Assembly (NCBI GenBank): GCA_029834535.1
Contig: JAQMWT010000091.1
Span: 26,001-90,000, forward strand
Reading direction: 5' to 3'
DNA length: 64,000 nt
From: Chrysophaeum taylorii
Taxonomy: Eukaryota > Sar > Pelagophyceae > Pelagomonadales > Pelagomonadaceae
Made by a program: the position numbers and the translations under genes. The notes beneath the pieces are model-generated. The model saw only the letters and a program-made list of their open reading frames with translations, was not told the DNA's origin and ran no database searches. Shown piece after piece: positions 1 through 64,000 of the stretch. Position 1 is the stretch's first letter, and each line of letters opens with the position of its first letter.

Positions 1-3000
1 TTTTCGGGCTTGCGCAAATAGCGGAGAGTCCCTGTTAGTACTTGAACATGTAGAAATGCTGGATTATGCATTCCTCGGGAACAACGACTAAGGCTTTGGG
101 ATAGATCAGGGCGACAGGCCAATTGTACAAAAGTGAGCTTGCCGAGTAAGGTGGAGAAAGTATGAAGAATAAACTTGTCCATATCAGAAGATGGCTCTCC
201 AGTTTTATAAGTGGTTGATGGTGACATCGGTGTAGAAGTGGGACGTAACTGCATTAAAATGGGGTACTCTTCGAACAATGCATCAAGTTTAGCTTGACAG
301 TCCAGTGAGATGGAACCGTCAGTAGTACGCGTGATGCGCATGCCTAAGAGAGTATGAACTTCTTCAAAGGTGTCGACTGAGTATTCCTTTTTCAGGGCTT
401 GCTGGAATTCACGACGTAGAGTTTCCGAAGTGCAAGTGATAACAACGTCATCCACTGAGAGCGTGCAAATTAAAAATGTAGCGTCAGCTTGGACTTTAGC
501 GTAAATGCACGTATCTGTTCGGAAGCGTGTATAGCCTAAAGAATCAAAGAAGCTATTTATAGTTTGATTCCAAAGGGCAGGACTTTGTCGTAATCCATAA
601 AGAGATTTAAGTAGTTTTGGGAGACGACGGCCTTGATATTTGGTATCTTCAGGATCGAGAAGGTAAATACCTTGTGGCAGTTTAACATAGACATGAGAGT
701 CTATGGGAGCTTGAACAAAAGCGTTAGGTACGTCGACGTGGTAGACGGGAAGTCGCAGATGGGCTGCTAGCGCCAGAACACAACGGATGCCAGTAAGCTG
801 TGCCATAGGGCTGAATGTGTTGAAAAAATCGGTGCCCAGAGAAGCTAAGAATCCTCGTAGGACCAGGCGTGCTTTATGCTTGAGATATTGACCGGCAGCA
901 TTGGTTTTTATACGTAGGACGAGGCGGGTGTCAATAGGCTTTGAGTTGACCATTGGCAACGCGAGTTTAAAGCAGCCAAACTTAACAATATCAAAAATCT
1001 CTTTGGAGATAGCGGAGATATAAGCTTTACGATCAGCGTCTGAGAGACCTTTGAGGCAGTTCAACTCATATTCATCAATTTTGATATCTTTGGCTTGAAT
1101 TTTATATTCGTCCGGACCAACAGTGCTGGGGTCGTGAGCCGTCGTAAGATGGGTAATTGCGTAAGAGGCGACCTGATCAGTAGTATGAGCATAATCGGGG
1201 TCTTCGACAAGTTGAACAATTAGTAGAGGAGCATCGCCAAAGTGGGCCTCAATGTAATGAGATTGCACGGTGATGTAGTCTTCGATGGCGGAGAGGTGAG
1301 GCTCGGAGGCACCATAAGAAGCGTCATTATGATCCAAAATGGAATGGGGTGTGAGCAAAGCATAAGCATATTGAGCGGGAGGAACTTGAAAAGCGTGAGC
1401 ATGTTCGGAAATGAGATGAACGAGAGCACGAGGAAGGTGAAAGTCTGTAAGGCTGAAGTCGTCGAAGAGATGAACAGGAGTGACATCCGGCAATGGATGG
1501 CTAAGGCTCCCATGACACAGAGCGGAAGAAGAGTGAGAAAGCGCTTGGTGAACGTGATGATGAAGGGATTGTGTAAATTCCCCCTCTGGAGGTATAGCCG
1601 TCCAGTGGATGCCATGAGCAATATGAAGGGAGTGGAGGGTGGGGTCGCAGAAAGTTATATACTGCTTGGAGAGGTCATACTTGAAGTCGGCAAGCGTACC
1701 ACCAGCTTGTTTATAAGCGGCAACAGTTGGCGAAGCAATACGAGTAAGAACGTCCTTGAGATTAGTCTTGCGACGAGGTTGAGGGTGATGAGGACCACGG
1801 GTGAGACGGAGGACATCCTGGGAATAGAGAGACCGATAAGATGGTAAAAGGGGCAAAGTGTTGGAGGACACTTCAGATGGAGGTGTGGTGGCGGAAGCAG
1901 CGGGTGCAGAAGCAGCTGGAGCACATGCGGGAACGGGAGAGGGAGCATGGGTAGGAGAAGAAGGAGTCCCCCTCTCGTGTTCAGTGTCGGTGGACATAGC
2001 ATTCCCCCTCTGCGCCGCATCATTGGGGGTGCTGTGAACAGAGAAGGGAATGTCGGGTGGAGGTGCGGGAGGTGGATGTTGTTCATAATCAGGAGGAGTT
2101 TTAGAAATGAGATGAGGAAAGGTAAGTTTAGAGGAGACACGGACTTGGCCGTTTTCAGGATTAAGGACAACATCGGCTAAATGATTAACATGGGGTGTTA
2201 TTAATGGGTTTATGACATTAGCACCACATAAGTAGATGTAAGGACGACATCGAGGCTCATATTTATGAAATTCGTTGGGTTCCAAATGCAAATAACAAAC
2301 AGAACCAAATGGTTTGAGGTAGTCCTGTTGGGGAACATTACATTGATCCAACAAAACTTGTTGGGGGCTTAGGACTTTATTATAAATACGTTCGAGGGAA
2401 ACGTTAGGAAGGAGATTATATGATTGGACAGCATGTATAACAGCCCACGGGTAGTGTGGTGCCGGATCTGTTAGGGGGTGACCTTTATAGGATACATTAA
2501 GCATATGCCGCAGTCGTGTAGACGCGGCAGTGGCTATGTGACCAACAGCGGCTTCTACTTCATGATTAAAGACATGTAAGTAAGGGGGAAAGGCAGACAT
2601 ATTAATACCGTGTTCAACACGAAAGGGAGTGGTAACATGTTGTGATAAGTAAGGTTTAAACGAATCACAATAAATTTGTTTTAGTTGTACATGAACATAA
2701 GTAGAACAAAAATTGCGGACAAACTCGAGGGCGTTACAAAATTCGCTAGAATTAGTGCTACGACAAAAGTACACTAACAAAAATTTAGAAATGAGACACT
2801 TAAAGACAATGATATGGCGAAAGGATCCCCATTCCGAGAGAACAGATACGTAACCACCGTCACATGCCCAGGCTTCACCAGGTTGAACAATTTTTTCGAA
2901 TGATGCTTGCTTGGTAAGATGGTGTGGATGAGGAAAGCGTTTTTTATGGATCGTACAATCCACGCAGAACTTACGGTAGGGTACATCAGAAGGATGATGT

Positions 3001-3122
3001 CCCGGACTGGCAATAACCTGAACAGCTTTTATAGCTTGAGAATCGCTAGAATGGTGGATGTTGTAAAGATTGGTAGCACGCTGTTGCGCATCTCGAAATG
3101 CGAGGGTGCCAACTGAACTTTT
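1..3122 (-). CDS. Ty1/copia integrase-reverse transcriptase frame, runs off left edge
   Basis: On the minus strand one frame stays open from 3,122 to base 1, over 1,030 codons without a stop. The order is that of copia Pol. A cysteine-rich H/C region (FCVDC) comes first, followed by an integrase core with WACDGG, a second acidic site in IYCDSF, and the Glu in FNHEVEAAVG. A proline-rich linker lies near 1,900-2,100. The reverse transcriptase follows, with KARLVLRGF, TFSPMAQLT, VDVPNAFVQAPI and the catalytic SVDDVV near 460-480. RNase H should lie outside the window. The frame is preceded by TGA and TAG (3,119-3,128) and lies one base back from the upstream ORF, so it would need a -1 frameshift or a separate start. 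An open frame this long suggests a fairly young copy. Confidence 0.85.
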
Positions 3123-5328
3123 CTATCAGAGGGTGCATGCTTCTCATGGAGCTGTCTTGGAGTTATGAGAGGAGTGTTTCTCACTTTAGTAGGCGATGAT
3201 ATACCTGCGGATGAAGTGTTAGAGAGGGAGACGTGAGCTACTGAATCGAGATGAAAAGGTAGATGTTTGGGATTAGAGGTAAGATTGTCACAACATGAAA
3301 AGATTTTATTCGAAATGTATAACGCGGTAATGGAACTCTGGTGTAAAATTGAGGATGTGTCTGTAGGAAATAAATTAGTGAAAAAGGTTGACCTGTAATT
3401 TTTGGTTAGTGAAGCATGATCAGGGTCAAAGGATGGTGATAACGTTAATTTACGCAAGTCATAGACAATCCGACACAAATGTTTATAAATTACATGATAT
3501 GTTCCAGCCGGAATAGCATTAGCGATTATGTCACAGCATAGGTCCGGGGACAAAGACAAAAGAAAATTGATTTGGTACGCTGTGAAATTATTGGCGCGTG
3601 CCAATTCACGAGTTGAGTAATGTCGAATGCGATCGAGTCGTGGATCGTACAAGATCATGTTAGCAAACCCACGAATAGTAGGAGTGGGAGTGTATATAGA
3701 ATGAACTTTGGCGCCCATCTTCCTATCACTGGATGTGATGAAGCCAAGGTATCTGCTTTGAGACAGATGCATGTCACTTAGAGCAAAAATTTTATCGATA
3801 AATTCGAGACGATTTTCCTGAGGGTAGAAAACGAAAGAATCGTGAAGTACAGGTGAAGTATAGGAAACCAGTGTTTGTACTAGGCGACGCGTGTCTTGAT
3901 TGTCATTATTATGATGGTATGCTTGACAAAGCCAAAGAAAACCGGTAACAGGATCGAGAGAAGCAGTCTTGTCGATTCCGGTGTCATGTGTGAGGAAGGT
4001 ATAGGTTTCACCAAATGCATTTATATGTGCCTGGTATTTAGAAGAGGAGTTATAAACTGTAATGTCTCCACCTGTGTGTCTTCCACCGGTGATATAAATG
4101 ATGGAGGAAGTAGAGGAACTTTTTAAGAATAACCTGTGAGATGGTTGGTTAGATTCGATAGTTGTAATACGAAAGGAAACAGGTAATGTGATGGATTTTG
4201 GGAATAAGCGTCCCATAATATTATAGTAACTTAACTAACTTCAGACCTCTCCCGAGCATGGGAGCCAGGCGCCGGACAGGCAGGAGCCGATCCGGAATCA
4301 CAGAGGAAAATCGCGCAGTTGGGGCTGAGGCGAGGGACGAGGAGTCGTTGATGACGGACCGCCACTGCGCGCGGTCTTGTGCGAAGTCGTGCAAAAGCGT
4401 CGCAGGCCGCAAACGTGTTGGTCCACGAACAATCGACCTGTCCGTCGCGTTCTGCCCAACCGAGCGAACCCCATCCCAGCGCGGACTTTCCGGGTGCTAA
4501 CCGGCCAGCCCAGGAGGCGAGCAGGCACCGTCTCACTCCGGGACGGCCGGGGCCGCCGCAGGGAGCAAGCGTGTTAGGCGCCGTCCTCCATCGCAACCAA
4601 CGGTTAGCGATCGCAGGGTTATTATTTTACATAATATTATAGAGGAGCACAAAAGCTTTGAGTTTAATAGGAGATCTCATACAAGCAAGGAGCTTCCTGG
4701 AATTAGTTAAGAATCCTAAGCGGAAGTTAGAAATGCCCTCCATGTCATCTTGACTTGGATGTTCGACTGTTTTGTTTGAGTGTAGACGAAGAAACAACAT
4801 GGTTAAAGTTTCGAGCTCAGTAACTGTTAAGCGAACGGATCCTGTGCGACTGAAGCTATTATAAGTTTTGGGTGTAGACACGAATGGCATGTCAGGAAAG
4901 ACCTGCGTCCAAGGTTCGTCGACTATTAGCTTGCGACTGATGGAGTTAGCGTGATCTGCAATATCCAGGAAGGAAGTGACTCGTTTGTTAGGCCAGGAAA
5001 GTAAATCTAGATGGCCGGTGTTATATTTGCGTGCAACGAGGATCCATCTTTCTCTGGCTTGATAATCTCCACACAGATAGCATGGAAATCGGTCACATAT
5101 ATCCACCGTATAGTGCATCGTAGAGAAGATGAGATTAGCAACTCGTATATGGTCTTCATACGATGCGGAGTGTGGTGGCGTCATTTCCATAAAAAGAACA
5201 AGCGGCTTTAAAAGCTCAAGTACACTTAGAGCACTTGGAAACAAGGAGTCGTCCATATCACGCTCGAAAGTTGAAATGGATCGCCCATTGATTATGTTGC
5301 GATTTGTGCATGGGGATGTCAGTTCCAC
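3029..5328 (-). CDS. Unrecognised middle ORF of the copia element, split by a SINE
   Basis: Two open stretches, 5,328-4,627 (233 aa) and 4,216-3,029 (395 aa), become one frame when the SINE and one target duplication are removed. The residues at the break (YNIM) are encoded by the duplicated bases. I recognise no domain. The protein is rich in Ser, Thr and aromatic residues and lies between the protease region and the integrase frame, where copia elements normally have only a short spacer. The last codons overlap the integrase frame in a different phase. A frame change near 5,330 separates it from the Gag-protease ORF. It could be an extended Gag or protease domain or a captured gene. Confidence 0.5.
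4227..4629 (-). mobile_element. SINE-like retroposon, subfamily B, copy 1
   Basis: On the minus strand it starts near the conserved 5' CCCTGCGATCGC and ends with the 3' hairpin CTCCCATGCTCGGGAG followed by a TTAG-type tail. It is flanked by a perfect 13-bp target duplication, CATAATATTATAG, at 4,214-4,226 and 4,630-4,642. This is the mark of target-primed reverse transcription. It interrupts the copia middle ORF. A tail of repeats rather than poly-A and a shared 3' hairpin are typical of SINEs mobilised by a stringent LINE. No LINE is present here. Confidence 0.85.
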
Positions 5329-8300
5329 TATATCCGTGTAATATCTTGCACGTTCGGTGTCCGATGCGCGATGTAGATACGTGAGAAACTTGGGTAGTGA
5401 TGGAAAACTTCGATGGAATTACCAACACGTCTTCGTAGCATGTGCGTAAGATTTTCGTCGCTCTCAACAAGAACTTTAACGTTGATGTTGATTTGCAAGT
5501 CATTAGAAGCGCAAGCCAAGAAGGCAGGAGTGGACATCCCAGAACAAAGTAGTGTTACAGTAGGTGTTCGTGAACTTGGAGAAGTAGTTACTGTATGGAG
5601 TAAGCGTGTGGTAACCTTGCGTCATACAGGAGGTGCGAAGTGCTTGCGTATGTAAGGCAGCTGCGAATGCATTGACTCCAAGATGGTTTTGAGCCATGGT
5701 ACGTAAATTACGCGTTCAAGAAGGTTGGAATATAGCTTAAGCATTTCGCGTTGTTCGTTAAAAGCACTTAGTCTGAACTGTAATGAGCGAAGTTCCATTT
5801 TTCGAGCCTTTGCTTGTTGTAGCGAATAAATTGGGAGAGTAGGCAACAAATTGTTTAATCTAAACAAAGTGATCTTGACGTTGTCGTCAATTTTACTCTG
5901 GATAGATGATTGTCCTTTAAATTCAACCCCATAAAGATGTATACCAAGTTTATCTTCTCCCCATTGAGTCATGCTGATGATGTGCAGATCGGGATCGTTA
6001 TGGTCGTTTTGCTTGGGTAAGAAAAGCGCAACATCTAGCTTTACATATCCCACGTTCGGATGCTTTGGGAGAGCGGGAATGACGGTTCTTATAATCATGG
6101 CATGTGTGATACTCTGAGTATCCGTAGCAGTCTGGATAGCGGGTGACAAGGACTCGGGTAGTTTAACGATATGTATTGGATCAGCGTAACGTTTAAAATT
6201 AATTACATGTTGAGAGGCACACGTGTCAGCATATCCTGGCGTAGTCATTAGCGGTAAATTGTACTCATTGTACAGTTTAAGCATTGTTGCATAACAGGCA
6301 TGTGTCGAGCTTTGACCAAACACGTACTGTGTCATGAAACTTTGCGTTTGTTCGGAAGGCACAACGACGAGTGTAAAACCATTGTTTAATTTCGGTAGCA
6401 ACACAGGGGGATCTGTACCATCCTCATTATCTTCGTTGGGTTGATTGTTGGGGAGCTCGGAGTGCGAGGAAGTTTCCCGAGCTTGACGACGAACAATAGC
6501 ATTCTGGGCTTTAGCGTTTATGTGCTGCAGTAGCGGCTGAGGAATGTTATCGATTTCATCATCTTTGATCGATAGGAAAGTATGAAACATTTTTTCTGTT
6601 TCAGCAGCCCCCCTCTGCTCCGCATCACTGGGGGACGCTTCAGGAGCAGAAGTTTCAGCTTGATACTTTTCTTCTATAACATGAGATTCTTTATCGGCTT
6701 CTAAGAGGTTCGATATGGTATTGGACATGGTATCAACTCGAGATAAGTATAGATGAACTTGAGTAGCTTCGTCAGGATCTAAAGACTGTGTCGAAGCTTG
6801 AGAGGCGGTTGTCCAAAGGGTACTAAGTAAGCTCTTCATTTCCTCCTGTACCATTTTAGAATCGGTGGAAGGATTGGGATTCGCTTCCTGTAATTTACCA
6901 AACAGGTGGCGAAGACGATCAACTTGATAAGTAGCCCGGTCCATAAGAGACATGTTAGAGCGTGAGTTGCGGTTAGAGGAGTGTGAGTAGACAGGACGGT
7001 CGAAACTGGTGCCTTTAACGTTATAATTTGAAGGTGGACGATAGTAAGACGTATCACGAGGTGAAATTGTCGATGCTTTATCTTTTGCATTACGAAGCTT
7101 ACGAGCGTTAAAGCCAGACTGTCCAGCCACAGTAGCTAACAATGAGTAAGCATTGTTTAGAGAGTCGTGGGATTGATGAATAGTATCCATCAATAATACC
7201 TTAGGTGGCTTGGTAGCGGTAGTACCAGGGATGTATGGAATCCATGATGCGGGTTTATCCAAGCGTCGGTTAGATGAAAATTTTGTTTCATTATATATCT
7301 TTAACAAGAACTCCAATAACGGACGAACGTCGTTAGGATCAACTAGCTTTAAAACTTCAGGATCGTGAGTCGAGTTGTTCCCAGAGCGTGTCTCGTAGAG
7401 TTTACACCATTCTAATAAAGACTGAGAGTAGCGCTCGTGATCAGAGGGATTAGCATAGAGACGATAGATCTCCTCGTGAGCTTTGAGTGTGATTATGGAA
7501 TCATTAAATTGGATTGATGCTTCGTCATAATTTAATTGCTTTGCCTGAGTTTGGAAAGCAAGGAGTTGTTCGACAAATACATGAGCATACCAATTAACAT
7601 TTAAGGACATTCGATTAAACTGAGATTTAAGCTCAGTGACATCTGTACATGACACTGTCTCATAGTAATGGTAAGCTAAAAGCATTACTGCACGTAGTTT
7701 ATTAGGATGTGCAGTAAGTGCACAAATCTTCTTTAATTGAGGCCACATGGCGAGGGCAGGGCGTTCTTGCGATTCTAGATTGAAGAACGTGTACAGGAAA
7801 CCGGCGTAAGTTTCACAATGTTTGATCCAATCGGCATTAGAGAGACCTGTAAAGGATATGTTAGTTAGAGATGAGTCATACACAATTGATTTAGGGAATC
7901 GGGTATCTAATAAAGTGAGAACACGCTTAACATCCTCATTTAATTCGGGACGAACAAGATTGTATGACTCTTGAAAGAACAGTCGTTCGAGATTATTACG
8001 AACATCGACTGATAGTTGATGTGAAGAATTAACGTGCCAAGTTTTAAGATGATCAGGCAAGGCATCTTCATTAGGTAATTGTAATTCGTTAGCCTTTTCA
8101 GCTTTCCATTGAGCGAAAATGATATCAACTTCGTGTTCGAGAAGTTGGTTATACTCCGGAGCATTCCGGGTGTAAGCGTCATACGAATCAAAGCAGAACA
8201 ACGCGTCCACGTATGGACTTGTCATATGTCTGCGAAGCATTTCAATTTGGAGGCTTACTTTGGTTGAGTTGTCTTGGAAGCGCAATCCAGTTGTGAGTTT

Positions 8301-8363
8301 ATCAACAAGGATTTGTTCCTGTTTGCAAATATCCGTGGTGGATATTGGTTTTGGTTTTGACAT
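5328..8363 (-). CDS. Copia Gag-protease polyprotein
   Basis: A 913-codon ORF (8,363-5,622) begins MSKPKPISTTDI. The same frame continues past one TGA to about 5,328. The first ~480 residues match other Gag copies in this window at 24,615 and around 9,633-10,730, which supports a real capsid-type Gag. Near residue 705 (about 6,215-6,245) is YADTCASQHV, which fits a copia aspartic protease site with Asp-Thr followed by Cys instead of Gly. I see no CCHC zinc knuckle. The start is chosen because the 24,615 copy begins with the same residues. The leader, primer site and LTR lie directly upstream. The TGA at 5,622 may be a mutation or a leaky stop. Confidence 0.75.
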
Positions 8364-8831
8364 AGTCGTGACCTATGGAAAATAGGTTATAGGAAGGATA
8401 AAACAGGTTGACATGTTTGAATGAAGGGCTTCTAACATGTAGAAGAATATGTACAGTTCGCTATTTTAAGCGTGAGCTTATTTACAAGACCAAACAAAGC
8501 AACATGTCATTTAAACATGATGATTTGAGACTGAAGAATGGATTAATTCTCGAGCAGTCAGTCTTTTGTTGGGGAATGGAAGGAAAAACCCGTACAAGTT
8601 TCCGCGGCTTGTGTAGGAAAAATTTTAATTTTATTGGCTATGCGAGTGCATATGACCAGTGGCCGACCCAACTCGGTCACAAACCAGATTAACTGGGGGT
8701 CAAATACCGTCACACAACAGATATGTACAGTAGACCACCGCCAAACACATTGTCGCATTGTACTCGTAATCAGGCGTAAACTGATCACTCCATTATTCGC
8801 ACAACACAGTTGGGCTGACACACCTACGCAT
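8364..8831 (-). other. Long conserved leader of the copia element
   Basis: About 470 bases lie between the primer-binding site and the Gag start and hold no convincing gene. The segment is recognisably similar to the 510-base leader of the plus-strand copy at 24,104-24,614. Shared blocks include TCTACTGTACATAT, ACCGAGTTGGGTCG-like and an AATAAAA motif. Conservation between copies suggests a packaging, structural or translational role, but this is inferred. Confidence 0.5.
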
Positions 8832-8845
8832 CTGGGCCCATAACC
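8832..8845 (-). promoter_or_regulatory. Primer-binding site, half-tRNA initiator Met type
   Basis: On the minus strand GGTTATGGGCCCAG directly follows the LTR end. It is complementary to the anticodon stem-loop of eukaryotic initiator tRNA-Met, the internal tRNA site known to prime Drosophila copia. The plus-strand copy has the identical 14 bases at 24,090. Confidence 0.8.
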
Positions 8846-9246
8846 TGGAGAGATTTGACCCTCTCCGGGTACATGGTAGAGACTGCGTGCAGCATAGGCG
8901 TGTACAGACCATTCCGCTTGTCACATGCTACTACACAAGGTAGGGATTTAGGCCCTAACTTCTTAAGGACATTATGTCCCATAGAAGCGCTCACACTGAC
9001 AATGAGGAATGAAGCCACCATTAATTAAACAGACAACCCCATACCTGACGGTACGCACCTGGAGGTCTACTCCTTGTTGGAAGTGAACTGCAGATCTAAT
9101 TTCTTCATAATCCGAGATATAAGGGCGGAAGGGTCAGGAAGGAAAGAGGGAAAGCCGTCTGACGGAGAGAAAACCCTCTTGTGGAGATAGGTGTGAAAGG
9201 AGTGAGAAGTTCCAGTGTCGTACACATAATAGTGTAGCTCTCTGGA
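8846..9246 (-). repeat. Copia LTR (5' LTR of the minus-strand element)
   Basis: About 401 bp. In sense orientation it begins TCCAGAGAG or similar and ends CTCTCCA next to the primer site. Related copies lie at 23,600-24,089 and 38,482-38,883. Shared blocks include GGAGAGGGTCAAATCTC near the 3' end, and the 5' edge is similar in all three. I could not find a clean 5-bp target duplication. Confidence 0.75.
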
Positions 9247-9268
9247 ATATATATATATATATACATGA

Positions 9269-9632
9269 CTAACTAACTAACTAACTTCAGACCTCTCCCG
9301 ATCATAGGAGCCAGGCCGGACCGACAGGAGCCAGTCCGGAATCACGGGCCTGTAGACGAGGAGCGCCGAAAGGTCGGTCGGCGGAGAGTGACCATCAAGC
9401 TCGTCGCCATGCGACGAGGAGGCCGCGATGTGACTGACAACCAACTCGCCGATAACCTTCCGTCTTCGCCCCCCGGCCATACCCCGTTCCACTGCGAACA
9501 TTCCGGCTTCCAACCGGCCCGCCCGGGAGGCGAATAGGTGCCAACCTACGCCGGGAGGGCGGATGCCCTCGCAAGGCTCAGGATTCATGAGGCACCGTCC
9601 TCCATCGCAACCGCAGTCGGCGATCAGGGTAA
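9269..9632 (-). mobile_element. SINE-like retroposon, subfamily A, copy 1
   Basis: Full-length copy: 5' TTACCCTGATCGCC at 9,632, the shared 3' hairpin near 9,295-9,310 (here one base changed, ATAG for GCATG-type), and a (CTAA)n/(TTAG)n tail at 9,269-9,287. It sits between the copia LTR with its short AT repeat and a Gag fragment. No clear target duplication is visible. Confidence 0.8.
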
Positions 9633-10230
9633 ATAACTTTTGTTATATACCTCATTGATGGCGGGCCAGGCCGCAAGTGCTGGTTTTCCAACACTTTCAA
9701 GATTGAAGTAAGTATGCAAGAATGTAGCATACGTGTTCTGATAAGTGTGCCAGTCAGCAGCAGTTAACGAAAACATAGTAACAGGGGCACGAACACGGGT
9801 GTCGAAAGCTAATGCTTTCGGGTGCGCGCGATTTAAGATTCGTTCCTCTTCTAAGAAACGAGCATTGATTTCAGGACGTAATGCCTTGACTTCATAGTCG
9901 TAACAGACAGTAGCTAGCTGAGCTACTTCTGCATCAGGTAAATTGGGGAAAGCTTCGTTGGCGAAATGCCATTCCTGATACTCAGGGGGCAATTCATCAA
10001 CAGCTAAACGGAGATCAGCAACCCTATCGGTCTTCCATTTCAGGAAAACGCGATCGAGAATTTGATTCCGGAGGATCTCGTAGTCCTTGCATGACCGAGT
10101 ATATGCTTCGTACGAGTCGTAGTCGAGGAAGGCATCGGCATGACTGGACCGTAACAATTGCTTAATGTGCTTGATTTGCTCTTACCAACTTAACCAGGAA
10201 GAGACTGACCTTCAATTCGACTTTGGTGCT
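9633..10230 (-). pseudogene. Copia Gag N-terminal fragment, inverted
   Basis: The minus strand encodes a Gag segment homologous to residues ~25-230 of the ORF at 8,363. Matching blocks are FLDYDSYEAYTRS, LTAADWHTYQNTYATFLH and FNLESVGKPALAAWP. It is cut by the SINE at its C-terminal side. The next part of the same Gag continues on the opposite strand from about 10,232, so the locus has an internal inversion. Confidence 0.7.
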
Positions 10231-10231
10231 C

Positions 10232-10737
10232 TTTGTAGGAAATCTATGAAGAGATACATCGGCATTATGCCGATAATACCAGCAACAATCGTTACGATCG
10301 TGGTTGGGTAGATTGGTGTTATATGTATGAAACCCGATCTTCATCTCGGCCTGTGCCAGAAGCTGAACGATTGTGTCACCCTACCAACCCTAGCTACATT
10401 TTAGAGTGCGCATTAGACTTATACAATGTAGTATCAAATAGGTCGAACAAAAGACGCTTAGAACGCCCCGTTTCTTGGCAACCCTATGTCGAAGGTTTAT
10501 CATCTCAACCAAAGCCAAAGTTACTACTTACAAATACGCTGGATTTAGCAGACAAAAGTCTGACTCAAACTGCTAACACACTCGCCCTCATCACTGCGTC
10601 TCAACCTGGTACATCTTCCACATTCAATGCTAGACGCTTGCGTAACTCTAATGATGCTCGCCAGCCTTTCTCTCGCAGCGATTTATCATACTACCGTTCT
10701 GGTGATTCTTATGTCACCACGCACGTATAATTGTCTT
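10232..10737 (+). pseudogene. Copia Gag middle fragment
   Basis: The plus strand encodes a segment homologous to residues ~285-450 of the ORF at 8,363. Shared motifs are MYETRSSS, RRLERPVSWQPY, FNARRLRN and SDLSYYR. It stops at a TAA near 10,730. The segment before it in Gag order lies inverted at 9,633-10,230. Confidence 0.7.
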
Positions 10738-10789
10738 TCCTTGTGAGTCATCACCCGCTGGTCACCTCCGTGCCACCATCCTCCGCGTT

Positions 10790-11968
10790 TTCTTTCTCGC
10801 ATTGGATCTGCAAGCACTGCTCCAAGAACTAATCAAGGAACACGCACTACCCGCTGATATTATTATTACTTCCCCAGTCACAACAGATTCACCAAATGCG
10901 GTGGCCTACCCCTTCAACCTCAAGTTTATTTCTCGGCTTGATCTGGAACACCTGTCGCTTATTGTGACAATTGTTCGCACACATGTAAAGAAGCTGTCGA
11001 TTATTAAGGCGAGCGCTTATCAGCCTTTGGTTCACGCTCTCTGTCGCTCTCTCGTACATCACATTACTGAGCACAACACACTGGCACATGATGAACGACC
11101 ACCATCTATCTTTGACGAAATATCTTCACCAGCTACCTTTTGCGACACCGATCGCAAAGATTTTGCTAAGCTCTTATCATCACGCTACCCCGAACTCTAG
11201 AAAGAACTTACCGCTGCGACCGAAAAGTCAGCAAACTACCCGCCAGTGGCACCTACTGCCCCGGCACCAACACAACCTAGTACTACTACCTCTCCAGATC
11301 TTGCGGCATTATCCTCTCAGGTGACTCAACTTACCCAGCAGGTTGCAATTCTCCAAACTTCATATGGGCAAATGGACCAACGTCTCCACGCCTTAGCTAC
11401 TGAAAATGCTGCCTTGCGGTCTGATTTAACTACTGCTGTCACAGACCTCCGTGACATGGAAAATCGGCTATTCCCAGCCACTACTAATACCAACGTTCTG
11501 CTGGTGACCCTATTCAAGGTGTGTGAGTTACTCAACAGACTCACTCTTGCTTTGAATGACCAACACGACTTAGTGCTTGGCTTGCCTGATGATACTCTCC
11601 TTCAACTCCGAAACGAGTTAATCCGCACGACACATCATCCTGCATTACAACAAAATGAGTCCCTCAAAGATTCTTTTACCATCCCACCGTTTCTCGAGAA
11701 GAACCTCGATGAATTGCAATTGAGCAGCCTTATCCCTCAAATCTTGCATCTCCTGCTCGCTCATACCCACAGGATCATACATCAACATTGCTCTGCAAGA
11801 GTATCAATCATCTTTCTGAACCTGAAAATGATGACGTTCCTGCCATATGTGAAGTCCAATAGGACCAAGCAATCTCCTCACCGTTGTCATTGACATCTGC
11901 CGCATCACGTTCATTTCCCTCTTTTAAAGGTTCCCGTGCCAAAAGCATTCAGAGTGTTATCACCAAGT
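10790..11968 (+). pseudogene. Probable retrotransposon Gag with coiled coil
   Basis: Two open stretches follow each other in different frames. The first, about 10,802-11,200, is alpha-helical and not recognised. The second, 11,246-11,893, has a Pro/Thr-rich start, then a heptad-patterned coiled coil (around LSSQVTQLTQQVAILQ), then a helical region. It lies upstream of a copia zinc-knuckle and Pol region on the same strand, so it is probably the N-terminal Gag of that element. Frameshifts and a TAG near 11,860 show decay. A SINE and a Helitron interrupt it further downstream. Confidence 0.45.
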
Positions 11969-11981
11969 CTAAGCACTAACA

Positions 11982-12380
11982 AATAACGAACCCTGCGATC
12001 GCTAACCGTTGGTTGCGATGGAGGACGGCGCCTAACACGCTTGCTCCCTGCGGCGGTCCCGGCCGTCCCGGAGTGAGACGGTGCCTGCTCGCCTCCCGGG
12101 CTGGGCGGTTAGCACCCGGAAAGTCCGCGCTGGGATGGGGTTCGCTCGGTTGGGCAGAACGCGACGGACAGGTCGATTGTTCGTGGACCAACACGTTTGC
12201 GGCCTGCGACGCTTTTGCACGACTTCGCACAAGACCGCGCGCAGTGGCGGTCCGTCATCAACGAGTCCTCGTCCCTCGCCTCTGCCCCAACTGCGTGATT
12301 TTCCTCTGTGATTCCGGATCGGCTCCTGCCTGTCCGGCCTGGCTCCCATGCTCGGGAGAGGTCTGAAGTTAGTTAGTTAG
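11982..12380 (+). mobile_element. SINE-like retroposon, subfamily B, copy 2
   Basis: Complete plus-strand copy beginning near CCCTGCGATCGC and ending with the shared hairpin and TTAG repeats. It is flanked by a perfect 13-bp target duplication CTAAGCACTAACA at 11,969-11,981 and 12,381-12,393. It interrupts the Gag-like sequence. Confidence 0.88.
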
Positions 12381-12446
12381 CTAAGCACTAACATCTGTCT
12401 GCTGATGAACCTGTTGTGCCACTTTATGTGACCTCTGAAGTGCACT

Positions 12447-13523
12447 TCCTTACTACTAATCGACAGATGTTTGTTTGTCTGTTTGTTTGTCTGTCTGTTT
12501 GTCTGTTTGTTTGTCCCTCGATTTAGGGTAAGGATAAGGTAGGCGCGCGAGCCAGACATTGATCCTCCAAGCCGTCTACGGCGACCTCGCAGACTATTTC
12601 CACGACCCGCGGCGGCTCTTTCAGCGCGCCATTCTCACGCCCCGTCGAAACGATGTTGTCGATGCTGATAACGCGCGCATGACCGCGGCCTTTTTTTCCC
12701 GGAGACGAGGCGTCGGAGTTCTTTTCGGCCGACTAGGTTGGGTCGGAAGACGACGCCTCGCTCTTTACAGTCGAGTTTTCGACTCCCTGACAACCAACGG
12801 CATGCTGACTTTGATCGCGAGCTTAAAGTCTTCGCAACTTCGACCCGTCGCACGGCCACTGCAACGATACCAGATACATGATCGATCGTGTCGTGTCACC
12901 GAGGCTCCTCCAACCTGTATCCCTTAAGGCCCGCCGACGCCAAACGATCAACAAGAGCCAGGGCCAGACGCCCCGCGAGGTCGGCGTCCTCTTGCCCAAG
13001 CCCGTCTTCTGTCACGTCCAGCTCTACGTGGCTCTCTGTCGATCGGCAACCCCGAGGATATGCTCTTCTGAGTCGACGACTCCACCCTACCCCACACGTG
13101 CTGCGCAATACCGATAAGCCCCCTTCCGGCGTCTACACGCGCACTGTAACTTACAGTGTAAGTGAGCTTACTGGGACCAGGTGAACTTACTGGAACCAGG
13201 TGAACTTACGGAGGTTAGAGATTGGGACTAGGTGAAATTAGTGACCAGGCGAACTTACTGGGACCAAGTGAACTTACTGGGTTTTTAGAGTAAACTCAAA
13301 GGTTAGCGGCGTGTGCGGATCAAAGCAGCTTAGATTGGCGAGGGTGAGAGGGACGAGTTCAAAGGAGAGGGGTGAGTGGATGTGAGCACGAGTGGGCTTA
13401 CGCCGAACTTACTGGGGTTAGAGGAGATTGGGACTAGGTGAACTTACTGGGACCAGGTGAACTTACTGGGGTTAGAGATTGGGACTAGGTGAACTTACTG
13501 GCGAACTTACTGGCCTGCACTTG
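12447..13523 (+). mobile_element. Non-autonomous Helitron, copy H1
   Basis: About 1.08 kb. It starts TCCTTACTACTAATCGACAG and is followed by a short TGTT/TGTC repeat, a helicase fragment, then imperfect ~20-bp repeats of the CAGTAAGTTCACCTGGTCC type. It ends GGCCTGCACTTG immediately before a T. There is no target duplication. These ends recur at every copy in the window. Insertion without duplication, a 5' TC end and a Pif1-type helicase fragment are Helitron features. The 3' end CTTG departs from the usual CTRR. Confidence 0.78.
12555..13117 (+). pseudogene. Decayed Pif1-like helicase C-terminus of the Helitron
   Basis: Read across frameshifts, this encodes the end of a Helitron Rep-helicase. 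The blocks are LFQRAILTPRRNDVVDADNA, a region corresponding to the PGE..FSAD segment, then TINKSQGQTPREVGVLLP and QLYVALCRSATPR. These match the conserved C-terminal motifs of Pif1-family helicases. About 200 residues remain, with no Rep domain and no Walker A. The same truncated segment, with some shared frame breaks, lies in every Helitron copy here, so the family multiplied after losing its coding capacity. Confidence 0.8.
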
Positions 13524-13924
13524 TCTTGTTTATCCTGATCTCGTCCTCCATCACATTTCTCTAGAGATGTCATGCTCCTCAACCACAAGACATCTCGAGG
13601 GGATGCAGAGAAACCTGCTAACTCCTACCCTTGTTCCGTCCGTTGAGAACGCGATCTCTTCCTCACCCTTCTCATTCCTTTCTGCACAGTCAATTAGTCC
13701 TCTGGTCTGTGCTCACGCTCATCATCATGGTCTAGCGCGCCCCGCAGGTACGTAGTAATTACATGTTACCCTGATGTGTTGCTATGTATCGTCTGTCGTG
13801 TGAAGAGGCTAGGGGGACCACTGCCTGGGTTCCCTGAAACCTACCAGATTGCCAGACTCACGCGGTGAGACGGGATGGTCTCTCAGTGATCTAACCACTG
13901 CCTAGCGGAATACTCTGCACATAT
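13524..13924 (+). other. Decayed retroelement sequence, no confident gene
   Basis: This segment lies between Helitron H1 and the zinc-knuckle region of the downstream copia element. A short open stretch (13,489-13,755) is partly Helitron and is not recognised. It is probably a frame-broken Gag linker. The stretch 13,800-13,910 looks faintly tRNA-like but does not fold convincingly. Confidence 0.35.
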
Positions 13925-15353
13925 GATGGTTTTGTTGATCGTCTCAATTCGAAGATTTTTGAAAGAGCGCAACACAAGCATACACTCATCAATGTCGCTA
14001 TCACCAATGGACCCGCAATCGCTACAGTGACTCCAACCCTCCACCTTGCCAAACCTGTGGTCGTCGCAATCATTCTACTGCTCAATGTTATTATCGCTCC
14101 CGTCACCATACTCACTTGCGCTACAATCCGCGCCAACGTCCACGCCAAAATTCCCGTTCCAGGCCTCTGCCTCCCTTTTACAACACACACAACCGTGGTC
14201 TTTTTCCCCAACCCAACTACCCCATCTCCAACAAACGCCCACGCGCTACTGACATATGTCCCTTTTGTGGCATTCCTAGTCATTACAAGAAAGACTGTCG
14301 CAAGCGTCAGCGCTACTTGCACTCCCAAGCCCCGTCCCGACCTCACCCTTCTTTCCAATACCAACCTCGCCCGCCTCGTCCAAATCCACCACTATACCAA
14401 AACTACCTTTCTGCCCCAATACCACTCTTGCCCCCATCTCAACCCTCTCCGCCGCTTCTTGCGTTGCCACCCTCCACCACACCCTCTGTACCGCCTTCCA
14501 CGGCCATGCTTTCCCCTACTGACCCACCTCCCGATGCTGCAAATCCTTCTTCACTTTCCATATTTCTCATTATCTACAACGGTCCACCAGGTCTGGGCTT
14601 CCACCAACTCTCTCAACAATATACTCACCGCCCGTGAGCGCGACTATCTTCACTACAACAACCTCCGTCTTGTTGTCTACGACACGGCTGCCAACGTCAA
14701 TCTTTTTAATTCCCCTTCTGGTTTTACTCATCTTGACAACACCCAACAACATGCCATCAACTCTGCTATTGGCACTGGATCTGTCTCTGGCTCGGGCACT
14801 GCCCACTTGACGTCCCCTTCCATCGGCCCTATCGACAATCGTGGTCTTCCATCCCCAGCACCCACCCCTTCCGCCCCTCATGGCATCCATATCGCTTTTT
14901 CGCACACTCTCATCTCTCCTGGCCTTGGTGACAAGCGGATTCTTTCTGACCATGCCCTTGAGCAGGCTGGTTACGATTGTCATATGATCCAAGACGTTGG
15001 GCCTACTCACCCTCAACGAATCTTGCGTCACCGCCAGACGCGTCACGTCATTCCCCTGCCCCGTCGCTGTGGTCTCCTGTTGATCGTATGTTGGATCGGC
15101 AATACAACCGCTGCACCTTCCACGGACTTTGTTTCCCCGTTTGTGGAATGTTCTTCCTGCCCTCGCATTCACGACCCTTGCGCTTTTCCAGCCGTGTCTC
15201 AGCGCACCCAACTCACTTTCGACCTGTGGCATGCTCGCCTTGGTCATTATAGTCCCTCTTACATCCGCCGTTTGTCCTCTCTCGCTGTTGGCGCCCCTTT
15301 GTTCCCACGTTCGGCGCCTCTTTCTTTTTGTGCTGCTTGTGCTTTAGGTAAAA
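13925..15353 (+). pseudogene. Copia Gag zinc knuckles, protease and pre-integrase
   Basis: Two CCHC zinc knuckles lie in one frame at 14,047-14,088 (CQTCGRRNHSTAQC) and around 14,258-14,300 (CPFCGIPSHYKKDC). A proline-rich linker follows. A frame change leads to a protease-like site, VVYDTAANVNLF, near 14,670. A pre-integrase domain follows with LWHARLGHYSPSYI and CAACALGK ending at 15,353. Spacing from protease to pre-integrase (~180 residues) is normal for copia. Helitron H2 cuts the gene immediately after the GK codons. Confidence 0.75.
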
Positions 15354-16384
15354 CAAGTGCAGGCCAGTAAGTTCACCTAGTCCCAATCTCTAACCCCAGT
15401 AAGTTCACCTGGTCCCGTTACGTTCACCTGGTCAGTAAGTTCACCTAGACCAAATCTCTAACCCCAGTAAGTTCGGCGTAAACCCACTCGTGCTCACACC
15501 CACTCACCCCGCTCTCCTTTGAGCTCGTCGCTCTCACTCCCGCCAATCCAAGCTGCTTTGATCCGCACGCGCCGCCAGCCCTTGAGTTTACTCTAAAAAC
15601 CCCAGTAAGTTCACCTGGTCCCAGTAAGTTCACCTGGCCACTCAGTTCACCTAGTCCCAATGTCTAGACCCAGTAAGTCCACCTGGTCCCAGTAAGTTCA
15701 CCTACAGTGCGCGTGTAGACGCCGGGAGGGGGCTTATCGGTATTGCGCAGCACGTGTGGGGTAGGGTGGAGTCGTCGACTCAGAAGAGCATATCCTCGGG
15801 GTTGCCGATCGACAGAGAGCCACGTAGAGCTGGACGTGACAGAAGACGGGCTTGGGCAAGAGGACGCCGACCTCGCGGGGCGTCTGGCCCTGGCTCTTGT
15901 TGATCGTTTGGCGTAGGCGGGCCTTAAGGGATACAGGTTGGAGGAGCCTCGGTGACACGACACGATCGATCATGTATCTGGTACCGTTGCAGTGGCCGTG
16001 CGACGGGTCGAGGTTGCGAAGACTTTAAGCTCGCGATCAAAGTCAGCATGCCGTTGGTTGTCAGGGAGTTGAAAACTCGACTGTAAAGAGCGAGGCGTCG
16101 TCTTCCGACCCAACCTAGTCGGCCGAAAAGAACTCCGACGCCTCGTCTTCGGGAAAAAAAGGCCGCGGTCATGCGCGCGTTGTCAGCATCGACAACATCG
16201 TTTCGACGGGGCGTGAGAATGGCGCGCTGAAAGAGCCGCCGCGGGTCGTGGAAACAGTCGGCGAGGTCGCCGCAGACGGCTTGGAGGATCAATGAATGCC
16301 TGGCTCGCGGGCCTACCTGATCCTTACCCTAAATCGAGGGACAGACAAACAGACAGACAAACATCTGTCGATTAGTAGTAAGGA
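15354..16384 (-). mobile_element. Non-autonomous Helitron, copy H2, inserted in copia Pol
   Basis: This 1,031-bp minus-strand copy has the family ends (5' TCCTTACTAC, 3' GCACTTG). Removing it joins GGT AAA A with TG CAT and restores the copia reading frame with no base lost or duplicated. It gives a clean empty site of type A^T, the classic Helitron target. It carries the helicase fragment at about 15,700-16,290 and the ~20-bp repeat array at 15,370-15,710. Confidence 0.85.
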
Positions 16385-17625
16385 TGCATGCTGTTCACGT
16401 TGGCCATCGCAACCGCGTCCCACGTGATCAAGCTACCAGCTCTCTTCCTGAAAACGAAGTCGTGCCGCACCCACGTGCCGTCGCGGCCTGTCTTATCATT
16501 CACGCTGATCTGATGTTCACAGGCGTTCCTTCTTTCATTTACCAAGATCGCGCCATCCTTACCTTTGTCAATGATCACACGCGCAGACGTACGCGCTACT
16601 TTGCTCCTCGCCACGACTCGCTCACAAATGCTCGTCAACTAGAACTTTTCCTGTGCACGGTGGTTCGACCCTTTGGCTATCGCGTTGCGCTCATCTACAC
16701 CGATCGTGACAAGTCTCTTGTGGGTCAATTTGAAACCTTCTGTCTGGGCAACAACATCACCATCAAACGGTCTCCAGCTGCCCAGTCCAAACACTCTCTG
16801 GCACACGCTTTCTCAGGTGTTGTGGAACACTCCCATCGCGCAACCGCATGTATTACTCGGACTCTTTTAGTGCATGCTCACCGTCCACCTGATTTTTGGC
16901 GTTGGGCCATGGAAACGGCCGGTTTCATCTCCGAGCGGATGCCCAATGCATCCAACCCTGGTTATCTGACGCCATACGAAATGTTACACGAAACCTCGCC
17001 TCGCGTGGATTTCCTTCGTGTTTGGGGTTGCCCTGCTGCTATTCTTACTGGTGATAAATGGCCTACGAAAGCAATATCTGGCGTGTTCATTGGCTACCCG
17101 GCCGACGGGCCAGGATGTCGTATTCTTATTCAACGTGCCACTGGTCCTACGATCCATACTTCCATCGATGTTACTTTCGACGAGAGCTTTGCTTTGCGTA
17201 AGTCCCTGTCATCCCAGCCCCTCCCTCCTCCCCTTGTGGATTCTCGTTTTCCTGATTTGTTATATTACGACCCCCGTCTGTCTTCCGCTGTTGCTCCCTT
17301 GTCCCCTGTTTTTGATGCTCGCGAGCCGGCCTTATCGGGACTGATCACCCCAGAGACGATTCCGGAACCCTCACTTCCGATGAACCCAAAACCATCAGCG
17401 AACAGTGCAAAACCAAGTCGAGCCAAACAGAGCGGACCGCGCAGAGTCGACAAAAGCGCACATTACTCTGCGACAAATACAACACAACTCGATCGTCCAG
17501 CCAACGAAAACATCAATACTGGCGTTTTGCCACAACGCAACGCACCACCGCACGATTTACCGTCTGTCGATTCTGTGTCATATTGTCATTCCGTTTATGT
17601 TAATTATGCTAGCTTCGTTTGTTAG
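16385..17625 (+). CDS. Copia integrase region
   Basis: Open frame of 413 codons. Integrase catalytic residues fit D-D-E: IIHADLMF, LIYTDRDKS and GVVEHSHRA, followed by DFWRWAMETAGFI, TPYEMLHETSPRV and LRVWGCPA, typical of the copia integrase C-terminal half. A Ser/Pro-rich linker toward RT ends at a stop near 17,625. The frame continues directly from the pre-integrase domain across Helitron H2. Confidence 0.85.
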
Positions 17626-19387
17626 TTCATTATGTTTTCCTTCCCCTCTGTCTCGCTCACTCCTTTGTTGATCCCCAATATGTCGAAGCCCGTCGTGTCC
17701 TCTATTCAGCCTCCGAATAACTCTCTCAATATACCTATATCGACGATGGCGCCAATTCTTCCGCTCATTTACGCGAAGCTTTGGCGCCTACAAATCCCGA
17801 ACGTCCCGGATGATTACAAGACACTGCCAAAGAATATCACTCCCTAGGTCAGCTTGGTTGCTGGGGTGTTGTTCGCGTTCCTTCTACTTTTTCTGGTAAC
17901 ATCTGCACTTTGAAGTGGGTCCTCCGAAAGAAATACGATTCTGGTCGGTTCAAATCCTACAGAGCGCGTCTGGTTGTCCGCGGTTATACCCAGGTTCAGG
18001 GCATTGATTACCACGATACGTACTCCCCAGTCGCCAATATTGTCACTATACGCTTTTTCCTCACTTTTGTTGCCGTTCATGACTGGGACTTGCATAAGCT
18101 GGATGTCAGCTCTGCTTTCATACAAGCACCGATCGCAGAAGACATCTATGTCTGGCCACCCGAAGGCTATGCTCCTACCCAACTCCAAAGTCATTTACAA
18201 ACTACGCGGCTCTTGGTACGGCTGCAAACAAGCTTGTCGAAACTGGTGGCTTTACTTGGAACGCTTCCTTGTCCATGATTGTGGTTTCGTCCGCGGATCT
18301 GGTGACACTGGCAGTTGCGAACTCTTGCTTATTTCCACTGTCGTTTTGCGCCTTGTCCTCGTTGTTGATGACCTCCTTGTGGCTCACCCCCGTCACTGCA
18401 TTGGACATGGCTCACGCCCGTCACTGCACTGGACACTACCAAGCATTCATGATGCGTTTCTAAGCTTTCACCGATGTCAACGAACTCGATCTCCAAGCTT
18501 AGGTTGGTCTTCGCATCACGCGTGATCGTGCACGTCGCACGATCGCTATCGACCGATCCCATGCTATCCACGAAATTCTCACGGAACACCGCTTCATCAA
18601 CGGCAAACCCGTACTGACTCCCGCTCCAAAAGGTCTTCGTCTCTCCGCTGCTGACTGTCCTACCACCGGTTCTCCCGACCATATCTTTATGTCCAGAATC
18701 CCTTATCGTCGTATTGTTGGTTGTGTCTTGTTTGTTTCTGTTATGACACGCCCGGACATCACATGGAATGTGAATCAGTGTGCGCAATTTACGGCCAATC
18801 CCGGCAAGCCACACTGGCATGCCATGAGCCATACGCTCCGCTACCTCAATGGTACTCAAGATCTTGCCCTCGTTCTTGGTCGCGATTCTGACCTTCGTCT
18901 CTGTGGTTATTCCGACTCCAGCTGGGCTGACAACCCGGATGATCGTCATTCTACGTCTGGCTACTGTTTTATGCTTGGCAACTCCAGGATCTGTTATTGC
19001 TCACGCACTCAACATTTACTTCCACGTTCATCTTTCGAGGCCGAGTTGCTCGCTCTTTATGCTGCCACTGCTGAACTCTCATGGCCTCTAAAACTTTTTG
19101 ACGATTTTGACCTATCTCGCCACACTGTTCCTATGTATGTTGATAACCGCACCACCGTTACTCAAGTGCGGCTTCAATGCATGACTCGCCGTACCCGTCA
19201 CATCGACATCCGTTTTTATAGCACAGCTGAATGTCACCGCAACAAAATTATTGACCTCCAGCATATACCCCGTCTTGACAATCTTAGCGATATCTTCACC
19301 CGCAGTACGGAAGCCCACCCCTTCATTCGGCTTCGTGCTCGCTATCTCACGTCATGTTTTATCCTGCCATCCCCGGTCATATTATGA
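17626..19387 (+). pseudogene. Copia reverse transcriptase and RNase H, frame-broken
   Basis: RT motifs appear in order: KSYRARLVVRGYTQVQG, TYSPVANIVTIRF, LDVSSAFIQAPI, then in another frame KLRGSWYGCKQA and VLVVDDLLVAH. RNase H runs 18,689-19,387 with MTRPDITWNVNQC, YSDSSWADNPDDRHSTSGY and SSFEAELLALYAA. There are at least two frameshifts and a stop between RT blocks. The 3' LTR is missing because a gypsy fragment abuts at about 19,424. Confidence 0.85.
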
Positions 19388-19423
19388 CACAATATTTCAT
19401 GATATTGCCCCTCCTGACGCGTT

Positions 19424-21707
19424 TCACCTCTCCTGAACAACGACGGCTCTGTTAACCGTCGCTTCGGCTACTGCAGCAACCTCGGCAGGTTTACGGCAGG
19501 TGGGCGCCGCGGCCGACGCCCGACATGCTCTTGCGGTCGAGGCTTGGGGCCGATCGTCAAGGCATGCAACCACGACCCCGAGTGTCCAGTCTGGGACTTC
19601 GGCAACGCACCGCAATGGGTAAAAGACAACTCCCGACGAAGGCTGCGCTTCGCATAGAGATTGGAACGCGAAGGTTGCGCTCGAATGTCCCGAACTGTCC
19701 TGGTATCGGCCTCCGTCATATTCGTCATCGCGCGGCCGATGACGTCTGGGCCGGCGCGAATTGCGACTAGAACTCCGGCTATTGCGGCGACGGCGGGGGA
19801 TCGGACTGGGTGTAGGACTATTGGCCTTGTGATCAGGGCTCTTACTTCGGCGTCGGCGCGGCGATCGTCTAGAAGGTGACCGTCCGTCTCGCTGTCGTGT
19901 AGAAGACGACTTGCCATCTTTGATACTTCCGACCTCGCTCACCATGGTCGCCACTGTGGTTCCAAGCTCGGTGAGGGCCGTTTGAATCTCGGTAGGAGGT
20001 TCCGATCCGCGCGTAGCGTTCGCATTAGATGCATCGTCGCGCTTCTCCCAATCGGGACGCGATATGGGTTGCTTTTTATGTTTCCGAATGCGCTTCCACA
20101 TCGCACAGTGATATCGGTCCGGATCGCGGTTGCAAACCACGCGATTCCCGTGTTCATCTTCATCATGAGTGGACCAGAAGTATCCGCACTCCTTGCAGTC
20201 CTTCTTACACCACCAAAACGGATCTCGTACGATCAGCGGAACCGTATTCCCAGACGGTTTATCCGCATCTTGTTTAGCTTGTTGATCGGAGGCCATGGCT
20301 CGACCTCCCCGCCCTCGCGGCGGTTTATTCGGTTTCGGATTGGAGGGCCCCTGGTCCTTTCCCTCCTCCATCAACTTCCGAAAGTCGCTCTCGAGTCTCG
20401 CAATGAGCGCCACCGTCGACGTAAAAGTCACGTAGCTATCCGGGTGACCGCTCCGCATAGTCCGCACAGGGGACCGTAAGTCATTGGACGCCAAACCACT
20501 AATAAGTTGGTCGATAATATCGATGTCGTCCATCGTGCGGCTGGACTCGGTACAAAAGGCCAACGCCTCGTTCTGGAACTTGGTACAATAAGTTTGTACA
20601 TGCCTCTCACCACTCTTTTTCGGAACCGAAGTCAGAGCGACCTTCCGCAGCTCATCGAGCAGCTCCTGCTGCGTGCTCGGAGGTCGGCGAGTCGATCTAA
20701 AATAATCCAAAGCCCTATCACAGTAAGTTTTGTTCAGACGACGGAGGCGCCGAATCGCGGCTCCATGCTCTTCGTCGTCTGCACCCGATTTCAAATAAAA
20801 TGACAGACCGTGCGGCAGCTCATCGCAGAGCTCCTCGTACTTTCGCAAATGCTCATCGAAAATGGTGCAGCGGTATCGCGTAAATGCACCGGCAATAAAT
20901 AACGTAACTTCTCGACCGAGTAATGGTCGTCTGCCAAAGTATGCATCACCGCTGCCGAATCTAAATCAAATTGCCGTTGATCTCGGCCTTCGATGACGAG
21001 TTTGAAGTTGTCAGCTTTCAAACTGGAAGTGGGGCGACGAGATCGGCCCAAGTTGGCCTTCTCGAAGGCGTCCGCAAACGTCTGCGATAATCCCCGTAAC
21101 AATTTCGTACCTTCATCTTCGGTTTCCGCCCTACCCTCAGTCTCCGTATCGACTCGGGGCGGAGGTTCATCCCCCGTTTCAGTGCTCCTTTCCGGTTCAG
21201 GCCGCCTCGCGGGTGTTTCCGGTTCGGGCCGACTCACGGGTCGTTCACGGCTGCTCTCACGTCGCATAACGCGTTCTGCTGCTAATTCGTCTCGCTCACG
21301 ACGAAATCGATCAACCTCCTCACGTAAGGTCCTCGTTGTCTCGAGCTCTTGCCGCAACGCTTCATTCAGCATATTGAGCACTTGTCGAGCCGCTTCTTCC
21401 TTAGCTTCAGCCCTTTCACGGGCGAATTGCTCAGCTAGTCGTTCGTTTTCGTGTCGTCTCCGCTCGAGGTCTTCACGAAGTCGACGTCGAGTCACGGATC
21501 CGTGCTCAATCGTAGTGCGCTCGCCACGGCCCGGGGTTGTTGGACTCATCGGCGAGAAATTGCTGTTTCTGGACGCGCTTCAGGGGGTAATTCGGTAGCG
21601 TCGACTGCCTCGGCCTCTCGTAATTCACCTTCCTCGCGGCCGGTCTCAGTGGCGGCGGGAAGCACTGGAGGAGATTCTTCCTCACGCACGTCTGCGTCGT
21701 CTTCCAT
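19424..21707 (-). pseudogene. Ty3/gypsy Gag with RS-rich tail
   Basis: Start ATG at 21,707 (MEDDADVREEES, matching the copy at 55,385). The order is an acidic start, a frameshift near 21,549, a long Arg/Glu coiled coil (LREDLERRRHENERLAEQF), a capsid helical region (HYSVEKLRYLLP, RRLRRLNKTYCDRALDYF), a basic GRGGRA stretch, and a Cys/His finger (CKECGYFW...DRYHC). An Arg-Ser rich domain like that of SR splicing factors lies at about 19,690-19,870. It breaks off where the copia element ends. Relative to the 55,385 copy, about 90 residues before the capsid are absent. Confidence 0.75.
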
Positions 21708-21893
21708 ACTATATCAATTGTCGATGAGGAATCTCGAACCAAGTCCGGATTCGATCACTCGAAGCAATGCACGTCGCTCACAACGACGCGATCTGTCGCT
21801 GTCAAAACAGCACTCACGGAGTTCTTGTCCGCCTGGCAATCCGAAAAAATGCCGGTGGGTAGCGATCCCACTCGCCAACAGCTTCCGCCGTTC

Positions 21894-22211
21894 TAACTAA
21901 CTAACTAACTTCAGACCTCTCCCGAGCGTGGGAGCCAGGCCGGACCGACAGGAGCCAGTCCGGAGTCACGAGCCTGTAGACGAGGAGCGCCGAAAGGTCG
22001 GTCGGCGGAGAGTGACCATCAAGCTTGTTGCCATGCGATGTGACTGACAACCAACTCGTCGATAACCTTCCGTCTTCGCCCCCCGGCCATACCCGTCCCA
22101 CTGCGAACGTTCCGGCTGCCAACCGGGAGGGCGGATGCCCTCGCAAGGCTCAGGGTCCATGAGGCACCGTCCTCCATCGCAACCGCCGTCGGCGATCAGG
22201 GTAAGGGTAAA
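21894..22211 (-). mobile_element. SINE-like retroposon, subfamily A, copy 2
   Basis: Shorter copy with small internal deletions. It has the hairpin and (CTAA)n tail at 21,894-21,945 and the 5' GGGTAAGGGTAA-side end near 22,209. A 7-bp target duplication GCCGTTC lies at 21,887-21,893 and 22,212-22,218. It is inserted in the leader just upstream of the gypsy Gag. Confidence 0.8.
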
Positions 22212-22462
22212 GCCGTTCAGCTATACCAAAATCAATCCCGGGTGAATGCGCTGCGATTTCCGACTCGCGCGCGTGTTCGTCGTCTCTCGGGACGTACGAA
22301 CGAAACAAAATCCGCGTATAATTTCAACGCAATTCGGTCCGCTGGAACTCCGCGTGCTTGATCAGGGCACGCGCGCAAATCCGGACCACGTAACACAGTG
22401 CGTACGGGGCACTCGTTCGTTGGCGACCGATATAGTCGCACAATCTCGTGTCCTCCACCACG
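22212..22462 (-). other. Gypsy leader between LTR and Gag
   Basis: Non-coding leader similar to 54,955-55,384 of the full gypsy element, sharing a GTACGTGGTGGAGGA-type start. The few open stretches are not conserved as proteins. Confidence 0.5.
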
Positions 22463-22765
22463 TACGGCGGCACAGAAAAGAAAAACACGCCCGACCCCCA
22501 GGTGACAAAGGGGGTACTCACCGACTCGCCCTAGACCTCACTGGACGAGGCAAACACGGACTCGGGGTCGGTTATTCTCGCCACACACCTTGCTCACGCT
22601 CACCAAGCCTCTCAACTTGAGGATGGAGAGTTGGTTTATGATAGCAAGATGCGCCTCTCTGGAGGGAGAGGTATGACGTCGAGGAAAGTAAGAAAAGGCG
22701 TCCCGTTGTATCAGGCCTTGAGAAGGGAGGGGGGTAAGCCTTAGCGGTCAGGAGTTGCCGCCACC
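22463..22765 (-). repeat. Gypsy LTR (5' LTR of the minus-strand element)
   Basis: About 303 bp, homologous to the LTR pair at 54,636 and 60,038. Shared parts are GGCGGCAACTCCTGACCGC, TTGAGAGGCTTGGTGAGCG and the CACC(T/C)GGGGGTCGGG end. Its outer end interrupts the methyltransferase-element fragment at about 22,766. Confidence 0.8.
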
Positions 22766-23599
22766 TTCGTCAACAGAAGCCGTTGCAAAACAAACTTCGG
22801 GATCCTCTTCCGCTGCTTCGAGCTGGACATCGACACATCCCACATGCCGCACCATCTCTCCTTCGACCATGGGCGTATCAGGATCAATGCCAATTGGTCC
22901 TTCTCCGATGTGCTCCACAGCCACATGAACTTCATTAGGCTCGTTGGGAGAGTACGACGAAAACGATCTGGTATCACAATGAGGTCAGGATGCAGCGACC
23001 GGTATGGTCGGTACGCTTGACCTCTCATCAGTGGCACATCACACTCGAGCTCTAGCATGTAAGGATTATTAGACAAGAGGTAGCGGGTGTTCGTCACAAA
23101 CGCAAAGTGAGGGACGAAACTCTTATTCTCTCGGGGTGTTCGACGGGAACCAGTTTGACCTTCCGCAGCTTCAGGAGTCCCACTCGAAGTGCGGCTGTCG
23201 CTTCTCAATGGTGGTTCACCGCGGTAATGGCGATGGTGGTTGACTCTGGATCGACTGCAGCAAGCTATCATATCGCCAAGGAGGAACAATTGGCTTCCAC
23301 TGCTTTGCATTTCCGTCCTGCACGGCAAGCATAGCCGTCGGAAACATCGGCACCGTTGTTGGCGTCGCGTCGAACGCTTCATTGTACAAGACCACTCCTG
23401 GGTAATCTTGGGGTAAGTCGGAAACGCTACTTCTGATGACTCCAATGGTGACTTCGGAGCGGCGAAAAATAGCTGTTTCCGAGGTGCAATCGAAGATAGC
23501 ACCCAACAGACACAACTCTCGCGCCCCTATAAGTTACTGTCCATTCGTTTGTCCCACAAAGAACATTAGCAGCGTTGATGCCCCCGGTGTCAAAGAAAC
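22766..23599 (-). pseudogene. Fragment of the Gag-protease-methyltransferase element, copy c
   Basis: The minus strand encodes the protease C-terminal half and linker seen in copies a (35,700-36,530) and b (43,672-44,500). Shared blocks are FRRSEVTIGVI, YMLELECDVPL, GQAYRPYRSLHPDL and EGEMVRHVGC. It has several frame changes. It is truncated by a gypsy LTR just before the position where the methyltransferase would begin, and at its other end it abuts a copia LTR. Confidence 0.7.
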
Positions 23600-24089
23600 T
23601 CCAGAGAGTTGACTCACATCGCATGTAACTCTCTGATACTCCTTACATCACCCTCCTTCCCTCTTTTCTTATGAGGGTTTTCTCTCTGAGCTAACCACGG
23701 CTTTCCCTCGTCATCGGCCTTCCTTCCATCCGCTTTCTACTTTCTATACAACGTTTTATCTCTGGGCTAACCACGGCTTTCCCTCGTCCTTGGCCTTCCT
23801 TCCATCCGTTTTCTACTTTCTAGACAACATGAAAATCGTCGAGTGTCTTCCTCACACTAGGAGAAATCCGCCCTTGCGTGCCGTAAGGTCCAGAGAGTTC
23901 ACTGTTTAAATCGCAGTAGCTCTGTTCCTCGTTGTCGGTGTGAAAGCTTCTCCGGGATCTGTTTTCCCTGGGAAGTAAGGAGCTTCAACCCTGCCTTGTG
24001 TAGTAGCACGTGACATGCGGGGTGGTCTAGTCACCCCTAAGACCGCACGCGGTCTCTACCTTACACCCGGAGAGGGTCAAATCTCGCCA
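23600..24089 (+). repeat. Copia LTR, plus strand
   Basis: About 490 bp, same family as 8,846-9,246. It ends TCTCGCCA directly before the primer site. An internal duplication of about 90 bp (GGCTAACCACGGCTTTCCCTC-type block near 23,695 and 23,768) makes it longer than the other copies. Confidence 0.75.
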
Positions 24090-24103
24090 GGTTATGGGCC
24101 CAG
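24090..24103 (+). promoter_or_regulatory. Primer-binding site, half-tRNA initiator Met type
   Basis: GGTTATGGGCCCAG directly after the LTR CA end, identical to 8,832-8,845 on the minus strand. It is complementary to the anticodon region of initiator tRNA-Met. Confidence 0.8.
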
Positions 24104-24614
24104 ACGCGTAGGTGTGTTAGTCCAATTGTTTTGTGCGCTTAACGATGTAATCAGTTACACGCCTGGTTACAAGTACAAAACGACAAGTGCAGGCGCTGGT
24201 CTACTGTACATATTTGTCGTGCGACGGTGCGTGCCCACCACTAATCGGCAAGTGAACGAGTTGGGTCGTTCACTGGGCACGTGCACTCGTATGATACAAT
24301 AAAACTAACTTTGCCCAGTGCTTGTACGCGGAATACAAGCAAAGGTTTTTACCTTTCGACCCCAACCAAGGATCGTCTGATAAGAAAGGATGTATTTCTT
24401 GTCAGTCTCAGGTCACTCTGTTTAATTGGCATTGTGAACTGTTTGGTCTCGTACATAATTCCACGCTTTTAAGCGTTTATACTCAACGCGTACTGTACAT
24501 ACGATACTCGCACATGCGAACCCTTCTTTCGTATGTGCTGTTATTGTTTATGAATCCGTGCCCTAACCAACCGTGATAGGTCACATTTCAAGTCAAGCCC
24601 AAATTCATGCTTCT
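24104..24614 (+). other. Copia leader
   Basis: About 510 bases, similar in blocks to 8,364-8,831. It contains an AATAAAA-like motif near 24,298 and no convincing gene. Conservation between two copies suggests an RNA-level role. Confidence 0.45.
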
Positions 24615-25111
24615 ATGTCAAGCTCGAAGCCAAAGCCGATCACGACCACCGACATCCTTAAACTTGAGCAGCAACTTGTTGACAAGCTAAACGATGCTCT
24701 AAGATTTCAAGACAACTCCGCTAAAATAAATCTCTAGTTTGATATGCTTCGCAGGTATTTATCTTTCTCACACGCGGACGCCACATTCAATTATGACTCG
24801 CGGGAAGCCTTTATTAGGCCCGCACCCGACTACAACACGACTTTGGATTCCGCTATTGCGGAGTTATTCATCAATAGGCAGAATCATCATGTCGGTGACC
24901 TAAACCTCCCCGACATTTCTGCTCTTCCGATCCTTCTACAGTCATGGCACTACATTCCCCGTCATCATAATCTCTCAAATGATGAACGTGATGCTCTAGC
25001 CCCCTTGTTCTTTCTAAATGAGTGCAATTTAGTGAGCCCTGATATTGATGCACAGGTCAAACGCACTATAAGCAACCTTGACCTACAATTCCCCATCTCG
25101 GTCGTCTACGA
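24615..25111 (+). pseudogene. Copia Gag N-terminus, cut by a Helitron
   Basis: Starts MSSSKPKPITTTDIL, parallel to the Gag at 8,363. One in-frame TAG (near 24,736, where the relative has Gln) splits it. It runs to SVVYD and stops where Helitron sequence begins after the base A at 25,111. Confidence 0.8.
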
Positions 25112-25407
<296 letters not shown>

Positions 25408-25752
25408 CAAGTGCAGGCCAGTAAGTTCACCTAGTCCCAATCTCTAACCCCAGCAAGTTCACCTGTTCCCGTTAAGTTCACCTAGTCCCAATCTCTAACC
25501 CCAGTTCGGCGTAAACCCAATCTCACCCCCGTAAGTTCGGCGTAAACCCGCACCCACTCACCCCACTCTCCTTTGAGCTCGTCGCTCTCACCCCCGCCAA
25601 TCTAAGCTGCTTTGATCCGCACACGCCGCTAAGCTTTGAGTTTACTCTAAAAGCCCCAGTAAGTTCGCACTTGGTCTCAGTAAGTTCACCTGGTCACTAA
25701 GTTCACCTAATCCCAATCTCTAACCCCAGTAAGTTCATCTGGTTCCAGTAAG
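25408..25752 (-). mobile_element. Helitron 3' end fragment, inverted
   Basis: Begins with CAAGTGCAGGCC (the reverse of the family 3' end) and carries the ~20-bp AGTAAGTTCACCTGGTCCC repeats up to where a plus-strand Helitron begins. The helicase part is missing. Confidence 0.7.
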
Positions 25753-25830
25753 TCTTAACTACTAATCGACAGATGTTTGTCTGTCTGTTTGTCTGTCTGT
25801 CTGTCTTTAAATGTCGACTGTCTGTCTGTC

Positions 25831-26180
25831 CTTACCCTGATCGCCGACTGCGGTTGCGATGGAGGACGGTGCCTCATGAATCCTGAGCCTTGCGAGGGCA
25901 TCCGCCCTCCCGGCGTAGGTTGGCACCTAGTCGCCTCCCGGGCGGGCCGGTTGGCAGCCGGAACGTTCGCAGTGGGACGGGGTATGAAGACGGAAGGTTA
26001 TCGACGAGTTGGTTGTCAGTCACATCGCGGTCTCCTCGTCGCATGGCGACAAGCTTGATGGTCACTCTCCGCCGACCGACCTTTCGGCGCTCCTCGTCTA
26101 CAGGCCCGTGATTCCGGACTGGTTCCTGTCGGTCCGGCCTGGCTCCCATGCTCGGGAGAGGTCTGAAGTTAGTTAGTTAG
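25831..26180 (+). mobile_element. SINE-like retroposon, subfamily A, copy 3
   Basis: Plus-strand copy from CTTACCCTGATCGCCGAC to the TTAG tail, inserted in the short TGTC repeat of Helitron H4. Both flanks read TGTCTGTCTGTC, which fits a target duplication but is weak evidence inside a repeat. Confidence 0.85.
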
Positions 26181-27018
26181 TGTCTGTCTGTCCCTCGATT
26201 TAGGGTAAGGATCAGGTAGGCCCGCGAGCCAGACAGTGATCCTCTAAGCCGTCTACGGCGACCTCGCAGACTGTTTCCACGACCCGCGGCGGCTCTTTCA
26301 GCGCGCCATTCTCACGCCCCGTCGAAACGATGTTGTCGACGCTGACAACGCGCGCATGACCGCGGCCTTTTTTTCCCGGAGACGAGGCGTCGGAGTTCTT
26401 TTCGGCCGACTAGGTTGGGTCGGAAGACGACGCCTCGCTCTCAAGAGTCGAGTTTTGAACTCCCTGACAACCAACGGCATGCTGACTTTGATCGCGAGCT
26501 TAAAGTCTTCGCAACCTCGACCCGTCGCACGGCCACTGCAACGGTACCAGATACATGATCGATCGTGTCGTTGTCACCGAGGCTCCTTCAACCTGTATCC
26601 CTTGAGGCCCGCCGACGCCAAACGATCACCAAGAGCCAGGGCCTGACGCCCCGCGAGGTCGGCGTCCTCTTTCCCAAGCCCGTCTTCTGCCACGTCCAGC
26701 TCTACGTGGCTCTCTGTCGATCGGCAACCCCGAGGATATCCTCTTCTGGGTCGACGACTCCACCCTACCCCACACGTGCTGCGCAATACCGATAAGCCCC
26801 CTCCCGGCGTCTACACGCGCACTGTAGGTGAGCTTGCTGGGACCAGGTGAACTTACTGGGGTTTGAGATTGGGACTAGGTGAACTTAGTGACCAGGTGAA
26901 CTTACTGAGACCAAGTGTGAACTTACTGGGGCTTTTAGAGTAAACTAAAAGGGTAGCGGCGTGTGCGGATCAAAGCAGCTTGGCGGGGGTGAGAGCGACG
27001 AGCTCAAAGGAGAGTGGG

Positions 27019-28042
27019 TCTTAACTACTAATCGACAGATGTTTGTTTGTTTGTTTGTCTGTCTGTCTGTTTGTCCCTCGATTTAGGGTAAGGATCAGGT
27101 AGGCGCGAGAGGATCAGGTAGGCGCGAGAGCCAGACAGTGATCCTCCAAGCCGTCTACGGCGACCTCGCAGACTATTTCCACGACCCGCGGCGGCTCTTT
27201 CAGCGCGCCATTCTCACGCCCCGTCGAAGCGATGTTGTCGATGCTGACAACGCGCGCATGACTGCGGCCTTTTTTTTTCCGGAGACGAAGCGTCGGAGTT
27301 CTTTTCGGCTGACTAGGCTGGGTCGGAAGACGACGCCTCGCTCTTTACAGTCGAGTTTTCAACTCCCTGACAACCAACGGCATGCTGACTTTGATCGCGA
27401 GCTTAATGTCTTCGCAACCTCGACCCGTCGCACGGCCACTGCAACGGTACCAGATACATGATCGATCGTGTCGTTGTCACCGAGGCTCCTCCAACCTGTA
27501 TCGCTTAAGGCCCGCCTACGCCAAACGATCAACAAGAGCCAGGGCCAGACGCCCCGCGAGGTCGGCGTCCTCTTTCCCAAGCCCGTCTTCTGCCACGTCC
27601 AGCTCTCGTGGCTCTCTGTCGATCGGCATCCCCGAGGATATACTTCTGGGTCGACGACTCCACCCTACCCCACACGTGCTGCGCAATACCGATAAGCCCT
27701 CCCGGCGTCTACACGCGCACTATAGGTGAACTTACTGGGACCACGTGAGCTTACTGGGGTTTGAGATTGGGACTAGGTGAACTGAGTGACCAGGTGAAAC
27801 TGGGACCAGGTGAACATACTGGGGTTTTTAGAGTAAAGGGTTTTTAGAGTAAACTCAAAGGTTGGCGGCGCGTGCGGATCAAAGCAGCTTAGATTGGCGG
27901 AGGCGAGAGCGACGAGCTCAAAGGAGTTGGTGTGAGCTAGGTGAACTTACTGACCAGGTGAACTTATATGAAACTTACTGGGACCAGGTGAACTTACTGG
28001 GGTTAGAGATTGGGACTAGGTGAACTTACTGGCCTGCACTTG
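27019..28042 (+). mobile_element. Helitron H5 nested in H4
   Basis: 1,024 bp with variant 5' end TCTTAACTACTAATCG and 3' end GCACTTG before a T. Helicase fragment at about 27,138-27,695 with the same motifs (RAILTPRR, TINKSQGQTP). A short duplicated AGGATCAGGTAGGCGCGAGA lies at 27,090-27,130. Confidence 0.78.
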
Positions 28043-28148
28043 TGCGAGTTTACGCCGAACTTACTCGGGTTAGAGATTGGGTTTACACCGAATTTGCTGG
28101 GGTTAGAGATTGGGACTAGGTGAACTTACTGGCCTGCACTTGTTCACC

Positions 28149-28546
28149 CTTACCCTGCGATCGCTAACCATTGGTTGCGATGGAGGACGGCGCCTAACAC
28201 GCTTGCTCCCTGCGGCGGCCCCGGCCGTCCCGGAGTGAGACGGTACCTGCTCGCCTCCCGGGCTGGTCGGTTAGCACCCGGAAAGTCCGCGCTGGGATGG
28301 GGTTAGCTCGGTTGGGCAGAACGCGACGGACAGGTCGATTGTTCGTGGACCAATACGTTTGCGGCCTGCGACGCTTTTGCACGACTTCGCACAAGACCGC
28401 GCGCAGTGGCGGTCCGTCATCAACGAGTCCTCGTCCCTCGCCTCAGCCCCAACTGCGTGATTTTCCTCTGTGATTCCGGATCGGCTCCTGCCTGTCCGGC
28501 CCGGCTCCCATGCTCGGGAGAGGTCTGAAGTTAGTTAGTTAGTTAG
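28149..28546 (+). mobile_element. SINE-like retroposon, subfamily B, copy 3
   Basis: Starts CTTACCCTGCGATCGC and ends with the shared hairpin and TTAG repeats. TCACC flanks both sides, a possible short target duplication. It lies between Helitron H4/H5 and the inverted H6. Confidence 0.8.
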
Positions 28547-29309
28547 TCACCTGGTCCCAGTAAGTTAACCTATGTGCGCTGCGCGTGTAGACGCCGGGAG
28601 GGGGCTTATCGGCATTGCGCAGCACGTGTGGGGTAGGGTGGAGTCGTCGACCCAGAAGAGGACATCCTCGGGGTTGCCGATCGACAGAGAGCCACGTAGA
28701 GCTGGACGTGGCAGAAGACGGGCTTCGCCAAGAGGACGCCGACCTCGCGGGGCGTCTGGTCCTGGCTCTTGGTGATCGTTTGGCGTCGGCGGGCCTTAAG
28801 GGATACAGGTTGGAGGAGCCTCGGTGACAACGACACGATCGATCATGTATCTGGTACCGTTGCAGTGGCCGTGCGACGGGTCGAGGTTGCGAAGACTTTA
28901 AGCTCGCGATCAAAGTCAGCATGCCGTTGGTTGTCGGGGAGTTGAAAACTCGACTGTAAAGAGCGAGGCGTCGTCTTCCGACCCAACCTAGTCGGCCGAA
29001 AAGAACTCCGACGCCTCGTCTCCGGGGGAAAATGGCAGCGGTCATGCGCGCGTTGTCAGCATCGACAACATCGTTTCGACGGGGCGTGAGAATGGCGCGC
29101 TGAAAGAGCCGCCGCGGGTCGTGGAAGCAGTCTGCGAGGTCGCCGTAGACGGCTTGGAGGATCAATGCCTGCCTGGCTCGCGCGCCTACCTGATCCTTAC
29201 CCTAAATCGAGGGACAAACAGACAGACAGACAGACAGACAGGCAGACAGACAGGCAGACAGACAGACAGACAGACAAACAAACAAACGTCTGTCGATTAG
29301 TAGTAAGGA
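28547..29309 (-). mobile_element. Helitron H6, 3' truncated
   Basis: Minus-strand copy with the helicase fragment (about 28,606-29,165), a TGTC-type tract and the 5' end at 29,309. TAGTAAGG is doubled at the 5' end. Its 3' repeat array is cut by the SINE at 28,546. Confidence 0.72.
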
Positions 29310-30866
29310 GTAGTAAGGCCAAGTCGGGTTTTTTTCGGCCTTTTTCTCGGGGGGAAAGCCCCCCGAACCCCCCGGGAATTGGGGGGCTCTGCCCCCCAAA
29401 CCCCCTGCCGGGGGACACCCCCGGACCCCCCACGCCCCCCCGGGCCTCTGCTGGCGCGCACCGACTCGGGTGCCGACCAAAAACGCCGTCGCACGCCGTG
29501 GAAACGTTTTTTTTTCGTCATTTTCGGTTCTTGAAGATGTTCAGATCCGTTATGAGGGTTTATGGTAGAGCGTGTGGCTTCTGGGGTTAAGGGTTATGCG
29601 TGTGTTATTTTCGGCTTGCGTGCCGCGACGCGGTGGACGTGGCCTCCGACCACACGCCCGTTTTATTCTCTTTCTGTTCCGTGGGATTTCGTGGGAGGAG
29701 ACAACAGGTTCAGGGTGGAGGAGGCGGACTCCCCATTGGGGAGTGTAAGGCCGAGGGAATATAGGGTGTAGTAGTCTTTTATTAATATCCATGGTGCGAG
29801 TTCGAGGAGGTAGACAGGGATGAGGCGGCGGAGAATGGAGCGCGCACCGTTTTGGAGTTGAGAGGGCGTGCGTTTCGAGGGAGCACGACGGAGATTTATC
29901 CGTGTGGTCGATGGTGGCCGATGGTGTAGACGTAGATAGCGGACGCGCCGTCGCGGTCGACGGTCGAGAGGTTCTCGCGGCGAGGACGGCCGCTGCGGGA
30001 AGAGCGAGGCGTGGCCGTGGAAGCGGGCTTCGCCGTAGACGCGAGCGGGGAGGTCTTCGTCTCCGTCGGCGATGGCCAGAGCGCGGCCACGGGCCGTTGT
30101 CGTGGACGCGCGCAGGCGCGCGGCCGGTCGTCGGCGCGCTGGCGCGCGGCGCGGCCGTCGCCGCGTTGTTCCTGGTCTTCGATCCGTAGGCGCTCCAGCA
30201 GTAGGTCGCGAGGTTTGCGATGGCCAGATCGCACGGCGGTGGCCGCTCGCAGCGGCGACGAAGACGCCGGCACGCATCGTATCGAAGGTTAAACGGTCTT
30301 GGATCCACCGAGTCGACGGTCGAGTCTCGTTCGGTCGCGCGCGTTCTCGAGGACGTCCCGTCGGAAGAGCGAGTCGTGGCCGTGGAAGCGGGCTTTGACC
30401 GCAGACGCGAGCGCGGCAAGCCGTTCTCGATTTCGGTGGCCGGTCTCAGCAGCGGCGACGAAGACGCCGGCACGCATCGCGCGCGTACCGAAGAGTTCGC
30501 GCGTAAAAAAGGCGAAATCGCGTCGCATTTTTGCGCGCGCCAGAACCCCGAAAGAAAGGATACCCCGCATGCCATGCCGGCGTCGAGGCTCGCGTCCCTG
30601 GCTCGAGCGAAGGAATAAGGGTAAGGGTTTTTTTCTTCGAAATACTCTCGATTTTTTACGACGACCAGGATCCGAACTCGAGACGTACGTACCGCAACCT
30701 CCCCAGATTCTCGCTCAAAGTTCGTCGGTCTCTCCCACAACAGAAGGCTCTCCTGCACTCCAAGAAGAAAACATTTTATAAATAGCAACGCTTTTGGCGC
30801 ATACATTAGCAAAAGAACAGAAAGTAGGTCGCGGGTGAAGCGTTTTGAAATGAATCGGCTTTGCAA
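29310..30866. other. GC-rich sequence without a credible gene
   Basis: 29,330-29,450 is built from short inverted G-run and C-run blocks (CCCCCCGAACCCCCC, GGGGGGCTCTGCCCCCC). 29,930-30,490 contains two diverged copies of a segment sharing GTGGCCGTGGAAGCGGGCTT and GCGACGAAGACGCCGGCACG. Open frames on both strands here are rich in Arg, Ala and Ser and look like by-products of GC content. No conserved domain was recognised. Confidence 0.5.
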
Positions 30867-30872
30867 AACGCA

Positions 30873-31083
30873 GATTTTCTCGGCCCGTTTCGAGCATACA
30901 TGCTGCTTTGAACAGAAAGTATAGTTCCGTTAATGTGCTGTGACGGACAGACACACGTTTCCCAATTAATTATTGTGGATTTTCTCGGGCCGTTTCGAAC
31001 ATACATAGGGATTTGAACAGAATGTAGAGATCCGTTGATCTCGAGTGACGGACTGACTGACGTTTCCCAATTAATTATTGTGG
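30873..31083. repeat. Two-unit tandem repeat, about 105 bp
   Basis: Two adjacent units each run from GATTTTCTCGG to CCCAATTAATTATTGTGG, starting at about 30,873 and 30,978, with roughly 80-85 percent identity by eye. No gene is seen. Confidence 0.75.
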
Positions 31084-31418
31084 AAGGATTAGGGCCTAGT
31101 TTCAGACCTAGGGGCGCACAGACTGGCCCTGGGAGGGATTACAGGGTTTAGGAGTAAACTATGGGATTATAGGGTTAAGTTTAGGTGCGGGCTTCGCTCA
31201 GGTCGAGCGAGATCGTGGTGTGTAAGTGTAACATGACCACGGCGCCGAGAAAGTACACAACAAGTCGCGTGCCCTGACAAAGGTTAACGACTAGGAGTGA
31301 TCGCCGCGTACGCTGTCGCAGCTCAGAGCATGCAAACACGAGGCTCCACTTTACTCAACCTAACCAAACAAAGCAAAGTTCAGCATGTGCGTTCGGAAGG
31401 CCGAGTTGCAAGCACGGC

Positions 31419-31868
31419 GTGTACAGTATGGTCAACAGCGCGCCGGCGCTGTTGTTTAAGTGCAAAATACAAGGCTGCAACTTTTATGAGCATGCTGCTC
31501 GCTGTGATGGGCAAGTAGACTATATCGCTACGTGTGCTGAAAGCCACACCTGCTCCGATCCTTTGTGCCGACGAAGTCCCAACTATCGCGCGGAGCACTT
31601 CCGCGAGGCCGTGACGGTCCTATCATCAAGGGCACCATGGAGGGCAAGTCAGGCGGCTCTACTCGGCAATTGCGCTTTCGATAGATATCCACGACAGCGT
31701 CATCCGCCAAAGGCACGAGATGACGAACCGGGATCGTTCGCTGGAATCTGTCAAAAACATCGAAATCAGGTGCACCCGAATGCTCTCGGGCGACGAAATA
31801 GCGCGGAATCCGCGGTGTCTTGCGCAGGCTTAGCTGTGGATTTTGTTCTGCGATCGTTCGCATGTTGA
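31419..31868 (+). pseudogene. Possible MULE-type or WRKY/GCM-like zinc-finger fragment
   Basis: A 149-codon ORF opens with FKCKIQGCNF, then a ~20-residue gap, then ESHTCSDPLC. This C-x4-C ... H-x-C layout resembles the N-terminal zinc finger of Mutator-like transposases. No DDE domain follows, and the remaining residues are not recognised. It may equally be a chance ORF. Confidence 0.3.
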
Positions 31869-31874
31869 TGCATG

Positions 31875-32506
31875 TGTGGCGGTAACGCCCCTCCCTCCGC
31901 TTACCCGTCCTCTTGCCTTGAACTTGTAGATGTCACCCATCTCCACCTGTCTTCCTCCGGATTCTCATGTACGGGAGGTTTGTATTGCTCTTGCCGATCT
32001 TAGCATGTCTTTCTTGCCTTTTTTTGGAATCTATTGACTCTTTTTTTTTTGGAATCTATTGATTCTTGCCTAATCCCTCATCAAAAATTTTGTCCAGCCT
32101 CAAGATGGTACGTACGTGAGCGCCACGTTGGGCGTGTGGTGGGAACCACCTGCGGTTCGGGCTATTTTGAAAGGCCACGTTGTGACCGCCTGTCCGGCAA
32201 AGCGGGGCGGGTGAACTGAGTTTCCACTACAGTGGTCTCGGAAACGGGGACTGAGCGCTTTCGGGTTGTTGTTGCGCGAACCCGGAGTTACTCCGCTCTA
32301 CGTGTTCCGTGCGGTCGGCGATTTGAGAAGCGATTTGAGAGTAAGACCGACGTGGCGAGAGTAGAGTTCCGCGGAATTCGGTGGGGCATTGTTGTGTGTT
32401 TTATGCGAAGCGGAACGACGAGTTGCGAGTGAGAACGTCACTCTGACTCGAGGGCAGATATTATAAGTCCCAAGAACCAAGGGCAAACGCGTTCATTGGG
32501 GCTGAA
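31875..32506 (+). repeat. LTR and leader of the methyltransferase-carrying element, copy a
   Basis: Begins TGTGGCGGTAACG, close to the gypsy LTR start TGTGGCGGCAACT at 54,636. Blocks up to ATTGGGGCTG match the reverse strand of 47,560-48,000, including GGGCGTGTGGTGG, GCGGTTCGGG and CACTACAGTGGTCTC. The LTR probably ends near 32,125, but I could not fix its boundary. A poly-T tract lies at 32,041. Confidence 0.55.
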
Positions 32507-34365
32507 GTGTCGATCACAACCCCGGGCACGTGGCAAAGGAGACTCTGTAAGACCCGTGTACCGAAAAAGCGCGCAGACGTCGTTCAGCGGCCGGCATTTA
32601 ATGAACGACGACGGAAAGGAAATTCAGGTGCCAAGCGGCAGAAAACCACTATCAGCGGAAGACACCGAGCGATGGAGCGATTCGATAGAAGCTGGATGCG
32701 GGACGCCTCGGAACGACTCCGACGCGCAATTACGCCGGCCAGCGACATACCCGTCCAGGGGAGACTCGAAGCTCCAACGGACGACGAGAGAAGCAGAGCC
32801 GCCGCCCCAGAGAACGCGCCAAGCGTGGCTAGTGCGCCCGAAACGAGCTCTGTTGCAAGAGAAATGACACCGGACATAGCGGATACCACAACAGTTCCGG
32901 TGTCTGCGACAGCAACTGGGGGCGAGCCGATGATGTCAACACCCGCACGAGAACCAGAGGAGGAAGCGGCTGCCACTGAACGGCCTCGGCCAGCACCCGA
33001 AATTTCCGCCACAACTCGGAAACCGGAAGAGCGCGCGCCTCCGATTCCTCCAGCAGTCAGCACCGCAGAAGAAGAAAAGAAGGAGTCTGAGTCAGAGATG
33101 ATTCGTCTTTTATTGGAACGAGTCGATCAATTACGTGAGCGTATGAATTTGCAACAAGGCCAATATCAATCGCAACTCGACTCCGCGCGAGAAGAAAACG
33201 GCCGACTTCGGCGGGCGCTCGAGGCCGCGTTGGGAAGCCAAGAATGACGAGCGCCCTCTCCGGACGTGACTCGTGTAACCCCGGAGAGAGGAGACGAAAC
33301 CGTTTCTTCGTTCTCGGACATGACGCCACCACGTGGGTATCCGGAACCCTCAGCGAGGCACCATTCCGTGCGCGGCCCAGAACGCCCTCATCTCACCGAA
33401 CTGCCGTTTGGTGAAAAGGTGCCAGGTATGTTGAACAAAGGGCATAGTCTCTACAAGCTGGCATTTCCACCGCTAGCAGGGCCTATTATCAAGTCGAAGG
33501 ACGAGACCTCGACGTGGTTTGCTCAATTGAGGAGAATGCTTAGTGGAATTTTCGATGCGCCCTCGGTAGCGATGAACCTGCTCGGAGTCGAGTATCTGCG
33601 TGGGCCCATGAATGTCTATTTGCATTGCGAAAAGAGTCGTGGCGAGATGTGAGGCAAATATCATCGGGGTATCATCACCAAAGACGATTTACTTCGGCAC
33701 GATCACAGTGTCTGGACGACATGGGTGAAGCTTTAGTGCTAACCTGCCTCCCGATACCCACTATGGAGCAATTACAGAAGGATGGGTACAAGATGCGGCA
33801 AGGGAGTTTGCCGCTGCAGAAATATATCCGCAAGTAGGTGCAATTGTTCGGTCTGTGGAGAGCTTCGACGGGCCAAAAGCTGGATCCATCTTTACTTCGA
33901 ATACACTTCTTCGATGGATTGCGAAAAGAGTCGTGGCGAGATGTGGGGCAAATATCATCGGGGTATCATCACCAAAGACGATTTACTTCGGCACGATCAC
34001 AGTGTCTGGACGACATGGGTGAAGCTTTAGTGCTAACCTGCCTCCCGATACCCACTATGGAGCAATTACAGAAGGATAGGTACAAGATGCGCCAAGGGAG
34101 TTTGCCGCTGCATAAATATATCCGTAAGTGGGTGCAATTGTTCGGTCTGTGGAGAGCTTCGACGGGCCAAAAGTTGGATCCATCTTTACTTCGAATACAC
34201 TTCTTCGATGGCCTGTCCGCCGAGGTACGTAACAGCATCGAGTACGCTCAGCTCCTTAACCCAGTGATGTCTCGCAGCCTGGGTGAGGTGATCGCCCTTA
34301 CCCAGTTCTTAGCGAATATTCATCCCCATCTGGCCGCGAAGGACAACGACGAGAAGAAAGGATAG
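32507..34365 (+). pseudogene. Gag of the methyltransferase-carrying element, copy a
   Basis: The N-terminal ORF 32,507-33,247 (246 aa) ends in a coiled coil (LLLERVDQLRERMNLQQ). A capsid part follows with WFAQLRRMLSG, YHRGIITKDDLL, RQGSLPLHKYIRKWVQ and LRIHFFDGLSAEVRNS, which is Ty3/gypsy Gag-like and matches copy b. There are several frameshifts, and a 294-bp tandem duplication doubles part of the capsid. Confidence 0.7.
33624..34211 (+). repeat. 294-bp in-phase tandem duplication within Gag
   Basis: Units 33,624-33,917 and 33,918-34,211 are nearly identical and exactly 98 codons long. Unit 1 has TGA and TAG where unit 2 has TGG, so the stops arose after the duplication or were corrected in one unit. 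Confidence 0.85.
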
Positions 34366-36600
34366 AAAGGAAAGGCATACAAATAGCAACTCGCGCGCCA
34401 GCGGTACAAGGAACCGCTACAGCAGCAGCAGCGCCAGGCCGGATACGCTACCGGAATCGAAGCGGAGCTGTCGACGCAGCCGTTAATAGATCCGGCGTTG
34501 CGCAGGGTGTACAAAACGTGTCTTGGCTGTGGGAAGAACCGTGACCACCAACACGAAAATGGTTTATGTCCTCCCAATGGCAACCCCAACAGGAAGCAGG
34601 GCGCCATTCGAACGCTGAAGGAACGCGGATTTCCCGCGACTGACAAAGGACAGGCGAAGTTCCGACAACCTCTTTCGGCAAGGCATGCGACGATGTACGC
34701 ACCCACGGGTCAACCGATTCAGGCACCTCTTGAACAGCAACCCCAGGTGGTCTACGCCGCAGCACAGGGAACAGGTTCAGGGTCGCCGCAGCAGGTTGCA
34801 GGTCCGCCGCAGCAGGATCTCCCGCAGCAGGTTGCAACCCAACAGGTCGTGCAGAATACTCTGAGGCCAGAGGACATTGTTCAAGCCGCTCGTACGATGT
34901 CGTTTATACGACAGGCTCATCAGACGACTAGTACGTTGAGAGAACAGCGCCCGCAAGATCGCGCTGTTCATGCCAGCTATTGCAATGATGGAGTTGCAGC
35001 TCAATGGCTCGATGCCATTCAGTGAGGATCAGGATGGAATCAAACGGTCTCAGTGTTGCACTGTGCTGAATTCGGAGCTCATCGAAGGAAACGTGTCTGA
35101 CGATAACGATGATACTGGAAGCGATGAAGACGCCTTTCCGTCAGAGAAGTATCATTTCCAAGATGAGCCGATGGATCCTCGAGAGTTTCTGGTGATTCCT
35201 GCGGAGACTTGGGAAGCGGAAGAATGCCAGGATCTTGCTGTGCACGAGGCCCCAAATCCATCTTTCCTTTGTGATACACCGGACGTCTCTGAGTTCGAGT
35301 ACCCTGTCGTGCTCGATGTACATGATCGTCTGCACGCTACCACCGTGACACCGCCAGGAGATGGTCCTGCCTAGGATACCGAGGCTTACCCGAGCATCTC
35401 ATCCGATTTTGAGGATTACTGTCCTCAAACCGCAATGAATACAGTTGGCACTGATTCGTCCCATCGTGAAAATAATGTGGTGACGTATGACGGAACGAGG
35501 CTAACATGCCTGACCTACATTCCAGTCGCTGTCTCTTCTCAGGATGGCTCGACTCATTGCATTACAGCTGCTGGATTAGATGGGATGAGTGACTCGCCTT
35601 ATATCAACCATCGACTTAGCGCGAAGTTGAGACAGGACGGCGAGATCGTGTACCGTCAGCCACTTCCGTGCACGGGCACTCTTGGTGGTTCGGGTGGTTC
35701 AGGAGCAGCTATAGAGGAAAGTGTGGTGCTCCCTTGTGTCTCTGACGCCAGGGAGATCCACGCTGCTGATGTTCTTCGTTGGACGGACAAATGGTCAGCT
35801 CCTTTTGGGAGCCCGGGATTTGCGTCTGTTGGGTGCTATCGTGGATTACACCGAGGAGACTGCCACTTTCCGTCGCTCTGAGGTCACCATAGGGGTCATC
35901 GAGAGTAGTGTGGCCGACGTTCCCCAGGATTACCAAGGAGTTGTCTTGTACAATGACGCCTTCGACGCAACTCCGACGACATTACCGATGTTTCCAACAG
36001 CTAGGCTTGCCGTGCAGGACGGAAATACGAGGCAATGGAAATTTTTGATCCCCCGTGGAGTTATGCAAGCCTCTTGCGGTCAATCCAATCCAGGGCCGAT
36101 CACGGTCGTACTCTTCTCAGACAGCCTCCGTTGGAAGGCAGCCGCCACGCTCCGCACGATTCGCCCGGATCTACGGCAGATCAACCGCCTTCTCGTCGAA
36201 ATTCTCGTGAAGATGGGAGCTTCGTCCCTCGCTTCGCCTATGTCACGAACACGCGGCACCTCTTGCCTAGTCATCCCTACATGCTAGAGCTCGAGTGCGA
36301 TGTTCCGCTGACGAAGGGACAAGCTTATCGCCCTCATCGGTCGCTGCATTCAGATCTTCGTGTGATACCAGGATCACATTCGCCCTACTCACCGGAGCCG
36401 AACGAAGTGCACGTGGCTGTAGAGCACATTGAAGAAGGCCCAATCGGCTTTGATCCCGACGCGCCCATGATCGAAGGAGAGGTCGTGCGGCACGAAGGAT
36501 GTGCGAATGTTCAGCTCGAAAGCTACTGAAGAAGACCCTGACGTTTGTTACGCCACCGTTTCAGTGGACGAAGACGAGACTGACATGAAGATGAGGTTTT
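34366..36600 (+). pseudogene. Zinc knuckle, protease-like region and linker, copy a
   Basis: A CX2C...HX4C finger (CLGCGKNRDHQHENGLC) lies near 34,510-34,565. Gln-rich sequence follows, then an acidic stretch. The protease-like domain has GLDGMSDSPYI near 35,572-35,605 and TNGQLLLGARDLRLLGAIV near 35,780, as in retropepsins. The linker contains YMLELECDVPL and EVHVAVEHIEEGPIG. Frame changes occur near 35,380, 35,730 and 36,520-36,600. Domain order and motifs match copies b and c. Confidence 0.65.
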
Positions 36601-36604
36601 GGCT

Positions 36605-37302
36605 GGATGACCTCCTCCTGAGCCTCGTCCAGATGAAGAGCAAAAAAACACCGCTGAAACGGAGGTTTTCGCTAAAGAGCTGCTAGCTAAGCTTGCTTCT
36701 TTGGCCTGGTTACCTTTCACCTACACCTTTGTCGTCGTTTATTTTGCCGGCGCTGGTGGCTCGACTTTGGGTATCCGACGATGCAATGTGCTATTCGGAG
36801 CCTCGTTTCGCATCGTCTTAGCTTTGGACTCTTGTCCACAAGCCCGTGCTGTCTGCCAGCTTAATTTTCCAGGAATTCCTTAAGTCTCGCTTGATTCAGG
36901 GGGATTCCATCGTCGCACGTATGACTCGGTGTTGACTTACTTGTCGGGAGACTACTGGAGGCATTCTTACTTTCATGTGAGCCCACCTTGCATTTATGGG
37001 TCAACCGGCATTCAGCACTATCGAGATGCGCGCAAGGGCGCCACCATTGCTTCGTGGGTCTTGCGTCGTTTTCGGAACGCACCTCACGTGATTGGACGAT
37101 GGATGTTGGAACAAGAACCGTCCGTGATACTGTTCGTAAATCGCGGTTTTTACGTTCCCCGCATTGTCGACTTCTACAGCATCACACCCGAGTTGCTATG
37201 TTCACGCACGCGTCTACTTGCGTGTAATGCCCGCATGTCGCTACCGCTACTTACGCGTGTACTAACAAACTTACAATACCGTTCTGGTCCGGCTTTGGGA
37301 TT
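36605..37302 (+). pseudogene. C5-cytosine DNA methyltransferase domain, copy a, 3' truncated
   Basis: Motif I is VVYFAGAGGSTLGIRRC (36,733-36,785), which binds S-adenosylmethionine, followed by ALDSCPQA and a CQLNFP segment. Motif IV has the catalytic-type SPPCIYGS (about 36,980-37,003). A Glu-containing block (WMLEQEPSVI) sits at motif VI, and the motif VIII arginines are in CSRTRLL. A TAA and a small frame break lie near 36,882. Sequence homologous to copia leader replaces motifs IX-X after about 37,302. Confidence 0.8.
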
Positions 37303-38475
37303 TGCGAGTTTATCTCTGAAGTTCCACAGGATTCCCAGTTGAGATTCGTCTCTCTGACGTTCCTGAGACGATAGTCAAGTCCAAACAACGTGCTATCGGT
37401 GTGTGAAAGGCAAGACGACGAGAAAACAAACCCCGACGAAAATGGGTTCTCGCAGTCAGCAAGACGCCATGATACAGGAGATAAAGGATCTCCAAGCAAA
37501 AGTAGCCGCTAGCGAAGCCGAGAGTAGAGCGGAGCTTCCGCTGCCTTCGCAGCTGCTTCCGAAGCCAATGCCAAAGTCGCTCGACTTGAAGCTCAATTTG
37601 CACAGTTTCTGGGACGTACTCCACCCCCCACTGTCGCTGCTGCGACTCCTCCTCCTATTCCGGCACCCCCAGATCCCTCCTTCAACACCAAACCCAAGCC
37701 CGCTACCTTCTCCGAACCCCCCAGCTCTGTCCTCAAGTCAATGGACGGCGCTCAAGTCACCCCTCCGATGCTCTCCTACCATGTATGGCAGCTGTCCACG
37801 TACCATCGCATGCCTGAAACTTGCATTTCCAAGTATTTCATTCGGAACCTCTTCACATGGGCATCCATCTTACGCGGCCCCACCGACTCTGCCGACGATC
37901 TTCTGAGCTATTGCGTCGCCGAATACGACAAGGATCCCCAACTACATGCCACTGCCGGCAATACCCCAGACTTTTCCGGTCTTAAGGTATACTACCAAGG
38001 CGCATACCGCACCTTCGGCACGGACTTCTGCGAAAACATATATTACCCCAAGTATCGCGAGCTCGAAGGGAAGGACAAAGACCTGCACCAACCATCACTT
38101 GGAAAACTTTACCACATCACGCTGCCGCACCTGGAAGGCAAAGAAGACGACGTCATCGTCTACCTCCGCGAGACAGTCCAACCCTTGTTCCGTCGTTTCC
38201 TCCACGCTGGCCCCAATTCCGTGAAGCACCCTGCCTACGACGAAATCGACAAGCTTGGGTCGACTCACCCCATCGGTCCAGAGTTTGTTCACCAAGTCCG
38301 CATAGCGCTCGACAAGCATACCGGGCAGAACCATGTCTACCACGCGCACTATGTGTATAACACATATTTGGAGACCCCGTTCGACCCAGAGTACCACGAA
38401 CGAGCCAGCTCACTACATCGACTACATGCGCCATGTTCAAGAGCAACTCCGGCAAATCCCCGATGATCCCTCGCT
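37303..38475 (+). pseudogene. Copia-type leader end and Gag
   Basis: 37,320-37,420 resembles 39,690-39,780 (TAGTCAAGTC, TGCTA..GGTG..GAAAG), the end of a copia LTR and its leader. Gag begins MGSRSQQDAMIQEIKDLQAK (37,442) with a coiled coil. A frameshift near 37,530 leads to a proline-rich stretch, and from 37,741 a helical capsid-like domain follows (SYHVWQLSTYHRMPE, ISKYFIRNLFTW). A second frameshift lies near 38,395. Similarity to known Gag families is not certain. Confidence 0.5.
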
Positions 38476-38481
38476 TCACCT

Positions 38482-38883
38482 TGGAGAGATTTGACCCTCT
38501 CCGGGTACATGGTAGAGGCCGCATGCGGTCTTAGGCGTGTACAGTCCATTCCGCATTTACTACACAAGGCAGGAATTGGCTCCTTACCCCCCAGGGACAT
38601 TAAGTCCCGTATAAGCTTTCCCACGGACAACGAGGGACAGAGCTCCGGCTAATTAAGCAAAAGACTCTGGACCTTACGGCACGCACCTGGAGGATTTCCC
38701 CTTGTTGGAAGAGAAACTCTATATGTTATCTCATATCTAGAAAAAACGGAAAGCGGAAGGGGAGAAGGGTAATCATGAGGGAAAGCCGTATTAACTAGGA
38801 GAGAAAAGCCTCGCGATGATGGAGTGTGAGAAAGGTGCAAGAAGTCCCAGAGCGCCGTACATATTGTGAGTCAACTCTCTGGA
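38482..38883 (-). repeat. Solo copia LTR
   Basis: 402 bp, TGGAGAGATTTGACCC at the left and TCAACTCTCTGGA at the right on the plus strand, homologous along its whole length to 8,846-9,246. Neither a primer site nor internal sequence is next to it. No clean 5-bp target duplication was found. Confidence 0.7.
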
Positions 38884-39426
38884 GCCCCTCAACGTGTGGA
38901 AGATGCTTTATGTATTCCAGACGTTCGTGAGAATGCGAAGATTGTGCACTCGACGTGAAACGTCGAACAATTAAACAAGACAAAACAAAACAAAACAAGG
39001 ACAGGTATTAGTGTTTATGGTGAAGGGGAAGACGCGCTGCGCGTTGTTAAATTGCGCATTGCATTCTGATCCACCTTCGAAGGTGAGATGTAGTCCAACT
39101 CATCTTCAGTCTCTTTCGATTCGTCTGGTTGCTCCACTTGCGAGGACTCATCATTATCGGTGTTGTCCAATGCCGTACCATTATGAAAAGCAAACAAAGT
39201 ACTGAGCGGAGGAAGCACTGATGTTACATAAGAGAGAGCAGCAGCCGGTGACATGAAACGAAGGTCGGTGGCAGTTGTTGGATTATCATTGGGGTCAAAC
39301 TACATCTCATGTAGGTTTGTAGCGGCTTCTTCGAGTCGAGCTTGCTGAGCAGGGTTTTCTTCGGTAAATTTCTCGTTATATTGCTCAAAAGATCCAAGGA
39401 TTAGGCGGGCGAGAACCTGGGTGAGC
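38884..39426 (-). other. Unassigned retroelement sequence, possible Gag fragment
   Basis: The minus strand has an open stretch (39,254-39,015) starting MSPAAALSYVTSVLPPLSTL, preceded in the same direction by ARLILGSFEQYNEKFTEENP and one TAG. The acidic, helical character fits a Gag N-terminus, but I cannot match it to another copy. AAAAC repeats lie near 38,978. Confidence 0.35.
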
Positions 39427-39780
39427 TAGAGATAGAAAATTCCATTTAGGGTCAGGACCCCCCTTATCTCACACTCACACCAAATATATAACAAATCGCT
39501 GTGTCGAACACCGTGCCGCTCTTTGTGTCGTTAGAGACAGGACCAACACGAGTGGCACTACCACTGCCACCATTCTCTACCAAGGACACAGTGATTTTTA
39601 CTGTTCTCTGGGTTTGGACCCAGTCCGGTACTGGTAGAGAAACGTCCTCCGAAAGACAGCGATCTCGATCGAGGTCTCGGACAAAGACCCAGGATTTCCA
39701 GGTAAGAGCAATCTCCTGAAGTTCCTGGAAGTTCTAAGACCGTAGTCAAGTCACATCGCTTGCTACTGGTGAAAAAGTGT
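39427..39780 (+). repeat. Copia-type LTR, second family
   Basis: From TAGAGATAGAAAATTCC to about the A-tract at 39,779. Blocks recur at 54,528-54,635 with 60,362-60,480 and, inverted, at 62,640-62,990 and 48,400-48,670. A shared block is CACAGTGATTTTTACTGTTC. Exact termini are not fixed. Confidence 0.6.
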
Positions 39781-39832
39781 AAAAAAAAAAAAAAACAGAA
39801 AAGTGTGAAAGCAACCAACAACAGCGCGCAAA

Positions 39833-41820
39833 ATGCAGCCCCGACAACATGACGACTCACGACCCACAAGTCCCGAGTCTGGAATTAGCAATTCGCTACG
39901 CCACAAGAGCTCTGAGCTTTCTGGCAACCGCTCCAACAGCTCCTAGATGATTTGTCTAATCGGATCACCATTGATTGCGCTAATCTCAGAGACAAAAACG
40001 CTGCTGAAAATGCTGCGCTCGCCGCAAAAAATCGCTGCCGCCGCAAGAATCGAAGCTCAATACGAGCAACTCGACCAGGACGAGCAACTTGAACTGGCTT
40101 CCCCACCAGCTGTTCTTACGGCAACCCCCCTCACGCGAACTTCTCACGAAGTCGCGACCCAAGACCCGATCATCTCGATGGTCACCCCCCCTCCTGCTCT
40201 TCAATTTAAAACGTTCTCGAACATGAACAGACCCACCTCCTGCCATCCACCACACCGGATGTCAAACACCCCACGGCAAAGTCTCAGACCCCACTGCCTT
40301 CCCTCCGGACCCAGGCATAGCCAAGGTTACTCCACAACCTGGCACACCCCACATTCACGAGGACACTCCACCTTGTTCGAATATCGCACCATCGATGTTG
40401 AACACTCCACCACCACCACCACTAAACATTACTCCCTTCACTCCACCAACCCCACCGGAGCCTCCACCTCCTTCACTGGAACCTAACTCCCCACTATCGG
40501 CGACTCCCCCTTCACCATCTATTCAAGTTCACCAACATCCTCGTCAACCCCTTCGCCGCAACACTCATTTCTTTCCTGATGATCATGCCACCTACGGCCA
40601 TGACGGCCCCGGCACTGCCATCCCTGACCAAGCCCCCACCGCGGCTAAAGCTCCTGCCGCCCAACCATCGGACCCTCCTGACCGACCTTCATCATCTTTC
40701 GAAAGTCGCTGTCCTCCCGATTTTCATCTCCACCCGCGTGATTGCGCACTCCACGGCTACGACCATTTCCCCATCTCCACCCAAGCAACACTCCACCTTC
40801 TTTCTCAATGTTCCAATGCACCTCCGTCTGCGCTCCTACTCGAGTTGGCCACCACTCAGGCTGCATTCCGCTCCCAAACCGCGGACTTGGCCGCAACCAA
40901 GGCGACGCTCACTCTCGGAGACGACACATTGTCCTCCACTGCCGCCAAACTCACCATAACCGACGCCGCCCTAGCCTTCGCCACTGCCCAGCTCGCAATC
41001 CAAGCTGACGAATTGGTCTCCGCCCACGCGGAACTCCATGTCACCCACACCCAGCTCAAGGCACTCGAAACTGCCCACGCTGACATCCGCAACTCCCACT
41101 TTGAAACCAACGCCGTCCTCCAAACCATTCTTATCTCCTTGGATGCCACCCACCCCACCCAAGATGCTGCATCTCTTTCACCTCCTTTCCCAATTCTAAC
41201 TAACTTAACTAACTAACTTCAGACCTCTCCCGAGCATGGGAGCCAGGCCGGACCGACAGGAGCCAGTCCGGAATCACGGGCCTGTAGACGAGGAGCGCCG
41301 AAAGGTCGGTCAGCGGAGAGTGACCATCAAGCTTGTCGCCATGCGACGAGGAGACCGCGATGTGACTGACGACCAACTCGTCGATAACCTTCCGTCTTCG
41401 CCCCCCGGCCATACCCCGTCCCACTGCGAACGTTCCGGCTGCCAACCGGCCCGCCCGGGAGGCGAATAGGTGCCAACCTACGCCGGGAGGGCGGATGCCC
41501 TCGCAAGGCTCAGGATTCATGAGGCACCGTCCTCCATCGCAACCGCAGTCGGCGATCAGGGTAATTTCCCAATTCACCACCTACCTTCATCCCATTCCGA
41601 ACAAACCTCCAACGCCTCCCTCCAGATTCTCCCCGAGTATCATCCCCACCTCCACGGATGCCCCGGACCTGGTTCTCCTGGTTCACCACCCACTCCGTCT
41701 ATCTGTTCTCATCCCCCCGCCATCTCTGCCCCCTCCTCCTCTGCCAAATCACTCTTCGCCTCTCTGGCACCCCCTGAACCCCTTTGCACCCACTCGCTTT
41801 CTCCGCCATCTGGTTCATTC
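39833..41820 (+). pseudogene. Copia-type Gag with long coiled coil, split by a SINE
   Basis: Starts at 39,833 (MQPRQHDDSRPTS) with early frame breaks. The main open part 40,395-41,196 is Pro-rich, then a strongly heptad-repeated Ala/Thr/Leu coiled coil (around TTQAAFRSQTADLAATKA). After the SINE the frame resumes in IHHLPSSHSEQTSN up to about 41,820, where the minus-strand methyltransferase element begins. Confidence 0.5.
41197..41564 (-). mobile_element. SINE-like retroposon, subfamily A, copy 4
   Basis: Complete copy with hairpin and tail, flanked by an 11-bp perfect target duplication TTTCCCAATTC at 41,186-41,196 and 41,565-41,575. It interrupts the Gag coiled-coil ORF. Confidence 0.9.
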
Positions 41821-41829
41821 CAACTCGAC

Positions 41830-43158
41830 CAGGCGCGTCCGCCCACGGAACGTCGTACTTATTGAAATACGCAGGTCGCTCCTTCGCGGTGCCTTCTTCT
41901 TCCGCAGTTGCGGAGGGCTGGTTGTTGGTTTGGTTGCTCTGCATAACAGCAGTGGCGACGGTGCCCCCTGCAAAAGACTGGGCCGTCCCAGGCGATGTAA
42001 CCGAAGGTGGTGGCGGGGTGGCGGGGGCAGCACCTGATGGTGCAGGACTCGCAGGAGAGTAGAGTTCATCGGGCGAAATCCATGACACACTTCGAGTGGC
42101 AGGGTCGAGCGTTGGAAAGCGCGACTCGACAGCAAAGGGTGAAAACCGTAGAATATGGTGATCGGGTTGTGCTATCGTCGTCGTCGCAATATTCCGCAAC
42201 TTACCCAAATTTCGAAGTGAAGGATCAAACGAATTGTGCACTGCTAGCGCGATCTGCGTCATAGTCGCGGGTGGCACCATACTGCCAAGCATCTTCATAG
42301 CTCCTGTCTCTGAGACTTTCTCACCCCATTGCCACGTAGCAGGAACGGTCATAATTTCCTGGTGCATCTGCAACGTGAGTGGATGGGTGTTCGAGAAATG
42401 AGGTCCCAATAGGAGTTTATTGCGCGTCACCGTGAAGGCAGGGCCGATAGCCGGGCGCGTAGATGAGAAACTGTTCACTATAATGAGCGCGTGACAACCC
42501 GTCAATCCCAACGCTGGCCCAAAACGGTCCCGTAAATTCGGTGGTACACGCGATAATAACGGCAGTTCCAAGCGAACATTGCAAGCAAGTAGGCGCGTGC
42601 GCGACCACAGTAGTTCTGGTGTAATACTACAAAAATCGACAATGCGCGGCACATAAAATGCGTGATGCACAAAAGAGATCACTGATGGTTCCTGCTCGAG
42701 TGTCCATCGTCCAGTTACATAAGGTGCGTTGCGGAAATGGCGCAGGATCCAAGAAGTAATAGTAGCGCCCTTGCGTGCGTCCCTGTAGTGCAAATTGGCA
42801 GTCGAACCATAGATACACGGTGGACTTGCGTGAAAATAAGAATGCTTCCAAAAATCTGAATGTAAATACGACAACACCAAGTCGTATGTACGACGATGAG
42901 ATTCCCCCAAATCGTACAAAACATAGGGAATCTTAGGAAAATTGAGCGCAAACGTGGCTCAGGCTTGGGGACAAGCATCCAAAGCCAAGACAATGCGAAA
43001 CGAACTGCCATATAGTTCATTGCATCGCCGGATACCCAACGTTGATCCTCCAGCACCAGCAAAATAGACGACGACAAAGGTGTAGGTGATGGGTATCCAA
43101 ACCAAGGAGGCGTGCTTAGATAGCAGCTCCTTAGCAGTTGCTTCCATCCCCATTTCTG
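41830..43158 (-). CDS. C5-cytosine DNA methyltransferase domain of retroelement, copy b
   Basis: The minus strand reads from MGMEATAKELL (43,153). Motif I is VVYFAGAGGSTLGIRRC (about 43,035-43,085), then ALDACPQA. Motif IV is ASPPCIYGS (about 42,808-42,832). TLEQEPSVI sits at motif VI, SRTRLL at motif VIII, SSTRPAIGPAFTVT leads to LTLQMHQEIMTVPATWQW at motif IX, and MLGSMVPPATMTQIA lies at motif X (about 42,255-42,300). This is the usual order for 5-methylcytosine transferases, with a short target-recognition region. One TGA near 42,959 replaces the Arg found in copy a. A Pro/Ala-rich tail follows to about 41,830. Confidence 0.85.
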
Positions 43159-43293
43159 GTGCTTTTTTTTACTTCTTCATCTGGAGGTGGCTCAGAATGA
43201 GGTCTGTCACTCAAGACATCCTCATCGACTTCATTCTCGTCAACCGCAGCCATGAGAGTCGCATGACAAACGTCCTCAGTGGCTTCTAGATGC

Positions 43294-43658
43294 TAACTAA
43301 CTAACTAACTTCAGACCTCTCCCGAGCATGGGAGACAGGCCGGACCGACAGGAGCCAGTCCGGAATCACGGGCCTGTAGACGAGGGGCGCCGAAAGGTGG
43401 GTCGGCGGAGAGTGATCATCAAGCTTGTCGCCATGCGATGAGGAGACCGCGATGTGACTGAGAACCAACTCGTCGATAACCTTCCGTCTGCGCCCCCCGG
43501 CCATACCCCGTCCCACTGCGAACGTTCCGGCTGCCAACCAGCCCGCCCGAGAGGCGAATAGGTGCCAACCTACGCCGGGAGGGCGGATGCCCTCGCAAGG
43601 CTCAGGATTCATGAGGCACCGTCCTCCATCGCAACCATGCGGTTGGCGATCAGGGTAA
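43294..43658 (-). mobile_element. SINE-like retroposon, subfamily A, copy 5
   Basis: Complete copy flanked by a perfect 13-bp target duplication GGCTTCTAGATGC at 43,281-43,293 and 43,659-43,671. It is inserted in the linker between the protease-like region and the methyltransferase of copy b. Confidence 0.9.
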
Positions 43659-43671
43659 GGCTTCTAGATGC

Positions 43672-45951
43672 ATGTTGACACATCCTTCGTGCGGCATGAT
43701 CTCGCCTTCGACCACCGGCACTTCGGGGTCGATACCAATGGGTTCTTCACCAATGTGCTCCACGGCCACATGAACTTCGTTGGGCTCGTCTGAGCAATAA
43801 GATGAATAGGAGCCAGGTACGAGGCGGAGATCTGGGAGGAGTGACCGATAAGGTCGGAATGCTTGGCCCTTTTCCAGCGGCACATCGCACTCTATCTCCA
43901 AGAAATACGGTTGCTCGGAAGAAGAAATCGAGTATTTGTCACATACGCGAAATGAGGGATGATATCTTCCTCGTCTGCAGGCATTCAAGTTGGTCTTCCG
44001 CTTTTTTGGCAGCCTTATCACCGCGATGAGCATGATGGTGATTCGCTCTGGCACGAATAGAGCGCAGCAGACTGTCATAACTCCACGGTTTACCAACTGG
44101 CGTCCAAGTTTGGGTATTCCCGTCTTGTATAGCGAGCTTAGCTGTCGGGAACATCTGCACTACCGGCGGAGTCGTATCGCATGCATCATTGTAAAGGACA
44201 GCTCCGTGCTGGTCTTGTGGCGAGGCGGAGGTCCGATTATTGATAACTCCGATGGTCACTTCAGAACGCCGGAAAATAGCTCTCTCTGTTGCATAATCCA
44301 AAATCGTACCCAAGAGTCTCGATTCTCGTGCTCCCAATAGTAACTGCCTATTAGTTTGACCAACAAAGAACATGAGCAGTATGGATGTCGTTGGCACCAA
44401 GGAGATCCGGAGAATGACCCATTCTCGGATAGCAGTTCCCAAACCTCCTGAGCCATTCAGAGTACGAATCGTAGGGAGTGGCTGACGATAGATGATCTTG
44501 CCGTCACGATCAACGATACAAGCGGTGATCGATGTAGGGGGAATCCGCCATGCCATCCAAACCGGCAGCGATGATGGAATAATTCGAACCATATAGCGAA
44601 GAGACAGCCACATGCACATACGTCAAAGAGGCGGATCTCGCGCCATCGTACCTCACGGCTTTATTTTCACGATGGTCGGGATCCTGAGCGGTATTCAACG
44701 CAGTCTGAGGGCAGAAACTCTCGAAATCCGAAGAGATGGAAGGGTGAGCGGCGTAACGCTCGGCGCAGTCGTCCCTCGGTGGCACTATATCCATAGCAAC
44801 CAAGGTATCCCGCAACACACGAACGATCGTATATCCCAATCCGTCATGATTATCTTCGTCTCCCGAGGGAACTCTGGGTGCAACTCCGGTCACTTCGGTA
44901 CTTTGCCCCTGCTCCACCCACGCATCTTCAGTGACGACCAAAAAGGAAGGCGGTTCCATGGGCTCACCAGGGGAATAGCCTTCTGCAGAGAAGCTATCAT
45001 CATCGCCTCCAACATCGTCATTGTCACCGTCATACACGTTACCTTCCATGAGCTCAGAATACTGTACAGTGCAGTAGTCCGCTCGCTTAGCATCATCCTG
45101 ATCTTCGCCAAGCACTTCAAGCCACTGAGCGGCGACACCATCATTGCGCTGGCTAGGGTTTGCTCTCTGCGGCTGTTGCCCTCTCACCGTTGGAGCCGTC
45201 TGCTGTGCTTGACGAAGTAAGTTCATAGTATTGAGAGCCGTAGTCAGACCCTCCAGGCGCACCGAGGTCTGAGCGGTCCGCTGCACTGCGGGCTGCCTTC
45301 GGACCACCTGCTGTTGAGTGCCTGCAACCACCTGTTCTTGAATGCCTGCAACCAACTGCATCGGACCACCTGCTGTTGAGTGCCTGCAACCACCTGTTCT
45401 TGAATGCCTGCAACCAACTGCAGTTGACCTGCACCTGGAACCTGTGCTGCTGTGTAGACCACCTGCGGCTGTTGTACAACGCGCGGCGCTAGCTGCATCA
45501 CCGAAGCCTGCCCTGCTGCAGCTAAAAGCGCCCGTCGGTATTGCTCCTGTCCATCTGGCGTCGCTGGAAAACCCGCATTCGTCAACGTCTGATCAGCACG
45601 TCTCTTCCTCGAGGGATTGTCCGGCACACGACACACACCGTTGTCGTAGTAAAAACTACCATGCCGGCCGCAACTAAGGCACGTCGTAATTGCTTGGCGC
45701 GTATTGGCATCTATCCCCTGTGGTAGCCAGGTTCCAAATCCCGAGTCAGTAACATAACCAACCCGTTGTACTGGCTGCAACTGCTGCATCTGCTGCTGCT
45801 GCTGCTCTCTCCTCATCCGTGGTGCGCGCTCCTTTCCCTTCTCCTTCTTAATCGCCTCTTCGATGTTGGTAGTAGGGTTGGCTTCCAAAATCTTGGAGAT
45901 CTGGATGGTCAATTGAATGACATCATTGAGCGTCAGAGTGGATGCTCTCAT
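43672..45951 (-). pseudogene. Zinc knuckle, protease-like region and linker, copy b
   Basis: From 45,951: a helical start, a Gln-rich stretch, a finger CLSCGRHGSFYYDNGVC, a repeated VAGxQxQVV segment, an acidic region, a protease-like site GLDGMADSPYI (about 44,530-44,562), then FVGQTNRQLLLGARESRLLG and FRRSEVTIGVI, and the linker YFLEIECDVPLEKGQAFRP. Frame changes occur near 45,300 (a 62-bp duplication) and 44,520. It overlaps the upstream Gag end by 4 bases. Confidence 0.65.
45301..45424. repeat. 62-bp tandem duplication
   Basis: Two copies of a CCACCTGCTGTTGAGTGCC-type unit start at 45,301 and 45,363. The length is not a multiple of three, so it shifts the reading frame of the protein encoded on the minus strand. 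Confidence 0.85.
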
Positions 45952-47108
45952 ATGAGGTGAGGCCTCGGCAAGTTCGACACAAGTTCGACACTCGTCCGCA
46001 AACGCTCAGAATTGAGCCCAGCAACGAAGTGCGACCGAAACGCGGCAGGGTCAGTGTCGCGACCCGACATTGCTCGCCACTGGCCGAATTTCTGTACCCA
46101 ACGCGCGATATATTTGTTCAACGATAAATTCCCTTGCCGTAAATTGAACCATTCACGTTCAAGCTCCTCGACCGTAGCTCGAGGTGGGCAAGGAAGCTTC
46201 GTCGCCTCTTGCATAGCATCCGGACAGTCCTCATCATGCTGGCGCAACTCCTTTAATGTGATGATTCCTTCTTTGTACTTCTTCCACATCTGCGGCCGTT
46301 CGGCTTCCCATTTGCGATAAGCTTCCATAGGGGCGAGTTGATACTCGCCTCCGATCACGTTCATCGCTATCGAAGGTTTGTCACTTCTGCCTTCCATCAT
46401 ACGTCGCAATTGTATCCACCACGCGTCCATCTCATCCTGGTCCTTGGTAATTTGCCCATTGAGAGGCGAAAACGTGATACGAGTCATACCAGTAATTCCC
46501 TTATTGATATTATGTACCTCTTCTTGGTTACGAGGACGCGCTGAACCGGGGTTCGTATGATGCTGCGGGGTAGGCTCCGGTCGACGTCGCGGTGGCTGAT
46601 CATCGGCCAGTGCATATACAGCGTCATCCTCTTCGGGCGTAACACGCGTAGCATCCGGAGAGGCTGGCCGTGCCTCTCGAGCATGCGCCCGCGTGGATTC
46701 CTCCACCATTTGTCGAAGTCGATCGTTGTCGATCCGCGGCCGCTCCACTTCTGAGCGTTGTTGCTGCGCGTCGCGGCGGGCGAGCTCAATTTCACGTATG
46801 ACTTGCTCGATCTGCGACTGGTACATCTCGAACTGTTCGTTGATGGTCTGCAAAATCTCGGGGTCGGTATCCAATCGACGATCTGCCGCAGCTCTCGTAT
46901 TCGCGGATGGTGGCCTAGGAGGTGCACTCTCCTCTGGTCCACGCATCGCAGTAGAAAGTCCCGGGTCCGCTCGAGATGACTCCGTGGCATTCATCGCACG
47001 TTCGTAGGGTCGTGCGTACGGGAACGTCGGCTCACCCGGTCTTGAGGTTGCGTCTGGCGCAACCGTAGCTCCCCCTTCGCCGGCGCGTGGATCCGGAAGG
47101 ATGACCAC
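45948..47108 (-). CDS. Gag of the methyltransferase-carrying element, copy b
   Basis: 386 uninterrupted codons starting MVILPDPRAGEGGA. A coiled coil lies at residues ~80-140 (QSQIEQVIREIELARRDAQQ). The capsid runs ~195-380 with WWIQLRRMMEG, YKEGIITLKELRQHD, EREWFNLRQGNLSLNKYIARW and FRSHFVAGLNSERLR, the Ty3/gypsy Gag pattern. This is the best-preserved Gag of the family. The zinc knuckle follows in the next ORF with a 4-base overlap. Confidence 0.75.
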   Translation of the reverse strand: MVILPDPRAGEGGATVAPDATSRPGEPTFPYARPYERAMNATESSRADPGLSTAMRGPEESAPPRPPSANTRAAADRRLDTDPEILQTINEQFEMYQSQIEQVIREIELARRDAQQQRSEVERPRIDNDRLRQMVEESTRAHAREARPASPDATRVTPEEDDAVYALADDQPPRRRPEPTPQHHTNPGSARPRNQEEVHNINKGITGMTRITFSPLNGQITKDQDEMDAWWIQLRRMMEGRSDKPSIAMNVIGGEYQLAPMEAYRKWEAERPQMWKKYKEGIITLKELRQHDEDCPDAMQEATKLPCPPRATVEELEREWFNLRQGNLSLNKYIARWVQKFGQWRAMSGRDTDPAAFRSHFVAGLNSERLRTSVELVSNLPRPHLI

Positions 47109-48000
47109 GCTTGGGGGGCTGTCGAGGCTATCAGATGATCTTGCCTATCTTCGGATGCCGCTTTCCTCGGCTTCCGGCCGTTGAAACGGCATGCTGAACG
47201 GTGTTCTTCCAATGGACGTAAGTGGAGTCGCCATGCTGAATCGTTGCAGACGCTCCTGTGCGCCCCGAAACCACTGCGGTCGTTCTGTCATTGGCCTTTC
47301 TGCCATGACCGCGCTTTGCCCGGATAATAGGATTAATCCGAACGCTCACAACTCGCTTGTTGCACTCTTTTTCGTCAGACGGCAAATTGCCGGCAGCCGT
47401 CTGACTGCGCGCTGAACCGGTGCGCTGGACTTGCGGAGTTTTTGCCTTGCGCGTGAAGACTATGGACGGCCTTCCCGGTGCTGTCGCTCGCCGTCAGGGA
47501 GGTGGTCTGCCTCGCGCGAGCTAGGTTAGGTCTTACTTTTTTTTGCCTGGTTAGGTCTTACGATGCTTTGCCTGGTTGAGTCGTAGTGACTCCGCTCCCC
47601 GTTCGATCCGAATCACGTAAAATGAACCCTGCAGAAGTACCCGCGACCCGCTGGATCTTCACCCACAAATGCGTCGGCTTCGCACTCACTCGACCGTTAC
47701 GAACCGACTCGATCGATACTGCGGGAGTTGGACTATCGATGCCCGTTTCTGAGACCACTGTAGTGATTTTCTCAGACTCCCGCCCCTCTTGGCCGGACCA
47801 GAGGCCTCAACAACCCTTTCTCCCAACCCGAACCGCGGGTGAAACCACCACACGCCCGATCTCAGCGTAACACTCACGCCATCTCACAATCGGACAATCA
47901 AATGAGGGTAATAGCAAGAAGACAGCAAGAAAACAATACAAATGCCTGGTACATTGGGTTCAGTGGAAGCGCAGGTGAGGGTGTCAAGATGACACCCCCC
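47109..48000 (-). other. Leader and probable LTR of copy b
   Basis: Non-coding. The reverse strand of 47,560-47,880 matches the copy a leader at 32,125-32,260 in blocks (GGGCGTGTGGTGG, GCGGTTCGGG, CACTACAGTGGTCTC). 47,880-48,000 matches the presumed LTR part of copy a. Short poly-T at 47,540. Confidence 0.5.
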
Positions 48001-48032
48001 CCATAATTGCAAGGTCAGTACCAGGGCAACAA

Positions 48033-48482
48033 TCAGGGTAAGTCAGGTGGCAGGCAAGCAAGTGGGGGGATGGGCGTTACTGCCACAAGCTCAGCCAAGG
48101 CTGGTAAAGAATGATCCTGGTGCGCTTGTTGGTTGGACAGTCTATCATCTAAGAGCGCCAGATTCTTGGTGTTAGTAGTGGACTGCGTATTGAGTAGCTC
48201 GAATTTAGAGTTAAGCTGATCAAATGACGCATGCATTGCCGATAACTCATCTTGGATAATGACAAGCTTGTTAGATATTTCAATGAATTTTGCTTCAAGA
48301 ACTTCTATAGCATCAGAGGAACGGTCGGAGGATTCATCAACAGAAGAAGTGTTGGGTTTAGCGGGCGTAGACATTACTTTATCATCAGTCGGTTTCGAAT
48401 CAGAGAATGCATCAGCGATGGAGTGTGGGTAGCCAGCTTGGTCCAGAATGCTCGAAAAAGCAGTAGAGAACAGTAATGTCAA
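48033..48482 (-). pseudogene. Possible Gag N-terminus with coiled coil
   Basis: 149 codons. From the internal Met at about 48,375 it reads MSTPAKPNTSSVDESSD, then a heptad stretch (EAKFIEISNKLVIIQDEL) and a proline-rich end. It lies directly downstream (minus sense) of a copia-type LTR, the normal place for Gag. No continuation was found. Confidence 0.4.
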
Positions 48483-48670
48483 CTGTGTTACCCTACAGTG
48501 ATTTCAACTGTGTTACCCTTCTGCAAAGAGAGAGAAGTGGTAGTCTGCCCTCGTATCTGTCTCCTAAACGAGGACAGCCGGTGTGAAAACACAGCGTTTT
48601 TCTTAAATCAAAAGGTGCTAAAGTTAAGGGAACTAACCCTAGGATAGGGGGGGTACAAACCCTAATTCGA
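48400..48670 (-). repeat. Diverged copia-type LTR, second family
   Basis: On the reverse strand, TAGAGCTAGAAAATTCG, a C-run, CTACCACT and a TTACTGTTCTCTACTG block parallel 39,427-39,620. It follows the end of a copia Pol remnant and precedes a Gag-like ORF. Termini are unresolved. Confidence 0.4.
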
Positions 48671-48900
48671 ATTTTCTAGCTCTACGCCCTCACAGATTGA
48701 ACTCGGTGAGCGAAATCTGGATCAAGCTATGTAGGAAGCGACTTGCCATCGACAAGAACATAGAGAGTGTTCTGGACGGAGTCGTACGGTGGAAGAGTAG
48801 CAGAAAGAGCAACTTGGTGAGATGGTGGTGAAGAAGATGTAGAGTGAACGCCGTAGGCGTTTTTGAACTTGTGGAATAAGTTGCGTGGAAGAAGCTTGGA

Positions 48901-49460
48901 GGCGAAGACGGAAGTTTATCGACGAGTTGGTTGTCAGTCACATCGCGGTCTCCTCGTCGCATGGCGACAAGCTTGATGGTCACTCTTCGCCGACCGACCT
49001 TTCGGCGCTCCTCGTCTACTAACTAACTAACTTCAGACCTCTCCCGAGCATGGGAGCCAGGCCGGACCGACAGGAGCCAGTCCGGAATCACGGGCCTGTA
49101 GACGAGGAGCGCCGAAAGGTCGGTCGGCGGAGAGTGACCATCAAGCTTGTCGCCATGCGACGAGGAGACCGCGATGTGACTGAGAACCAACTCGTCGATA
49201 ACCTTCCGTCTTCGCCCCCCGGCCATACCCCGTCCCACTGCGAACGTTCCGGCTGCCAACCGGCCCGCCCGGGAGGCGAATAGGTGCCAACCTACGCCGG
49301 GAGGGCGGATGCCCTCGCAAGGCTCAGGATTCATGAGGCACCGTCCTCCATAGCAACCGCAGTCGGCGATCAGGGTAAGGGTCCGTGATTCCGGACTGGC
49401 TCCTGTCGGTCCGGCCTGGCTCCCATGCTCGGGAGAGGTCTGAAGTTAGTTAGTTAGTTA
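48901..49460 (+). mobile_element. SINE-like subfamily A, copy 6, 5' truncated, hosting another SINE
   Basis: A 5'-truncated plus-strand SINE (48,901-49,019 and 49,383-49,460) flanked by a perfect 13-bp target duplication GAAGAAGCTTGGA at 48,888-48,900 and 49,461-49,473. 5' truncation with an intact 3' end and a target duplication is characteristic of target-primed reverse transcription. A second SINE is inserted in it. Confidence 0.88.
49020..49382 (-). mobile_element. SINE-like subfamily A, copy 7, nested in copy 6
   Basis: Complete minus-strand copy inside the older SINE between GTCTAC and CCGTGATTCC. About four bases (AGGC) of the host SINE are missing and I see no target duplication, so this insertion may have been accompanied by a small deletion. 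Confidence 0.85.
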
Positions 49461-50330
49461 GAAGAAGCTTGGAAAAGTGATCGGCTACCTGGTAGTGAGT
49501 AGGACACCAGAGAGGACGAATGACCGAGTTGGCCTGGTAGTCACGAATGCGAAGTTCTCGTAAGTTGATATGACGAGAAGGAGCACTGACTTTAGGGTGA
49601 TTAGCGACATGTAAGGCGCGAGCGTTGTCAATAAGAGGGGAATTGCGCGAGCTTGATAACGTGAAAACAAATAAGGGTGAGAGGAGAAGATCTTGTGGAA
49701 CCACTGACATTCATCGGCGACTGCGCTGGAGTTCGGCTTCCATGGTGCTTTTGGCAGTAAGAGTTTGGCGTCCGCTAGACCAGAATACGAGACTGCCAAA
49801 GACGAAAATACATACACCAGGATGAGATCTTAATCGAGGGTCAGAACGGTCAGCGAAACTGGCATCAGTAAAACAAATAATGGCCGAACGAAGATGATGC
49901 AGTTCAGGATACGTGCTGATCAGATGCTGAATAAAGGGCGTAATAGAGGGGCTGTCGGATGAATAGTCGAGAGAATCATTCGGAGTACCCTTCAAAAATA
50001 AGAGGAGGGTAACAAAAAAAAAATATTTTTTTTTTTTTAAATAGCGAAGTAAAACATATAAGTGCAGAAGATGGGTCTGCTCAGGGTTGTGCATACCCTT
50101 GCAGCATTCGTTGCACAAAGTGGTGATATCTGGGCGACATGTGACAGACAAGTAAATACTAGTGCCACAGTAGTGAGGAAAAGTTTAGCGTAATATTCCT
50201 AAAGTGGGGGCCAAGTCGGAGAGAAGCTTAGCAGAAGTTTTTTGAGTGAGAATGCCCGAGTAGGGGACGTCCATAGTATGGAGGTTGAGTTGATGCTCGG
50301 CGAGCATCTTGTTTATCTTCGCGGCTACAT

Positions 50331-51805
50331 TCATAGTGAGGTGACCAGCGGAGACATTGTAGTGTACATCGATACCAAGGAAGGATCTGATGTTATCGTG
50401 CCACGTACCTTTGCCGTATTCCTTCTCCAGGAGGGGCGAAGAGATGTAATTTTGGCAGTGTTGGTACCAGTGATCAATAGGTCATCGACAGAGACGGATA
50501 GAAGAACCCATCTGTTGATAGATCGATCCCAACTGATATAGAGGCAAGTGTCGACTTGTGAGCGTTCGAACTCATGTTGTCGAAGAAACGAGTCGAGCTT
50601 AATGTTCCACAACAAAGCTGACTGTTTGAGACCATAGAGAGCCTTGACGAGTCGGAGAGCGAGCTTGGACTCTGGGTGGTTCTTCTGTATCTGCTGGATA
50701 AGGTTTTGCGAGACACGTATTCCTCGAGGTAAGTCAATCCATACCGGGCGATCGAGTGCCGATTGGATGAATGCCTGGGGAATGTCCGCGTGCGCGACCG
50801 GGAGCTTGTGCTTCACAGCGATGGCGAGCAATAACCGGTTGGTGGCGAGCATTGCGGTTGGTGAGGATGTGGCATAAAAGTCAATGCCTACACGTGCCAA
50901 GAAACCTCGGGTAACTAGACGAGCTATATAGCGGTCTGGGGTGCCGTCAGCAAAATACTTGATCTTCAGCACGAGTTTCGTCGAGATAGACGAACGGTCT
51001 GGCGGTAAAGGTTCAAGCTTAAAGACGCCGTTGGAGCACAAGCCTTCAATTTCCTTGCGAATCGAAGCTATATGCTGAAGCTTATCTTCTTCGCTGAGTC
51101 CTTTGAGTTCGACAATCTTCTCAGGCTCATAGACAATATCATCAGCAGTCACGAGTTGTAACACGACATGGTCGATGTGCTGCAAGTCATAGTCCATGAC
51201 TTCTTGGAGAATGTCTTGGTTCGGATCACTTTGACTTAGAAAGAGGTGTCCGAGTTCGCCAGAATCATGCATGAAGGCATGTCTGTGACGAGAAGCTAAG
51301 TGGTAGTGCTGATGCGCTGAGATGTCCCATAAAAGAGATGAGCTCATACAACAGAATTCTTGGTTCCATTGACGCGCATAGTACTCTGCCGGTGACAGTT
51401 CGTCGTGGCACACATAGTTCTCGAGAACAGAACTGTCGTTGTCCAGGTGGTCGACCAATACAGATGAGTGGTACGGCTTCCTTGGGAAGTCAACGTACAA
51501 GAGTTCTGCGTCGGTTTCTCTCTGCATATCCAGTGCAGCAGAGACAAAATGAAACCTCCCCATGCGACTATAACCGCACTCTCGTTTGGGACACAAGCCT
51601 TTACTTCATGTCATTTGTTTACGCCGATAGTACCGCGACACACGGCAACCAAGATAGAAGTGGACTGCGTTCCACCCTCATCTCTGAGCGCCACCCCCGA
51701 CATGCTGCTCCCGGCACTACTGCCCAGTCCCACCACGTCTGATTCAGCCCCATCGCTTTGTATGACGTCATATGTCATATTCCGATTAAAGCCCAGACAC
51801 CGCAC
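50331..51805 (-). pseudogene. Copia linker and reverse transcriptase
   Basis: 421 open codons (51,596-50,331). A region before RT is followed by RYIARLVTRGFLARVG, SSPTAMLATNRLLLAI, HADIPQAFIQSA, KALYGLKQSALLWN and the catalytic LLSVSVDDLLITG. The frame is lost near 50,400 before RNase H. Upstream, 51,805-51,611 is a Ser/Gly-rich linker ending at a stop. Integrase is missing because the element breaks near 51,800. Confidence 0.8.
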
Positions 51806-51809
51806 AGGC

Positions 51810-54527
51810 TACAATGCACTCGCGACGGCACGCTCACCGCCCCTCTCGGTTTAGACTACAAACCTTGCGCCATACCCATGGTACACTCACAGTCAACTGA
51901 GACGCACGCTCGCTTGTCGCACAGTACGATGCCCAAACACCTCTTGATTCATGATACGCAGAACACTGTCGTCTCAGCCACCGCTGAAGCGCCTCCTCCG
52001 CCCGCTGCCCGGCTCTGCGCTCGTTTCGCAATCATGGTCTCTCGGTCTCACCGGCAATTCGAAGATTTCACCCAATTCGAATTACGAGGGCGCATTAGTT
52101 TTCCACCGACGACAAGATTCTTTTGTTTTTTTTCCGATTCGTATCAGTCATGCCTCCTATGGCTACTCTGGCTACATCGGAACTCAATTCACGGCACGTA
52201 CCGACGTCCCTCTTTCTAAGGACCTACGTCACACGCCAAGACCTGATGAGTATTCGTCGCTCCTCCCCGCTTCAACGCGACTCCCGATGACCAAATCCCC
52301 GACGATTTGTGATGACACTAAGTTCCGCCATCAATGCAACTCAGAGCCGCCCACGCTCTTCCGTCAATCTCTTGCAGGTCACACCACTCAAGTTTCGGCA
52401 TTCCACCCTCGCTCGATTTTATCCAGCATGCTGCCATATGCAAACGAAATTCCATCACGCCAAAGCCACACGTCACAGTTATCGCTAGTCTCGCGCACTA
52501 AATGCCCGCCACAAAATGATAGCCGCACGCAGAGTCCTTTACTCACCTCTCTTCACGTCCCTCCCAGCACTATGCTTGACGTTGAAGCTCTGCACCACTG
52601 TGGTTCGGTTACAACACAACTTCACGCGAAATCCTCGTCCAGTTCTGATCATATCTCGCATCTGTCGACATTGTTATCGGAATCATGCTTCGGACACAAC
52701 TCAGACTGCACTAGCGTATTACGCTCTTATGACGCACTCGATTCGCTCCTCTCCGTTCGCACTGCAGGTTCCATCTTGCAGAACTCTGAGCCCAACAGCC
52801 GCCATTGCGTTTCGCACCCAGTCGACACTTTCCGTAGCACCCGCGAGGATAACTCCCAACCTCCACAGGTTGGACACGCGCTCTGCTCTAAGCATTCCAC
52901 CGAATCTCACTGCCGCACACCGCTAGCCCCACCCAGTTGTGTTACGAATCAAGGGAAGTTAACCGCCATGACTATTCACTTCTCCATTCTCACACTCGCT
53001 GCTAGTCACAGTATCGCATGACTCATTATCGGACAGTTCTCGCATTATGGACAGGACCTCACATCATGTCCATTCTTCGGACATCCCCCGTCCACATATC
53101 AATCCTCTCTTGAAACATACGCTCCCTACGCGTTGTATACTGTACAGCTCTCGCATATCGAAAACACCCTTCTGTCGAATGTCTCCCCTTTCAGTCACTG
53201 CACGATTCACCAGGGATGCACCACGCTCCCTCGCGCTTGTACATCAAGGGAAGTTTGATTCTGGTGAAAACGCTTCGTTTGATTCTGATGAAAACGACTC
53301 CGGACATGAAATGAATAGATCAGTCGATCGTCACAGTTCAGGATTACTTTATCGAACAGAACACAAAAGATGCGACTTGGACCATACCTTCGAAGTCAAC
53401 TCTCCCCCTGGCACGGACACTATCTTCAAGCAGTCCATCGCCTTCAGGCATTCTCTTCTGTCGCCCGACTCTTCTGCATTTTCTGCACAGGGCACCGACT
53501 CGCCAGCACAGGACACACGCCTGTATCCACCATCATACGCGATACACTCGCGAACCTCAGTCTCCGCCCAATCGTCTTTCGATGATAGCCACTGGCGACT
53601 TACACGAGACTACGAACCCAAACCTACAGCAAATTTAGAGTTTTCATATTTATGGCCAACCCCAGACAACTTTATAACGATATCACCATCGCACTACGAT
53701 TACACCCATACCATTTTACACGCTCATAGCCTAGCTTCAGCTGTCCCACGCTACACTCAGGACGACAGCTTTGACACGTATGTGACAGGCAATTCTGGTT
53801 CTCTCATCTTCCAGAAACAGCTCCGCCTTATTCGCTCTCTTTACGACGATTACCTTGCCATGTCGAAACCGGTTTGGTTAAATGGTCATGTCTCTTCATG
53901 GGATCACGCCGGCGCTCCGTCACATCGTCAAATCTTTACTAGCAAAACTTTAGTCATGATAGAATCACATCCCTGCGACCACTTTCACTATTCGCTTTTC
54001 GGTCAATCATTGGTCTGCTGCACAATTCCCGACTGCCTGACCCATGATCCCTCCTGTTATTATTCGTTAGACCACCCGCTCTACTCAGATGCTCCCCCAG
54101 CCACTTAGGATTTATCCACCGGCACGCACCGTCCCCTATCTCATTCGCCACTGAGCAAGATGATGATCTGATCTCTCGCACAACATTCGCGATACTTCAT
54201 CGTTAGCCTACCTAGCATCTTCCTCCGCTTTTCTTCTTACTCACGATCGATGCTTTTTCCTTTCTTTGATCATCCACCTCTTCTTGCAATACCCTCTTTC
54301 TTTTGCTTCCCATTGCTTCCCATCTCAACCGATTCTACACTCGACTTCACGCTCTTTTCCCTTTATCACACACACCTACCTGCGTTTCGTTTTCCTCTAT
54401 CTCTTTCATGCACTTCGCACACTTTCCTTCAACGCCTCCTCACGACTCGACATCCATTTGTCCTTGGCCAGACATTTGTTTTGCTTGTCCCAGATTTCGC
54501 TCATCACCGAGTTCAATCTGCGAGGGC
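51810..54527 (+). pseudogene. Two adjacent long ORFs of unknown function before a copia LTR
   Basis: Plus-strand ORFs of 356 codons (51,951-53,021) and 353 codons (53,047-54,108) are rich in Ser, His, Thr and Pro. Neither shows a motif I recognise. They precede sequence (54,240-54,527) whose end, ISLITEFNLRGR, matches the 3' tail of the minus copia at 48,690, and then a copia LTR. They are probably a decayed 3' part of a copia-type element in frames that remained open. Confidence 0.35.
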
Positions 54528-54635
54528 GTAGAGATAGAAAATTCCATTTAGGGTTAGGACCCCCCCCCCCTTAACCTCACACTCACATTACAACCCCAAA
54601 ATCGCTGTGTCGTACACCGTGCTGCTCTTTGTGTC
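54528..54635 (+). repeat. Copia-type LTR, second family, first part (split by gypsy)
   Basis: Matches 39,427-39,530 (TAGAGATAGAAAATTCC, ATCGCTGTGTCG, GCTCTTTGTGTC). It resumes after the gypsy element at 60,362. The duplicated GTGTC belongs to this LTR. Confidence 0.75.
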
Positions 54636-54954
54636 TGTGGCGGCAACTCCTGACCGCTAAGGCTTACCCCCGCTCTCTCCAGGCTTGATACCCGTTCAAC
54701 GGGACACCTTTCCCGATCTTCTTAGTGACATCATCTCTTTTGTGAGAAGCATTCTTACTGTATTCTTGTAGTTTCCTTGATATCATATTGCATCTCTCCA
54801 TCTTGTTGAGAGGCTTGGTGAGCGTGAGCAAGGTGTTTGGCGAGCGTATCCGACCCCGCGTCCGTGTTTTCCTCGTTCAGTGAGGTCTCGGACGAGTCGG
54901 TGAGTACCCCCTTTATCACCCGGGGGTCGGGAAGGTTTTTCTGTGCCGCCATAC
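54636..54954 (+). repeat. 5' LTR of the gypsy element
   Basis: 319 bp, TGTGGCGGCA ... TGCCGCCATA, near-perfect terminal inverted repeats, ending TA rather than the usual CA. About 8-10 differences from the 3' LTR. A possible primer site (TGGTGGAGG) starts two bases after it. Confidence 0.9.
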
Positions 54955-55384
54955 GTGGTGGAGGATATGAGATCGTGCGACTACATCGGTCGCCGACGAG
55001 CGAGTGCTGCCGTACGTGTTGTATTACGAGGTCCGGATTTGTACGTGCACCCTGATCAAGCACACGGAGTTCCATTGGACCGGTTTGCGTTGAGAATATA
55101 CGCGAACGTTGTTTGTGTTCGTACGATCCGAGTGACGACGAACACGCGTGCGAGTTGGAAATCGCAGCGTATTCTCCCGGGAATTGATTGTGGTATAGCT
55201 GAACGGTGGAAGCTGTTTAGTGAGTGGGATCGCTACCCTCGGGCATTTTTGAATTGCCAGCGGATTGGAATTCCGCGAGTGCTGTTTTTACAGCGACAGA
55301 TAGCGTTGTTGGAATCAACGTGAATTACTTCGAGTGATCGGATCCGGACGTGTTTCGATATTCTTGATCGATATTTAATACGGT
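54955..55384 (+). other. Gypsy leader
   Basis: Non-coding leader shared with 22,212-22,462 (CGTGGTGGAGGA, ATCAAGCAC.CGGAGTTCCA). No gene seen. Confidence 0.55.
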
Positions 55385-57768
55385 ATGGAGATAAACGCAG
55401 ACGTGCGTGAGGAAGAATCTCATCCAGTTCTTCCCGCCGCCCCTGAGATAGGCCGCGAGGAAGGTGAATTAAGAGAGGCCAAGGCAGTCGACGTTGCTGA
55501 CGTGCCCCCGATGTGCCTCCGGATGCTGCCATTTTTTTCGCCGTTGAGTCCAACGACTCCGGATCGTGGCGAGCGTGTTAGTATTGAGCGCGGATCTGCA
55601 GCCCGAATTCGACTTCGTGAAGACCTCGAGCAGAGACGTCGCGAAAATGAACGATTAGCTGAGCTTTTTGCTCGTGAAAGGGCTGAAGCGAAAGAGGAAG
55701 CGGCTCGACGAGAAGTTGATATGCTCAATGATGCATTACAGCAAGAGATCGAGACCTCGAAGACCCTACGCGAAGAGGTTGAACGATTTCGTCGTGAACG
55801 AGATGAATTGTTAGCCGAACGTACGCGTCGGGAGAGTAGCCGCGAACGACCTGTGAGTCGACCCGAACCGGAAACGCCCGTGAGGCCGCCTGAACCGGAA
55901 AGGAACACTGAAACGGGGAATGAACCTCCGCCCCGAGTCGATACGGAGAGTGAGGGTAGGGTGGACATTGAGAATGAAAGTGAAAATTTTACGGGAGTTA
56001 TCGCGGGGAATATCGCAGACGGTTGCCAACGCCTTCGAAAAGGGCAACTTGAGCCGATCCCATCGACCCACTTCCAGTTTGAAGCCTGATACCTTCAAAC
56101 TCGTCATCGACGGCCGAGACCAACGGCAATTCAATTTGGATTCGGCGGCAATGATGCATACTTTTTGGGTGAAAAGATCAATAAGAGCCACCCTGAGGTG
56201 AGGTTCAAATACGAAGAAAAGTTCGATGTGCCATGGAAGGATGCACCGCGCGATGCGGACGGTGTACCGTTACCGCAGATTCCCGAGCACGTCAAGGACA
56301 ATGATGCGATGAAAATCGTAATTCCGACGAAGGAAGAAGTTGAGAAGGTTGTTCGAGATCTAGGAAATCCTGACAACCCGCATCTGGATGATGATGCAGA
56401 TGACCATTACTCGGTGGAGAAATTACGTTATTTACTACCTGTGCATCTACGAGACACCGTTGCGCCAATTTTTGAGGAACACTTGCAGAAATAGGAGCTC
56501 TGCGATGAGCTACCACACGATCCGTCGTTTTACTTGAAATTAGATATTGACGATGAAGAGCATGGAGTCTCGGTTCGTCGTATCCGTCGTCTTAACAAGA
56601 CGTATTGCGACAAGATTTTGGATTATTTTAGATCGACTTGCCGACCTCCACGCACGCAGCAGGAGCTGCTTGACAAGCTGCGCTAGGTCACCCAGGCTTC
56701 AGTTCCGAAGTCTGGGGAGCGGCACGTCCAAACGTACTGTACCCGCTTCCAATCTGAAGCCTTGGAGTTTTGTTCCGTATCCAGCCGCACGATGGATGAT
56801 GTCGATATCCTCGACCAGCTTATCAGTGGATTGACGTCTAAGGAGTTGAGGACCCGTGTGTGGACTATGAGGAGCGGACATCCTGATAGTTACGTGACTT
56901 TTAAGTCGATGGTAGCGCTTATTACGCGGCTCGAGAACGACTTACGAAAGTTGGAGGAGGAGAAGGACCAAGGCCCACCTAATCCGAAATCGAATAAACC
57001 GCCGCGAGGGCGGGGAGGTCGAGCTATGGCCTCCGATCAACAAGCCAAGCAAGATGCGGATAAACCGTCTGGGAATACGGATCCGCTGATTTTACGAGAT
57101 CCTTTTTTGTGGGGCAAGAGAACGTGCCCGCACTGTGGGTTCTTCTGGACCACCCAATGATGAAGATGAACACGGAAATCGCGTAGTTTGCAACCCCGAT
57201 CCGGATCGTTACTACTGTGCGATGTGGATGCGAATTCGTAAGCAGAAGAAGCAGCCCATATCGCGGTCCGATTGGGCGAAGCGTGATGATGCATCTCAAG
57301 CGAACGCCACACACGGATCGGAGCCTTCTAATGAAATTCAAACGGCCCTCACCGATCTTGGAACCACAATGGCGACCATGGTGAGCGAGGTCAGAAGCAT
57401 CAAGGATACTACGTCGTTTTCTACACGACAGCGCGACGGACGATCACCTTCTAGACGATCGTCACGCCGACATCGAAGCCAGAGCCCTAATCGAAAAGCC
57501 CATACTGCTCAAGACAGCCCGAGTCCTTGCCGTCACCGGAGCTCTAGTCGCAATTCGCGCCGGCGCCGACGTCATCGACATTACGATGACGAGTATGACG
57601 GAGGCAGATATCAGGATAGTTCGGGACATTCGAGCGCATCTTTCGCGTTCCAATCTTTATGCGACGCGCCGCCAATGTCGGGGGTTGTCTTTTACCCGAC
57701 GGCGCGCTCTGCCCGAGTCTCCGATGATGTTGCCGATGTCGCTGGGACGAGCAGCCATCGTTTGCAAC
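55385..57768 (+). pseudogene. Gypsy Gag with coiled coil, finger and RS domain
   Basis: Starts MEINADVREEESHPV. Residues ~70-150 form an Arg/Glu coiled coil (LREDLEQRRRENERLAEL). After a frameshift near 55,990 comes a segment containing KFDVPWKDAPRDADG (56,230-56,275), then a capsid region (DDHYSVEKLRYLLPVHLRD, TMDDVDILDQLISGLTSKE), a basic GRGGRA patch, a finger CPHCGFFW ... DRYYCAMW, and an Arg-Ser rich domain at about 57,420-57,580. Stops at 56,494, near 56,685 and near 57,160 show decay. Confidence 0.8.
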
Positions 57769-58134
57769 TAACTAACTAACTAACTTCAGACCTCTCCCGA
57801 GCATGGGAGCCAGGCCGGACCGACAGGAGCCAGTCCGGAATCACGGGCCTGTAGACGAGGAGCGCCGAAAGGTCGGTCGGCGGAGAGTGACCATCAAGCT
57901 TGTCGCCGTGCGACGAGGAGACCGCGATGTGACTGACAACCAACTCGTCGATAACCTTCCGTCTGCGCCCCCCCGCCATACCCCGTCCCACTGCGAACGT
58001 TCCGGCTGCCAACCGGCCCGCCCGGGAGGCGAATAGGTGCCAACCTACGCCGGGAGGGCGGATGCCCTCGCAAGGCTCAGGATTCATGAGGCACCGTCCT
58101 CCATCACAACTGTAGTCGGCGATGAGGGTAAGGG
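57769..58134 (-). mobile_element. SINE-like retroposon, subfamily A, copy 8
   Basis: Complete copy with a 7-bp target duplication TTGCAAC at 57,762-57,768 and 58,135-58,141. Removing it rejoins the Gag-Pol frame (HRLQ to QEQHTTN). Confidence 0.88.
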
Positions 58135-59040
58135 TTGCAACAGGAGCAACATACCACCAACGCTCGGATCGTTCGGTGGCCTTCTACATCGTATGTGGAA
58201 GCAATGTCAGATGCTACTTGGGATTCTCCGCACTACTGGGAAGACTCAGATTCGGAGACTGACGAACCCATGCCGCAGGTTCCAGTGTCCCCCCATTCGT
58301 CAATGTGCATGTCTTGCAGGGCAGTTTACGATGATGACGTCAGACCTTGTGAGTTGACGTCGAGGACGACGTCTTCTTTTCCTACGGGGCCCCCCGAGAC
58401 CGTTTTAGCCGATGTTTTAGCCTATTCAGTTTTGGTCGCAGCAGAGCAGACCACAGCGGCGCCGATGGAGGAGAAGTTGACGGGAATGTCCGATTTGATG
58501 GACGAGAAACGACGATTACCAGAAGTTCCTATGCTTCCGCTTCCAACTGATGCGCCGGGGACGGCTCATGTTTTTTCTGCTGGGCCCCCCCGACAATCAA
58601 AAGTGGACGTTCCGCCGGATCCTGAACCTGAACAGGAGGCGAAAGTAAGGAGCGAGCCGAATGTGCGCGTCAAAGGGATGCGAAGATGATGTTGAGCCAT
58701 TGCGTGCAATACGCGTGGGCTTTCTTTGATCCGATTATGAGACCCGTGGACTCGCCACCGGTTTCTTTACGCTTTAAAGACGCAAACCCACGACCGATCA
58801 AGATGACGCCTTATAGGTTGATGCCAGCAAAGCTCGAGTGTCTCAGAAAGCAGATCACTGAGTGGTGTCGCGATGGAGTCATCCGACCGGCGAACTCTCC
58901 GTGGGGATTTCCTGTACTGATGCTGCCTAAGAAGGGAGCCGAGGCCGGGACGTCGAATGCTTTTCGTGCTGCCGTTGACTTGCGTCAGCTCATGATCAGC
59001 TAGTCAATGACAGTTGGCCGAATATTCGTCAAGATGATGC
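58135..59040 (+). pseudogene. Gypsy Gag-Pol junction and RT N-terminal stub
   Basis: An acidic stretch of unknown role to 58,689 (CMSCRAVYDDDVRPC may be a small Cys pair), overlapping by 4 bases a second ORF from 58,686. That ORF holds the RT start: IKMTPYRLMPAKLECLRKQI, WCRDGVIRPANSPWGFPV, AAVDLRQL, the fingers of Ty3 RT. A TAG at 59,001 and a deletion near 59,050 remove the catalytic palm, RNase H and most of integrase. Confidence 0.75.
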
Positions 59041-59046
59041 TTTGGC

Positions 59047-59513
59047 TTGTCTTGCCATGCGCCGTTCGCGGAGTACATTGCTTTCTGTTATAATCGTAAA
59101 TTTATTCCGGGGACTCAGATCTCACCTTTCATGCTTCGTCTTAACCGGCAGCCTTTTTGCCAACCGATTACACGATCATGGATCTTGATGTCCGCCGCCT
59201 GCCGAAAACTCGCTCCGATGTTGTGGCAGAGACTCGCGAGAGGCTGAAGTTCTATACCGCTACGGTGAACGAAGCTCGTGAGAAGGCTCTTCGTAAACAA
59301 CGTCTCGCCTATAATGCGGACCATGTTGATGTGGAGTATGAAGAAGGTTCACATGTTCTGCTCTACATCCCTTTTCTTCAGAACAAGCTTCGACCGGAAT
59401 GGCGCGGTCCATTCGTTATTTTGGAACGCTTGTCCCCGGTCACTTACAGGATTGAGTCTCTTGATTATCCTCCCGAACGCCGTTGTGTTCATTTAGTCAG
59501 ATTACCCCTGTGA
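59047..59513 (+). pseudogene. Gypsy integrase C-terminal part
   Basis: Residues EYIAFCYNRKFIPGTQISPF, then in a shifted frame EKALRKQRLAYNADHVDVEY, GSHVLLYIP, LRPEWRGPFVILERLSPVTY and CVHLVRLPL, the GPY/F module at the end of Ty3/gypsy integrases. The catalytic core is absent. Confidence 0.8.
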
Positions 59514-59516
59514 TGG

Positions 59517-60007
59517 TTTCTCCAGTGGTCGATCGAGCTGTGCCCAAGCCCAAGGAGACCTTTCGGGATGATTACAAGCATGGTAAGTTCGTTATTTTTC
59601 GGATTCCGGATAATAAACGGTCCGATTGGCGAAAGAAGATTTATGTCGCTGAAGTTTATGAACCCTATGATTTTGTGAATGATCGAGTCGCTCTGCATTT
59701 CTATGCTGATCTCGGTCCCCATGACTAGGTTTCTTATTACAAGCCTACTTCACATCTCTCTACTCGCAAGCTTAAGCCGGAATACAAGGACGTGGACGGT
59801 CGCAGTTTCACCGACAAGACCAAGGTCAACAACAGTACCACTCCTTGTGTCACCGACTTCGCCCCGCATGAGATCGATGTGTTGATTCCTAAGTTCACTT
59901 TACGTGGTGGACGCGTTCCTGAACCTGTCGTTGAACGTGCCTACAAGAAGATTCGTTCTCGAGATGCTCATTCAGCCAAGGCTCGTGCTTCTCGCCGGGC
60001 TCGCTGA
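59517..60007 (+). pseudogene. Extra C-terminal ORF of the gypsy element
   Basis: Reads HGKFVIFRIPDNKRSDWRKK, IYVAEVYEPYDFVNDRVALH, FYADLGPHD, stop, then YYKP ... with a basic end (SRDAHSAKARASRRAR). A W/Y-rich module after the integrase GPY/F domain is where chromodomains sit in chromoviruses. The sequence is compatible with a chromodomain- or BAH-like chromatin reader, but I cannot assign it. Confidence 0.45.
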
Positions 60008-60037
60008 GGGCAGCTCGTGTTCTCACCAGGGGAGTCC

Positions 60038-60361
60038 TGTGGCGGCAACTCCTGAACGCTAAGGCTTACCCCCCCCCTCTCTCGAGGCTTGATACCCGTT
60101 CAACGGGACACCTTTCCCGATCTTCTTAGTGACATCATACCTCTCTTTTGTGAGAAGCATTCTTGCTGTATTCTTGTAGTTTCCTTGCTATCATATTCCA
60201 TCTCTCCATCTTGTTGAGAGGCTTGGTGAGCGTGAGCAAGGTGTGTGGCGAGCGTATCCGACCCCGCGTCCGTGTTTTCCTCGTTCAGTGAGGTCTCGGA
60301 CGAGTCGGTGAGTACCCCCTTTGTCACCCGGGGGTCGGGAAGGTTTTTCTGTGCCGCCATA
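60038..60361 (+). repeat. 3' LTR of the gypsy element
   Basis: 324 bp, same ends as the 5' LTR, preceded by a purine-rich tract (CAGGGGAG) at 60,028-60,034 that would prime plus-strand synthesis, and followed by the target duplication GTGTC. Confidence 0.9.
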
Positions 60362-60480
60362 GTGTCGTTAGAGGACAGGACGAAAGGCAGCACTACCACT
60401 ACCACCATTCTCAACCAGAGGCACAGTGATTTTTACTGTTCTCCAACCACTACGCCGAGCGCGAAGTCTGCTCGACATCG
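60362..60480 (+). repeat. Copia-type LTR, second part
   Basis: Continues 54,528-54,635 after the gypsy insertion (GTCGTTAGAG, GCACAGTGATTTTTACTGTTC). It diverges after about 60,480. Confidence 0.7.
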
Positions 60481-61052
60481 CGGCCGCGGCCGCAACTAAG
60501 CGCGATGCCATTCCAGGCTCGGCTGCCACCCCACCCCACCACCTCTGTGCGCGTGCCCTCACACCACACCAAAACCTTCAAGCACCCACACCGCCACCTC
60601 TTTGCGCGTCCCTCTTTAGAGCGGTTTCAAGCGAGTCAAGGCAGGGTTGCAGCCACGTAGTACCGTTAAACACTTGATCCCAACATTTGACTTCTTATAG
60701 TGCCATAGGGGTGCCCAAAATTTATGATCCCTGGGTACGAAACCATGATCCCAAGAGCGACCCGGTCCTGAACTTATCCAGGTGATCTGTGATTGCAGCT
60801 GGAGATGTAGCTTGCAGAGTTGCGAGAGCGTCGAGCTCTTTTTAAAGCCAGACAGATAATATCAGTCTTGTTCCAAGGGGGAGCAAAAAAACAGCCCTTA
60901 ACACCACGTCGATTTGTCAAAATCCGCCCTCCGGCAGCTACCTACCTACCTCTCTACATACACACATACTGATTTTAAGTATAGTTCAACGCTAACCCTA
61001 CTCGGCTTAGCAGCTCTCGAAGGCTGGCCCCAGCGCTGGCCAAGGGTGCCAG
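60481..61052. other. No gene seen
   Basis: Pro/Ala-type codon content near 60,510-60,660 gives short open frames without recognisable motifs. CTACCTACC repeats lie near 60,940. Nothing else can be supported. Confidence 0.5.
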
Positions 61053-61611
61053 ATGAGCGCGGAGCTGCCTTGTTACGGTTATGAGAAGGGAAAGAAGCAG
61101 GCGACGTGGCCGCCGGTGGCCGCGGGTTCAAAGTTTTGTGTGAAGGCGACGAAGTCGGACTGGGAAAAGGCTAGTGTGCATAGCTAAACCGTAACTTTCG
61201 AAGTGACGAGCCGTGGGGTCCGATGCTGCGAGTCCGGGTGCACGTCCAGTTATTTCGGCTTGTCGAACGCCGCGGACGGCACCGGCACGACGGCGTCTCT
61301 GTTCCACTGCGACAAACATATTAAGTCAAAGCACTCGCCGGCGAAGAAGACGACTAAGGCGCGCTCGATCACAAGTTTCTTCCAGCCGCAACCAAAACGC
61401 CCTAAGGTGAACTAATCGACCGCAGTGAACGAACTGGCCACGGTTCCATTTGGTGGCGCTCGTGATGATGAGGAGATGAAAGATGTCGGGGACGACGACG
61501 ACGAAGACGCCGACGACGACGACGTTCTCACGCTAGAGCGCCAACTAGAGCGCCAACCAAATCGCTTCCTTGTCGGGCGAGGCCCCGGCCCTGGCTGAGT
61601 CCCACGAATTC

Positions 61612-61649
<38 letters not shown>

Positions 61650-62000
61650 TTCACGAGTGATAAAAAAATGAAGGACGAGACGACGACGACGACGACGACG
61701 ACGACGTCTCTGCGTCGTCGTCGTCGACCTCGACCTCTGCGGCGACGACGACGCATTGTCGTCCGGTGAGTCGGGTTCGACTGCAAGCCATCCTCCTCAA
61801 GATCGTGTCGCTCTTGCTGTTGCCCGCCGCGTCCGGCTCTGCTTCGATACTACCAGAAGACTCGACAACAACGGCGGGACCGAGACCTCGTTCGCGGAAG
61901 TCCAAGGGGAGCTCCCGGCCCCGCTGACTCTGTGCGCCGGCCTCCCCTGGCCGGGTACGCTTCCCTTCATTAACACATACGAACTGCCTGGTTGTTAGCG
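61053..62000 (+). pseudogene. Decayed gene with BED-like zinc finger and acidic tracts
   Basis: From ATG at 61,053 one frame encodes MSAELPCYGYEKGKKQATWP, then a TAA. It continues in the same frame with CCESGCTSSYF and HCDKHIKSKHS, a C-C-H-H layout like BED fingers of hAT transposases. SITSFFQPQPKRPKVN follows, a PIP-box-like and basic end, then a stop. The same frame continues through Asp/Glu-rich stretches (61,475-61,650) and into GAC repeats where the frame slips. Isolated stops in an otherwise continuous frame suggest a recent pseudogene, either a transposase or a host nuclear protein. Confidence 0.4.
61611..61710. repeat. GAGGAC and GAC microsatellites
   Basis: (GAGGAC)n at about 61,613-61,649 and (GAC)n at about 61,678-61,708, with GTC-rich sequence after. 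On the plus strand they encode acidic runs. Confidence 0.9.
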
Positions 62001-62639
62001 TCCACGACGGTCCGCTGCTTGCTGACGATGCTGCCACTTTCTTCTAACGATGCCTCGATGTCGGGTACAGGATCGTCCACCAAGTCCACGAAGTCACCAG
62101 CGCCCTGACACTCTTGGTCTTCTTCATCGTTAGCGGTCCCGCGTCAACTCCACTCAATCCCACAAACTCGCCGAGCGGCCTGAACGTGTCCACGCCGGCC
62201 GCAGCCATTTGATCGAAGTCGACATCGACTGCGTTACAATGGCGACTCCCCAGCGTCGGCGGCAAGTAGAATTTCCGTACCACGGGTTGCGCCCTGGCGC
62301 CACGCATTCGGCACGGAGACCATGGTCACATCGACACGCGAGCGGCCCTCTTAGTACTCTGGGCGCTGCGCCATCGCGCGACCAAGCGTAGGCGCGCCGT
62401 CAGTACCACTCATCGCCTCCTAACGAAGGAAATCGCTACGAAATCGAATTTTTTTTTTGTAATGTAAAAACTTGAATCCGGCCCTGGCGGGGGCACTTAC
62501 CTACCTACGTGGTGTCGGGGATTGCTTTTTTTGCCGCCCCTTGTCTTGTTCGGCATTGTTTTTGTAGTGTAGCGAATTGCTTCGTAAATTCCAGACTCGG
62601 GACGTTGAGGTCTTGAGTTGCCATTGTAGTTGGGGTTGC
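62001..62639. other. No convincing gene
   Basis: A minus-strand open stretch (62,307-62,044, 87 codons) has no recognisable motif and a plus-strand one overlaps it. A T-tract lies at 62,450. Nothing else is supported. Confidence 0.45.
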
Positions 62640-62995
62640 GTTTTATGCGCTTTGCCAGTTGCTTTCACACTTTCGCACCAGTAGCAAGTGGTGAGACTTG
62701 ACTACTACGGTCTTAGGAACGTCAGGAGATTGCTCTACCTGGAAATCCTTTGCCTTTGCCCGAGACGTCGAACGAAGTTCGATGTATTTCGGAGGGACGT
62801 TTTTCTACCAGGACCGGCCTGGGTTCAAACCTAGAGAACAGTAAAAATCACTGTGCCTCTGGTTGATGGCGGTGGTAGTGCTGCCCTCAATGTCCTGCCT
62901 CTAGCGATACACAGAGCAGCACGGGGATCGGCACACCGATTTGGTGTTTTTTTAGGTGTGTGAAGGAATAATATTAATAACTCTAGATGGAAATT
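62640..62995 (-). repeat. Copia-type LTR, second family
   Basis: Reverse complement matches 39,427-39,780 in order: TAGAGATAGAGAATTTCC, GTGCTGCTCTGTGTATCG, CACAGTGATTTTTACTGTTC, AAGACCGTAGTCAAGTC, TTGCTACTGGTG. Probably a solo LTR. The flanks were not resolved. Confidence 0.65.
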
Positions 62996-63260
62996 CTCTA
63001 TCTCTACGCGACTTTGGCGCGACACCTTGTGGCGGCTGCGACTGCTACGGGTCTCGGACTTGCTCCCACGTGCGGGTGCAGATGCCGAGGCTGCGTCGCC
63101 GGCTCGGCGGCGCCCGGGGTCGACCTCTTGGGTGTTTTCGCAGGGTCGCGCGTGATCGCAAAAAACCGGCTCAATTATAAAGTAGCGCTGATATTCGGCC
63201 AACTTTCACTTTTGCAATCTGGTAAAGAACGGCTATAATTCGAGCTCACATAGATGATAA
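62996..63260. other. No gene seen
   Basis: Short overlapping open frames (Cys/Gly/Ala-rich around 63,060-63,120) without motifs. It ends at the Helitron boundary. Confidence 0.4.
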
Positions 63261-64000
63261 CAAGTGCAGGCCAGTAAGTTCGCCAGTAAGTTCACCTAGT
63301 CCCAATCTCTAACCCTAGTAAGTTCACCTGGTCCCAGTAAGTTCACCTAGTCCCAATCTCCAACCCCAGTAAGTTCGGCGTAAGCCCACTCGTGCTCACA
63401 TCCACTCACCCCTCTCCTTTGAACTCGTCCCTCTCACCCTCGCCAATCTAAGCTGCTTTGATCCGCACACGCCGCTAACCTTTGAGTTTACTCTAAAAAC
63501 CCCAGTAAGTTCACTTGGTCCCAGTAAGTTCGCCTGGTCACTAATTTCACCTAGTCCCAATCTCTAACCTCCGCAAGTTCGCCTGGTTCCAGTAAGTTCA
63601 CTTACAGTGCGCGTGTAGACGCCGGGAGGGGGCTTATCGGTGTTGCGCAGCACGTGTGGGGTAGGGTGGAGTCGTCGACTCAGAAGAGCATATCCTCGGG
63701 GTTGCCGATCGACAGAGAGCCACGTAGAGCTGGACGTGGCAGAAGACGGGCTTGGGCAAGAGAACGCCGACCTTGCGGGGCGTCTGCATCTGGCTCTTGT
63801 TGATCGTTTGGCGTCGGTGGGGCTTGAGGGATACAGGTTGGAGGAGCCTCGGTGACACGACACTATCGATGATGTATCGGGTGCCGTTGCAGTGGCCGTA
63901 CGACGGGTCGAGGTTGCGAAGACTTTAAGCTCGAGATCAAAGTCAGCATGCCGTTGGTTGTCAGGGAGTTGAAAACTCGACTGTAAAGAGCGAGGCGTCG
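63261..64000 (-). mobile_element. Helitron H7, runs off right edge
   Basis: Begins CAAGTGCAGGCC (reverse of the family 3' end) after AATAA, so in element sense the 3' end CTTG is followed by T. It has the ~20-bp repeat array to 63,610, then the helicase C-terminal fragment (TINKSQMQTPRKVGVLLP, QLYVALCRSATPR). The 5' end lies outside the window. Confidence 0.78.

Follow-up and report, generated by a model that had tools for sequence, protein, structure and literature searches.

The feature studied here, at 41,831–48,087 of the window (the whole 64,000-nucleotide stretch of Chrysophaeum taylorii DNA analysed), is almost certainly a degenerate, 3′-truncated copy of an LTR retrotransposon whose polyprotein carries a C5-cytosine methyltransferase (MTase) between a protease-like (PR-like) region and the reverse transcriptase (RT); its Ty3/gypsy assignment rests on domain order. 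The first-pass annotation had read Gag, PR-like region and MTase in this order on one strand between 41,830 and 47,108, which proved right, the strand being the minus strand, and the element runs on to a 5′ LTR at 48,087. Scans of the window for tRNAs and Rfam families gave no matches. The copy is laid out as follows:

41,831-48,087, minus strand: full extent of the truncated copy: 5′ LTR of 329 bp, primer-binding site, Gag, PR-like region, MTase
47,759-48,087, minus strand: 5′ LTR, 329 bp, TGTGGCAG...CACTACA, with TG...CA ends; 89% identical to an LTR of the relative C345
47,742-47,757, minus strand: primer-binding site TGGTCTCAGAAACGGG, one base past the LTR
45,948-47,144, minus strand: Gag ORF, 398 aa, open; Retrotrans_gag E 0.007, 17 bits, below the cut-off of 24.1
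45,631-45,681, minus strand: zinc-knuckle-like motif, read by eye
44,077-44,791, minus strand: PR-like region, frame-shifted, with DGM instead of D[S/T]G; homologous to other copies
43,321-43,650, no strand assigned: 330-bp dispersed repeat inserted between PR-like region and MTase; copies at most 96% identical elsewhere in the window
42,206-43,114, minus strand: C5-cytosine MTase domain, 92.7% identical to the stop-free domain of C345 (L034)
41,831-42,205, minus strand: MTase-RT linker; element cut at 41,831, ~390 bp short of the expected RT start

Across LTR, Gag, PR-like region and MTase, the copy shares 88–93% DNA identity with C345, and the alignment between the two breaks at the 330-bp repeat. 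Motifs I (FAGAGG), IV (SPPC), VI (EQE, with its Glu), VIII (SRTR) and X (LGSMVPP), numbered by the usual motif names, were found in the MTase in the order first described, together with one in-frame TGA at 42,959–42,961. Pfam searches, proposed as a check, gave a divided answer: stop-free relatives score above the PF00145 cut-off of 22 bits (L034 36.2, L033 of C225 38.5, the C5 and C235 domains 26.0 and 27.2), whereas the open MTase piece in the window reaches 12.4 bits, and lineage C95 has no Pfam match at E 0.1. Retrotrans_gag scores stay below cut-off in the window and in the other copies examined (14.6–17 bits), with no match to this profile in C5 and a stop within Gag in C345. The zinc knuckle reported earlier is a knuckle-like motif; its spacing is non-canonical in relatives (CX2CX7HX4C) and the His is gone from the window copy. 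Retropepsins normally carry D[S/T]G; the supposed retropepsin is a conserved region that reads GxDGMAD...LLxGxR in the copies and has no Pfam match among the relatives scanned. It is named ‘protease’ from its place in the element.

The annotation had further described an element in which Gag and protease can be seen and RT cannot, and the scanned window ORFs at three copies do show none. This claim did not survive comparison with relatives, in which RT, RNase H and integrase lie downstream. The match of C345 to the window copy stops at L034:6377 and RVT_1 starts at about L034:6771; RT is therefore missing from the window because the copy is truncated before it. Profile searches placed RVT_1 downstream of the MTase in L034 and L033 and an integrase in L032, while L044 contains RVT_1, RNase H and an integrase zinc-binding domain, all above cut-off. 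In L060, from C5, MTase, RVT_1, RNase H and integrase occupy one 2,838-aa stretch within a 3,063-aa frame. The order RT, RNase H, integrase is above cut-off in L060 and L044 and partial in L034, L033 and L032. With RT and integrase in the relatives, and the window copy ending ~390 bp before RT, an MTase element devoid of RT has next to no probability and was rejected.

The relatives C345 and L027–L031 are bounded by direct LTRs of ~330 bp with TG...CA ends, and have a primer site starting TGG and a polypurine tract AGGGGG. The primer-binding site following the 5′ LTR is identical in L027, L030 and L031 and differs by one base in L028 and in L029. The two LTRs of L029, an internally deleted copy, are 98.2% identical, and those of C345 91% over 291 bp; in a check for target-site duplications, the L029 flanks had GGGG in common and the C345 flanks were not clean.

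The window holds further elements:

33,404-37,303, plus strand: second copy, more diverged; MTase 77% identical, with stops
33,404-34,320, plus strand: second copy, Gag
35,345-36,038, plus strand: second copy, PR-like region
36,068-36,691, plus strand: second copy, post-PR region
36,695-37,303, plus strand: second copy, MTase, first two thirds only
22,766-23,599, minus strand: third fragment, PR-like and post-PR regions only
38,011-38,488, plus strand: MTase-bearing Ty1/copia family, Gag fragment, 68–76% identical
49,461-51,536, minus strand: MTase-bearing Ty1/copia family, 3′ part (RT), 87.5% nucleotide identity to L010:7644-9684; RT 94.6% identical over 224 aa and 88% over 60 aa
58,677-59,605, plus strand: RT and integrase fragments similar to the MTase-gypsy lineages; RT closest to C95 (85% over 105 aa), integrase pieces 34–56%

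A recurrence of the same domain order had been reported at 32,507–37,302; a copy does lie there, at about 33,404–37,303, but its MTase breaks off at residue 204 out of 303. The partial copy at 22,766–23,599 is there too. Genome-wide, at least 107 matches to the window MTase ORF (a count that takes in this ORF and some split copies) and at least 110 to the Gag ORF rule out chance adjacency, as had been argued. It had also been suggested that copies of the Gag-protease part lacking the MTase would expose a single segmental duplication. This comparison was partly run: an MTase-less derivative does exist, at four places, and a single duplication is out, since the copies lie on many contigs, are 66–93% identical and have differing breakpoints.

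Among the matches listed, at least 238 non-overlapping places in the genome carry the gypsy MTase (100 of the 112 rows of one MTase listing, second pieces of split copies omitted, and 138 of the 139 of another), a number that contains some doubles because three contig pairs look duplicated; ten added places served only as RT partners and lie outside it. The pairs in question, C25/C521, C6/C268 and C10/C297, have near-identical matches and seem to be duplicates or haplotypes of one another. MTase adjoins RT in at least four lineages, for which MTase and RT identities give the same ranking, and the MTase lineages are mutually 38–85% identical. To judge from its sequences, the element MTase is old.

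The MTase is under strong purifying selection, about as strong as that on RT. In one pair between subfamilies, dN/dS was 0.053 for the MTase, 0.041 for RT and 0.131 for the PR-like region, with the linker also above the MTase; the MTase median was 0.061 over 32 pairs, and 18 pairs from two other subfamilies gave 0.053. The single-pair and 32-pair comparisons omitted L036, L039, L040 and L041, which have stops or broken frames, and L018/L023, which duplicate L032/L034. With dN/dS of ~0.05 in the selection check, the picture of a multicopy retroelement with a C5-MTase after the protease region, under purifying selection, stands. In addition, the Pro-Cys, Glu, R-x-R, PP and motif I F-x-G-x-GG positions are invariant in alignment A4, comprising 15 domains picked from those retrieved (38–95% identical to the first), L042, L050, L058 and the degenerate L036 and L039–L041 being among those excluded. 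Both results argue against the MTase being a passenger, an old and catalytically idle fusion retained since the polyprotein folds around it, which we regard as quite improbable. Such a passenger would fit with the lack of a Pfam match in C95, with the MTase-deleted derivative, and with motif changes in L042 (VPH in motif X), L049 (APC in motif IV), and L050 and L058 (the motif I glycine).

The MTase-deleted form is a derived deletion within the MTase-bearing family. It sits at four places with a single common junction, the intact boundary being present at 18. The deletion is clean, so an element can do without an MTase strictly in cis. Of 69 gypsy-class RT matches, chosen by eye among the listed rows of lower score (higher-scoring matches and a few others excluded), 39 have a listed MTase within 2.5 kb; among the remaining 30, six loci were examined, of which four had an unlisted MTase and two the same deletion, and a separate MTase-less family was accordingly rejected. 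Many MTase copies are stop-free. Stops occur in 11 of 19 places with short Gag-MTase spacing (an analysis of 108 of 112 MTase rows, the last four omitted, and, with a C167 piece missed, 109 of 110 Gag rows) and in 23 of the 138 places of the second MTase listing, a by-eye count that includes partial matches.

Regarding activity, we infer that this compact domain of ~300 aa inside a retrotransposon polyprotein probably functions as a DNA cytosine methylase. It matched no DNMT class, and had no significant relative, in the profile searches made; no relatives appeared in IMG/VR, nor among ~5.8 billion proteins, of uncertain eukaryotic gene-model content, in a search by shared 5-residue words. One query of the protein search was L034 residues 1000–1320, with targets restricted to 0.55–1.75 times 1,812 aa; for alignments A1 and A2 as queries, the 8,000 best candidates were scored each. 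DNMT2 enzymes methylate tRNA, and the element domain could likewise methylate RNA (the element's genomic RNA or the primer tRNA), or serve the particle as a structural component that binds nucleic acid, which we think unlikely. In the PDB, the A4 profile weakly matches a bacterial C5-MTase at E 0.17, two DNMT2-type enzymes at E 0.38 and 0.42, one of them named as a tRNA methyltransferase, and at E 0.43 a glycosyltransferase that is unrelated; none of these matches reaches significance. That the domain belongs to PF00145, the family of C5 DNA methylases, speaks for DNA; membership does not, however, decide between the two substrates, because DNMT2 falls in the same family (the host DNMT2-like gene scores 69.6 bits). 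SymbioLINE-Dnmt and KnitGypsy-Dnmt3 were inactive on yeast DNA, a result that its authors call inconclusive in a passage of PMC5890265 and that would agree with an RNA substrate.

A weak CpG footprint would agree with it as well. Observed/expected CpG is 1.02–1.06 in the elements and 1.26 and 1.36 in two host-gene loci, so the elements have the lower values without being depleted. In six comparisons, transitions were only 1.08–1.42 times as frequent at CpG as at CpH; a strong CpG-decay footprint was looked for in the elements and not found. On these values, there is no strong CG methylation footprint.

A Ty1/copia family of the same genome bears its own C5-MTase, between PR-like region and integrase. 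A six-frame Pfam search of the genome listed 57 PF00145 matches, two of them clear host genes and the other 55 partial and all alike in kind; the 12 of these that were examined are copia elements. Profile comparison gave no match between gypsy and copia MTases, the alignments being thin, so that separate origin is not thereby proven. The host genes are the DNMT2-like gene and a DNMT5, both with the PF00145 catalytic domain also found in the element MTase; DNMT5 has an SNF2 domain fused to it, unlike the elements, in which profile scans found no SNF2 domain. Cryptococcus DNMT5 is described as a maintenance enzyme in a passage of PMC13297926.

For these gypsy-type elements, we consider it moderately probable as a whole that the polyprotein MTase travels in the particle alongside RT and acts on newly made element DNA; methylation of the element's cDNA or of its own copies may by itself be put at even chances. 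As a polyprotein part, the MTase would enter virus-like particles with RT and could methylate the element cDNA while it is being reverse-transcribed or afterwards, or else the DNA where it integrates; a new copy would then arrive already marked. A maintenance-type host DNMT5 would then copy the element-set mark onward, and the outcome may be a tolerated, self-limited parasite, or shelter should the host act against DNA that is unmethylated. Counting against this explanation are the weak CpG footprint, the MTase-deleted derivative, the stops at short spacing, the unmatched C95, the motif changes, the Gag stop in C345 and the lack of fit to any DNMT class in the searches made. The MTase might alternatively act in trans on host or competitor DNA (rival elements, integration sites, viral DNA), a role proposed as antiviral for such domains by Morozov 2019 in a passage of PMC6338049. 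Its presence in two LTR superfamilies, with MTases lacking detectable mutual similarity, is as expected from a general benefit; the measured selection, however, most simply reflects a benefit to the element's own replication, whereas one in trans would be shared with competitors, and action in trans therefore seems to us rather improbable.

For self-methylation, the MTase-deleted sister copies offer a natural control, and with a maintenance-type host DNMT5 the system bears on the source of new methylation. If element MTases write methylation and DNMT5 copies it on, parasites would supply a step missing from the host, one at which two element families would have arrived by convergence; that retrotransposons form the de novo DNA-methylation arm of C. 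taylorii is a tentative suggestion that we would not expect to hold. It is puzzling that a parasite should encode the type of enzyme that usually silences it; worked-out cases come from dinoflagellates and a charophyte (PMC5890265). Here, a small ochrophyte genome of 71 Mb has many stop-free MTase copies, several lineages and two captured MTases without detectable similarity.

Retrotransposons with captured MTases were already known, as the first-pass annotation stated (de Mendoza 2018, passages of PMC5890265), and the present elements are a variant of this kind. In the same passages, hundreds of retrotransposon MTase copies are given for SymbioDIRS-Dnmt3 and SymbioLINE-Dnmt of Symbiodinium; the DIRS MTase shares an ORF with RT and, in isolation, methylated CG de novo in yeast. 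Those are DIRS (tyrosine recombinase) and LINE elements, whereas ours are gypsy and copia with rve-type integrase. DNMT3 members are mentioned in LTR Copia and DIRS elements of streptophytes and dinoflagellates in a passage of PMC12344493; here, the copia type has a pelagophyte host, and its MTase follows the PR-like region and precedes integrase. According to a passage of PMC6338049, Ty3/Gypsy and DIRS elements encoding DAM and DCM occur in Stramenopiles among others, but it separates neither adenine from cytosine methylases nor one element class from the other, and names no stramenopile element or species. A close likeness is to KnitGypsy-Dnmt3 of Klebsormidium nitens (PMC5890265, in the passages cited), an intronless gypsy-type element with the MTase in its Pol ORF, several copies and Ka/Ks < 0.2. 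Both are gypsy-type, multicopy and under purifying selection, with the MTase within the Pol region; KnitGypsy-Dnmt3 has a charophyte host, a DNMT3-class MTase and repeats described as DIRS-like, whereas the present elements have an ochrophyte host, an MTase placed in no DNMT class, ordinary direct LTRs of ~330 bp in C345 and L027–L031 rather than a DIRS-like arrangement, at least four lineages and at least 238 places.

The window, positions 26001-90000 of contig C91, belongs to an assembly of 70.8 Mb in 697 contigs, and its methyltransferase-bearing Ty3/gypsy-type copy (41,831-48,087, minus strand) aligns at 88-93% nucleotide identity with an element on contig C345 of the same genome. The parts of this copy, the related fragments and the dispersed repeat that interrupts it are as follows.

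48,087-47,759, minus: LTR of 329 bp, start of the gypsy element
after the LTR, minus: TGG primer-binding site
downstream of the primer-binding site, minus: Gag ORF, then a protease-like region (so called by position)
about 43,321-43,650: 330-bp dispersed repeat, inserted between the protease-like region and the methyltransferase
42,206-43,114, minus: C5-cytosine methyltransferase (MTase) domain with one in-frame stop
33,404-37,303: more diverged gypsy fragment
22,766-23,599: more diverged gypsy fragment
330-bp repeat copies: 9297-9624; 21921-22196; 25840-26156 (minus); 41229-41556; 43321-43650; 49043-49370; 57796-58123

The copy breaks off at 41,831, about 390 bp short of the expected RT start. 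The first-pass annotation had described an element with Gag and protease but no RT; this absence is explained by truncation, because fuller relatives possess RT, RNase H and integrase. Compared with the repeat copy at 43,321, which is adjoined by (TTAG)n, five others in the window are 92-96% identical and one 79%, alongside shorter pieces; tRNA and Rfam scans of the whole window gave no match.

Among the fuller elements, the one on C345 (loci L034 and L035) is flanked by two LTRs, of which the 5' one is shortened and which agree at 91% of positions over 291 bp; it has an MTase sharing one frame with RVT_1, an integrase-like frame (read by eye) upstream of the 3' LTR, and a Gag interrupted by a stop. 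MTase and RVT_1 exceeded their cut-offs on C225, with RNase H slightly below; the C421 integrase (L032) reached 32.7 bits for rve against a cut-off of 32.6; and RVT_1, RNase H and the integrase zinc-binding domain were all above cut-off at L044 (C95) and L060 (C5). A 2,838-aa stretch within a reported 3,063-aa frame on C5 shows the order protease-like region, MTase, RT, RNase H, integrase, and its long N-terminal region gave no Pfam Gag match. The protease-like region found no Pfam match in the relatives, but two of its motifs, G-x-D-G-M-A-D and LL-x-G-x-R, are conserved across four lineages.

The methyltransferase assignment, made earlier from motifs, was borne out by PF00145 (cut-off 22 bits), with scores for the METHYLTRANSFERASE of 36.2 bits (C345), 38.5 bits (C225), 26.0 bits (C5) and 27.2 bits (C235); a Pfam search with the C95 lineage MTase was without match. 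Fifteen aligned MTase domains, 38-95% identical to the first, have the same residues at five motifs without exception: F-x-G-x-GG in motif I, Pro-Cys in IV, Glu in VI, R-x-R in VIII and PP in X. One aligned domain (L049) has APC in place of PPC, L042 has VPH in place of VPP, the motif I glycine is altered in L050 and L058, and motifs are broken in L036 and L039-L041.

Tested for purifying selection, as the first-pass annotation had suggested, the MTase proved constrained, with dN/dS of about 0.05-0.06 between subfamilies, close to RT. The single pair C345 versus C225 gave 0.053 for the MTase, 0.041 for RT, 0.131 for the protease-like region and 0.424 for the MTase-RT linker, with Gag dS saturated. 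The MTase median over 32 pairs was 0.061, and 18 pairs between two further subfamilies gave 0.053; between-subfamily dS is near saturation (1.6-2.2), so these exact values are soft, and the contrast between domains is the robust part of this sequence-based result. Medians within clusters were higher, at 0.08-0.24 and, in one cluster with tiny counts, 0.32, which is what a relaxation of selection after insertion should give. Lineages rank alike by MTase and by RT identity (85/88% for C345-C225, 47/82% for C5-C95, 43/60% for C345-C5 and 38/61% for C345-C95); a single MTase acquisition predating the lineage split would fit.

Two protein searches located the gypsy MTase at at least 100 and at least 138 places, none overlapping, although these counts are inflated by duplicate contigs. 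Contigs C25/C521, C6/C268 and C10/C297 show near-identical matches at nearly the same offsets and appear to be haplotype or duplicate contigs. Among the matches listed in the first search, 29 of 49 near-full-length MTase pieces lack a stop, 17 have one and 3 have two or more. An MTase lies within 6.5 kb for 76 of 109 Gag pieces, with none among the matches listed for the other 33; the spacing is 3.0-4.5 kb in 47 of the 76 pairs and below 1.6 kb in 19, where 11 of the MTases contain stops. L017 (C692) and L020 (C373) have lost about 2.6 kb (Gag C-terminus, knuckle and protease-like region) and kept the MTase, the deletion being bounded by imperfect 11-bp repeats at the junction read in these two; L017 is one of the 19 short-spacing places, L020 lies outside them, and the 18 further places, alike in spacing, are candidates for the same deletion.

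Other gypsy copies have lost the MTase itself, at an exactly shared junction:

C209:18566
C248:16363
C335:27348
C394:33372

The intact boundary occurs at 18 places versus these four, and C84 holds a fifth match to the junction with two mismatches. Two of the four were read (L061 and L066); the reading frame of L066 continues over the junction, and its protease-like region is missing too. The recurrence of this derivative at four places means that the MTase is dispensable where other copies can help, like any trans-acting product; L029, with Gag between LTRs and neither MTase nor RT, indicates that copies relying on such help do arise. The four places provide a natural control set.

Parts of an LTR-element polyprotein are packaged together with RT, and the position of the MTase implies that it would be packaged likewise. 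It may then methylate nascent element DNA, a mark that DNMT5 could maintain. CpG observed/expected ratios are 1.02-1.06 in elements, compared with 1.26 at one host-gene locus and 1.36 at another, with CpG/CpH transition ratios of 1.08-1.42 in six comparisons. By these measures the footprint is weak, which would argue against heavy, long-lasting CG methylation of element copies, unless the copies are young or deamination is repaired.

The host DNMT5 (L009/L002/L067, C621) has its SNF2 domain and MTase in the same open frame. A DNMT2-like gene (L001, C634), which we so name from its CFT motif, adjoins an ORF presumed to be fucoxanthin-chlorophyll-protein-like. No DNMT1, 3 or 4 was recognised in a six-frame search with 12 of 55 partial matches opened, which an intron-split gene could escape. 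A red-type rbcL, whose best PDB matches we take to be diatom enzymes, lies on a 103,599-bp contig, and C696 (58,038 bp) is probably the mitochondrial genome, with eight RT matches, perhaps group II intron maturases. The genome report for Chrysophaeum taylorii, in excerpt, gives 71 Mbp, 702 contigs, a 58-kb mitochondrion and a 104-kb chloroplast (PMC10366177), and its data include long reads.

Searching the genome with PF00145 returned 57 matches, namely the DNMT2-like gene, DNMT5 and the 55 partial matches, all of which stop at model positions 148-175. All 12 that were opened belong to one MTase family:

L010-L015 and L003-L008, on C96, C314, C582, C4, C328, C523, C120, C64, C326, C683 and C564: copia MTase loci

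The 1,952-aa frame at L010 contains RVT_2 (133 bits), PF00145 (32.1 bits) and rve (17.2 bits, below cut-off), and is therefore of Ty1/copia type. The MTase of this family, whose open frames reach 1,952 aa, sits between the protease-like region and integrase; its sequence shows TLPCQ, ENV and, towards the end, G-T-PY. Measured against L010, the stretch from motif I to motif VIII gives dN/dS of 0.10-0.26, and the remainder 0.07-0.40. Profile comparison detected no match between the copia and gypsy MTases, suggesting that they may have been captured separately. The window also contains copia-family fragments.

Retrotransposons with captured methyltransferases were, as the first-pass annotation noted, already known: De Mendoza 2018 describes DIRS, LINE and gypsy elements that carry a DNMT, and shows that SymbioDIRS-Dnmt3 domains methylate CG de novo in yeast (PMC5890265). 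Excerpts of later papers mention Copia as DNMT-bearing (2025; PMC12344493) and a predicted N4C/N6A methylase aboard the Ectocarpus Sola1 DNA transposon (PMC12477816). A 2019 paper, in excerpt, places retrotransposons of Ty3/Gypsy or DIRS type that encode DAM or DCM in several groups, Stramenopiles included, treating them together and giving no example (PMC6338049), so that methylase-bearing retrotransposons there are not wholly unannounced. Pelagophyte retrotransposons carrying a C5-MTase were not found described in the accessible portions of the open-licence literature. As far as the literature searched shows, what is new here is the host lineage, the presence of two LTR superfamilies in one genome, the depth of the MTase clade, the unplaced MTase class and the MTase-deleted sisters.
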